From Siphonodentalium dalli (lineage: Eukaryota; Mollusca; Scaphopoda; Gadilida; Siphonodentaliidae), in assembly GCA_032622095.1 (NCBI GenBank), contig CP136061.1, positions 249,375,582-249,439,581 of the forward strand: DNA of 64,000 nucleotides, given 5' to 3'. A program made the translations under genes and the position numbers. Below, piece by piece: positions 1 through 64,000 of the stretch; the stretch's first letter is position 1, and the number at the start of each line of letters is the position of its first letter. The notes under the pieces are model-generated. The model did no database searches. It saw nothing but the letters and a program-made list of their open reading frames with translations, and had not been told where the DNA came from.

Positions 1-926
1 CTATCCTTTAGAAATATACCGGTATTGAGGCTCCTACATACTCGAGCCTGTATCTGACGAACAGAAACATGGGAGTACGATATCAATTTAAACTTGACCT
101 CCATAAAGAATCTATTATATATTTGAGGAAAGTTTGTGGTCTGTGCGTGTGGGTGTGTGTGTATGTATGTGTGTGTGTGTTTCCGCGATGGAATCGGAAA
201 CGGCTAACCGATTTTGACGAAACTTGGTACGGGTATGTAGTTTGACCTGAGGACTAACATGGGTATATCCGTTTGCCCGTGCGGCGTGACCTTGACCTTC
301 AAATGACCTTGAACTCAAGTTCTCCGCTGAGCCGATTTTCACCAAATTTGGTATGTGGGGGTAGTTTCAGGCGCTGAGCAATTTCGTCACACCCGGATGC
401 CCGTGCGGCGTGAACTTGAGATTTTAAATGACATTGAACTCTATCTGGGTATCCACTGGGCCGATTTCCACCATTTTTTTGGGGGTGTTGGTGTAGATGG
501 GGATGCCAACAAATTTCGTCTCACCCACATGCCCGTCAGACAGGTACCCAGCTAAAACCTAATGTATAGTTTGTGACTTTTGTCTGTTGGCTATGGCCGG
601 GAAAACTTCCGGACGGATTTCGACGAAACTTGATACCTAAGTGTACGTTTGTCCGGGAAGTGTTTTGGACGGGTCAAAGTGTGATGCTTGATCTTCAAAA
701 TGGTCTATTCAAGATCAAATCGGGTAATAGTGGCGGATTTCGACGATATTCGATAGCTAGGGATACTTTTGTCCGGGCAGTGTTTTGGACGGCTTAACTC
801 GTAACCCCGACCTGACATTGACATTCAAAACGGTAAATTCAAGGTCAAATCTGGTCAAATTTCGCATAACTAGATCCGACGAAGCACCGCGTGTGGTTGC
901 CCGTTACGTGTCACGTACGATCATAT
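1..926 (-). mobile_element. Element E, array A, right part only (cut by window start)
   Basis: This is the right ~0.93 kb of element E. It holds a TG-rich microsatellite (about 139-181), then five degenerate modules starting near 209, 332, 461, 614 and 734, and the right end. The right end shows an inverted-repeat copy (GTGGTTGC at 892-899), a 13-bp palindrome TACGTGTCACGTA (905-917) and the terminus GATCATAT ending at 926. It is followed by TA and the minisatellite. Minus orientation is given on the inference that the hairpin end, on the left, is the 3' end; it is not proven. Confidence 0.85.
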
Positions 927-2080
927 TACCCCTGGTCAGATGGTCCTGTTAATGTGCTATGATGCTGGTTATACTACCCCTGGTCAGGTGGTCCTGTTAA
1001 TGTGCTATGATGCTGGTTATACTACCCCTGGTCAGGTGGTCCTGTTAATGTACTATGATGCTGGTTATACTACCCCTGGTCAGGTGGTCCTGTTAATGTA
1101 CTATGATGCTGGTTATACCACCCCTGGTCAGATGGTCCTGTTAATGTGCTATGATGCTGGTTATACCACCCCTGGTCAGGTGGTCCTGTTAATGTGCTAT
1201 GATGCTGGTTATACTACCCCTGGTCAGGTGGTCCTGTTAATGTGCTATGATGCTGGTTATACTACCCCTGGTCAGGTGGTCCTGTTAATGTACTATGATG
1301 CTGGTTATACCCCCCCCCTGGTTAGGCGGCCCTGTTAATGTGCTATGATGCTGGTTATACTACCCCTGGTTAGGCGGCCCTGTTAATGTACTATGATGCT
1401 GGTTATACTACCCCTGGTCAGGCGGTCCTGTTAATGTGCTATGATGCTGGTTATACTACCCCTGGTTAGGCGGCCCTGTTAATGTGCTATGATGCTGGTT
1501 ATACTACCCCTGGTCAGGTGGTCCTGTTAATGTACTATGATGCTGGTTATACTACCCCTGGTTAGGTGGTCCTGTTAATGTACTATGATGCTGGTTATAC
1601 CACCCCTGGTTAGGCGGCCCTGTTAATGTGATATGATGCTGGTTATACTACCCCTGGTCAGGCGGCCCTGTTAATGTACTATGATGCTGGTTATACTACC
1701 CCTGGTTAGGCGGCCCTGTTAATGTACTATGATGCTGGTTATACTACCCCTGGTCAGGCGGCCCTGTTAATGTACTATGATGCTGGTTATACTACCCCTG
1801 GTCAGGCGGCCCTGTTAATGTACTATGATGCTGGTTATACTACCCCCGGTCAGGCGGTCCTGTTAATGTACTATGATGCTGGTTATACTACCCCTGGTCA
1901 GGCGGCCATGTTAATGTACTATGATGCTGGTTATACTACCCCTGGTTAGGCGGCCCTGTTAATGTACTATGATGCTGGTTATACTACCCCAGGTTAGGCG
2001 GCCCTGTTAATGTACTATGATGCTGGTTATACCACCCCTGGTCATGTGGTCCTGTTAATGTGCTATGATGCTGGTTATAC
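927..2080. repeat. 48-bp minisatellite, 24 monomers
   Basis: The monomer runs TACCCCTGGT...GGTTATAC and is 48 bp. The array is 24 monomers plus 2 bp (1,154 bp); the extra bases come from a C-run in one monomer near 1311-1318. Variants differ at a few positions (TGCTATG/TACTATG, GGTCAGGT/GGTTAGGC). Since 48 is divisible by 3, one frame stays open over several monomers and encodes a 16-residue repeat, but a CAG-to-TAG variant interrupts it repeatedly, so it is not considered coding. The array starts and ends in the same monomer phase on either side of element E. Confidence 0.95.
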
Positions 2081-2082
2081 TA

Positions 2083-4158
2083 GCAACCACAACGCGCCGC
2101 AGGCGCGTTGTTGCTTTTCATGTTTAGGCGTGAATGACGTCATTAATTTTTACAATACCATGAAACAGCATTTCGACGCGATGAAAATCCGGACAAGAAA
2201 AATGGGTTAAAAATCACGTGACTTCCGCTTCGCTTTCGCATAGAATCATGGGAACAATAATATCCCAAAAAGAAACGGTGACACAGAATCGGAAGTGGAC
2301 CAACGGGATGGTTATAAAATTAACAACTTTAGTTTTTCTGAACAATTCCTACGTGATTTTGGCCTATAGATTAGTTTCGTATGACCAATTTCGTTGGTTA
2401 GCTGAATAAAATCAGCGAAGACGTCATGACATGGTCCATGACGTCATTTGCGTCATTTGGTGTCGTGGGCTAGAATCCAGAAAAAATTGGTCTCCGCAGG
2501 AAACACTGATTTCACATCAGTATACTAGACTTGGTTGCATTTATAACCGTTTTCGCAAAAGATATATGCGAAAATAGCACAAGCAAACGTGCCTGCTTCA
2601 GAATCAAATTACCACAGTTGAATAGCCAAGGATGTACCCTTTCCAACAATGTATAGCACGACATCGTGTGTTGCGCCGATGTTTACTTATGGTGTTTTGT
2701 AATAACGATCCCGCCTTAACTGCGTGTAATTTTCCTCCGGACAAATTGCTCAGCGAAAAATCCCCCTAATAGGCGGACAACACATTCAATAAGTTCCCGT
2801 CTCGCAACGATTTGGCCTCACAGACATATCGGCGGCTTATCAATTCCTTCGAGATAAATGATTGAACCAATCTACCCTAACAAGGGGGATTTTTTCACGG
2901 TTGTATGTCGCGCGAATAGTATTGGCTGGCTGCCAGGTATTCACACTCAACATCGGAACGCGGCTTATTATTTGAAATCATTTGTGAGCAGTGGTGGCAG
3001 CGAGGAAGTCAAATGATATGTCCATCATAACATGGGTCGCCTTCGTTGGTGAAGTTGGAATTAAGCCTCAACCAAATTTGTTGTCAAGTTGATGTGGGGG
3101 GCTTATATGACCTTGACCTTGACCATAAAATGACCTTGACCTCTGTTGAAAGACATCTCACTTAAAGGGCCATTTTGCTAGATATGTGTTGCGATGTACG
3201 CGCTAATGTCAATATGCAGAGGCCTTTTATAGCTATCCTTTAGAAATATACCGGTATTGAGGCTCCTACATACTCGAGCCTGTATCTGACGAACAGAAAC
3301 ATGGGAGTACGATATCAATTTAAACTTGACCTCCATAAAGAATCTATTATATATTTGAGGAAAGTTTGTGGTCTGTGCGTGTGGGTGTGTGTGTATGTAT
3401 GTGTGTGTGTGTTTCCGCGATGGAATCGGAAACGGCTAACCGATTTTGACGAAACTTGGTACGGGTATGTAGTTTGACCTGAGGACTAACATGGGTATAT
3501 CCGTTTGCCCGTGCGGCGTGACCTTGACCTTCAAATGACCTTGAACTCAAGTTCTCCGCTGAGCCGATTTTCACCAAATTTGGTATGTGGGGGTAGTTTC
3601 AGGCGCTGAGCAATTTCGTCACACCCGGATGCCCGTGCGGCGTGAACTTGAGATTTTAAATGACATTGAACTCTATCTGGGTATCCACTGGGCCGATTTC
3701 CACCATTTTTTTGGGGGTGTTGGTGTAGATGGGGATGCCAACAAATTTCGTCTCACCCACATGCCCGTCAGACAGGTACCCAGCTAAAACCTAATGTATA
3801 GTTTGTGACTTTTGTCTGTTGGCTATGGCCGGGAAAACTTCCGGACGGATTTCGACGAAACTTGATACCTAAGTGTACGTTTGTCCGGGAAGTGTTTTGG
3901 ACGGGTCAAAGTGTGATGCTTGATCTTCAAAATGGTCTATTCAAGATCAAATCGGGTAATAGTGGCGGATTTCGACGATATTCGATAGCTAGGGATACTT
4001 TTGTCCGGGCAGTGTTTTGGACGGCTTAACTCGTAACCCCGACCTGACATTGACATTCAAAACGGTAAATTCAAGGTCAAATCTGGTCAAATTTCGCATA
4101 ACTAGATCCGACGAAGCACCGCGTGTGGTTGCCCGTTACGTGTCACGTACGATCATAT
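2083..4158 (-). mobile_element. Element E, complete copy in array A (2,076 bp)
   Basis: This is a complete non-autonomous transposon. The left end GCAACCACAACGCGCC begins right after TA (2081-2082) and folds with GGCGCGTTGTTGC to give a hairpin with a GCA loop (2083-2114). The right end, GATCATAT, is followed by TA (4159-4160). An inverted copy of GCAACCACA/CGCG lies about 26 bp inside the right end, so the inverted repeats are asymmetric. Inside are a palindromic ATGACGTCAT (2134-2143), GACGTCATG/CATGACGTC (2420-2445), TTTTCGCA/TGCGAAAA (2550-2574), TGACCTTGACC repeats (3112-3135), a TG microsatellite and five degenerate ~120-bp modules. No transposase, Rep or helicase coding sequence is visible. 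Helentron/HINE-like structure is inferred; TA flanks argue for another class. Confidence 0.85.
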
Positions 4159-5313
4159 TACCCCTGGTCAGATGGTCCTGTTAATGTGCTATGATGCTGG
4201 TTATACTACCCCTGGTCAGGTGGTCCTGTTAATGTGCTATGATGCTGGTTATACTACCCCTGGTCAGGTGGTCCTGTTAATGTACTATGATGCTGGTTAT
4301 ACTACCCCTGGTCAGGTGGTCCTGTTAATGTACTATGATGCTGGTTATACCACCCCTGGTCAGATGGTCCTGTTAATGTGCTATGATGCTGGTTATACCA
4401 CCCCTGGTCAGGTGGTCCTGTTAATGTGCTATGATGCTGGTTATACTACCCCTGGTCAGGTGGTCCTGTTAATGTGCTATGATGCTGGTTATACTACCCC
4501 TGGTCAGGTGGTCCTGTTAATGTACTATGATGCTGGTTATACCCCCCCCCCTGGTTAGGCGGCCCTGTTAATGTGCTATGATGCTGGTTATACTACCCCT
4601 GGTTAGGCGGCCCTGTTAATGTACTATGATGCTGGTTATACTACCCCTGGTCAGGCGGTCCTGTTAATGTGCTATGATGCTGGTTATACTACCCCTGGTT
4701 AGGCGGCCCTGTTAATGTGCTATGATGCTGGTTATACTACCCCTGGTCAGGTGGTCCTGTTAATGTACTATGATGCTGGTTATACTACCCCTGGTTAGGT
4801 GGTCCTGTTAATGTACTATGATGCTGGTTATACCACCCCTGGTTAGGCGGCCCTGTTAATGTGATATGATGCTGGTTATACTACCCCTGGTCAGGCGGCC
4901 CTGTTAATGTACTATGATGCTGGTTATACTACCCCTGGTTAGGCGGCCCTGTTAATGTACTATGATGCTGGTTATACTACCCCTGGTCAGGCGGCCCTGT
5001 TAATGTACTATGATGCTGGTTATACTACCCCTGGTCAGGCGGCCCTGTTAATGTACTATGATGCTGGTTATACTACCCCCGGTCAGGCGGTCCTGTTAAT
5101 GTACTATGATGCTGGTTATACTACCCCTGGTCAGGCGGCCATGTTAATGTACTATGATGCTGGTTATACTACCCCTGGTTAGGCGGCCCTGTTAATGTAC
5201 TATGATGCTGGTTATACTACCCCAGGTTAGGCGGCCCTGTTAATGTACTATGATGCTGGTTATACCACCCCTGGTCATGTGGTCCTGTTAATGTGCTATG
5301 ATGCTGGTTATAC
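4159..5313. repeat. 48-bp minisatellite, 24 monomers
   Basis: This array has the same variant order as the one at 927-2080. It is 1,155 bp because the internal C-run is one base longer. It is flanked on both sides by TA and element E. Confidence 0.95.
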
Positions 5314-5315
5314 TA

Positions 5316-7391
5316 GCAACCACAACGCGCCGCAGGCGCGTTGTTGCTTTTCATGTTTAGGCGTGAATGACGTCATTAATTTTTACAATACCATGAAACA
5401 GCATTTCGACGCGATGAAAATCCGGACAAGAAAAATGGGTTAAAAATCACGTGACTTCCGCTTCGCTTTCGCATAGAATCATGGGAACAATAATATCCCA
5501 AAAAGAAACGGTGACACAGAATCGGAAGTGGACCAACGGGATGGTTATAAAATTAACAACTTTAGTTTTTCTGAACAATTCCTACGTGATTTTGGCCTAT
5601 AGATTAGTTTCGTATGACCAATTTCGTTGGTTAGCTGAATAAAATCAGCGAAGACGTCATGACATGGTCCATGACGTCATTTGCGTCATTTGGTGTCGTG
5701 GGCTAGAATCCAGAAAAAATTGGTCTCCGCAGGAAACACTGATTTCACATCAGTATACTAGACTTGGTTGCATTTATAACCGTTTTCGCAAAAGATATAT
5801 GCGAAAATAGCACAAGCAAACGTGCCTGCTTCAGAATCAAATTACCACAGTTGAATAGCCAAGGATGTACCCTTTCCAACAATGTATAGCACGACATCGT
5901 GTGTTGCGCCGATGTTTACTTATGGTGTTTTGTAATAACGATCCCGCCTTAACTGCGTGTAATTTTCCTCCGGACAAATTGCTCAGCGAAAAATCCCCCT
6001 AATAGGCGGACAACACATTCAATAAGTTCCCGTCTCGCAACGATTTGGCCTCACAGACATATCGGCGGCTTATCAATTCCTTCGAGATAAATGATTGAAC
6101 CAATCTACCCTAACAAGGGGGATTTTTTCACGGTTGTATGTCGCGCGAATAGTATTGGCTGGCTGCCAGGTATTCACACTCAACATCGGAACGCGGCTTA
6201 TTATTTGAAATCATTTGTGAGCAGTGGTGGCAGCGAGGAAGTCAAATGATATGTCCATCATAACATGGGTCGCCTTCGTTGGTGAAGTTGGAATTAAGCC
6301 TCAACCAAATTTGTTGTCAAGTTGATGTGGGGGGCTTATATGACCTTGACCTTGACCATAAAATGACCTTGACCTCTGTTGAAAGACATCTCACTTAAAG
6401 GGCCATTTTGCTAGATATGTGTTGCGATGTACGCGCTAATGTCAATATGCAGAGGCCTTTTATAGCTATCCTTTAGAAATATACCGGTATTGAGGCTCCT
6501 ACATACTCGAGCCTGTATCTGACGAACAGAAACATGGGAGTACGATATCAATTTAAACTTGACCTCCATAAAGAATCTATTATATATTTGAGGAAAGTTT
6601 GTGGTCTGTGCGTGTGGGTGTGTGTGTATGTATGTGTGTGTGTGTTTCCGCGATGGAATCGGAAACGGCTAACCGATTTTGACGAAACTTGGTACGGGTA
6701 TGTAGTTTGACCTGAGGACTAACATGGGTATATCCGTTTGCCCGTGCGGCGTGACCTTGACCTTCAAATGACCTTGAACTCAAGTTCTCCGCTGAGCCGA
6801 TTTTCACCAAATTTGGTATGTGGGGGTAGTTTCAGGCGCTGAGCAATTTCGTCACACCCGGATGCCCGTGCGGCGTGAACTTGAGATTTTAAATGACATT
6901 GAACTCTATCTGGGTATCCACTGGGCCGATTTCCACCATTTTTTTGGGGGTGTTGGTGTAGATGGGGATGCCAACAAATTTCGTCTCACCCACATGCCCG
7001 TCAGACAGGTACCCAGCTAAAACCTAATGTATAGTTTGTGACTTTTGTCTGTTGGCTATGGCCGGGAAAACTTCCGGACGGATTTCGACGAAACTTGATA
7101 CCTAAGTGTACGTTTGTCCGGGAAGTGTTTTGGACGGGTCAAAGTGTGATGCTTGATCTTCAAAATGGTCTATTCAAGATCAAATCGGGTAATAGTGGCG
7201 GATTTCGACGATATTCGATAGCTAGGGATACTTTTGTCCGGGCAGTGTTTTGGACGGCTTAACTCGTAACCCCGACCTGACATTGACATTCAAAACGGTA
7301 AATTCAAGGTCAAATCTGGTCAAATTTCGCATAACTAGATCCGACGAAGCACCGCGTGTGGTTGCCCGTTACGTGTCACGTACGATCATAT
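5316..7391 (-). mobile_element. Element E, complete copy in array A
   Basis: It is 2,076 bp and has the same termini and landmarks as the copy at 2083-4158: a GCAACC hairpin end at 5316 and a GATCATAT end at 7391. The flanking TA dinucleotides are at 5314-5315 and 7392-7393. I saw no difference that would restore an open reading frame. Confidence 0.85.
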
Positions 7392-8546
7392 TACCCCTGG
7401 TCAGATGGTCCTGTTAATGTGCTATGATGCTGGTTATACTACCCCTGGTCAGGTGGTCCTGTTAATGTGCTATGATGCTGGTTATACTACCCCTGGTCAG
7501 GTGGTCCTGTTAATGTACTATGATGCTGGTTATACTACCCCTGGTCAGGTGGTCCTGTTAATGTACTATGATGCTGGTTATACCACCCCTGGTCAGATGG
7601 TCCTGTTAATGTGCTATGATGCTGGTTATACCACCCCTGGTCAGGTGGTCCTGTTAATGTGCTATGATGCTGGTTATACTACCCCTGGTCAGGTGGTCCT
7701 GTTAATGTGCTATGATGCTGGTTATACTACCCCTGGTCAGGTGGTCCTGTTAATGTACTATGATGCTGGTTATACCCCCCCCCCTGGTTAGGCGGCCCTG
7801 TTAATGTGCTATGATGCTGGTTATACTACCCCTGGTTAGGCGGCCCTGTTAATGTACTATGATGCTGGTTATACTACCCCTGGTCAGGCGGTCCTGTTAA
7901 TGTGCTATGATGCTGGTTATACTACCCCTGGTTAGGCGGCCCTGTTAATGTGCTATGATGCTGGTTATACTACCCCTGGTCAGGTGGTCCTGTTAATGTA
8001 CTATGATGCTGGTTATACTACCCCTGGTTAGGTGGTCCTGTTAATGTACTATGATGCTGGTTATACCACCCCTGGTTAGGCGGCCCTGTTAATGTGATAT
8101 GATGCTGGTTATACTACCCCTGGTCAGGCGGCCCTGTTAATGTACTATGATGCTGGTTATACTACCCCTGGTTAGGCGGCCCTGTTAATGTACTATGATG
8201 CTGGTTATACTACCCCTGGTCAGGCGGCCCTGTTAATGTACTATGATGCTGGTTATACTACCCCTGGTCAGGCGGCCCTGTTAATGTACTATGATGCTGG
8301 TTATACTACCCCCGGTCAGGCGGTCCTGTTAATGTACTATGATGCTGGTTATACTACCCCTGGTCAGGCGGCCATGTTAATGTACTATGATGCTGGTTAT
8401 ACTACCCCTGGTTAGGCGGCCCTGTTAATGTACTATGATGCTGGTTATACTACCCCAGGTTAGGCGGCCCTGTTAATGTACTATGATGCTGGTTATACCA
8501 CCCCTGGTCATGTGGTCCTGTTAATGTGCTATGATGCTGGTTATAC
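7392..8546. repeat. 48-bp minisatellite, 24 monomers
   Basis: It is 1,155 bp, with the same monomer order and the same 9-C insertion as the array at 4159-5313. Confidence 0.95.
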
Positions 8547-8548
8547 TA

Positions 8549-10624
8549 GCAACCACAACGCGCCGCAGGCGCGTTGTTGCTTTTCATGTTTAGGCGTGAA
8601 TGACGTCATTAATTTTTACAATACCATGAAACAGCATTTCGACGCGATGAAAATCCGGACAAGAAAAATGGGTTAAAAATCACGTGACTTCCGCTTCGCT
8701 TTCGCATAGAATCATGGGAACAATAATATCCCAAAAAGAAACGGTGACACAGAATCGGAAGTGGACCAACGGGGTGGTTATAAAATTAACAACTTTAGTT
8801 TTTCTGAACAATTCCTACGTGATTTTGGCCTATAGATTAGTTTCGTATGACCAATTTCGTTGGTTAGCTGAATAAAATCAGCGAAGACGTCATGACATGG
8901 TCCATGACGTCATTTGCGTCATTTGGTGTCGTGGGCTAGAATCCAGAAAAAATTGGTCTCCGCAGGAAACACTGATTTCACATCAGTATACTAGACTTGG
9001 TTGCATTTATAACCGTTTTCGCAAAAGATATATGCGAAAATAGCACAAGCAAACGTGCCTGCTTCAGAATCAAATTACCACAGTTGAATAGCCAAGGATG
9101 TACCCTTTCCAACAATGTATAGCACGACATCGTGTGTTGCGCCGATGTTTACTTATGGTGTTTTGTAATAACGATCCCGCCTTAACTGCGTGTAATTTTC
9201 CTCCGGACAAATTGCTCAGCGAAAAATCCCCCTAATAGGCGGACAACACATTCAATAAGTTCCCGTCTCGCAACGATTTGGCCTCACAGACATATCGGCG
9301 GCTTATCAATTCCTTCGAGATAAATGATTGAACCAATCTACCCTAACAAGGGGGATTTTTTCACGGTTGTATGTCGCGCGAATAGTATTGGCTGGCTGCC
9401 AGGTATTCACACTCAACATCGGAACGCGGCTTATTATTTGAAATCATTTGTGAGCAGTGGTGGCAGCGAGGAAGTCAAATGATATGTCCATCATAACATG
9501 GGTCGCCTTCGTTGGTGAAGTTGGAATTAAGCCTCAACCAAATTTGTTGTCAAGTTGATGTGGGGGGCTTATATGACCTTGACCTTGACCATAAAATGAC
9601 CTTGACCTCTGTTGAAAGACATCTCACTTAAAGGGCCATTTTGCTAGATATGTGTTGCGATGTACGCGCTAATGTCAATATGCAGAGGCCTTTTATAGCT
9701 ATCCTTTAGAAATATACCGGTATTGAGGCTCCTACATACTCGAGCCTGTATCTGACGAACAGAAACATGGGAGTACGATATCAATTTAAACTTGACCTCC
9801 ATAAAGAATCTATTATATATTTGAGGAAAGTTTGTGGTCTGTGCGTGTGGGTGTGTGTGTATGTATGTGTGTGTGTGTTTCCGCGATGGAATCGGAAACG
9901 GCTAACCGATTTTGACGAAACTTGGTACGGGTATGTAGTTTGACCTGAGGACTAACATGGGTATATCCGTTTGCCCGTGCGGCGTGACCTTGACCTTCAA
10001 ATGACCTTGAACTCAAGTTCTCCGCTGAGCCGATTTTCACCAAATTTGGTATGTGGGGGTAGTTTCAGGCGCTGAGCAATTTCGTCACACCCGGATGCCC
10101 GTGCGGCGTGAACTTGAGATTTTAAATGACATTGAACTCTATCTGGGTATCCACTGGGCCGATTTCCACCATTTTTTTGGGGGTGTTGGTGTAGATGGGG
10201 ATGCCAACAAATTTCGTCTCACCCACATGCCCGTCAGACAGGTACCCAGCTAAAACCTAATGTATAGTTTGTGACTTTTGTCTGTTGGCTATGGCCGGGA
10301 AAACTTCCGGACGGATTTCGACGAAACTTGATACCTAAGTGTACGTTTGTCCGGGAAGTGTTTTGGACGGGTCAAAGTGTGATGCTTGATCTTCAAAATG
10401 GTCTATTCAAGATCAAATCGGGTAATAGTGGCGGATTTCGACGATATTCGATAGCTAGGGATACTTTTGTCCGGGCAGTGTTTTGGACGGCTTAACTCGT
10501 AACCCCGACCTGACATTGACATTCAAAACGGTAAATTCAAGGTCAAATCTGGTCAAATTTCGCATAACTAGATCCGACGAAGCACCGCGTGTGGTTGCCC
10601 GTTACGTGTCACGTACGATCATAT
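8549..10624 (-). mobile_element. Element E, complete copy in array A
   Basis: It is 2,076 bp, with termini as in the other complete copies. One substitution (A to G at 8774) distinguishes it from its neighbours. Confidence 0.85.
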
Positions 10625-11152
10625 TACCCCTGGTCAGATGGTCCTGTTAATGTGCTATGATGCTGGTTATACTACCCCTGGTCAGGTGGTCCTGTTAATG
10701 TGCTATGATGCTGGTTATACTACCCCTGGTCAGGTGGTCCTGTTAATGTACTATGATGCTGGTTATACTACCCCTGGTCAGGTGGTCCTGTTAATGTACT
10801 ATGATGCTGGTTATACCACCCCTGGTCAGATGGTCCTGTTAATGTGCTATGATGCTGGTTATACCACCCCTGGTCAGGTGGTCCTGTTAATGTGCTATGA
10901 TGCTGGTTATACTACCCCTGGTCAGGTGGTCCTGTTAATGTGCTATGATGCTGGTTATACTACCCCTGGTCAGGTGGTCCTGTTAATGTACTATGATGCT
11001 GGTTATACTACCCCTGGTTAGGCGGCCCTGTTAATGTACTATGATGCTGGTTATACTACCCCAGGTTAGGCGGCCCTGTTAATGTACTATGATGCTGGTT
11101 ATACCACCCCTGGTCATGTGGTCCTGTTAATGTGCTATGATGCTGGTTATAC
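10625..11152. repeat. 48-bp minisatellite, contracted to 11 monomers
   Basis: It is exactly 528 bp (11 x 48). The first eight monomers match the start of the other arrays and the last three match their end, so 13 internal monomers, including the C-run monomer, were removed in register. This explains nearly all of the shorter 2,606-bp unit. Replication slippage, unequal exchange or an assembly collapse would look alike here. Confidence 0.95.
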
Positions 11153-11154
11153 TA

Positions 11155-12901
11155 GCAACCACAACGCGCCGCAGGCGCGTTGTTGCTTTTCATGTTTAGG
11201 CGTGAATGACGTCATTAATTTTTACAATACCATGAAACAGCATTTCGACGCGATGAAAATCCGGACAAGAAAAATGGGTTAAAAATCACGTGACTTCCGC
11301 TTCGCTTTCGCATAGAATCATGGGAACAATAATATCCCAAAAAAGAAACGGTGACACAGAATCGGAAGTGGACCAACGGGATGGTTATAAAATTAACAAC
11401 TTTAGTTTTTCTGAACAATTCCTACGTGATTTTGGCCTATAGATTAGTTTCGTATGACCAATTTCGTTGGTTAGCTGAATAAAATCAGCGAAGACGTCAT
11501 GACATGGTCCATGACGTCATTTGCGTCATTTGGTGTCGTGGGCTAGAATCCAGAAAAAATTGGTCTCCGCAGGAAACACTGATTTCACATCAGTATACTA
11601 GACTTGGTTGCATTTATAACCGTTTTCGCAAAAGATATATGCGAAAATAGCACAAGCAAACGTGCCTGCTTCAGAATCAAATTACCACAGTTGAATAGCC
11701 AAGGATGTACCCTTTCCAACAATGTATAGCACGACATCGTGTGTTGCGCCGATGTTTACTTATGGTGTTTTGTAATAACGATCCCGCCTTAACTGCGTGT
11801 AATTTTCCTCCGGACAAATTGCTCAGCGAAAATCCCCCTAATAGGCGGACAACACATTCAATAAGTTCCCGTCTCGCAACGATTTGGCCTCACAGACATA
11901 TCGGCGGCTTATCAATTCCTTCGAGATAAATGATTGAACCAATCTACCCTAACAAGGGGGATTTTTTCACGGTTGTATGTCGCGCGAATAGTATTGGCTG
12001 GCTGCCAGGTATTCACACTCAACATCGGAACGCGGCTTATTATTTGAAATCATTTGTGAGCAGTGGTGGCAGCGAGGAAGTCAAATGATATGTCCATCAT
12101 AACATGGGTCGCCTTCGTTGGTGAAGTTGGAATTAAGCCTCAACCAAATTTGTTGTCAAGTTGATGTGGGGGGCTTATATGACCTTGACCTTGACCATAA
12201 AATGACCTTGACCTCTGTTGAAAGACATCTCACTTAAAGGGCCATTTTGCTAGATATGTGTTGCGATGTACGCGCTAATGTCAATATGCAGAGGCCTTTT
12301 ATAGCTATCCTTTAGAAATATACCGGTATTGAGGCTCCTACATACTCGAGCCTGTATCTGACGAACAGAAACATGGGAGTACGATATCAATTTAAACTTG
12401 ACCTCCATAAAGAATCTATTATATATTTGAGGAAAGTTTGTGGTCTGTGCGTGTGGGTGTGTGTGTATGTATGTGTGTGTGTGTTTTCCGCGATGGAATC
12501 GGAAACGGCTACCGATTTTGACGAAACTTGGTACGGGTATGTAGTTTGACCTGAGGACTAACATGGGTATATCCGTTTGCCCGTGCGGCGTGACCTTGAC
12601 CTTCAAATGACCTTGAACTCAGTTCTCCGCTGAGCCGATTTTCACCAAATTTGGTATGTGGGGGGTAGTTTCAGGCGCTGAGCAATTTCGTCACACCCGA
12701 TGCCCGTGCGGCGTGAACTTGAGATTTTAAATGACATTGAACTCTATCTGGGTATCCACTGGGCCGATTTCCACCATTTTTTTGGGGGTGTTGGTGTAGA
12801 TGGGGATGCCAACAAATTTCGTCTCACCCACATGCCCGTCAGACAGGTACCCAGCTAAAACCTAATGTATAGTTTGTGACTTTTGTCTGTTGGCTATGGC
12901 C
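11155..12901 (-). mobile_element. Element E, array A, left part (cut by assembly gap)
   Basis: The left 1.75 kb of element E is present, ending at the gap. Against the other A copies it carries at least seven single-base indels, mostly in homopolymers: an extra A near 11340, a missing A near 11830, an extra T near 12484, missing A near 12510 and near 12620, an extra G near 12661 and a missing G near 12699. These look like contig-end consensus errors rather than biology. Confidence 0.85.
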
Positions 12902-13001
12902 NNNNNNNNNNNNNNNNNNNNNNNNNNNNNNNNNNNNNNNNNNNNNNNNNNNNNNNNNNNNNNNNNNNNNNNNNNNNNNNNNNNNNNNNNNNNNNNNNNN
13001 N
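12902..13001. other. Assembly gap (100 N)
   Basis: Exactly 100 consecutive N bases, a conventional placeholder length. Array A is interrupted inside element E on the left; array B starts mid-backbone on the right. The true distance and even the adjacency of arrays A and B are therefore unproven. Confidence 0.99.
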
Positions 13002-13319
13002 GAAATGAAAGCTGGTCTGGCTGACCTGAGGTATCGGGTTTAAACCACTGATTTAGTTGTAAAACCTAAATGTTTGTGTAACCAAGTTAAAACCGAATAT
13101 GAAGAAGTGTGTTTTCAAAATACATTAACGTATCTGGCCCTGCGTGTTTGTACACTGACATGATAACATGTGTGTTAAAATCATCGAACAAACAAGATAT
13201 CACGATGAAGAGTCAGATGAATTCATTTTATACCATAATTTGCTATGCTATTGTGTGTGTAACACCTATTTTGTAATTTTCATATTTACACCCTACTGTG
13301 GGTAGGCCTATACATCATA
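13002..13319. other. Backbone segment left of site 1 (no gene seen)
   Basis: AT-rich single-copy-like backbone sequence from the gap to the TA at 13318-13319 where element E is inserted. It recurs at 18489-18806, 23976-24293 and 29463-29780 in array B, and at 37080-37398 and equivalent places in array C, where it continues uninterrupted into the protease-exon segment. I see no coding or RNA feature. Confidence 0.7.
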
Positions 13320-15366
13320 GCAACCACAACGCGCCGCAGGCGCGTTGTTGCTTTTCAAGTTTAGGCGTGAATGACGTCATTAATTTTTACAATACCATGA
13401 AACAGCATTTCGACGCGATGAAAATCCGGACAAGAAAAATGGGTTAAAAATCACGTGACTTCCGCTTCGCTTTCAACAAGAATCATTGGAACAATAATAT
13501 CCCAAAAAGAAACGGTGACACAGAATCGGAAGTGGACCAACGGGATGGTTATAAAATTAACAACTTTAGTTTTTCTGAACAATTCCTACGTGATGTTGGC
13601 CTATAGATTAGTTTCGTTTGACCAATTTCGTTGGTTAGCTGAATAAAATCAGCGAAGACGTCATGACATGGTCCATGACGTCATTTGCGTCATTTGGTGT
13701 TGTGGGCTAGAATCCAGAAAAAATTGGTCTCCGCAGGAAACACTGATTTCACATCAGTATACTAGACTTGGTTGCATTTATAACCGTTTTCGCAAAAGAT
13801 ATATGCGAAAATAGCACAAGCAAACGTGCCTGCTTCAGAATCAAATTACCACAGTTGAATAGCCAAGGATGTACCCTTTCCAACAATGTATAGCACGACA
13901 TCGTGTGTTGCGACGATGTTTACTTATGGTGTTTTGTAATAACGATCCCGCCTTAGCTGCGTGTAATTATCCTCCGGACAAATTGCTTAGCGAAAAATCC
14001 CCCTAATAGGCGGACAACATATTCAATAAGTTCCCGTCTCGCAACGATTTGGCCTCACAGACATATCAGCGGCTTATCAATTCCTTCGAGATAAATGATT
14101 GAACCAATCTACTCTAACAAGGGGGATTTTTTCACGGTTGTATGTCGCGCGAATAGTATTGGCTGGCTGCCAGGTATTCACACTCAACATCGGAACGCGG
14201 CTTATTATTTGAAATCATTTGTGAGCAGTGGTGGATGCGAGGAAGTCAAATTATATGTCCATCATAACATGGGTCGCCTTCGTTGGTGAACATGGAATTA
14301 AGCCTCAACCAAATTTGTTGTCAAGTTGATGTGGGGGGCTTATATGACCTTGACCTTGACCATAAAATGACCTTGACCTCTGTTGAAAGACATCTCACTT
14401 AAAGGGCCATTTTGCTAGATATGTGTTGCGATGTACGCGATAATGTCAATATTCAGAGGCCTTTTATAGCTATCCTTTAGAAATATACCGGTATCGAGGC
14501 TCCTACATACTCGAGTCTGTATCTGACGAACAGAAACATGGGAGTACGATATCAATTTAAACTTGACCTCCATAAAGAATCTATTATATATTTGAAGAAA
14601 GTTTGTGGTCTGTGCGTGTGGGTGTGTGTGTGTATGTATGTGTGTGTGTTTCCGCGATGGAATCGGAAACGGCTAACCGATTTTGATGAAACTTGGTACG
14701 GGTATGTAGTTTGACCTGGGGACTAACTTGGGTATATCCGTTTGCCCGTGCGGCGTGACCTTGACCTTCAAATGACCTTGAACTCAAGTTCTCCGCTGAG
14801 CCGATTTTCACCAAATTTGGTATGTGGGGGTAGTTTCAGGCGCTGAGCAATTTCGTCACACCCGGATGCCCGTGCGGCGTGAACTTGATATTTTAAATGA
14901 CATTGAACTGTATCTGGGTATCCACTGGCCCGATTGCCACCATTTTTTGGGGGTGTTGGTGTAGATGGGGATGCCAACAAATTTCGTCTCACCCACATGC
15001 CCGTCAGACAGGTACCCAGCTAAAACCTAATGTATAGTTTGTGACTTTTGTCTGTTAGCTATGGCCGGGAAAACTTCCGGACGAATTTCGACGAAACTTG
15101 ATACCTAAGTGTACGTTTGTCCGGGAAGTGTTTTGGACGGGTCAAAGTGTGATGCTTGATCTTCAAAATGGTCGATTCAAGATCAAATCGGGTATTAGTG
15201 GCGGATTTCGATAGCTAGGGATACTTTTGTCCGGGGAGTGTTTTGGACGGGTCAAATCGTGACATCGACCTGACCTTGACCTTCAAAATGGTCAATTCAA
15301 GGTCAAATCGCGCAATTCGCCGAAAAGCAGAAGGGAAACAGCCCGGTATGTATGTATCCATACGCC
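13320..15366 (-). mobile_element. Element E, right-truncated copy in array B (site 1)
   Basis: The left end (TA then GCAACC with hairpin) is intact and sits at the TA that is unoccupied in array C (37397-37398). The homologous body continues to about 15310, after which the canonical right end (GTGGTTGC inverted repeat, GATCATAT) is absent. About 55 bp of unmatched sequence leads directly into backbone at AACTACCA (15367). Compared with the empty site in array C, 1,137 bp of host sequence, including the protease exon, are missing here. A 12-bp segment (GACGATATTCGA) present in A and C is also missing near 15209. The copy is therefore broken and probably immobile. Confidence 0.8.
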
Positions 15367-15483
15367 AACTACCAGAAGATACAGTATTATGTTGCTGGTG
15401 ATACTTCGCATCATCTTATGTTCCTATAATAATTTGGTATTAAGTTTTATTCTAAATGGGTTCTCACTCCCACTCGGTTATAT
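15367..15483. other. Short backbone spacer
   Basis: AT-rich spacer shared by B and C units between site 1 and the piggyBac-type MITE. Nothing is recognisable in it. Confidence 0.6.
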
Positions 15484-15487
15484 TTAA

Positions 15488-15714
15488 CCCTTTGAGTGCC
15501 AGGGGCCGATCACATCGGCCCTAAACCTACAAAATAAGGCTGTTAAAGAATATAAGAATAAATTATTAAAATTGTAAAAAAAAAAAAAAAAATGTTAGGC
15601 CAATGCATTCTCTTATATATGCGAGGCGACCTATGGTCGACTCGCATATGTAAGAGAATGCATTGTCACAGGGTATATGGGTTGATACAAAAATCGGACC
15701 TGGCACTCAAAGGG
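15488..15714. mobile_element. piggyBac-type MITE (227 bp) with TTAA target duplication
   Basis: The terminal inverted repeats CCCTTTGAGTGCCAGG are perfect, 16 bp each, and are flanked by TTAA at 15484-15487 and 15715-15718, the target duplication typical of piggyBac; the CCC start also fits. The interior has a 17-base poly-A and a 65-bp palindrome (15601-15665) whose ~24-bp arms differ at one position in array B. There is no transposase, so mobility would depend on an enzyme made elsewhere. Confidence 0.85.
15601..15665. repeat. 65-bp internal palindrome of the MITE
   Basis: CAATGCATTCTC... pairs with ...GAGAATGCATTG. The centre (CGACC TAT GGTCG) is itself palindromic, so the whole stretch can form a long hairpin. 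In array B one base of the right arm mismatches (ATATG versus ATATA); in array C the arms match perfectly. Equivalent stretches lie in each of the other seven MITE copies. Confidence 0.85.
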
Positions 15715-15718
15715 TTAA

Positions 15719-16780
15719 TTTGGTATCGCCACCATGGATGAGCCATGTTTTACTCCCGAAGCTGAAGAAATCGTAATTTAGGGGCGTCAAATGGGATTAT
15801 GCATATTAACATTTTATACTATAGTACCAGTTCGTGTGCTGTAATGAATTCGGTAATATTAGCCAGTGTGTGTTGTCATTGCCAACAAAATCACCTAACC
15901 TTCGTGACCATGACACATACGCGTGCAAAGTCAACCCGTTCAGAAGTATCGTGTCAACGTCTGGCGTCTACTAAACGTGTGGCGAAGAATAATCCTATCT
16001 TCTGCTAAACGAATGACCAATCAGCGCTGTGCAGCAGAGATTTTCCGTAGCGGAATTATTTTAATTTTATTGAAGCCAATTGTGGCTTCTTGTACTCGCA
16101 TGTGTCCCGTAGCTAGTGGGGAGTGATATATTGGCCGTGTAACGGGAACAAAATCAGGAGTCCATAAGTTTTGATAACTTTATATTTGTATAAGTCTCTG
16201 CCGGGAAGCACTGTGTAAACAGGTTATGAAGAGGTGTTGCTGGTAGGTAAGTTCCGGGTGAAGTGCCGTTCTGTCTCTCAAGAACGGGTAGTTATTTTCT
16301 AGTATCGGTGGTATCATGTGTCCATATAAGGTCTGAGGTATCATGATATACATGTTATCTATACGTTCACTATAGCGTATATCACACTATTGTTACTGGA
16401 GTATTCTATTTTTCTACCCATACCTGTGTTGTACAATGAATGCAACCAGTCATAGGCAATTAAGGTATGCTCTTATTAATTATGTGCATGTGTACGCTCG
16501 TATGCATCGTTGCATATGCCTCGCATGTTACACGGTGCTTACCACTACATGATTAACCATATCAATACAACAGCGGGGAATGGAAGATTATCCCAGATCC
16601 GGGAACACATCAAACTCTATCTATCATACTATCTTGTGTACTATCGGACACATGCCGTGGTTGGAACAGAACGGAAATTCAACATGCATGCATCATTCGT
16701 CGTGGTACTGATATGTGGATGAGCACAAGGTGGCACATAAACAGCATAGAGTTGTCCTCCTTCATTAATGTTTAGGTTTT
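15719..16780. other. Backbone region, promoter-like marks only
   Basis: About 1.06 kb with no recognisable gene. It has a CCAATCAGCG box near 16019-16028, TATA-like AT-rich sequence near 16181-16191, and a strong splice-donor-like TAG/GTAAGT near 16244-16252, which could be the remains of a first exon on the plus strand. A 70-codon open frame (16510-16722) resembles nothing I know. The region recurs in every B and C unit. Confidence 0.4.
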
Positions 16781-17522
16781 CTACACCAAATGTGTAGCCC
16801 TGCTACACAATCATTATAATCAATTTTGATCTTAAACATATTTGTGTAGTTTCATATTCATACACAAATTGTGTAACAATTTTTACACATAAATGGGTAA
16901 ATTTATACAGATTTATACACAACTGTGTGCATAAAATCAACGCATATCCCTCATACATTTTGTGTAGGTTCTTACACACACAGTTCGTAGACAAGAAATG
17001 TAAGTTCAGTAGTCCGACCTGTGGGTATATTATTAAAGATAAATGCATATTTATATGTTAAATCTTTCATGGCGTATAGTGGTATGTAGTATTTTGTTCT
17101 GTACTGTGTGAGATTTTGTTTTATATTAACAATCCAGGGTCGTCGCGTAATTGCATAATATTAGTATTATTACAACAATCATAACAAAAGTCTAAGGGCA
17201 GTAATCGCCATGAAAGTTATAACAAATAAATCCTTATATATTATTTATACTATACCCACAAATCGGAATTCTGAACTTACAATCCTTGTCTACGATCTAT
17301 GTAGATTGCATGCTGAAAAAACAAAATTCTCAAACAATATGGCCGTCATGCAGCAGAAGTTATGAATCTGAAAGTACCACAATGCGCATGCTCTACGATC
17401 TTACACAACTGTGTGTAACAGAATATACACAATATGTATAGAATGGCCCTTTGTCCATGTAGTTATATGTAAAACTATACATTGATGTGTGTGTTAATCG
17501 TGTTTACACATTACATGTGTAA
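16781..17522. repeat. TACACA/TGTGTA palindrome cluster
   Basis: Many short inverted pairs of TACACA and TGTGTA occur here: CTACACCAAATGTGTAG (16781), TACACAAATTGTGTA (16861), TACACAACTGTGTG (16915), TTACACAACTGTGTGTAA (17401) and TTACACATTACATGTGTAA (17504). Sparser AT-rich sequence separates two sub-clusters. Copies lie at 22268-23009, 27755-28496 and 33242-33983 in array B. Function is unknown; remnants of hairpin elements or protein-binding sites are both possible. Confidence 0.6.
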
Positions 17523-17627
17523 TCGCTTCTACACATTAGTCATAAGAGTGTTCCCTGTATCATCTGTAAGGTTCATTTTGACTTGGAAATTTGTGAATTG
17601 AGGATTCAGGGGTATATGGTGGAGACC

Positions 17628-17772
17628 TTCGTCCGTCCGTCCATCATAGTGCATATTTTGTCCGCACTTTTTTCCAGAGTTATGTCCCTTTGCCAGAGAT
17701 ATGACTCAGGGTTTGTTTTGTCCGCATTTTTTCCAGAGTAATGGTAATTTGCCAGAGCTATGAACCGGGGTT
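17628..17772. repeat. CCGTCCGTC tract and two-copy degenerate repeat
   Basis: A short (GTCC)n run is followed by two diverged copies of a ~65-bp module (TTTTGTCCGCA...CCAGAG...TTGCCAGAG...TATGA). Such tracts are common interspersed sequence in mollusc genomes, from general knowledge. Copies lie at 23115-23259, 28602-28746 and 34089-34233 in array B, and with one extra T at 40805-40950, 47496-47641, 54187-54332 and 60878-61023 in array C. Confidence 0.6.
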
Positions 17773-18044
17773 AAACTGAGAGAAATGTCCCACTATTACT
17801 TTATTTTCTCTATATATATAGCCAATATTGAGCGTAGAGTCGGAGGTATTGGCCCACTCTTGGCGTTGCCCTTCTTTGTCATTGGGATTCGTGTTTTGAG
17901 GTATTGGAGCTGATAAAATTAGTCATTTATGATATCATTTAATGACAACAAATAAACACATGTCAATTATAGTGCTGATAAATACGTAGGAGTGTAACTC
18001 AGTGAATGGTCACCTTTCACATAATGAACTACTACACATGGTTT

Positions 18045-18118
18045 AAACCTACAGTGACGGTCCAACCAAACCTACAGTGACGGTCCAACCAAACCTACAG
18101 TGACGGTCCAACCAAACC
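18045..18118. repeat. 23-bp tandem repeat, 3 copies (array B type)
   Basis: Unit AAACCTACAGTGACGGTCC plus AACC, three copies and a partial. The copy number is array-specific: three here and at 23532-23605 and 29019-29092, five at the B/C junction and four in array C. Confidence 0.9.
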
Positions 18119-18488
18119 GGGTCTAAGTGGGCGTTTCGGTAGCTGGCTGATTAGAAGAGCATGCAATGGAACTACAATTACCAGTCGGTCCACAAGCAGG
18201 TCGGTAGAATGATTATTTGCCCGCCGTCAATTAGTGAGAAGATGCACACGCTTATAACAACCCTCGTGTCATAATAAATAAATTGTGATATGATAGTACC
18301 AAGCCGCCACTCTCACATTATAGACACATCTCAATCAATCAGCCCCGCCAATTTAAACACCCTTGCTGGACCGTCGAATGATATGGTTTAGTTGCCAAAA
18401 AAAAACGCAATACAAAAAATCGCAATATACAAAATAACTTATCCCCGCACACGATTGTTTAGCTTGACAACATAGAGACACTATTACT
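18119..18488. other. Backbone spacer containing the empty site 2
   Basis: About 370 bp with no gene. It contains the uninterrupted sequence CGTGTCATAATAAATAAATT near 18267-18286, the empty version of the target used by element E in array C. It also has an A9 run near 18397-18405. Confidence 0.75.
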
Positions 18489-18806
18489 GAAATGAAAGCT
18501 GGTCTGGCTGACCTGAGGTATCGGGTTTAAACCACTGATTTAGTTGTAAAACCTAAATGTTTGTGTAACCAAGTTAAAACCGAATATGAAGAAGTGTGTT
18601 TTCAAAATACATTAACGTATCTGGCCCTGCGTGTTTGTACACTGACATGATAACATGTGTGTTAAAATCATCGAACAAACAAGATATCACGATGAAGAGT
18701 CAGATGAATTCATTTTATACCATAATTTGCTATGCTATTGTGTGTGTAACACCTATTTTGTAATTTTCATATTTACACCCTACTGTGGGTAGGCCTATAC
18801 ATCATA

Positions 18807-20853
18807 GCAACCACAACGCGCCGCAGGCGCGTTGTTGCTTTTCAAGTTTAGGCGTGAATGACGTCATTAATTTTTACAATACCATGAAACAGCATTTCGA
18901 CGCGATGAAAATCCGGACAAGAAAAATGGGTTAAAAATCACGTGACTTCCGCTTCGCTTTCAACAAGAATCATTGGAACAATAATATCCCAAAAAGAAAC
19001 GGTGACACAGAATCGGAAGTGGACCAACGGGATGGTTATAAAATTAACAACTTTAGTTTTTCTGAACAATTCCTACGTGATGTTGGCCTATAGATTAGTT
19101 TCGTTTGACCAATTTCGTTGGTTAGCTGAATAAAATCAGCGAAGACGTCATGACATGGTCCATGACGTCATTTGCGTCATTTGGTGTTGTGGGCTAGAAT
19201 CCAGAAAAAATTGGTCTCCGCAGGAAACACTGATTTCACATCAGTATACTAGACTTGGTTGCATTTATAACCGTTTTCGCAAAAGATATATGCGAAAATA
19301 GCACAAGCAAACGTGCCTGCTTCAGAATCAAATTACCACAGTTGAATAGCCAAGGATGTACCCTTTCCAACAATGTATAGCACGACATCGTGTGTTGCGA
19401 CGATGTTTACTTATGGTGTTTTGTAATAACGATCCCGCCTTAGCTGCGTGTAATTATCCTCCGGACAAATTGCTTAGCGAAAAATCCCCCTAATAGGCGG
19501 ACAACATATTCAATAAGTTCCCGTCTCGCAACGATTTGGCCTCACAGACATATCAGCGGCTTATCAATTCCTTCGAGATAAATGATTGAACCAATCTACT
19601 CTAACAAGGGGGATTTTTTCACGGTTGTATGTCGCGCGAATAGTATTGGCTGGCTGCCAGGTATTCACACTCAACATCGGAACGCGGCTTATTATTTGAA
19701 ATCATTTGTGAGCAGTGGTGGATGCGAGGAAGTCAAATTATATGTCCATCATAACATGGGTCGCCTTCGTTGGTGAACATGGAATTAAGCCTCAACCAAA
19801 TTTGTTGTCAAGTTGATGTGGGGGGCTTATATGACCTTGACCTTGACCATAAAATGACCTTGACCTCTGTTGAAAGACATCTCACTTAAAGGGCCATTTT
19901 GCTAGATATGTGTTGCGATGTACGCGATAATGTCAATATTCAGAGGCCTTTTATAGCTATCCTTTAGAAATATACCGGTATCGAGGCTCCTACATACTCG
20001 AGTCTGTATCTGACGAACAGAAACATGGGAGTACGATATCAATTTAAACTTGACCTCCATAAAGAATCTATTATATATTTGAAGAAAGTTTGTGGTCTGT
20101 GCGTGTGGGTGTGTGTGTGTATGTATGTGTGTGTGTTTCCGCGATGGAATCGGAAACGGCTAACCGATTTTGATGAAACTTGGTACGGGTATGTAGTTTG
20201 ACCTGGGGACTAACTTGGGTATATCCGTTTGCCCGTGCGGCGTGACCTTGACCTTCAAATGACCTTGAACTCAAGTTCTCCGCTGAGCCGATTTTCACCA
20301 AATTTGGTATGTGGGGGTAGTTTCAGGCGCTGAGCAATTTCGTCACACCCGGATGCCCGTGCGGCGTGAACTTGATATTTTAAATGACATTGAACTGTAT
20401 CTGGGTATCCACTGGCCCGATTGCCACCATTTTTTGGGGGTGTTGGTGTAGATGGGGATGCCAACAAATTTCGTCTCACCCACATGCCCGTCAGACAGGT
20501 ACCCAGCTAAAACCTAATGTATAGTTTGTGACTTTTGTCTGTTAGCTATGGCCGGGAAAACTTCCGGACGAATTTCGACGAAACTTGATACCTAAGTGTA
20601 CGTTTGTCCGGGAAGTGTTTTGGACGGGTCAAAGTGTGATGCTTGATCTTCAAAATGGTCGATTCAAGATCAAATCGGGTATTAGTGGCGGATTTCGATA
20701 GCTAGGGATACTTTTGTCCGGGGAGTGTTTTGGACGGGTCAAATCGTGACATCGACCTGACCTTGACCTTCAAAATGGTCAATTCAAGGTCAAATCGCGC
20801 AATTCGCCGAAAAGCAGAAGGGAAACAGCCCGGTATGTATGTATCCATACGCC
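18807..20853 (-). mobile_element. Element E, right-truncated copy in array B
   Basis: Same as the copy at 13320-15366, offset by 5,487 bp: intact hairpin left end after TA, right end replaced by unmatched sequence. No difference seen by eye. Confidence 0.8.
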
Positions 20854-20974
20854 AACTACCAGAAGATACAGTATTATGTTGCTGGTGATACTTCGCATCA
20901 TCTTATGTTCCTATAATAATTTGGTATTAAGTTTTATTCTAAATGGGTTCTCACTCCCACTCGGTTATATTTAA

Positions 20975-21201
20975 CCCTTTGAGTGCCAGGGGCCGATCAC
21001 ATCGGCCCTAAACCTACAAAATAAGGCTGTTAAAGAATATAAGAATAAATTATTAAAATTGTAAAAAAAAAAAAAAAAATGTTAGGCCAATGCATTCTCT
21101 TATATATGCGAGGCGACCTATGGTCGACTCGCATATGTAAGAGAATGCATTGTCACAGGGTATATGGGTTGATACAAAAATCGGACCTGGCACTCAAAGG
21201 G
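20975..21201. mobile_element. piggyBac-type MITE, copy 2 in array B
   Basis: It is 227 bp with TTAA on both sides, 16-bp perfect terminal inverted repeats and a 17-A run, as in the copy at 15488-15714. Confidence 0.85.
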
Positions 21202-24200
21202 TTAATTTGGTATCGCCACCATGGATGAGCCATGTTTTACTCCCGAAGCTGAAGAAATCGTAATTTAGGGGCGTCAAATGGGATTATGCATATTAACATT
21301 TTATACTATAGTACCAGTTCGTGTGCTGTAATGAATTCGGTAATATTAGCCAGTGTGTGTTGTCATTGCCAACAAAATCACCTAACCTTCGTGACCATGA
21401 CACATACGCGTGCAAAGTCAACCCGTTCAGAAGTATCGTGTCAACGTCTGGCGTCTACTAAACGTGTGGCGAAGAATAATCCTATCTTCTGCTAAACGAA
21501 TGACCAATCAGCGCTGTGCAGCAGAGATTTTCCGTAGCGGAATTATTTTAATTTTATTGAAGCCAATTGTGGCTTCTTGTACTCGCATGTGTCCCGTAGC
21601 TAGTGGGGAGTGATATATTGGCCGTGTAACGGGAACAAAATCAGGAGTCCATAAGTTTTGATAACTTTATATTTGTATAAGTCTCTGCCGGGAAGCACTG
21701 TGTAAACAGGTTATGAAGAGGTGTTGCTGGTAGGTAAGTTCCGGGTGAAGTGCCGTTCTGTCTCTCAAGAACGGGTAGTTATTTTCTAGTATCGGTGGTA
21801 TCATGTGTCCATATAAGGTCTGAGGTATCATGATATACATGTTATCTATACGTTCACTATAGCGTATATCACACTATTGTTACTGGAGTATTCTATTTTT
21901 CTACCCATACCTGTGTTGTACAATGAATGCAACCAGTCATAGGCAATTAAGGTATGCTCTTATTAATTATGTGCATGTGTACGCTCGTATGCATCGTTGC
22001 ATATGCCTCGCATGTTACACGGTGCTTACCACTACATGATTAACCATATCAATACAACAGCGGGGAATGGAAGATTATCCCAGATCCGGGAACACATCAA
22101 ACTCTATCTATCATACTATCTTGTGTACTATCGGACACATGCCGTGGTTGGAACAGAACGGAAATTCAACATGCATGCATCATTCGTCGTGGTACTGATA
22201 TGTGGATGAGCACAAGGTGGCACATAAACAGCATAGAGTTGTCCTCCTTCATTAATGTTTAGGTTTTCTACACCAAATGTGTAGCCCTGCTACACAATCA
22301 TTATAATCAATTTTGATCTTAAACATATTTGTGTAGTTTCATATTCATACACAAATTGTGTAACAATTTTTACACATAAATGGGTAAATTTATACAGATT
22401 TATACACAACTGTGTGCATAAAATCAACGCATATCCCTCATACATTTTGTGTAGGTTCTTACACACACAGTTCGTAGACAAGAAATGTAAGTTCAGTAGT
22501 CCGACCTGTGGGTATATTATTAAAGATAAATGCATATTTATATGTTAAATCTTTCATGGCGTATAGTGGTATGTAGTATTTTGTTCTGTACTGTGTGAGA
22601 TTTTGTTTTATATTAACAATCCAGGGTCGTCGCGTAATTGCATAATATTAGTATTATTACAACAATCATAACAAAAGTCTAAGGGCAGTAATCGCCATGA
22701 AAGTTATAACAAATAAATCCTTATATATTATTTATACTATACCCACAAATCGGAATTCTGAACTTACAATCCTTGTCTACGATCTATGTAGATTGCATGC
22801 TGAAAAAACAAAATTCTCAAACAATATGGCCGTCATGCAGCAGAAGTTATGAATCTGAAAGTACCACAATGCGCATGCTCTACGATCTTACACAACTGTG
22901 TGTAACAGAATATACACAATATGTATAGAATGGCCCTTTGTCCATGTAGTTATATGTAAAACTATACATTGATGTGTGTGTTAATCGTGTTTACACATTA
23001 CATGTGTAATCGCTTCTACACATTAGTCATAAGAGTGTTCCCTGTATCATCTGTAAGGTTCATTTTGACTTGGAAATTTGTGAATTGAGGATTCAGGGGT
23101 ATATGGTGGAGACCTTCGTCCGTCCGTCCATCATAGTGCATATTTTGTCCGCACTTTTTTCCAGAGTTATGTCCCTTTGCCAGAGATATGACTCAGGGTT
23201 TGTTTTGTCCGCATTTTTTCCAGAGTAATGGTAATTTGCCAGAGCTATGAACCGGGGTTAAACTGAGAGAAATGTCCCACTATTACTTTATTTTCTCTAT
23301 ATATATAGCCAATATTGAGCGTAGAGTCGGAGGTATTGGCCCACTCTTGGCGTTGCCCTTCTTTGTCATTGGGATTCGTGTTTTGAGGTATTGGAGCTGA
23401 TAAAATTAGTCATTTATGATATCATTTAATGACAACAAATAAACACATGTCAATTATAGTGCTGATAAATACGTAGGAGTGTAACTCAGTGAATGGTCAC
23501 CTTTCACATAATGAACTACTACACATGGTTTAAACCTACAGTGACGGTCCAACCAAACCTACAGTGACGGTCCAACCAAACCTACAGTGACGGTCCAACC
23601 AAACCGGGTCTAAGTGGGCGTTTCGGTAGCTGGCTGATTAGAAGAGCATGCAATGGAACTACAATTACCAGTCGGTCCACAAGCAGGTCGGTAGAATGAT
23701 TATTTGCCCGCCGTCAATTAGTGAGAAGATGCACACGCTTATAACAACCCTCGTGTCATAATAAATAAATTGTGATATGATAGTACCAAGCCGCCACTCT
23801 CACATTATAGACACATCTCAATCAATCAGCCCCGCCAATTTAAACACCCTTGCTGGACCGTCGAATGATATGGTTTAGTTGCCAAAAAAAAACGCAATAC
23901 AAAAAATCGCAATATACAAAATAACTTATCCCCGCACACGATTGTTTAGCTTGACAACATAGAGACACTATTACTGAAATGAAAGCTGGTCTGGCTGACC
24001 TGAGGTATCGGGTTTAAACCACTGATTTAGTTGTAAAACCTAAATGTTTGTGTAACCAAGTTAAAACCGAATATGAAGAAGTGTGTTTTCAAAATACATT
24101 AACGTATCTGGCCCTGCGTGTTTGTACACTGACATGATAACATGTGTGTTAAAATCATCGAACAAACAAGATATCACGATGAAGAGTCAGATGAATTCAT

Positions 24201-24293
24201 TTTATACCATAATTTGCTATGCTATTGTGTGTGTAACACCTATTTTGTAATTTTCATATTTACACCCTACTGTGGGTAGGCCTATACATCATA

Positions 24294-26340
24294 GCAACCA
24301 CAACGCGCCGCAGGCGCGTTGTTGCTTTTCAAGTTTAGGCGTGAATGACGTCATTAATTTTTACAATACCATGAAACAGCATTTCGACGCGATGAAAATC
24401 CGGACAAGAAAAATGGGTTAAAAATCACGTGACTTCCGCTTCGCTTTCAACAAGAATCATTGGAACAATAATATCCCAAAAAGAAACGGTGACACAGAAT
24501 CGGAAGTGGACCAACGGGATGGTTATAAAATTAACAACTTTAGTTTTTCTGAACAATTCCTACGTGATGTTGGCCTATAGATTAGTTTCGTTTGACCAAT
24601 TTCGTTGGTTAGCTGAATAAAATCAGCGAAGACGTCATGACATGGTCCATGACGTCATTTGCGTCATTTGGTGTTGTGGGCTAGAATCCAGAAAAAATTG
24701 GTCTCCGCAGGAAACACTGATTTCACATCAGTATACTAGACTTGGTTGCATTTATAACCGTTTTCGCAAAAGATATATGCGAAAATAGCACAAGCAAACG
24801 TGCCTGCTTCAGAATCAAATTACCACAGTTGAATAGCCAAGGATGTACCCTTTCCAACAATGTATAGCACGACATCGTGTGTTGCGACGATGTTTACTTA
24901 TGGTGTTTTGTAATAACGATCCCGCCTTAGCTGCGTGTAATTATCCTCCGGACAAATTGCTTAGCGAAAAATCCCCCTAATAGGCGGACAACATATTCAA
25001 TAAGTTCCCGTCTCGCAACGATTTGGCCTCACAGACATATCAGCGGCTTATCAATTCCTTCGAGATAAATGATTGAACCAATCTACTCTAACAAGGGGGA
25101 TTTTTTCACGGTTGTATGTCGCGCGAATAGTATTGGCTGGCTGCCAGGTATTCACACTCAACATCGGAACGCGGCTTATTATTTGAAATCATTTGTGAGC
25201 AGTGGTGGATGCGAGGAAGTCAAATTATATGTCCATCATAACATGGGTCGCCTTCGTTGGTGAACATGGAATTAAGCCTCAACCAAATTTGTTGTCAAGT
25301 TGATGTGGGGGGCTTATATGACCTTGACCTTGACCATAAAATGACCTTGACCTCTGTTGAAAGACATCTCACTTAAAGGGCCATTTTGCTAGATATGTGT
25401 TGCGATGTACGCGATAATGTCAATATTCAGAGGCCTTTTATAGCTATCCTTTAGAAATATACCGGTATCGAGGCTCCTACATACTCGAGTCTGTATCTGA
25501 CGAACAGAAACATGGGAGTACGATATCAATTTAAACTTGACCTCCATAAAGAATCTATTATATATTTGAAGAAAGTTTGTGGTCTGTGCGTGTGGGTGTG
25601 TGTGTGTATGTATGTGTGTGTGTTTCCGCGATGGAATCGGAAACGGCTAACCGATTTTGATGAAACTTGGTACGGGTATGTAGTTTGACCTGGGGACTAA
25701 CTTGGGTATATCCGTTTGCCCGTGCGGCGTGACCTTGACCTTCAAATGACCTTGAACTCAAGTTCTCCGCTGAGCCGATTTTCACCAAATTTGGTATGTG
25801 GGGGTAGTTTCAGGCGCTGAGCAATTTCGTCACACCCGGATGCCCGTGCGGCGTGAACTTGATATTTTAAATGACATTGAACTGTATCTGGGTATCCACT
25901 GGCCCGATTGCCACCATTTTTTGGGGGTGTTGGTGTAGATGGGGATGCCAACAAATTTCGTCTCACCCACATGCCCGTCAGACAGGTACCCAGCTAAAAC
26001 CTAATGTATAGTTTGTGACTTTTGTCTGTTAGCTATGGCCGGGAAAACTTCCGGACGAATTTCGACGAAACTTGATACCTAAGTGTACGTTTGTCCGGGA
26101 AGTGTTTTGGACGGGTCAAAGTGTGATGCTTGATCTTCAAAATGGTCGATTCAAGATCAAATCGGGTATTAGTGGCGGATTTCGATAGCTAGGGATACTT
26201 TTGTCCGGGGAGTGTTTTGGACGGGTCAAATCGTGACATCGACCTGACCTTGACCTTCAAAATGGTCAATTCAAGGTCAAATCGCGCAATTCGCCGAAAA
26301 GCAGAAGGGAAACAGCCCGGTATGTATGTATCCATACGCC
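24294..26340 (-). mobile_element. Element E, right-truncated copy in array B
   Basis: Third array B copy, at exactly 5,487-bp spacing from the previous one, with the same truncated right end. Confidence 0.8.
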
Positions 26341-26461
26341 AACTACCAGAAGATACAGTATTATGTTGCTGGTGATACTTCGCATCATCTTATGTTCCTA
26401 TAATAATTTGGTATTAAGTTTTATTCTAAATGGGTTCTCACTCCCACTCGGTTATATTTAA

Positions 26462-26688
26462 CCCTTTGAGTGCCAGGGGCCGATCACATCGGCCCTAAAC
26501 CTACAAAATAAGGCTGTTAAAGAATATAAGAATAAATTATTAAAATTGTAAAAAAAAAAAAAAAAATGTTAGGCCAATGCATTCTCTTATATATGCGAGG
26601 CGACCTATGGTCGACTCGCATATGTAAGAGAATGCATTGTCACAGGGTATATGGGTTGATACAAAAATCGGACCTGGCACTCAAAGGG
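26462..26688. mobile_element. piggyBac-type MITE, copy 3 in array B
   Basis: It is 227 bp, with the same terminal repeats, TTAA flanks and mismatched palindrome arm as the other B copies. Confidence 0.85.
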
Positions 26689-29600
26689 TTAATTTGGTAT
26701 CGCCACCATGGATGAGCCATGTTTTACTCCCGAAGCTGAAGAAATCGTAATTTAGGGGCGTCAAATGGGATTATGCATATTAACATTTTATACTATAGTA
26801 CCAGTTCGTGTGCTGTAATGAATTCGGTAATATTAGCCAGTGTGTGTTGTCATTGCCAACAAAATCACCTAACCTTCGTGACCATGACACATACGCGTGC
26901 AAAGTCAACCCGTTCAGAAGTATCGTGTCAACGTCTGGCGTCTACTAAACGTGTGGCGAAGAATAATCCTATCTTCTGCTAAACGAATGACCAATCAGCG
27001 CTGTGCAGCAGAGATTTTCCGTAGCGGAATTATTTTAATTTTATTGAAGCCAATTGTGGCTTCTTGTACTCGCATGTGTCCCGTAGCTAGTGGGGAGTGA
27101 TATATTGGCCGTGTAACGGGAACAAAATCAGGAGTCCATAAGTTTTGATAACTTTATATTTGTATAAGTCTCTGCCGGGAAGCACTGTGTAAACAGGTTA
27201 TGAAGAGGTGTTGCTGGTAGGTAAGTTCCGGGTGAAGTGCCGTTCTGTCTCTCAAGAACGGGTAGTTATTTTCTAGTATCGGTGGTATCATGTGTCCATA
27301 TAAGGTCTGAGGTATCATGATATACATGTTATCTATACGTTCACTATAGCGTATATCACACTATTGTTACTGGAGTATTCTATTTTTCTACCCATACCTG
27401 TGTTGTACAATGAATGCAACCAGTCATAGGCAATTAAGGTATGCTCTTATTAATTATGTGCATGTGTACGCTCGTATGCATCGTTGCATATGCCTCGCAT
27501 GTTACACGGTGCTTACCACTACATGATTAACCATATCAATACAACAGCGGGGAATGGAAGATTATCCCAGATCCGGGAACACATCAAACTCTATCTATCA
27601 TACTATCTTGTGTACTATCGGACACATGCCGTGGTTGGAACAGAACGGAAATTCAACATGCATGCATCATTCGTCGTGGTACTGATATGTGGATGAGCAC
27701 AAGGTGGCACATAAACAGCATAGAGTTGTCCTCCTTCATTAATGTTTAGGTTTTCTACACCAAATGTGTAGCCCTGCTACACAATCATTATAATCAATTT
27801 TGATCTTAAACATATTTGTGTAGTTTCATATTCATACACAAATTGTGTAACAATTTTTACACATAAATGGGTAAATTTATACAGATTTATACACAACTGT
27901 GTGCATAAAATCAACGCATATCCCTCATACATTTTGTGTAGGTTCTTACACACACAGTTCGTAGACAAGAAATGTAAGTTCAGTAGTCCGACCTGTGGGT
28001 ATATTATTAAAGATAAATGCATATTTATATGTTAAATCTTTCATGGCGTATAGTGGTATGTAGTATTTTGTTCTGTACTGTGTGAGATTTTGTTTTATAT
28101 TAACAATCCAGGGTCGTCGCGTAATTGCATAATATTAGTATTATTACAACAATCATAACAAAAGTCTAAGGGCAGTAATCGCCATGAAAGTTATAACAAA
28201 TAAATCCTTATATATTATTTATACTATACCCACAAATCGGAATTCTGAACTTACAATCCTTGTCTACGATCTATGTAGATTGCATGCTGAAAAAACAAAA
28301 TTCTCAAACAATATGGCCGTCATGCAGCAGAAGTTATGAATCTGAAAGTACCACAATGCGCATGCTCTACGATCTTACACAACTGTGTGTAACAGAATAT
28401 ACACAATATGTATAGAATGGCCCTTTGTCCATGTAGTTATATGTAAAACTATACATTGATGTGTGTGTTAATCGTGTTTACACATTACATGTGTAATCGC
28501 TTCTACACATTAGTCATAAGAGTGTTCCCTGTATCATCTGTAAGGTTCATTTTGACTTGGAAATTTGTGAATTGAGGATTCAGGGGTATATGGTGGAGAC
28601 CTTCGTCCGTCCGTCCATCATAGTGCATATTTTGTCCGCACTTTTTTCCAGAGTTATGTCCCTTTGCCAGAGATATGACTCAGGGTTTGTTTTGTCCGCA
28701 TTTTTTCCAGAGTAATGGTAATTTGCCAGAGCTATGAACCGGGGTTAAACTGAGAGAAATGTCCCACTATTACTTTATTTTCTCTATATATATAGCCAAT
28801 ATTGAGCGTAGAGTCGGAGGTATTGGCCCACTCTTGGCGTTGCCCTTCTTTGTCATTGGGATTCGTGTTTTGAGGTATTGGAGCTGATAAAATTAGTCAT
28901 TTATGATATCATTTAATGACAACAAATAAACACATGTCAATTATAGTGCTGATAAATACGTAGGAGTGTAACTCAGTGAATGGTCACCTTTCACATAATG
29001 AACTACTACACATGGTTTAAACCTACAGTGACGGTCCAACCAAACCTACAGTGACGGTCCAACCAAACCTACAGTGACGGTCCAACCAAACCGGGTCTAA
29101 GTGGGCGTTTCGGTAGCTGGCTGATTAGAAGAGCATGCAATGGAACTACAATTACCAGTCGGTCCACAAGCAGGTCGGTAGAATGATTATTTGCCCGCCG
29201 TCAATTAGTGAGAAGATGCACACGCTTATAACAACCCTCGTGTCATAATAAATAAATTGTGATATGATAGTACCAAGCCGCCACTCTCACATTATAGACA
29301 CATCTCAATCAATCAGCCCCGCCAATTTAAACACCCTTGCTGGACCGTCGAATGATATGGTTTAGTTGCCAAAAAAAAACGCAATACAAAAAATCGCAAT
29401 ATACAAAATAACTTATCCCCGCACACGATTGTTTAGCTTGACAACATAGAGACACTATTACTGAAATGAAAGCTGGTCTGGCTGACCTGAGGTATCGGGT
29501 TTAAACCACTGATTTAGTTGTAAAACCTAAATGTTTGTGTAACCAAGTTAAAACCGAATATGAAGAAGTGTGTTTTCAAAATACATTAACGTATCTGGCC

Positions 29601-29780
29601 CTGCGTGTTTGTACACTGACATGATAACATGTGTGTTAAAATCATCGAACAAACAAGATATCACGATGAAGAGTCAGATGAATTCATTTTATACCATAAT
29701 TTGCTATGCTATTGTGTGTGTAACACCTATTTTGTAATTTTCATATTTACACCCTACTGTGGGTAGGCCTATACATCATA

Positions 29781-31827
29781 GCAACCACAACGCGCCGCAG
29801 GCGCGTTGTTGCTTTTCAAGTTTAGGCGTGAATGACGTCATTAATTTTTACAATACCATGAAACAGCATTTCGACGCGATGAAAATCCGGACAAGAAAAA
29901 TGGGTTAAAAATCACGTGACTTCCGCTTCGCTTTCAACAAGAATCATTGGAACAATAATATCCCAAAAAGAAACGGTGACACAGAATCGGAAGTGGACCA
30001 ACGGGATGGTTATAAAATTAACAACTTTAGTTTTTCTGAACAATTCCTACGTGATGTTGGCCTATAGATTAGTTTCGTTTGACCAATTTCGTTGGTTAGC
30101 TGAATAAAATCAGCGAAGACGTCATGACATGGTCCATGACGTCATTTGCGTCATTTGGTGTTGTGGGCTAGAATCCAGAAAAAATTGGTCTCCGCAGGAA
30201 ACACTGATTTCACATCAGTATACTAGACTTGGTTGCATTTATAACCGTTTTCGCAAAAGATATATGCGAAAATAGCACAAGCAAACGTGCCTGCTTCAGA
30301 ATCAAATTACCACAGTTGAATAGCCAAGGATGTACCCTTTCCAACAATGTATAGCACGACATCGTGTGTTGCGACGATGTTTACTTATGGTGTTTTGTAA
30401 TAACGATCCCGCCTTAGCTGCGTGTAATTATCCTCCGGACAAATTGCTTAGCGAAAAATCCCCCTAATAGGCGGACAACATATTCAATAAGTTCCCGTCT
30501 CGCAACGATTTGGCCTCACAGACATATCAGCGGCTTATCAATTCCTTCGAGATAAATGATTGAACCAATCTACTCTAACAAGGGGGATTTTTTCACGGTT
30601 GTATGTCGCGCGAATAGTATTGGCTGGCTGCCAGGTATTCACACTCAACATCGGAACGCGGCTTATTATTTGAAATCATTTGTGAGCAGTGGTGGATGCG
30701 AGGAAGTCAAATTATATGTCCATCATAACATGGGTCGCCTTCGTTGGTGAACATGGAATTAAGCCTCAACCAAATTTGTTGTCAAGTTGATGTGGGGGGC
30801 TTATATGACCTTGACCTTGACCATAAAATGACCTTGACCTCTGTTGAAAGACATCTCACTTAAAGGGCCATTTTGCTAGATATGTGTTGCGATGTACGCG
30901 ATAATGTCAATATTCAGAGGCCTTTTATAGCTATCCTTTAGAAATATACCGGTATCGAGGCTCCTACATACTCGAGTCTGTATCTGACGAACAGAAACAT
31001 GGGAGTACGATATCAATTTAAACTTGACCTCCATAAAGAATCTATTATATATTTGAAGAAAGTTTGTGGTCTGTGCGTGTGGGTGTGTGTGTGTATGTAT
31101 GTGTGTGTGTTTCCGCGATGGAATCGGAAACGGCTAACCGATTTTGATGAAACTTGGTACGGGTATGTAGTTTGACCTGGGGACTAACTTGGGTATATCC
31201 GTTTGCCCGTGCGGCGTGACCTTGACCTTCAAATGACCTTGAACTCAAGTTCTCCGCTGAGCCGATTTTCACCAAATTTGGTATGTGGGGGTAGTTTCAG
31301 GCGCTGAGCAATTTCGTCACACCCGGATGCCCGTGCGGCGTGAACTTGATATTTTAAATGACATTGAACTGTATCTGGGTATCCACTGGCCCGATTGCCA
31401 CCATTTTTTGGGGGTGTTGGTGTAGATGGGGATGCCAACAAATTTCGTCTCACCCACATGCCCGTCAGACAGGTACCCAGCTAAAACCTAATGTATAGTT
31501 TGTGACTTTTGTCTGTTAGCTATGGCCGGGAAAACTTCCGGACGAATTTCGACGAAACTTGATACCTAAGTGTACGTTTGTCCGGGAAGTGTTTTGGACG
31601 GGTCAAAGTGTGATGCTTGATCTTCAAAATGGTCGATTCAAGATCAAATCGGGTATTAGTGGCGGATTTCGATAGCTAGGGATACTTTTGTCCGGGGAGT
31701 GTTTTGGACGGGTCAAATCGTGACATCGACCTGACCTTGACCTTCAAAATGGTCAATTCAAGGTCAAATCGCGCAATTCGCCGAAAAGCAGAAGGGAAAC
31801 AGCCCGGTATGTATGTATCCATACGCC
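29781..31827 (-). mobile_element. Element E, right-truncated copy in array B (last)
   Basis: Fourth and last site-1 copy. The unit it opens is transitional: it runs into site 2 occupied by the first array C element (34784), giving 5,003 bp instead of 5,487. Confidence 0.8.
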
Positions 31828-31948
31828 AACTACCAGAAGATACAGTATTATGTTGCTGGTGATACTTCGCATCATCTTATGTTCCTATAATAATTTGGTA
31901 TTAAGTTTTATTCTAAATGGGTTCTCACTCCCACTCGGTTATATTTAA

Positions 31949-32175
31949 CCCTTTGAGTGCCAGGGGCCGATCACATCGGCCCTAAACCTACAAAATAAGG
32001 CTGTTAAAGAATATAAGAATAAATTATTAAAATTGTAAAAAAAAAAAAAAAAATGTTAGGCCAATGCATTCTCTTATATATGCGAGGCGACCTATGGTCG
32101 ACTCGCATATGTAAGAGAATGCATTGTCACAGGGTATATGGGTTGATACAAAAATCGGACCTGGCACTCAAAGGG
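31949..32175. mobile_element. piggyBac-type MITE, copy 4 in array B
   Basis: It is 227 bp with the B-type poly-A length (17) and the B-type palindrome mismatch, so the transitional unit is still B-like at this point. Confidence 0.85.
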
Positions 32176-34505
32176 TTAATTTGGTATCGCCACCATGGAT
32201 GAGCCATGTTTTACTCCCGAAGCTGAAGAAATCGTAATTTAGGGGCGTCAAATGGGATTATGCATATTAACATTTTATACTATAGTACCAGTTCGTGTGC
32301 TGTAATGAATTCGGTAATATTAGCCAGTGTGTGTTGTCATTGCCAACAAAATCACCTAACCTTCGTGACCATGACACATACGCGTGCAAAGTCAACCCGT
32401 TCAGAAGTATCGTGTCAACGTCTGGCGTCTACTAAACGTGTGGCGAAGAATAATCCTATCTTCTGCTAAACGAATGACCAATCAGCGCTGTGCAGCAGAG
32501 ATTTTCCGTAGCGGAATTATTTTAATTTTATTGAAGCCAATTGTGGCTTCTTGTACTCGCATGTGTCCCGTAGCTAGTGGGGAGTGATATATTGGCCGTG
32601 TAACGGGAACAAAATCAGGAGTCCATAAGTTTTGATAACTTTATATTTGTATAAGTCTCTGCCGGGAAGCACTGTGTAAACAGGTTATGAAGAGGTGTTG
32701 CTGGTAGGTAAGTTCCGGGTGAAGTGCCGTTCTGTCTCTCAAGAACGGGTAGTTATTTTCTAGTATCGGTGGTATCATGTGTCCATATAAGGTCTGAGGT
32801 ATCATGATATACATGTTATCTATACGTTCACTATAGCGTATATCACACTATTGTTACTGGAGTATTCTATTTTTCTACCCATACCTGTGTTGTACAATGA
32901 ATGCAACCAGTCATAGGCAATTAAGGTATGCTCTTATTAATTATGTGCATGTGTACGCTCGTATGCATCGTTGCATATGCCTCGCATGTTACACGGTGCT
33001 TACCACTACATGATTAACCATATCAATACAACAGCGGGGAATGGAAGATTATCCCAGATCCGGGAACACATCAAACTCTATCTATCATACTATCTTGTGT
33101 ACTATCGGACACATGCCGTGGTTGGAACAGAACGGAAATTCAACATGCATGCATCATTCGTCGTGGTACTGATATGTGGATGAGCACAAGGTGGCACATA
33201 AACAGCATAGAGTTGTCCTCCTTCATTAATGTTTAGGTTTTCTACACCAAATGTGTAGCCCTGCTACACAATCATTATAATCAATTTTGATCTTAAACAT
33301 ATTTGTGTAGTTTCATATTCATACACAAATTGTGTAACAATTTTTACACATAAATGGGTAAATTTATACAGATTTATACACAACTGTGTGCATAAAATCA
33401 ACGCATATCCCTCATACATTTTGTGTAGGTTCTTACACACACAGTTCGTAGACAAGAAATGTAAGTTCAGTAGTCCGACCTGTGGGTATATTATTAAAGA
33501 TAAATGCATATTTATATGTTAAATCTTTCATGGCGTATAGTGGTATGTAGTATTTTGTTCTGTACTGTGTGAGATTTTGTTTTATATTAACAATCCAGGG
33601 TCGTCGCGTAATTGCATAATATTAGTATTATTACAACAATCATAACAAAAGTCTAAGGGCAGTAATCGCCATGAAAGTTATAACAAATAAATCCTTATAT
33701 ATTATTTATACTATACCCACAAATCGGAATTCTGAACTTACAATCCTTGTCTACGATCTATGTAGATTGCATGCTGAAAAAACAAAATTCTCAAACAATA
33801 TGGCCGTCATGCAGCAGAAGTTATGAATCTGAAAGTACCACAATGCGCATGCTCTACGATCTTACACAACTGTGTGTAACAGAATATACACAATATGTAT
33901 AGAATGGCCCTTTGTCCATGTAGTTATATGTAAAACTATACATTGATGTGTGTGTTAATCGTGTTTACACATTACATGTGTAATCGCTTCTACACATTAG
34001 TCATAAGAGTGTTCCCTGTATCATCTGTAAGGTTCATTTTGACTTGGAAATTTGTGAATTGAGGATTCAGGGGTATATGGTGGAGACCTTCGTCCGTCCG
34101 TCCATCATAGTGCATATTTTGTCCGCACTTTTTTCCAGAGTTATGTCCCTTTGCCAGAGATATGACTCAGGGTTTGTTTTGTCCGCATTTTTTCCAGAGT
34201 AATGGTAATTTGCCAGAGCTATGAACCGGGGTTAAACTGAGAGAAATGTCCCACTATTACTTTATTTTCTCTATATATATAGCCAATATTGAGCGTAGAG
34301 TCGGAGGTATTGGCCCACTCTTGGCGTTGCCCTTCTTTGTCATTGGGATTCGTGTTTTGAGGTATTGGAGCTGATAAAATTAGTCATTTATGATATCATT
34401 TAATGACAACAAATAAACACATGTCAATTATAGTGCTGATAAATACGTAGGAGTGTAACTCAGTGAATGGTCACCTTTCACATAATGAACTACTACACAT
34501 GGTTT

Positions 34506-34625
34506 AAACCTACAGTGACGGTCCAACCAAACCTACAGTGACGGTCCAACCAAACCTACAGTGACGGTCCAACCAAACCTACAGTGACGGTCCAACCAAA
34601 CCTACAGTGACGGTCCAACCAAACC
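34506..34625. repeat. 23-bp tandem repeat, 5 copies at the B/C junction
   Basis: Five copies plus a partial, more than any other unit. Diagnostic bases to the left are B-type (for example CACAACTG near 33866 and a 6-T run near 34129). Bases just to the right are C-type (CAGGCGGTCTAC near 34689). The array change therefore coincides with this repeat, consistent with unequal exchange inside it. Confidence 0.9.
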
Positions 34626-34783
34626 GGGTCTAAGTGGGCGTTTCGGTAGCTGGCTGATTAGAAGAGCATGCAATGGAACTACAATTACCAGGCGGTCTAC
34701 AAGCAGGTCGGTAGAATGATTATTTGCCCGCCGTCAATTAGTGAGAAGATGCACACGCTTATAACAACCCTCGTGTCATAATA

Positions 34784-36865
34784 GCAACCACAACGCGCCG
34801 CAGGCGCGTTGTTGCTTTTCAAGTTTAGGCGTGAATGACGTCATTAATTTTTACAATACCATGAAACAGCATTTCGACGCGATGAAAATCCGGACAAGAA
34901 AAATGGGTTAAAAAAATCACGTGACTTCCGCTTCGCTTTCGCATAGAATCATGGGAACAATAATATCCCAAAAAGTAACGGTGACACAGAATCGGAAGTG
35001 GACCAACGGGATGGTTATAAAATTAACAACTTTAGTTTTTCTGAACAATTCCTACGTGATTTTGGCCTATAGATTAGTTTCGTTTGACCAATTTCGTTGG
35101 TTAGCTGAATAAAATCAGCGAAGACGTCATGACATGGTCCATGACGTCATTTGCGTAATTTGGTGTTGTGGGCTAGAATCCAGAAAAAATTGGTCTCCGC
35201 AGGAAACACTGATTTCACATCAGTATACTAGACTTGGTTGCATTTATAACCGTTTTCGCAAAAGATATATGCGAAAATAGCACAAGCAAACGTGCCTGCT
35301 TCAGAATCAAATTACCACAGTTGAATAGCCAAGGATGTACCCTTTCCAACAATGTATAGCACGACATCGTGTGTTGCGCCGATGTTTACTTATGGTGTTT
35401 TGTAATAACGATCCCGCCTTAGCCGCGTGTAATTTTCCTCCGGACAAATTGCTCAGCGAAAAATCCCCCTAATAGGCGGACAACACATTCAATAAGTTCC
35501 CGTCTCGCAACGATTTGGCCTCACAGACATATCAGCGGCTTATCAATTCCTTCGAGATAAATGATTGAACCAATCTACCCTAACAAGGGGGATTTGTTCA
35601 CGGTTGTATGTCGCGCGAATAGTATTGGCTGGCTGCCAGGTATTCACACTCAACATCGGAACGCGGCTTATTATTTGAAATCATTTGTGAGCAGTGGTGG
35701 CGGAGAGGAAGTCAAATTATATGTCCATCATAACATGGGTCGCCTTCGTTGGTGAATGTGGAATTAAGCCTCAACCAAATTTGTTGTCAAGTTGATGTGG
35801 GGGGCTTATATGACCTTGACCTTGACCATAAAATGACCTTGACCTCTGTTGAAAGACATCTCACTTAAAGGGCCATTTTGCTAGATATGTGTTGCGATGT
35901 ACGCGCTAATGTCAATATTCAGAGGCCTTTTATAGCTATCCTTTAGAAATATACCGGTATCGAGGCTCCTACATACTCGAGTCTGTATCTGACGAACAGA
36001 AACATGGGAGTACGATATCAATTTAAACTTGACCTCCACAAAGAATTTATTATATATTTGAAGAAAGTTTGTGGTCTGTGCGTGTGGGTGTGTGTGTATG
36101 TATGTATGTGTGTGTGTGTTTCCGCGATGGAATCGGAAACGGCTAACCGATTTTGATGAAACTTGGTACGGGTATGTAGTTTGACCTGAGGACTAACATG
36201 GGTATATCCGTTTGCCCGTGCGGCGTGACCTTGACCTTCAAATGACCTTGAACTCAAGTTCTCCGCTGAGCCGATTTTCACCAAATTTGGTATGTGGGGG
36301 TAGTTTCAGGCGCTGAGCAATTTCGTCACACCCGGATGCCCGTGCGGCGTGAAATTGATATTTTAAATGACATTGAACTGTATCTGGGTATCCACTGGGC
36401 CGATTTCCACCATTTTTTGGGGGTGTTGGTGTAGATGGGGATGCCAACAAATTTCGTCTCACCCACATGCCCGTCAGACAGGTACCCAGCTAAAACCTAA
36501 TGTATAGTTTGTGACTTTTGTCTGTTAGCTATGGCCGGGAAAACTTCCGGACGGATTTCGACGAAACTTGATACCTAAGTGTACGTTTGTCCGGGAAGTG
36601 TTTTGGACGGGTCAAAGTGTGATGCTTGATCTTCAAAATGGTCGATTCAAGATCAAATCAGGTATTAGTGGCGGATTTCGACGATATTCGATAGCTAGGG
36701 ATACTTTTGTCCGGGCAGTGTTTTGGACGGCTTAACTCGTAACCCCGACCTGACATTGACATTCAAAACGGTAAATTCAAAGTCGAATCTGGTCAAATTT
36801 CGCATAACTAGATCCGACGAAGCACCGCGTGTGGTTGCCCCGTTACGTGTCACGTACGATCATAT
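34784..36865 (-). mobile_element. Element E, complete copy in array C (site 2)
   Basis: It is 2,082 bp. The left junction is CGTGTCATAA-TA-GCAACC and the right junction GATCATAT-TA-AATAAATTG; the empty site in array B has a single TA between the same flanks. This gives a direct before/after comparison of an insertion. Hairpin, asymmetric inverted repeats, palindrome near the right end (TACGTGTCACGTA) and internal modules are as in array A. It has two extra A bases near 34911-34917 relative to later C copies. Confidence 0.88.
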
Positions 36866-36867
36866 TA

Positions 36868-37398
36868 AATAAATTGTGATATGATAGTACAAAGCCGCCA
36901 CTCTCACATTATAGACACATCTCAATCAATCAGCCCCGCCAATTTAAACACCCTTGCTGGACCGTCGAATGATATGGTTTAGTTGCCAAAAAAAAAACGC
37001 AATACAAAAAATCGCAATATACAAAATAACTTATCCCCGCACACGATTGTTTAGCTTGACAACATAGAGACACTATTACTGAAATGAAAGCTGGTCTGGC
37101 TGACCTGAGGTATCGGGTTTAAACCACTGATTTAGTTGTAAAACCTAAATGTTTGTGTAACCAAGTTAAAACCGAATATGAAGAAGTGTGTTTTCAAAAT
37201 ACATTAACGTATCTGGCCCTGCGTGTTTGTACACTGACATGATAACATGTGTGTTAAAATCATCGAACAAACAAGATATCACGATGAAGAGTCAGATGAA
37301 TTCATTTTATACCATAATTTGCTATGCTATTGTGTGTGTAACACCTATTTTGTAATTTTCATATTTACACCCTACTGTGGGTAGGCCTATACATCATA
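36868..37398. other. Backbone between site 2 and site 1
   Basis: About 530 bp, AT-rich with an A10 run, no gene seen. It ends at the TA (37397-37398) that is the unoccupied site 1. Confidence 0.6.
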
Positions 37399-37725
37399 GT
37401 TCATATATGTTGTTGTTATATCAATTAAATATGAGGAGAATTGCCTACATTTCAATAAAAAGTAACTGAATGGTGTTATATGCACTATGAAACAGATGAC
37501 TGGGTTTATCAAGTGACTGCTGGCTTGGATACAATCTGACGTCATGACGTAAATGTGTGCATCACTACGCGTGACGCACGTTACTTATAGCGTCGTGTGT
37601 GTCTCTCTCGTTGATGATGCATTCTAAAAGTAAACAGCAGAGTAGTTTAATTCGCAAAACAAATCAAAACTAACAATTATGGCATAAATAAAATACATCC
37701 ATAGCAGCCGATAGTACTAAATGTT

Positions 37726-37799
37726 CACCACTCGTGGTATTGTGGTTTTAACCACTCGCCAAAAGGCTTGTGGTTAAAACCACAATACCACCCGTGGTG
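37726..37799. repeat. 74-bp hairpin (30-bp arms) next to the protease exon
   Basis: The arms begin CACCAC and end GTGGTG; 28 of 30 positions pair and the loop is about 14 bp. It starts about 50 bp past the protease stop codon, inside the presumed 3' untranslated region, so in a transcript it would form a strong stem. No target duplication was evident, so a MITE identity is not supported. Confidence 0.8.
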
Positions 37800-37847
37800 A
37801 AAATTTGGTGCTCTCGGCTAAAACGGTGTATTCTATAGATATCAGCG

Positions 37848-38027
37848 CTATCCCGCTGGAGGGGTGTATAGCCTAATCTGACTGTTAATCCAATCAATGT
37901 ATGACGAAACGCGTGTGTAAACGTTCGGAAAATTGGGCGTGTTGCATGCATAGCTCCCCCACGATGTGATTCCTGCCAGAACGTAAGATCCCCGTCTGAA
38001 GCACACCAATGGACTTCCGGAGTCGCC
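37848..38027 (-). CDS. Terminal exon of a trypsin-like S1 serine protease (gene fragment)
   Basis: The minus strand encodes 59 residues and a TAG stop. The exon starts with GDSGSP, holding the catalytic Ser195 and oxyanion Gly193, and continues with GITSWG (substrate-binding 214-216), Cys220 and [17 protein letters not shown], the usual S1 C-terminus. A polypyrimidine tract and CAG acceptor lie immediately upstream (38028 onward). An intron just before GDSG is a known position in trypsin genes. Oddities: GDSGSP instead of GDSGGP, and Asn at the position that is normally Gly226 in the specificity pocket. A possible ATTAAA poly-A signal lies at 37646-37651 (minus). No upstream exon with the His or Asp catalytic residues was found in the unit, so the fragment cannot make an active protease alone. 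Confidence 0.85.
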
Positions 38028-38652
38028 CTGAAACAGAGATAACAAAGAAACATCATATACGTACATCAGTACATGAGAGCTAATTTTATCAATACATATA
38101 GCTACTAGCAATTATTAATTAAAAGAGCTAAGATTAAAGGTGGATTATCTCTTCCGCAACATGGTCTATATAGTTTCCTGGGTTTGAAATAATGAATACG
38201 AATCGAAGACCCCTGTCCTGAAACGCGTCTATCAATTATTATTGATTTTATTTGGAATTTTGTTCGTATAAAATAACTCTGTGCCGTTCAATGATGGTCC
38301 CTGATATTCACGGCCGTCTTTTTTATTTTAGTTTTTTAGTTATTTTCAGTTATTTTAATCATTGACAATATGCTACACTGTAGGTCTTATTTACTTGATT
38401 CGCACTTAATATTACAATATATACACTCAATCGGAGACTTTTTGCGCCTCGCATTGATTCGGAGCACCGTACTGGAGGCCTCTATATAAAAGTTATATAT
38501 ATATAGAACAAATAAGTGTCCCATTAATTGAATAAAACTACCACAAGATACAGTATTATGTTGCTGGTGATACTTCGCATCATCTTATGTTCCTAAAATA
38601 ATTTGGTATTAAGTTTTATTCTAAATGGGTTCTCACTCCCACTCGGTTATAT

Positions 38653-38885
38653 TTAACCCTTTGAGTGCCAGGGGCCGATCACATCGGCCCTAAACCTACA
38701 AAATAAGGCTGTTAAAGAATATAAGAATAAATTATTAAAATTGTAAAAAAAAAAAAAAATGTTAGGCCAATGCATTCTCTTATATATGCGAGGCGACCTA
38801 TGGTCGACTCGCATATATAAGAGAATGCATTGTCACAGGGTATATGGGTTGATACAAAAATCGGACCTGGCACTCAAAGGGTTAA
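38653..38885. mobile_element. piggyBac-type MITE, array C copy 1 (with TTAA flanks)
   Basis: The element proper is 38657-38881 (225 bp, 15-A run). The palindrome arms match perfectly here because the right arm has ATATA where array B has ATATG. Confidence 0.85.
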
Positions 38886-39947
38886 TTTGGTATCGCCACC
38901 ATGGATGAGCCATGTTTTACTCCCGAAGCTGAAGAAATCGTAATTTAGGGGCGTCAAATGGGATTATGCATATTAACATTTTATACTATAGTACCAGTTC
39001 GTGTGCTGTAATGAATTCGGTAATATTAGCCAGTGTGTGTTGTCATTGCCAACAAAATCACCTAACCTTCGTGACCATGACACATACGCGTGCAAAGTCA
39101 ACCCGTTCAGAAGTATCGTGTCAACGTCTGCCGTCTACTAAACGTGTGGCGAAGAATAATCCTATCTTCTGCTAAACGAATGACCAATCAGCGCTGTGCA
39201 GCAGAGATTTTCCGTAGCGGAATGATTTTAATTTTATTGAAGCCAATTGTGGCTTCTTGTACTCGCATGTGTCCCGTAGCTAGTGGAGAGTGATATATTG
39301 GCCGTGTAACGGGAACAAAATCAGGAGTCCATAAGTTTTGATAACTTTATATTTGTATAAGTCTCTGCCGGGAAGCACTGTGTAAACAGGTTATGAAGAG
39401 GTGTTGCTGGTAGGTAAGTTCCGGGTGAAGTGCCGTTCTGTCTCTCAAGAACGGGTAGTTATTTTCTAGTATCGGTGGTATCATGTGTCCATATAAGGTC
39501 TGAGGTATCATGATATACATGTTATCTATACGTTCACTATAGCGTATATCACACTATTGTTACTGGAGTATTCTATTTTTCTACCCATACCCGTGTTGTA
39601 CAATGAATGCAACCAGTCATAGGCAATTAAGGTATGCTCTTATTAATTATGTGCATGTGTACGCTCGTATGCATCAATTCATATGCCTCGCATGTTACAC
39701 GGTGCTTACCACTACATGATTAACCATATCAATACAACAGCGGGGAATGGAAGATTATCCCAGATCCGGGAACACATCAAACTCTATCTATCATACTATC
39801 TTGTGTACTATCGGACACATGCCGTGGTTGGAACAGAACGGAAATTCAACATGCATGCATCATTCGTCGTGGTACTGATATGTGGATGAGCACAATGTGG
39901 CACATAAACAGCATAGAGTTGTCCTCCTTCATTAATGTTTAGGTTTT
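38886..39947. other. Backbone region, promoter-like marks only (array C)
   Basis: Counterpart of 15719-16780, with a few substitutions. The CCAATCAGCG box and GTAAGT donor-like site are conserved; no gene is recognised. Confidence 0.4.
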
Positions 39948-40699
39948 CTACACCAAATGTGTAGCCCTGCTACACAATCATTATAATCAATTTTGATCTT
40001 AAACATATTTGTGTAGTATATGTGTAGTTTCATATTCATACACAAATTGTGTAACAATTTTTACACATAAATGGGTAAATTTATACAGATTTATACACAA
40101 CTGTGTGCATAAAATCAACGCATATCCCTCTTACATTTTGTGTAGGTTCTTACACACAAAGTTCGTAGACAAGAAATGTAAGTTCAGTAGTCCGACCTGT
40201 GGGTATATTATTAAAGATAAATGCATATTTATATGTTAAAACTTTCATGGCGTATAGTGGTATGTAGTATTTTGTTCTGTACTGTGTGAGATTTTGTTTT
40301 ATATTAACAATCCAGGGTCGTGGCGTAATTGCATAATATTAGTATTATTACAACAATCATAACAAAAGTCTAAGGGCAGTAATCGCCATGAAAGTTATAA
40401 CAAATAAATCCTTATATATTATTTATACTATACCCACAAATCGGAATTCTGAACTTACAATCCTTGTCTACGATCTATGTAGATTGCATGCTGAAAAAAA
40501 AAATTCTCAAACAATATGGCCGTCATGCAGCAGAAGTTATGAATCTGAAAGTACCACAATGCGCATGCTCTACGATCTTACACAATTGTGTGTAACAGAA
40601 TATACACAATATGTATAGAATGGCCCTTTGTCCATGTAGTTATATGTAAAACTATACATTGATGTGTGTGTTAATCGTGTTTACACATTACATGTGTAA
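39948..40699. repeat. TACACA/TGTGTA palindrome cluster (array C)
   Basis: Same cluster as in array B, with an 11-bp local duplication that adds another TGTGTAG (near 40012-40028). Other copies are 46639-47390, 53330-54081 and 60021-60772. Confidence 0.6.
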
Positions 40700-41222
40700 T
40701 CGCTTCTACACATTAGTCATAAGAGTGTTCCCTGTATCATCTGTAAGGTTCATTTTGACTTGGAAATTTGTGAATTGAGGATTCAGGGGTATATGGTGGA
40801 GACCTTCGTCCGTCCGTCCATCATAGTGCATATTTTGTCCGCACTTTTTTTCCAGAGTTATGTCCCTTTGCCAGAGATATGACTCAGGGTTTGTTTTGTC
40901 CGCATTTTTTCCAGAGTAATGGTAATTTGCCAGAGCTATGAACCGGGGTTAAACTGAGAGAAATGTCCCACTATTACTTTATTTTCTCTATATATATAGC
41001 CAATATTGAGCGTAGAGTCGGAGGTATTGGCCCACTCTTGGCGTTGCCCTTCTTTGTCATTGGGATTCGTGTTTTGAGGTATTGGAGCTGATAAAATTAG
41101 TCATTTATGATATCATTTAATGACAACAAATAAACACATGTCAATTATAGTGCTGATAAATACGTAGGAGTGTAACTCAGTGAATGGTCACCTTTCACAT
41201 AATGAACTACTACACATGGTTT

Positions 41223-41319
41223 AAACCTACAGTGACGGTCCAACCAAACCTACAGTGACGGTCCAACCAAACCTACAGTGACGGTCCAACCAAACCTACA
41301 GTGACGGTCCAACCAAACC
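41223..41319. repeat. 23-bp tandem repeat, 4 copies (array C type)
   Basis: Four copies plus a partial; the same count is seen at 47914-48010, 54605-54701 and 61296-61392. Confidence 0.9.
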
Positions 41320-41477
41320 GGGTCTAAGTGGGCGTTTCGGTAGCTGGCTGATTAGAAGAGCATGCAATGGAACTACAATTACCAGGCGGTCTACAAGCAG
41401 GTCGGTAGAATGATTATTTGCCCGCCGTCAATTAGTGAGAAGATGCACACGCTTATAACAACCCTCGTGTCATAATA

Positions 41478-43557
41478 GCAACCACAACGCGCCGCAGGCG
41501 CGTTGTTGCTTTTCAAGTTTAGGCGTGAATGACGTCATTAATTTTTACAATACCATGAAACAGCATTTCGACGCGATGAAAATCCGGACAAGAAAAATGG
41601 GTTAAAAATCACGTGACTTCCGCTTCGCTTTCGCATAGAATCATGGGAACAATAATATCCCAAAAAGTAACGGTGACACAGAATCGGAAGTGGACCAACG
41701 GGATGGTTATAAAATTAACAACTTTAGTTGTTCTGAACAATTCCTACGTGATTTTGGCCTATAGATTAGTTTCGTTTGACCAATTTCGTTGGTTAGCTGA
41801 ATAAAATCAGCGAAGACGTCATGACATGGTCCATGACGTCATTTGCGTAATTTGGTGTTGTGGGCTAGAATCCAGAAAAAATTGGTCTCCGCAGGAAACA
41901 CTGATTTCACATCAGTATACTAGACTTGGTTGCATTTATAACCGTTTTCGCAAAAGATATATGCGAAAATAGCACAAGCAAACGTGCCTGCTTCAGAATC
42001 AAATTACCACAGTTGAATAGCCAAGGATGTACCCTTTCCAACAATGTATAGCACGACATCGTGTGTTGCGCCGATGTTTACTTATGGTGTTTTGTAATAA
42101 CGATCCCGCCTTAGCCGCGTGTAATTTTCCTCCGGACAAATTGCTCAGCGAAAAATCCCCCTAATAGGCGGACAACACATTCAATAAGTTCCCGTCTCGC
42201 AACGATTTGGCCTCACAGACATATCAGCGGCTTATCAATTCCTTCGAGATAAATGATTGAACCAATCTACCCTAACAAGGGGGATTTGTTCACGGTTGTA
42301 TGTCGCGCGAATAGTATTGGCTGGCTGCCAGGTATTCACACTCAACATCGGAACGCGGCTTATTATTTGAAATCATTTGTGAGCAGTGGTGGCGGAGAGG
42401 AAGTCAAATTATATGTCCATCATAACATGGGTCGCCTTCGTTGGTGAATGTGGAATTAAGCCTCAACCAAATTTGTTGTCAAGTTGATGTGGGGGGCTTA
42501 TATGACCTTGACCTTGACCATAAAATGACCTTGACCTCTGTTGAAAGACATCTCACTTAAAGGGCCATTTTGCTAGAAATGTGTTGCGATGTACGCGCTA
42601 ATGTCAATATTCAGAGGCCTTTTATAGCTATCCTTTAGAAATATACCGGTATCGAGGCTCCTACATACTCGAGTCTGTATCTGACGAACAGAAACATGGG
42701 AGTACGATATCAATTTAAACTTGACCTCCACAAAGAATTTATTATATATTTGAAGAAAGTTTGTGGTCTGTGCGTGTGGGTGTGTGTGTATGTATGTATG
42801 TGTGTGTGTGTTTCCGCGATGGAATCGGAAACGGCTAACCGATTTTGATGAAACTTGGTACGGGTATGTAGTTTGACCTGAGGACTAACATGGGTATATC
42901 CGTTTGCCCGTGCGGCGTGACCTTGACCTTCAAATGACCTTGAACTCAAGTTCTCCGCTGAGCCGATTTTCACCAAATTTGGTATGTGGGGGTAGTTTCA
43001 GGCGCTGAGCAATTTCGTCACACCCGGATGCCCGTGCGGCGTGAAATTGATATTTTAAATGACATTGAACTGTATCTGGGTATCCACTGGGCCGATTTCC
43101 ACCATTTTTTGGGGGTGTTGGTGTAGATGGGGATGCCAACAAATTTCGTCTCACCCACATGCCCGTCAGACAGGTACCCAGCTAAAACCTAATGTATAGT
43201 TTGTGACTTTTGTCTGTTAGCTATGGCCGGGAAAACTTCCGGACGGATTTCGACGAAACTTGATACCTAAGTGTACGTTTGTCCGGGAAGTGTTTTGGAC
43301 GGGTCAAAGTGTGATGCTTGATCTTCAAAATGGTCGATTCAAGATCAAATCAGGTATTAGTGGCGGATTTCGACGATATTCGATAGCTAGGGATACTTTT
43401 GTCCGGGCAGTGTTTTGGACGGCTTAACTCGTAACCCCGACCTGACATTGACATTCAAAACGGTAAATTCAAAGTCGAATCTGGTCAAATTTCGCATAAC
43501 TAGATCCGACGAAGCACCGCGTGTGGTTGCCCCGTTACGTGTCACGTACGATCATAT
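41478..43557 (-). mobile_element. Element E, complete copy in array C
   Basis: It is 2,080 bp, at site 2 with TA on both sides (41476-41477, 43558-43559). It has a private A (AGAAATG instead of AGATATG near 42578). Confidence 0.88.
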
Positions 43558-44417
43558 TAAATAAATTGTGATATGATAGTACAAAGCCGCCACTCTCACA
43601 TTATAGACACATCTCAATCAATCAGCCCCGCCAATTTAAACACCCTTGCTGGACCGTCGAATGATATGGTTTAGTTGCCAAAAAAAAAACGCAATACAAA
43701 AAATCGCAATATACAAAATAACTTATCCCCGCACACGATTGTTTAGCTTGACAACATAGAGACACTATTACTGAAATGAAAGCTGGTCTGGCTGACCTGA
43801 GGTATCGGGTTTAAACCACTGATTTAGTTGTAAAACCTAAATGTTTGTGTAACCAAGTTAAAACCGAATATGAAGAAGTGTGTTTTCAAAATACATTAAC
43901 GTATCTGGCCCTGCGTGTTTGTACACTGACATGATAACATGTGTGTTAAAATCATCGAACAAACAAGATATCACGATGAAGAGTCAGATGAATTCATTTT
44001 ATACCATAATTTGCTATGCTATTGTGTGTGTAACACCTATTTTGTAATTTTCATATTTACACCCTACTGTGGGTAGGCCTATACATCATAGTTCATATAT
44101 GTTGTTGTTATATCAATTAAATATGAGGAGAATTGCCTACATTTCAATAAAAAGTAACTGAATGGTGTTATATGCACTATGAAACAGATGACTGGGTTTA
44201 TCAAGTGACTGCTGGCTTGGATACAATCTGACGTCATGACGTAAATGTGTGCATCACTACGCGTGACGCACGTTACTTATAGCGTCGTGTGTGTCTCTCT
44301 CGTTGATGATGCATTCTAAAAGTAAACAGCAGAGTAGTTTAATTCGCAAAACAAATCAAAACTAACAATTATGGCATAAATAAAATACATCCATAGCAGC
44401 CGATAGTACTAAATGTT

Positions 44418-44491
44418 CACCACTCGTGGTATTGTGGTTTTAACCACTCGCCAAAAGGCTTGTGGTTAAAACCACAATACCACCCGTGGTG
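44418..44491. repeat. 74-bp hairpin, copy 2
   Basis: Same sequence and position relative to the protease exon as the copy at 37726-37799. Confidence 0.8.
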
Positions 44492-44539
44492 AAAATTTGG
44501 TGCTCTCGGCTAAAACGGTGTATTCTATAGATATCAGCG

Positions 44540-44719
44540 CTATCCCGCTGGAGGGGTGTATAGCCTAATCTGACTGTTAATCCAATCAATGTATGACGAA
44601 ACGCGTGTGTAAACGTTCGGAAAATTGGGCGTGTTGCATGCATAGCTCCCCCACGATGTGATTCCTGCCAGAACGTAAGATCCCCGTCTGAAGCACACCA
44701 ATGGACTTCCGGAGTCGCC
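44540..44719 (-). CDS. Terminal exon of a trypsin-like S1 serine protease, copy 2
   Basis: Encodes the same 59 residues as the exon at 37848-38027, with the same acceptor and stop. The unit again lacks visible upstream exons. Confidence 0.85.
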
Positions 44720-45348
44720 CTGAAACAGAGATAACAAAGAAACATCATATACGTACATCAGTACATGAGAGCTAATTTTATCAATACATATAGCTACTAG
44801 CAATTATTAATTAAAAGAGCTAAGATTAAAGGTGGATTATCTCTTCCGCAACATGGTCTATATAGTTTCCTGGGTTTGAAATAATGAATACGAATCGAAG
44901 ACCCCTGTCCTGAAACGCGTCTATCAATTATTATTGATTTTATTTGGAATTTTGTTCGTATAAAATAACTCTGTGCCGTTCAATGATGGTCCCTGATATT
45001 CACGGCCGTCTTTTTTATTTTAGTTTTTTAGTTATTTTCAGTTATTTTAATCATTGACAATATGCTACACTGTAGGTCTTATTTACTTGATTCGCACTTA
45101 ATATTACAATATATACACTCAATCGGAGACTTTTTGCGCCTCGCATTGATTCGGAGCACCGTACTGGAGGCCTCTATATAAAAGTTATATATATATAGAA
45201 CAAATAAGTGTCCCATTAATTGAATAAAACTACCACAAGATACAGTATTATGTTGCTGGTGATACTTCGCATCATCTTATGTTCCTAAAATAATTTGGTA
45301 TTAAGTTTTATTCTAAATGGGTTCTCACTCCCACTCGGTTATATTTAA

Positions 45349-45572
45349 CCCTTTGAGTGCCAGGGGCCGATCACATCGGCCCTAAACCTACAAAATAAGG
45401 CTGTTAAAGAATATAAGAATAAATTATTAAAATTGTAAAAAAAAAAAAAATGTTAGGCCAATGCATTCTCTTATATATGCGAGGCGACCTATGGTCGACT
45501 CGCATATATAAGAGAATGCATTGTCACAGGGTATATGGGTTGATACAAAAATCGGACCTGGCACTCAAAGGG
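45349..45572. mobile_element. piggyBac-type MITE, array C copy 2
   Basis: It is 224 bp (14-A run), flanked by TTAA, with perfect palindrome arms. Confidence 0.85.
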
Positions 45573-48168
45573 TTAATTTGGTATCGCCACCATGGATGAG
45601 CCATGTTTTACTCCCGAAGCTGAAGAAATCGTAATTTAGGGGCGTCAAATGGGATTATGCATATTAACATTTTATACTATAGTACCAGTTCGTGTGCTGT
45701 AATGAATTCGGTAATATTAGCCAGTGTGTGTTGTCATTGCCAACAAAATCACCTAACCTTCGTGACCATGACACATACGCGTGCAAAGTCAACCCGTTCA
45801 GAAGTATCGTGTCAACGTCTGCCGTCTACTAAACGTGTGGCGAAGAATAATCCTATCTTCTGCTAAACGAATGACCAATCAGCGCTGTGCAGCAGAGATT
45901 TTCCGTAGCGGAATGATTTTAATTTTATTGAAGCCAATTGTGGCTTCTTGTACTCGCATGTGTCCCGTAGCTAGTGGAGAGTGATATATTGGCCGTGTAA
46001 CGGGAACAAAATCAGGAGTCCATAAGTTTTGATAACTTTATATTTGTATAAGTCTCTGCCGGGAAGCACTGTGTAAACAGGTTATGAAGAGGTGTTGCTG
46101 GTAGGTAAGTTCCGGGTGAAGTGCCGTTCTGTCTCTCAAGAACGGGTAGTTATTTTCTAGTATCGGTGGTATCATGTGTCCATATAAGGTCTGAGGTATC
46201 ATGATATACATGTTATCTATACGTTCACTATAGCGTATATCACACTATTGTTACTGGAGTATTCTATTGTTCTACCCATACCCGTGTTGTACAATGAATG
46301 CAACCAGTCATAGGCAATTAAGGTATGCTCTTATTAATTATGTGCATGTGTACGCTCGTATGCATCAATTCATATGCCTCGCATGTTACACGGTGCTTAC
46401 CACTACATGATTAACCATATCAATACAACAGCGGGGAATGGAAGATTATCCCAGATCCGGGAACACATCAAACTCTATCTATCATACTATCTTGTGTACT
46501 ATCGGACACATGCCGTGGTTGGAACAGAACGGAAATTCAACATGCATGCATCATTCGTCGTGGTACTGATATGTGGATGAGCACAATGTGGCACATAAAC
46601 AGCATAGAGTTGTCCTCCTTCATTAATGTTTAGGTTTTCTACACCAAATGTGTAGCCCTGCTACACAATCATTATAATCAATTTTGATCTTAAACATATT
46701 TGTGTAGTATATGTGTAGTTTCATATTCATACACAAATTGTGTAACAATTTTTACACATAAATGGGTAAATTTATACAGATTTATACACAACTGTGTGCA
46801 TAAAATCAACGCATATCCCTCTTACATTTTGTGTAGGTTCTTACACACAAAGTTCGTAGACAAGAAATGTAAGTTCAGTAGTCCGACCTGTGGGTATATT
46901 ATTAAAGATAAATGCATATTTATATGTTAAAACTTTCATGGCGTATAGTGGTATGTAGTATTTTGTTCTGTACTGTGTGAGATTTTGTTTTATATTAACA
47001 ATCCAGGGTCGTGGCGTAATTGCATAATATTAGTATTATTACAACAATCATAACAAAAGTCTAAGGGCAGTAATCGCCATGAAAGTTATAACAAATAAAT
47101 CCTTATATATTATTTATACTATACCCACAAATCGGAATTCTGAACTTACAATCCTTGTCTACGATCTATGTAGATTGCATGCTGAAAAAAAAAATTCTCA
47201 AACAATATGGCCGTCATGCAGCAGAAGTTATGAATCTGAAAGTACCACAATGCGCATGCTCTACGATCTTACACAATTGTGTGTAACAGAATATACACAA
47301 TATGTATAGAATGGCCCTTTGTCCATGTAGTTATATGTAAAACTATACATTGATGTGTGTGTTAATCGTGTTTACACATTACATGTGTAATCGCTTCTAC
47401 ACATTAGTCATAAGAGTGTTCCCTGTATCATCTGTAAGGTTCATTTTGACTTGGAAATTTGTGAATTGAGGATTCAGGGGTATATGGTGGAGACCTTCGT
47501 CCGTCCGTCCATCATAGTGCATATTTTGTCCGCACTTTTTTTCCAGAGTTATGTCCCTTTGCCAGAGATATGACTCAGGGTTTGTTTTGTCCGCATTTTT
47601 TCCAGAGTAATGGTAATTTGCCAGAGCTATGAACCGGGGTTAAACTGAGAGAAATGTCCCACTATTACTTTATTTTCTCTATATATATAGCCAATATTGA
47701 GCGTAGAGTCGGAGGTATTGGCCCACTCTTGGCGTTGCCCTTCTTTGTCATTGGGATTCGTGTTTTGAGGTATTGGAGCTGATAAAATTAGTCATTTATG
47801 ATATCATTTAATGACAACAAATAAACACATGTCAATTATAGTGCTGATAAATACGTAGGAGTGTAACTCAGTGAATGGTCACCTTTCACATAATGAACTA
47901 CTACACATGGTTTAAACCTACAGTGACGGTCCAACCAAACCTACAGTGACGGTCCAACCAAACCTACAGTGACGGTCCAACCAAACCTACAGTGACGGTC
48001 CAACCAAACCGGGTCTAAGTGGGCGTTTCGGTAGCTGGCTGATTAGAAGAGCATGCAATGGAACTACAATTACCAGGCGGTCTACAAGCAGGTCGGTAGA
48101 ATGATTATTTGCCCGCCGTCAATTAGTGAGAAGATGCACACGCTTATAACAACCCTCGTGTCATAATA

Positions 48169-50248
48169 GCAACCACAACGCGCCGCAGGCGCGTTGTTGC
48201 TTTTCAAGTTTAGGCGTGAATGACGTCATTAATTTTTACAATACCATGAAACAGCATTTCGACGCGATGAAAATCCGGACAAGAAAAATGGGTTAAAAAT
48301 CACGTGACTTCCGCTTCGCTTTCGCATAGAATCATGGGAACAATAATATCCCAAAAAGTAACGGTGACACAGAATCGGAAGTGGACCAACGGGATGGTTA
48401 TAAAATTAACAACTTTAGTTGTTCTGAACAATTCCTACGTGATTTTGGCCTATAGATTAGTTTCGTTTGACCAATTTCGTTGGTTAGCTGAATAAAATCA
48501 GCGAAGACGTCATGACATGGTCCATGACGTCATTTGCGTAATTTGGTGTTGTGGGCTAGAATCCAGAAAAAATTGGTCTCCGCAGGAAACACTGATTTCA
48601 CATCAGTATACTAGACTTGGTTGCATTTATAACCGTTTTCGCAAAAGATATATGCGAAAATAGCACAAGCAAACGTGCCTGCTTCAGAATCAAATTACCA
48701 CAGTTGAATAGCCAAGGATGTACCCTTTCCAACAATGTATAGCACGACATCGTGTGTTGCGCCGATGTTTACTTATGGTGTTTTGTAATAACGATCCCGC
48801 CTTAGCCGCGTGTAATTTTCCTCCGGACAAATTGCTCAGCGAAAAATCCCCCTAATAGGCGGACAACACATTCAATAAGTTCCCGTCTCGCAACGATTTG
48901 GCCTCACAGACATATCAGCGGCTTATCAATTCCTTCGAGATAAATGATTGAACCAATCTACCCTAACAAGGGGGATTTGTTCACGGTTGTATGTCGCGCG
49001 AATAGTATTGGCTGGCTGCCAGGTATTCACACTCAACATCGGAACGCGGCTTATTATTTGAAATCATTTGTGAGCAGTGGTGGCGGAGAGGAAGTCAAAT
49101 TATATGTCCATCATAACATGGGTCGCCTTCGTTGGTGAATGTGGAATTAAGCCTCAACCAAATTTGTTGTCAAGTTGATGTGGGGGGCTTATATGACCTT
49201 GACCTTGACCATAAAATGACCTTGACCTCTGTTGAAAGACATCTCACTTAAAGGGCCATTTTGCTAGATATGTGTTGCGATGTACGCGCTAATGTCAATA
49301 TTCAGAGGCCTTTTATAGCTATCCTTTAGAAATATACCGGTATCGAGGCTCCTACATACTCGAGTCTGTATCTGACGAACAGAAACATGGGAGTACGATA
49401 TCAATTTAAACTTGACCTCCACAAAGAATTTATTATATATTTGAAGAAAGTTTGTGGTCTGTGCGTGTGGGTGTGTGTGTATGTATGTATGTGTGTGTGT
49501 GTTTCCGCGATGGAATCGGAAACGGCTAACCGATTTTGATGAAACTTGGTACGGGTATGTAGTTTGACCTGAGGACTAACATGGGTATATCCGTTTGCCC
49601 GTGCGGCGTGACCTTGACCTTCAAATGACCTTGAACTCAAGTTCTCCGCTGAGCCGATTTTCACCAAATTTGGTATGTGGGGGTAGTTTCAGGCGCTGAG
49701 CAATTTCGTCACACCCGGATGCCCGTGCGGCGTGAAATTGATATTTTAAATGACATTGAACTGTATCTGGGTATCCACTGGGCCGATTTCCACCATTTTT
49801 TGGGGGTGTTGGTGTAGATGGGGATGCCAACAAATTTCGTCTCACCCACATGCCCGTCAGACAGGTACCCAGCTAAAACCTAATGTATAGTTTGTGACTT
49901 TTGTCTGTTAGCTATGGCCGGGAAAACTTCCGGACGGATTTCGACGAAACTTGATACCTAAGTGTACGTTTGTCCGGGAAGTGTTTTGGACGGGTCAAAG
50001 TGTGATGCTTGATCTTCAAAATGGTCGATTCAAGATCAAATCAGGTATTAGTGGCGGATTTCGACGATATTCGATAGCTAGGGATACTTTTGTCCGGGCA
50101 GTGTTTTGGACGGCTTAACTCGTAACCCCGACCTGACATTGACATTCAAAACGGTAAATTCAAAGTCGAATCTGGTCAAATTTCGCATAACTAGATCCGA
50201 CGAAGCACCGCGTGTGGTTGCCCCGTTACGTGTCACGTACGATCATAT
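48169..50248 (-). mobile_element. Element E, complete copy in array C
   Basis: It is 2,080 bp at site 2, with the same termini and TA flanks as the other array C copies. Confidence 0.88.
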
Positions 50249-51108
50249 TAAATAAATTGTGATATGATAGTACAAAGCCGCCACTCTCACATTATAGACA
50301 CATCTCAATCAATCAGCCCCGCCAATTTAAACACCCTTGCTGGACCGTCGAATGATATGGTTTAGTTGCCAAAAAAAAAACGCAATACAAAAAATCGCAA
50401 TATACAAAATAACTTATCCCCGCACACGATTGTTTAGCTTGACAACATAGAGACACTATTACTGAAATGAAAGCTGGTCTGGCTGACCTGAGGTATCGGG
50501 TTTAAACCACTGATTTAGTTGTAAAACCTAAATGTTTGTGTAACCAAGTTAAAACCGAATATGAAGAAGTGTGTTTTCAAAATACATTAACGTATCTGGC
50601 CCTGCGTGTTTGTACACTGACATGATAACATGTGTGTTAAAATCATCGAACAAACAAGATATCACGATGAAGAGTCAGATGAATTCATTTTATACCATAA
50701 TTTGCTATGCTATTGTGTGTGTAACACCTATTTTGTAATTTTCATATTTACACCCTACTGTGGGTAGGCCTATACATCATAGTTCATATATGTTGTTGTT
50801 ATATCAATTAAATATGAGGAGAATTGCCTACATTTCAATAAAAAGTAACTGAATGGTGTTATATGCACTATGAAACAGATGACTGGGTTTATCAAGTGAC
50901 TGCTGGCTTGGATACAATCTGACGTCATGACGTAAATGTGTGCATCACTACGCGTGACGCACGTTACTTATAGCGTCGTGTGTGTCTCTCTCGTTGATGA
51001 TGCATTCTAAAAGTAAACAGCAGAGTAGTTTAATTCGCAAAACAAATCAAAACTAACAATTATGGCATAAATAAAATACATCCATAGCAGCCGATAGTAC
51101 TAAATGTT

Positions 51109-51182
51109 CACCACTCGTGGTATTGTGGTTTCAACCACTCGCCAAAAGGCTTGTGGTTAAAACCACAATACCACCCGTGGTG
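51109..51182. repeat. 74-bp hairpin, copy 3 (one arm mutated)
   Basis: One T-to-C change (51132) in the left arm gives an additional mispair; otherwise as in the other copies. Confidence 0.8.
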
Positions 51183-51230
51183 AAAATTTGGTGCTCTCGG
51201 CTAAAACGGTGTATTCTATAGATATCAGCG

Positions 51231-51410
51231 CTATCCCGCTGGAGGGGTGTATAGCCTAATCTGACTGTTAATCCAATCAATGTATGACGAAACGCGTGTG
51301 TAAACGTTCGGAAAATTGGGCGTGTTGCATGCATAGCTCCCCCACGATGTGATTCCTGCCAGAACGTAAGATCCCCGTCTGAAGCACACCAATGGACTTC
51401 CGGAGTCGCC
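51231..51410 (-). CDS. Terminal exon of a trypsin-like S1 serine protease, copy 3
   Basis: Protein identical to the other three copies, including GDSGSP and Asn at position 226. Confidence 0.85.
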
Positions 51411-52039
51411 CTGAAACAGAGATAACAAAGAAACATCATATACGTACATCAGTACATGAGAGCTAATTTTATCAATACATATAGCTACTAGCAATTATTA
51501 ATTAAAAGAGCTAAGATTAAAGGTGGATTATCTCTTCCGCAACATGGTCTATATAGTTTCCTGGGTTTGAAATAATGAATACGAATCGAAGACCCCTGTC
51601 CTGAAACGCGTCTATCAATTATTATTGATTTTATTTGGAATTTTGTTCGTATAAAATAACTCTGTGCCGTTCAATGATGGTCCCTGATATTCACGGCCGT
51701 CTTTTTTATTTTAGTTTTTTAGTTATTTTCAGTTATTTTAATCATTGACAATATGCTACACTGTAGGTCTTATTTACTTGATTCGCACTTAATATTACAA
51801 TATATACACTCAATCGGAGACTTTTTGCGCCTCGCATTGATTCGGAGCACCGTACTGGAGGCCTCTATATAAAAGTTATATATATATAGAACAAATAAGT
51901 GTCCCATTAATTGAATAAAACTACCACAAGATACAGTATTATGTTGCTGGTGATACTTCGCATCATCTTATGTTCCTAAAATAATTTGGTATTAAGTTTT
52001 ATTCTAAATGGGTTCTCACTCCCACTCGGTTATATTTAA

Positions 52040-52263
52040 CCCTTTGAGTGCCAGGGGCCGATCACATCGGCCCTAAACCTACAAAATAAGGCTGTTAAAG
52101 AATATAAGAATAAATTATTAAAATTGTAAAAAAAAAAAAAATGTTAGGCCAATGCATTCTCTTATATATGCGAGGCGACCTATGGTCGACTCGCATATAT
52201 AAGAGAATGCATTGTCACAGGGTATATGGGTTGATACAAAAATCGGACCTGGCACTCAAAGGG
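52040..52263. mobile_element. piggyBac-type MITE, array C copy 3
   Basis: It is 224 bp, flanked by TTAA, with a 14-A run and perfect palindrome arms. Confidence 0.85.
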
Positions 52264-54859
52264 TTAATTTGGTATCGCCACCATGGATGAGCCATGTTTT
52301 ACTCCCGAAGCTGAAGAAATCGTAATTTAGGGGCGTCAAATGGGATTATGCATATTAACATTTTATACTATAGTACCAGTTCGTGTGCTGTAATGAATTC
52401 GGTAATATTAGCCAGTGTGTGTTGTCATTGCCAACAAAATCACCTAACCTTCGTGACCATGACACATACGCGTGCAAAGTCAACCCGTTCAGAAGTATCG
52501 TGTCAACGTCTGCCGTCTACTAAACGTGTGGCGAAGAATAATCCTATCTTCTGCTAAACGAATGACCAATCAGCGCTGTGCAGCAGAGATTTTCCGTAGC
52601 GGAATGATTTTAATTTTATTGAAGCCAATTGTGGCTTCTTGTACTCGCATGTGTCCCGTAGCTAGTGGAGAGTGATATATTGGCCGTGTAACGGGAACAA
52701 AATCAGGAGTCCATAAGTTTTGATAACTTTATATTTGTATAAGTCTCTGCCGGGAAGCACTGTGTAAACAGGTTATGAAGAGGTGTTGCTGGTAGGTAAG
52801 TTCCGGGTGAAGTGCCGTTCTGTCTCTCAAGAACGGGTAGTTATTTTCTAGTATCGGTGGTATCATGTGTCCATATAAGGTCTGAGGTATCATGATATAC
52901 ATGTTATCTATACGTTCACTATAGCGTATATCACACTATTGTTACTGGAGTATTCTATTGTTCTACCCATACCCGTGTTGTACAATGAATGCAACCAGTC
53001 ATAGGCAATTAAGGTATGCTCTTATTAATTATGTGCATGTGTACGCTCGTATGCATCAATTCATATGCCTCGCATGTTACACGGTGCTTACCACTACATG
53101 ATTAACCATATCAATACAACAGCGGGGAATGGAAGATTATCCCAGATCCGGGAACACATCAAACTCTATCTATCATACTATCTTGTGTACTATCGGACAC
53201 ATGCCGTGGTTGGAACAGAACGGAAATTCAACATGCATGCATCATTCGTCGTGGTACTGATATGTGGATGAGCACAATGTGGCACATAAACAGCATAGAG
53301 TTGTCCTCCTTCATTAATGTTTAGGTTTTCTACACCAAATGTGTAGCCCTGCTACACAATCATTATAATCAATTTTGATCTTAAACATATTTGTGTAGTA
53401 TATGTGTAGTTTCATATTCATACACAAATTGTGTAACAATTTTTACACATAAATGGGTAAATTTATACAGATTTATACACAACTGTGTGCATAAAATCAA
53501 CGCATATCCCTCTTACATTTTGTGTAGGTTCTTACACACAAAGTTCGTAGACAAGAAATGTAAGTTCAGTAGTCCGACCTGTGGGTATATTATTAAAGAT
53601 AAATGCATATTTATATGTTAAAACTTTCATGGCGTATAGTGGTATGTAGTATTTTGTTCTGTACTGTGTGAGATTTTGTTTTATATTAACAATCCAGGGT
53701 CGTGGCGTAATTGCATAATATTAGTATTATTACAACAATCATAACAAAAGTCTAAGGGCAGTAATCGCCATGAAAGTTATAACAAATAAATCCTTATATA
53801 TTATTTATACTATACCCACAAATCGGAATTCTGAACTTACAATCCTTGTCTACGATCTATGTAGATTGCATGCTGAAAAAAAAAATTCTCAAACAATATG
53901 GCCGTCATGCAGCAGAAGTTATGAATCTGAAAGTACCACAATGCGCATGCTCTACGATCTTACACAATTGTGTGTAACAGAATATACACAATATGTATAG
54001 AATGGCCCTTTGTCCATGTAGTTATATGTAAAACTATACATTGATGTGTGTGTTAATCGTGTTTACACATTACATGTGTAATCGCTTCTACACATTAGTC
54101 ATAAGAGTGTTCCCTGTATCATCTGTAAGGTTCATTTTGACTTGGAAATTTGTGAATTGAGGATTCAGGGGTATATGGTGGAGACCTTCGTCCGTCCGTC
54201 CATCATAGTGCATATTTTGTCCGCACTTTTTTTCCAGAGTTATGTCCCTTTGCCAGAGATATGACTCAGGGTTTGTTTTGTCCGCATTTTTTCCAGAGTA
54301 ATGGTAATTTGCCAGAGCTATGAACCGGGGTTAAACTGAGAGAAATGTCCCACTATTACTTTATTTTCTCTATATATATAGCCAATATTGAGCGTAGAGT
54401 CGGAGGTATTGGCCCACTCTTGGCGTTGCCCTTCTTTGTCATTGGGATTCGTGTTTTGAGGTATTGGAGCTGATAAAATTAGTCATTTATGATATCATTT
54501 AATGACAACAAATAAACACATGTCAATTATAGTGCTGATAAATACGTAGGAGTGTAACTCAGTGAATGGTCACCTTTCACATAATGAACTACTACACATG
54601 GTTTAAACCTACAGTGACGGTCCAACCAAACCTACAGTGACGGTCCAACCAAACCTACAGTGACGGTCCAACCAAACCTACAGTGACGGTCCAACCAAAC
54701 CGGGTCTAAGTGGGCGTTTCGGTAGCTGGCTGATTAGAAGAGCATGCAATGGAACTACAATTACCAGGCGGTCTACAAGCAGGTCGGTAGAATGATTATT
54801 TGCCCGCCGTCAATTAGTGAGAAGATGCACACGCTTATAACAACCCTCGTGTCATAATA

Positions 54860-56939
54860 GCAACCACAACGCGCCGCAGGCGCGTTGTTGCTTTTCAAGT
54901 TTAGGCGTGAATGACGTCATTAATTTTTACAATACCATGAAACAGCATTTCGACGCGATGAAAATCCGGACAAGAAAAATGGGTTAAAAATCACGTGACT
55001 TCCGCTTCGCTTTCGCATAGAATCATGGGAACAATAATATCCCAAAAAGTAACGGTGACACAGAATCGGAAGTGGACCAACGGGATGGTTATAAAATTAA
55101 CAACTTTAGTTGTTCTGAACAATTCCTACGTGATTTTGGCCTATAGATTAGTTTCGTTTGACCAATTTCGTTGGTTAGCTGAATAAAATCAGCGAAGACG
55201 TCATGACATGGTCCATGACGTCATTTGCGTAATTTGGTGTTGTGGGCTAGAATCCAGAAAAAATTGGTCTCCGCAGGAAACACTGATTTCACATCAGTAT
55301 ACTAGACTTGGTTGCATTTATAACCGTTTTCGCAAAAGATATATGCGAAAATAGCACAAGCAAACGTGCCTGCTTCAGAATCAAATTACCACAGTTGAAT
55401 AGCCAAGGATGTACCCTTTCCAACAATGTATAGCACGACATCGTGTGTTGCGCCGATGTTTACTTATGGTGTTTTGTAATAACGATCCCGCCTTAGCCGC
55501 GTGTAATTTTCCTCCGGACAAATTGCTCAGCGAAAAATCCCCCTAATAGGCGGACAACACATTCAATAAGTTCCCGTCTCGCAACGATTTGGCCTCACAG
55601 ACATATCAGCGGCTTATCAATTCCTTCGAGATAAATGATTGAACCAATCTACCCTAACAAGGGGGATTTGTTCACGGTTGTATGTCGCGCGAATAGTATT
55701 GGCTGGCTGCCAGGTATTCACACTCAACATCGGAACGCGGCTTATTATTTGAAATCATTTGTGAGCAGTGGTGGCGGAGAGGAAGTCAAATTATATGTCC
55801 ATCATAACATGGGTCGCCTTCGTTGGTGAATGTGGAATTAAGCCTCAACCAAATTTGTTGTCAAGTTGATGTGGGGGGCTTATATGACCTTGACCTTGAC
55901 CATAAAATGACCTTGACCTCTGTTGAAAGACATCTCACTTAAAGGGCCATTTTGCTAGATATGTGTTGCGATGTACGCGCTAATGTCAATATTCAGAGGC
56001 CTTTTATAGCTATCCTTTAGAAATATACCGGTATCGAGGCTCCTACATACTCGAGTCTGTATCTGACGAACAGAAACATGGGAGTACGATATCAATTTAA
56101 ACTTGACCTCCACAAAGAATTTATTATATATTTGAAGAAAGTTTGTGGTCTGTGCGTGTGGGTGTGTGTGTATGTATGTATGTGTGTGTGTGTTTCCGCG
56201 ATGGAATCGGAAACGGCTAACCGATTTTGATGAAACTTGGTACGGGTATGTAGTTTGACCTGAGGACTAACATGGGTATATCCGTTTGCCCGTGCGGCGT
56301 GACCTTGACCTTCAAATGACCTTGAACTCAAGTTCTCCGCTGAGCCGATTTTCACCAAATTTGGTATGTGGGGGTAGTTTCAGGCGCTGAGCAATTTCGT
56401 CACACCCGGATGCCCGTGCGGCGTGAAATTGATATTTTAAATGACATTGAACTGTATCTGGGTATCCACTGGGCCGATTTCCACCATTTTTTGGGGGTGT
56501 TGGTGTAGATGGGGATGCCAACAAATTTCGTCTCACCCACATGCCCGTCAGACAGGTACCCAGCTAAAACCTAATGTATAGTTTGTGACTTTTGTCTGTT
56601 AGCTATGGCCGGGAAAACTTCCGGACGGATTTCGACGAAACTTGATACCTAAGTGTACGTTTGTCCGGGAAGTGTTTTGGACGGGTCAAAGTGTGATGCT
56701 TGATCTTCAAAATGGTCGATTCAAGATCAAATCAGGTATTAGTGGCGGATTTCGACGATATTCGATAGCTAGGGATACTTTTGTCCGGGCAGTGTTTTGG
56801 ACGGCTTAACTCGTAACCCCGACCTGACATTGACATTCAAAACGGTAAATTCAAAGTCGAATCTGGTCAAATTTCGCATAACTAGATCCGACGAAGCACC
56901 GCGTGTGGTTGCCCCGTTACGTGTCACGTACGATCATAT
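54860..56939 (-). mobile_element. Element E, complete copy in array C
   Basis: It is 2,080 bp at site 2, with GCAACC hairpin end, GATCATAT end and TA flanks. Confidence 0.88.
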
Positions 56940-57799
56940 TAAATAAATTGTGATATGATAGTACAAAGCCGCCACTCTCACATTATAGACACATCTCAAT
57001 CAATCAGCCCCGCCAATTTAAACACCCTTGCTGGACCGTCGAATGATATGGTTTAGTTGCCAAAAAAAAAACGCAATACAAAAAATCGCAATATACAAAA
57101 TAACTTATCCCCGCACACGATTGTTTAGCTTGACAACATAGAGACACTATTACTGAAATGAAAGCTGGTCTGGCTGACCTGAGGTATCGGGTTTAAACCA
57201 CTGATTTAGTTGTAAAACCTAAATGTTTGTGTAACCAAGTTAAAACCGAATATGAAGAAGTGTGTTTTCAAAATACATTAACGTATCTGGCCCTGCGTGT
57301 TTGTACACTGACATGATAACATGTGTGTTAAAATCATCGAACAAACAAGATATCACGATGAAGAGTCAGATGAATTCATTTTATACCATAATTTGCTATG
57401 CTATTGTGTGTGTAACACCTATTTTGTAATTTTCATATTTACACCCTACTGTGGGTAGGCCTATACATCATAGTTCATATATGTTGTTGTTATATCAATT
57501 AAATATGAGGAGAATTGCCTACATTTCAATAAAAAGTAACTGAATGGTGTTATATGCACTATGAAACAGATGACTGGGTTTATCAAGTGACTGCTGGCTT
57601 GGATACAATCTGACGTCATGACGTAAATGTGTGCATCACTACGCGTGACGCACGTTACTTATAGCGTCGTGTGTGTCTCTCTCGTTGATGATGCATTCTA
57701 AAAGTAAACAGCAGAGTAGTTTAATTCGCAAAACAAATCAAAACTAACAATTATGGCATAAATAAAATACATCCATAGCAGCCGATAGTACTAAATGTT

Positions 57800-57873
57800 C
57801 ACCACTCGTGGTATTGTGGTTTTAACCACTCGCCAAAAGGCTTGTGGTTAAAACCACAATACCACCCGTGGTG
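57800..57873. repeat. 74-bp hairpin, copy 4
   Basis: Same as the copies at 37726 and 44418, without the substitution seen at 51132. Confidence 0.8.
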
Positions 57874-57921
57874 AAAATTTGGTGCTCTCGGCTAAAACGG
57901 TGTATTCTATAGATATCAGCG

Positions 57922-58101
57922 CTATCCCGCTGGAGGGGTGTATAGCCTAATCTGACTGTTAATCCAATCAATGTATGACGAAACGCGTGTGTAAACGTTC
58001 GGAAAATTGGGCGTGTTGCATGCATAGCTCCCCCACGATGTGATTCCTGCCAGAACGTAAGATCCCCGTCTGAAGCACACCAATGGACTTCCGGAGTCGC
58101 C
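57922..58101 (-). CDS. Terminal exon of a trypsin-like S1 serine protease, copy 4
   Basis: Fourth copy of the 59-residue exon, unchanged at the protein level. The window ends before a fifth copy would appear. Confidence 0.85.
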
Positions 58102-58730
58102 CTGAAACAGAGATAACAAAGAAACATCATATACGTACATCAGTACATGAGAGCTAATTTTATCAATACATATAGCTACTAGCAATTATTAATTAAAAGA
58201 GCTAAGATTAAAGGTGGATTATCTCTTCCGCAACATGGTCTATATAGTTTCCTGGGTTTGAAATAATGAATACGAATCGAAGACCCCTGTCCTGAAACGC
58301 GTCTATCAATTATTATTGATTTTATTTGGAATTTTGTTCGTATAAAATAACTCTGTGCCGTTCAATGATGGTCCCTGATATTCACGGCCGTCTTTTTTAT
58401 TTTAGTTTTTTAGTTATTTTCAGTTATTTTAATCATTGACAATATGCTACACTGTAGGTCTTATTTACTTGATTCGCACTTAATATTACAATATATACAC
58501 TCAATCGGAGACTTTTTGCGCCTCGCATTGATTCGGAGCACCGTACTGGAGGCCTCTATATAAAAGTTATATATATATAGAACAAATAAGTGTCCCATTA
58601 ATTGAATAAAACTACCACAAGATACAGTATTATGTTGCTGGTGATACTTCGCATCATCTTATGTTCCTAAAATAATTTGGTATTAAGTTTTATTCTAAAT
58701 GGGTTCTCACTCCCACTCGGTTATATTTAA

Positions 58731-58954
58731 CCCTTTGAGTGCCAGGGGCCGATCACATCGGCCCTAAACCTACAAAATAAGGCTGTTAAAGAATATAAGA
58801 ATAAATTATTAAAATTGTAAAAAAAAAAAAAATGTTAGGCCAATGCATTCTCTTATATATGCGAGGCGACCTATGGTCGACTCGCATATATAAGAGAATG
58901 CATTGTCACAGGGTATATGGGTTGATACAAAAATCGGACCTGGCACTCAAAGGG
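58731..58954. mobile_element. piggyBac-type MITE, array C copy 4
   Basis: It is 224 bp, flanked by TTAA, with a 14-A run and perfect palindrome arms. Confidence 0.85.
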
Positions 58955-61550
58955 TTAATTTGGTATCGCCACCATGGATGAGCCATGTTTTACTCCCGAA
59001 GCTGAAGAAATCGTAATTTAGGGGCGTCAAATGGGATTATGCATATTAACATTTTATACTATAGTACCAGTTCGTGTGCTGTAATGAATTCGGTAATATT
59101 AGCCAGTGTGTGTTGTCATTGCCAACAAAATCACCTAACCTTCGTGACCATGACACATACGCGTGCAAAGTCAACCCGTTCAGAAGTATCGTGTCAACGT
59201 CTGCCGTCTACTAAACGTGTGGCGAAGAATAATCCTATCTTCTGCTAAACGAATGACCAATCAGCGCTGTGCAGCAGAGATTTTCCGTAGCGGAATGATT
59301 TTAATTTTATTGAAGCCAATTGTGGCTTCTTGTACTCGCATGTGTCCCGTAGCTAGTGGAGAGTGATATATTGGCCGTGTAACGGGAACAAAATCAGGAG
59401 TCCATAAGTTTTGATAACTTTATATTTGTATAAGTCTCTGCCGGGAAGCACTGTGTAAACAGGTTATGAAGAGGTGTTGCTGGTAGGTAAGTTCCGGGTG
59501 AAGTGCCGTTCTGTCTCTCAAGAACGGGTAGTTATTTTCTAGTATCGGTGGTATCATGTGTCCATATAAGGTCTGAGGTATCATGATATACATGTTATCT
59601 ATACGTTCACTATAGCGTATATCACACTATTGTTACTGGAGTATTCTATTGTTCTACCCATACCCGTGTTGTACAATGAATGCAACCAGTCATAGGCAAT
59701 TAAGGTATGCTCTTATTAATTATGTGCATGTGTACGCTCGTATGCATCAATTCATATGCCTCGCATGTTACACGGTGCTTACCACTACATGATTAACCAT
59801 ATCAATACAACAGCGGGGAATGGAAGATTATCCCAGATCCGGGAACACATCAAACTCTATCTATCATACTATCTTGTGTACTATCGGACACATGCCGTGG
59901 TTGGAACAGAACGGAAATTCAACATGCATGCATCATTCGTCGTGGTACTGATATGTGGATGAGCACAATGTGGCACATAAACAGCATAGAGTTGTCCTCC
60001 TTCATTAATGTTTAGGTTTTCTACACCAAATGTGTAGCCCTGCTACACAATCATTATAATCAATTTTGATCTTAAACATATTTGTGTAGTATATGTGTAG
60101 TTTCATATTCATACACAAATTGTGTAACAATTTTTACACATAAATGGGTAAATTTATACAGATTTATACACAACTGTGTGCATAAAATCAACGCATATCC
60201 CTCTTACATTTTGTGTAGGTTCTTACACACAAAGTTCGTAGACAAGAAATGTAAGTTCAGTAGTCCGACCTGTGGGTATATTATTAAAGATAAATGCATA
60301 TTTATATGTTAAAACTTTCATGGCGTATAGTGGTATGTAGTATTTTGTTCTGTACTGTGTGAGATTTTGTTTTATATTAACAATCCAGGGTCGTGGCGTA
60401 ATTGCATAATATTAGTATTATTACAACAATCATAACAAAAGTCTAAGGGCAGTAATCGCCATGAAAGTTATAACAAATAAATCCTTATATATTATTTATA
60501 CTATACCCACAAATCGGAATTCTGAACTTACAATCCTTGTCTACGATCTATGTAGATTGCATGCTGAAAAAAAAAATTCTCAAACAATATGGCCGTCATG
60601 CAGCAGAAGTTATGAATCTGAAAGTACCACAATGCGCATGCTCTACGATCTTACACAATTGTGTGTAACAGAATATACACAATATGTATAGAATGGCCCT
60701 TTGTCCATGTAGTTATATGTAAAACTATACATTGATGTGTGTGTTAATCGTGTTTACACATTACATGTGTAATCGCTTCTACACATTAGTCATAAGAGTG
60801 TTCCCTGTATCATCTGTAAGGTTCATTTTGACTTGGAAATTTGTGAATTGAGGATTCAGGGGTATATGGTGGAGACCTTCGTCCGTCCGTCCATCATAGT
60901 GCATATTTTGTCCGCACTTTTTTTCCAGAGTTATGTCCCTTTGCCAGAGATATGACTCAGGGTTTGTTTTGTCCGCATTTTTTCCAGAGTAATGGTAATT
61001 TGCCAGAGCTATGAACCGGGGTTAAACTGAGAGAAATGTCCCACTATTACTTTATTTTCTCTATATATATAGCCAATATTGAGCGTAGAGTCGGAGGTAT
61101 TGGCCCACTCTTGGCGTTGCCCTTCTTTGTCATTGGGATTCGTGTTTTGAGGTATTGGAGCTGATAAAATTAGTCATTTATGATATCATTTAATGACAAC
61201 AAATAAACACATGTCAATTATAGTGCTGATAAATACGTAGGAGTGTAACTCAGTGAATGGTCACCTTTCACATAATGAACTACTACACATGGTTTAAACC
61301 TACAGTGACGGTCCAACCAAACCTACAGTGACGGTCCAACCAAACCTACAGTGACGGTCCAACCAAACCTACAGTGACGGTCCAACCAAACCGGGTCTAA
61401 GTGGGCGTTTCGGTAGCTGGCTGATTAGAAGAGCATGCAATGGAACTACAATTACCAGGCGGTCTACAAGCAGGTCGGTAGAATGATTATTTGCCCGCCG
61501 TCAATTAGTGAGAAGATGCACACGCTTATAACAACCCTCGTGTCATAATA

Positions 61551-63630
61551 GCAACCACAACGCGCCGCAGGCGCGTTGTTGCTTTTCAAGTTTAGGCGTG
61601 AATGACGTCATTAATTTTTACAATACCATGAAACAGCATTTCGACGCGATGAAAATCCGGACAAGAAAAATGGGTTAAAAATCACGTGACTTCCGCTTCG
61701 CTTTCGCATAGAATCATGGGAACAATAATATCCCAAAAAGTAACGGTGACACAGAATCGGAAGTGGACCAACGGGATGGTTATAAAATTAACAACTTTAG
61801 TTGTTCTGAACAATTCCTACGTGATTTTGGCCTATAGATTAGTTTCGTTTGACCAATTTCGTTGGTTAGCTGAATAAAATCAGCGAAGACGTCATGACAT
61901 GGTCCATGACGTCATTTGCGTAATTTGGTGTTGTGGGCTAGAATCCAGAAAAAATTGGTCTCCGCAGGAAACACTGATTTCACATCAGTATACTAGACTT
62001 GGTTGCATTTATAACCGTTTTCGCAAAAGATATATGCGAAAATAGCACAAGCAAACGTGCCTGCTTCAGAATCAAATTACCACAGTTGAATAGCCAAGGA
62101 TGTACCCTTTCCAACAATGTATAGCACGACATCGTGTGTTGCGCCGATGTTTACTTATGGTGTTTTGTAATAACGATCCCGCCTTAGCCGCGTGTAATTT
62201 TCCTCCGGACAAATTGCTCAGCGAAAAATCCCCCTAATAGGCGGACAACACATTCAATAAGTTCCCGTCTCGCAACGATTTGGCCTCACAGACATATCAG
62301 CGGCTTATCAATTCCTTCGAGATAAATGATTGAACCAATCTACCCTAACAAGGGGGATTTGTTCACGGTTGTATGTCGCGCGAATAGTATTGGCTGGCTG
62401 CCAGGTATTCACACTCAACATCGGAACGCGGCTTATTATTTGAAATCATTTGTGAGCAGTGGTGGCGGAGAGGAAGTCAAATTATATGTCCATCATAACA
62501 TGGGTCGCCTTCGTTGGTGAATGTGGAATTAAGCCTCAACCAAATTTGTTGTCAAGTTGATGTGGGGGGCTTATATGACCTTGACCTTGACCATAAAATG
62601 ACCTTGACCTCTGTTGAAAGACATCTCACTTAAAGGGCCATTTTGCTAGATATGTGTTGCGATGTACGCGCTAATGTCAATATTCAGAGGCCTTTTATAG
62701 CTATCCTTTAGAAATATACCGGTATCGAGGCTCCTACATACTCGAGTCTGTATCTGACGAACAGAAACATGGGAGTACGATATCAATTTAAACTTGACCT
62801 CCACAAAGAATTTATTATATATTTGAAGAAAGTTTGTGGTCTGTGCGTGTGGGTGTGTGTGTATGTATGTATGTGTGTGTGTGTTTCCGCGATGGAATCG
62901 GAAACGGCTAACCGATTTTGATGAAACTTGGTACGGGTATGTAGTTTGACCTGAGGACTAACATGGGTATATCCGTTTGCCCGTGCGGCGTGACCTTGAC
63001 CTTCAAATGACCTTGAACTCAAGTTCTCCGCTGAGCCGATTTTCACCAAATTTGGTATGTGGGGGTAGTTTCAGGCGCTGAGCAATTTCGTCACACCCGG
63101 ATGCCCGTGCGGCGTGAAATTGATATTTTAAATGACATTGAACTGTATCTGGGTATCCACTGGGCCGATTTCCACCATTTTTTGGGGGTGTTGGTGTAGA
63201 TGGGGATGCCAACAAATTTCGTCTCACCCACATGCCCGTCAGACAGGTACCCAGCTAAAACCTAATGTATAGTTTGTGACTTTTGTCTGTTAGCTATGGC
63301 CGGGAAAACTTCCGGACGGATTTCGACGAAACTTGATACCTAAGTGTACGTTTGTCCGGGAAGTGTTTTGGACGGGTCAAAGTGTGATGCTTGATCTTCA
63401 AAATGGTCGATTCAAGATCAAATCAGGTATTAGTGGCGGATTTCGACGATATTCGATAGCTAGGGATACTTTTGTCCGGGCAGTGTTTTGGACGGCTTAA
63501 CTCGTAACCCCGACCTGACATTGACATTCAAAACGGTAAATTCAAAGTCGAATCTGGTCAAATTTCGCATAACTAGATCCGACGAAGCACCGCGTGTGGT
63601 TGCCCCGTTACGTGTCACGTACGATCATAT
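61551..63630 (-). mobile_element. Element E, complete copy in array C (last)
   Basis: It is 2,080 bp at site 2 and opens the fifth, incomplete C unit. Backbone continues to the window end (63633-64000) with no gene seen. Confidence 0.88.
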
Positions 63631-64000
63631 TAAATAAATTGTGATATGATAGTACAAAGCCGCCACTCTCACATTATAGACACATCTCAATCAATCAGCC
63701 CCGCCAATTTAAACACCCTTGCTGGACCGTCGAATGATATGGTTTAGTTGCCAAAAAAAAAACGCAATACAAAAAATCGCAATATACAAAATAACTTATC
63801 CCCGCACACGATTGTTTAGCTTGACAACATAGAGACACTATTACTGAAATGAAAGCTGGTCTGGCTGACCTGAGGTATCGGGTTTAAACCACTGATTTAG
63901 TTGTAAAACCTAAATGTTTGTGTAACCAAGTTAAAACCGAATATGAAGAAGTGTGTTTTCAAAATACATTAACGTATCTGGCCCTGCGTGTTTGTACACT

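What the first reader, a model, noticed from the sequence alone, without database searches (positions are those of the whole stretch)
34784..36865. Element E: a ~2.08-kb transposon with asymmetric inverted repeats, a terminal hairpin and a TA target, possibly an undescribed family
Seen: three insertion contexts with matching empty sites in this window. Site 2 is empty in array B and filled in array C. The minisatellite monomer gives the empty state for array A. Site 1 is empty in array C and filled in array B (left junction only). In the two complete cases one TA becomes TA-element-TA; in all three the left junction is TA-GCAACC. The left end carries GCAACCACAACGCGCC and folds on itself; a related inverted copy sits ~26 bp inside the right end. 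Known: asymmetric inverted repeats, a palindrome at one end and internal tandem repeats describe Helentron-type non-autonomous elements, including pearl-like elements of bivalves. However, canonical Helitrons insert at A^T and Helentrons at T^T, and the array A site offers neither. Inference: either a TA-duplicating DNA transposon with unusual ends or a Helitron-like variant with TA preference.
Basis: partly seen in the sequence, partly recalled or inferred. Interest (0 to 1): 0.8.

Follow-up and report, generated by a model that had tools for sequence, protein, structure and literature searches.

The report
Rolling-circle transposon with five-letter target
The element is real, mobile DNA: a non-coding, Helitron2/Helentron-like (rolling-circle type) transposon that inserts just after the letters T-N-N-T-A, a sequence that also forms its own tail, so copies often sit head-to-tail.

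Summary
E is a repeat family in a 2.23-Gb genome (36 full-length rows among 41 matches; 448 left ends; 1,766 right ends). Joining the flanks of 34784-36867 gives the empty site (79 of 80 bases) and, in array A, the minisatellite (78 of 80).

The 'TA duplication' is better read differently. 294 of 297 exact left ends follow T-N-N-T-A, as do 48 of 48 non-redundant, non-stacked left flanks, mostly WTWWTA. Right ends read ATATTA, then show no preference (A at +3 in 114 of 347). The target is one-sided and resembles the element's own 3' end. That argues against a symmetric TA-duplicating DDE transposon.

The ends meet the published Helitron2 description: ATIR in a 5' hairpin, 3' ATIR 29 bp inside, then a palindrome; the interior follows the HINE plan. 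Published HINEs prefer TT; fungal FoHeli1/2 prefer TNAT^A, nearly E's motif. 32 exact head-to-tail junctions exist.

No autonomous partner with these ends was found, although the genome holds long Helentron reading frames. Verdict: a new variant of a known kind, not a new class.

The parts
34784..36867 (+). Element E, complete copy in array C; 2,084 bp when the constant terminal TA on the right is counted as its own
34779..34783 (+). Target motif TAATA (T-N-W-T-A), present in the empty site, immediately 5' of the element
   Evidence: genome-wide 294 of 297 exact left ends
34784..34815 (+). 5' terminal hairpin; its first part GCAACCACAACGCG is the 5' asymmetric terminal inverted repeat (ATIR)
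   Evidence: fold; second stem type with changes on both arms in relatives
36077..36119 (+). TG/TGTA microsatellite just upstream of the central repeats
36147..36474 (+). Degenerate central tandem repeats, about 125 bp apart
   Evidence: self-alignment, 68% over 204 columns
36550..36793 (+). Second pair of degenerate tandem repeats, 120 bp apart
36826..36838 (-). 3' ATIR CGCGTGTGGTTGC (inverted copy of the 5' ATIR), 29 bp from the 3' end
36845..36855 (+). 3' palindrome ACGTGTCACGT
   Evidence: the right-end 20-mer that holds it has 1,766 hits against 11 for the reversed control
36862..36867 (+). 3' terminus ATATTA, which fits the target motif WTWWTA
18262..18291 (+). Empty site 2 in array B (same site as the insertion at 34784, without E)
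37384..37413 (+). Empty site 1 in array C (filled, left junction only, at 13320, 18807, 24294, 29781)
13320..15309 (+). First of four 3'-truncated E copies of array B (others start at 18807, 24294, 29781)
5316..7393 (+). One of the E copies inserted in the 48-bp minisatellite of array A (others at 2083, 8549, at 11155 cut by an N gap, and a right part at 1-928)
41478..43559 (+). Second complete E copy of array C (others at 48169, 54860, 61551)

Best explanation
E is a non-autonomous element of the Helitron2/Helentron group (HINE-type in anatomy) that moves by rolling-circle transposition with a HUH-type Rep/helicase supplied from elsewhere. SHOWN: its anatomy; many dispersed copies; insertion 3' of T-N-N-T-A (usually WTWWTA) with no preference downstream; a constant 3' terminus ATATTA of the same form, so that no target duplication needs to be assumed. 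INFERRED: the Rep cuts the same WTWWTA^ motif in the target and at the element's 3' end; the 5' hairpin and the pairing of the two ATIRs mark start and stop; joining yields TNNTA-element-rest of target. Because the 3' end is itself a target-like motif, new copies can be placed directly behind old ones, giving head-to-tail stacks. INFERRED too: the large tandem arrays of the window arose later by amplification of units that already held E.
For: Left flank: of 86 left ends read in L001-L119, 37 were dropped as alike (all 37 have the motif), 49 kept, one a head-to-tail junction; the other 48 all have TNNTA, 46 TNWTA. Genome-wide 294 of 297 exact left ends. Right flank: 33 of 33 ATTA, then no preference in 32; mirror-image A at +3 in 114 of 347 G-type right ends, against about 0.31 A in the left flanks (binomial p 0.35; left versus right Fisher p about 3e-82, with array copies not removed). 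Joined flanks give the empty state at two sites. 5' hairpin far below shuffles. Two stem types in relatives differ by changes on both arms that keep pairing. 5' and 3' ATIR cores match in E, F and G. Microsatellite and central repeats as in Cg_HINE (PMC7492417, passages read). 32 exact head-to-tail junctions, 28 of them with the right-end type that has 347 exact copies. The host has Helentron frames with PIF1 helicase and Exo_endo_phos domains; 15 rows at 44-46% identity lie in open frames of 2,577 aa or more, without stops in the match.
Against: No element with E's ends and a Rep/helicase was found. Helentron slices (3' side: ten entries under five provisional family labels, plus L076/L077; 5' side: seven slices) show no E-like end: single weak motif matches occur, never palindrome and terminus together. 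The outer boundaries of those Helentrons were not reached. Comparing lists by eye, no listed exact right end (C1 and the start of C2; C1, C2, start of C3) lies within 15 kb of a listed Rep or helicase hit; the nearest pair, C2:97.72 and 97.74 Mb, is 18 kb apart on opposite strands. E begins with G under the TA^ reading, whereas Helitron2 elements tend to begin with T. Published HINEs prefer TT. The ATIR of E alone is only moderately beyond chance (3 of 2,000 shuffles). ATIR matching is not family-specific (F left end scores 23 with E's right end and 24 with its own; G left scores 22 with E's and 18 with its own). The folded 3' end is not unusual (72 of 1,000 shuffles as stable).
Confidence: 0.87

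Rival explanations
1. A cut-and-paste DDE transposon (Tc1/mariner-like) with degenerate ends that duplicates TA.
For: At the two complete window sites one TA becomes TA-element-TA; 48 of 48 left flanks end in TA.
Against: The target is one-sided: T at -5 in 294 of 297 left ends, but mirror A in only 114 of 347 right ends, and 28 or so of these 114 are head-to-tail junctions whose next letters GCA supply the A. No inverted repeats at both outer termini; the right inverted copy lies 29 bp inside.
Confidence: 0.04
2. A circular element integrated by a tyrosine or serine recombinase (Crypton- or IS607-like), with a six-base core WTWWTA in the target and ATATTA in the circle.
For: The same data fit a core shared by circle and target: left copy from the target, right copy from the element, single copy at head-to-tail junctions.
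Against: It does not explain the 5' hairpin with paired changes, the asymmetric inverted repeats and the 3' palindrome, which Helitron2 elements have (PMC3627910, section 9 read). No recombinase was searched for.
Confidence: 0.06
3. Head-to-tail stacks are rolling-circle multimers from read-through of the 3' end, not separate insertions behind an old copy (a rival to that one step of the model, compatible with the rest).
For: Junctions are exact and join ends of like type: of eight junctions fetched, an E/G-type left end follows an E right end in L138 and L139 and a G right end in L141-L144, and another, F-like left end follows an F right end in L137 and L140 (E and G left ends are not told apart in 60 bases, and F's left end is inferred from these two). 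Tandem Helitrons by bypass of the termination signal are described (PMC4067079, passages read).
Against: In both stacked pairs read in full the two copies differ: L040, 93% identical with different inner structure; L045, an E copy followed by a G copy, 92% over the shared 451 columns. The WTWWTA target explains why the 3' end can be a target.
Confidence: 0.35

Closest known systems
FoHeli1 and FoHeli2, Helitron2-type elements of Fusarium oxysporum (PMC5148889; section 6 and passages read)
   Same: 5' hairpin, asymmetric inverted repeats with the 3' one subterminal, AT-rich 3' terminus (ATATTTT there, ATATTA here), preferred insertion between TNAT and A
   Different: Those are about 5-6 kb and encode Rep/helicase, and their 5' end is TCAG or similar; E is non-coding, lies in a 2.2-Gb genome of unknown species, starts GCAACC, and -3 may be A or T
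HINEs: Cg_HINE of Pacific oyster (PMC7492417, first part and passages read), DINE-1 and mite HINEs (PMC4067079, passages read), Pearl elements as described there
   Same: 5' subterminal repeat with an adjacent complementary repeat, microsatellite, central tandem repeats, 3' subterminal repeat, 3' palindrome, no need for a target duplication, no coding capacity
   Different: Those prefer TT or T-rich sites; E has a near-strict one-sided T-N-N-T-A
Helitron2 as described by PMC3627910 (section 9 and passages read)
   Same: ATIRs, 5' hairpin, 3' ATIR about 20-30 bp from the end just upstream of a 3' hairpin
   Different: Target cited for Helitron2 is TTTT^T/C (PMC5148889); first base T preferred; Rep/helicase not found for E
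IS91 and IS200/IS605 elements (recalled, no call tests them)
   Same: One-sided target motif, element end resembling the target, no duplication
   Different: Bacterial, other ends; analogy of mechanism only

Membership tests
Helitron2 (PMC3627910) | Short ATIR of 8-15 bp, 0-2 bp from the 5' end | tested here: met
   GCAACCACAACGCG at the 5' end
Helitron2 (PMC3627910) | 5' terminal hairpin that includes part or all of the ATIR | tested here: met
   Fold and shuffles; two stem types with paired changes
[quoted passage not shown]
   29 bp (36838 to 36867); palindrome ACGTGTCACGT at 36845-36855; its fold alone is not extreme (72 of 1,000 shuffles)
Helitron2 (PMC3627910) | 5' end begins with T | tested here: inconclusive
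   The border can be drawn before, inside or after the TA; T, A or G as first base follows from that choice
Helitron2 (PMC3627910) | Rep/helicase of the Helitron2 branch in the autonomous partner | tested here: inconclusive
   Helentron frames exist but none could be tied to E's ends
Helentron / HINE (PMC4067079, PMC7492417) | Subterminal inverted repeats, 3' palindrome, microsatellite, central tandem repeats | tested here: met
Helentron / HINE (PMC4067079, PMC7492417) | Insertion in TT / T-rich sequence | tested here: not met
   48 of 48 left flanks end T-N-N-T-A; 294 of 297
Canonical Helitron (Helitron1) | 5' TC, 3' CTRR, insertion at A^T | tested here: not met
   Ends are GCAACC and CATATTA, target TNNTA
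Tc1/mariner | Terminal inverted repeats at both outer ends and a symmetric TA target | tested here: not met
Crypton / serine-recombinase elements | Recombinase gene in the partner | not tested
   No recombinase family was searched

The most novel reading that the evidence does not exclude
A Helitron2-type family that reads a near-strict five-base, one-sided target which its own 3' terminus copies, so that each insertion creates a preferred landing site for the next one. Self-targeting, not only replication read-through, then builds head-to-tail stacks and seeds satellite-like arrays, three of which in this window carry E at different sites.
Probability: 0.35. Interest if true: 0.68.

Novelty: new variant of a known kind. 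Interest (0 to 1): 0.52.

Why it matters
How Helitron2/Helentron elements choose sites is loosely described: the papers seen here give 'TT' or 'T-rich', with the exact border unclear. This family gives a sharp motif with hundreds of usable junctions, shows that specificity lies on one side only, and links it to the element's own end. It also gives a concrete, testable route from a dispersed transposon to tandem stacks, and brings a second, distant case close to the TNAT^A rule reported for fungal FoHeli elements.

Tried and rejected
Symmetric TA-duplicating DDE transposon: disfavoured by the one-sided target.

Long relatives as autonomous partners: pairing listed left and right ends by proximity gives candidates of 8.8-15.4 kb (C1:93024004-93039425, C1:8122139-8131823, C1:256906508-256920593, C2:4621793-4630603, C2:34507658-34517742, C3:13159980-13173699). 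Proximity does not prove one element. One slice each of two of them: L135 is a minisatellite of about 93 bp with two frames of 103 and 115 codons in it, L136 has no frame of 100 codons or more. The first 3.9 kb of one (L041) has no stop-to-stop frame above 164 codons. What was read looks non-coding; most of their length was not read.

Helentrons as partners: slices around L078, L079, L120-L134 show no E-like ends. The element ends were not reached, so this is open, not negative. Stretches shared by family F and Helentron flanks were short, recur in several places and were not used.

Chance as the cause of T at -5: about 4e-24 for 48 of 48 at the local T content.

Host species: not determined. 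Dfam/Repbase: not available. A TA or TNNTA target in animal Helentrons was not seen in the listings, nor in the passages read; this does not show that none is in print.

Full report
What is there. The window comes from contig C1 of an unnamed 2.23-Gb genome in nine contigs. E (34784-36867) is one of 14 whole or partial copies in three adjacent tandem arrays. Array A: E inserted in a 48-bp minisatellite, unit about 3.2 kb. Array B: a 5.49-kb unit with an E that lacks its right end. Array C: a 6.69-kb unit related to B, with E at another place. The three arrays hold E at three different sites; full copies in A are 98.1-98.2%, the copies in B 97.1% and those in C 99.8-100% identical to the copy reported. 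Three separate insertions are likely.

Genome-wide. A search with E returned 41 matches, 36 of them full length, with 5,366 first-look candidates. Its 32-base left end occurs 448 times with up to 3 mismatches, the reversed control 0 times. The 20-base right end occurs 1,766 times with up to 2 mismatches, control 11; the two tolerances differ. Relatives: G, 1.15 to about 1.6 kb in the copies read, matches the first 447 bases (83-90%) and the last 37 bases (89%) of E (L039, L040, L042, L044, L045). F has the same right end and another body with repeats of about 110 bp (many of L049-L071). Longer relatives are inferred only from pairs of ends.

The junctions. Joining the flanks of 34784-36867 gives the empty site 2 in 79 of 80 bases, and in array A an uninterrupted minisatellite in 78 of 80. 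For the left flanks I took every locus of L001-L119 with the exact 32-base left end: 86 occurrences, of which 37 were dropped because 30 or more of 40 flank bases equal those of a kept one (all 37 have TNNTA), leaving 49. One is a head-to-tail junction; of the other 48, all have T at -5, T at -2 and A at -1; -3 is A or T in 46, and -6 is A or T in 43. Genome-wide, 297 exact 25-base left ends exist and 294 are preceded by TNNTA (array copies not removed). On the right, 58 ends were read, 25 dropped as alike, and 33 of 33 go on as ATTA; leaving out one head-to-tail junction, the following bases in 32 show no preference. For the G-type right end, 114 of 347 have A at +3, which is background, and this includes the junctions whose next letters are GCA. 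The left and right counts are not from the same copies. In all three pre-insertion sites of the window the motif is there before insertion (TAATA, TCATA, TACTA).

What this means for the borders. 'TA becomes TA-element-TA' is true but can be read as TA^, T^A or ^TA. Because the right-hand ATATTA is constant and itself fits WTWWTA, the simplest reading is that the right-hand TA is the element's own and that no duplication occurs. The same cut at the same motif in donor and target would explain both junctions and the shared TA of stacked copies. This is inference.

The ends. The 5' end folds into a hairpin more stable than any of 1,000 single-base shuffles. Among eight left ends that I picked because they differ, there are two stem types, AACGCGCC/GGCGCGTT and ACAGCGCC/GGCGCTGT, which differ at two neighbouring positions on both arms and stay paired; two of the eight have one G-T pair (read off; the multiple alignment misplaces one gap, so no pair count was made). 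The 3' ATIR matches the 5' ATIR in 13 of 14 columns in E, 12 of 12 in L137 and 9 of 9 in L140 (F, from two neighbouring copies) and 9 of 9 in G; matches across families score about as well, so this is a shared core, not a family-specific fit. A palindrome follows, then ATATTA. Inside, a TG microsatellite precedes degenerate repeats of about 120-125 bp. The longest stop-to-stop frame is 103 codons.

Head-to-tail stacks. The exact junction of a right end with a left end occurs 32 times: 28 with the G-type right end, of which 347 exact copies exist, about 8%, and 4 with the A-type. Chance insertion into one given TNNTA among tens of millions (my estimate, no call) cannot give this. Either own 3' ends are preferred targets or rolling-circle read-through makes multimers. 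Two stacks were read in full, L040 (one of the 32) and L045 (a variant junction, not among them); both join unequal copies, which favours repeated insertion for these two. Eight of the other 31 junctions were read for 155 bases each: neighbours are of like type, which does not decide.

A helper. The genome codes for Helentrons. PF14214 gives 151 matches, 150 of 457 candidates having been scored. One locus, L078, has a PIF1 helicase and a C-terminal Exo_endo_phos domain. A search with that protein gave 63 matches, among them 15 rows at 44-46% identity in open frames of at least 2,577 aa with no stop in the match. The helper is therefore inferred.

Known relatives. The Helitron2 description (PMC3627910, section 9 and passages) and the HINE plan (PMC4067079, passages; PMC7492417, the first of seven parts and passages) fit the anatomy. 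The target does not fit the TT given there. FoHeli1/2 of Fusarium oxysporum (PMC5148889, section 6 and passages) insert between TNAT and A, the closest match among the papers seen; that paper's figure legend says 'TNAT' and 'T', its text 'TNAT' and 'A'. I therefore file E as Helitron2-like and HINE-type in anatomy, with a variant target, and not as a strict HINE by target.

Limits. Counts from the pattern tool include array copies. Most pattern listings reach only contigs C1-C3, so nearly all flanks read come from there. The host is unknown, and whether the family has a name in Repbase or Dfam was not testable.

Noticed in passing
window 1-12901, 13320-31770, 34784-64000: Three adjacent macrosatellite-like arrays (units about 3.2, 5.5 and 6.7 kb) each carry E at a different site; other E copies elsewhere also lie at regular multi-kb spacings (for example C9:29.69-29.76 Mb, C9:181.15-181.26 Mb, C3:80.53-80.56 Mb). 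Whether E promotes such arrays or only rides in them is open.
   Followed up: partly
window 12902-13001: A run of 100 N at the border of arrays A and B: probably an assembly gap, so this border is not reliable.
   Followed up: no
window 15309/15310 and the same point in the three other B units: In array B the right end of E and about 1.1 kb of the unit (about 37399-38535 in array C) are missing together, with some 57 unaligned bases at the seam, so one deletion may have removed both.
   Followed up: partly
window 37726-37799: A long imperfect palindrome (CACCACTCGTGGTATTGTGGTTTTAACCACTCGCC...) in the array C unit, possibly a separate small foldback element.
   Followed up: no
window 34506-34625, 18045-18118, 41223-41319: A 23-bp tandem repeat (AAACCTACAGTGACGGTCCAACC) differs in copy number between units of the arrays: 3.2, 4.2 or 5.2 copies; usable as a marker of array history.
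   Followed up: no
L083 (C1:274778454) and array A: Two E-type insertions in what looks like the same 48-bp minisatellite at places three bases apart, after GGTTATA and after GGTTATACTA; both obey T-N-N-T-A.
   Followed up: no
L019, L027, L080 (C1:109825000, C1:235729065, C1:256920562): The left flanks of these copies (in L019 CCATACGTATTGACGTAATCATATTA; L080 was dropped as alike) look like the 3' end of yet another family with a palindrome-like stretch and a similar terminus, so stacking may also occur behind other families.
   Followed up: no
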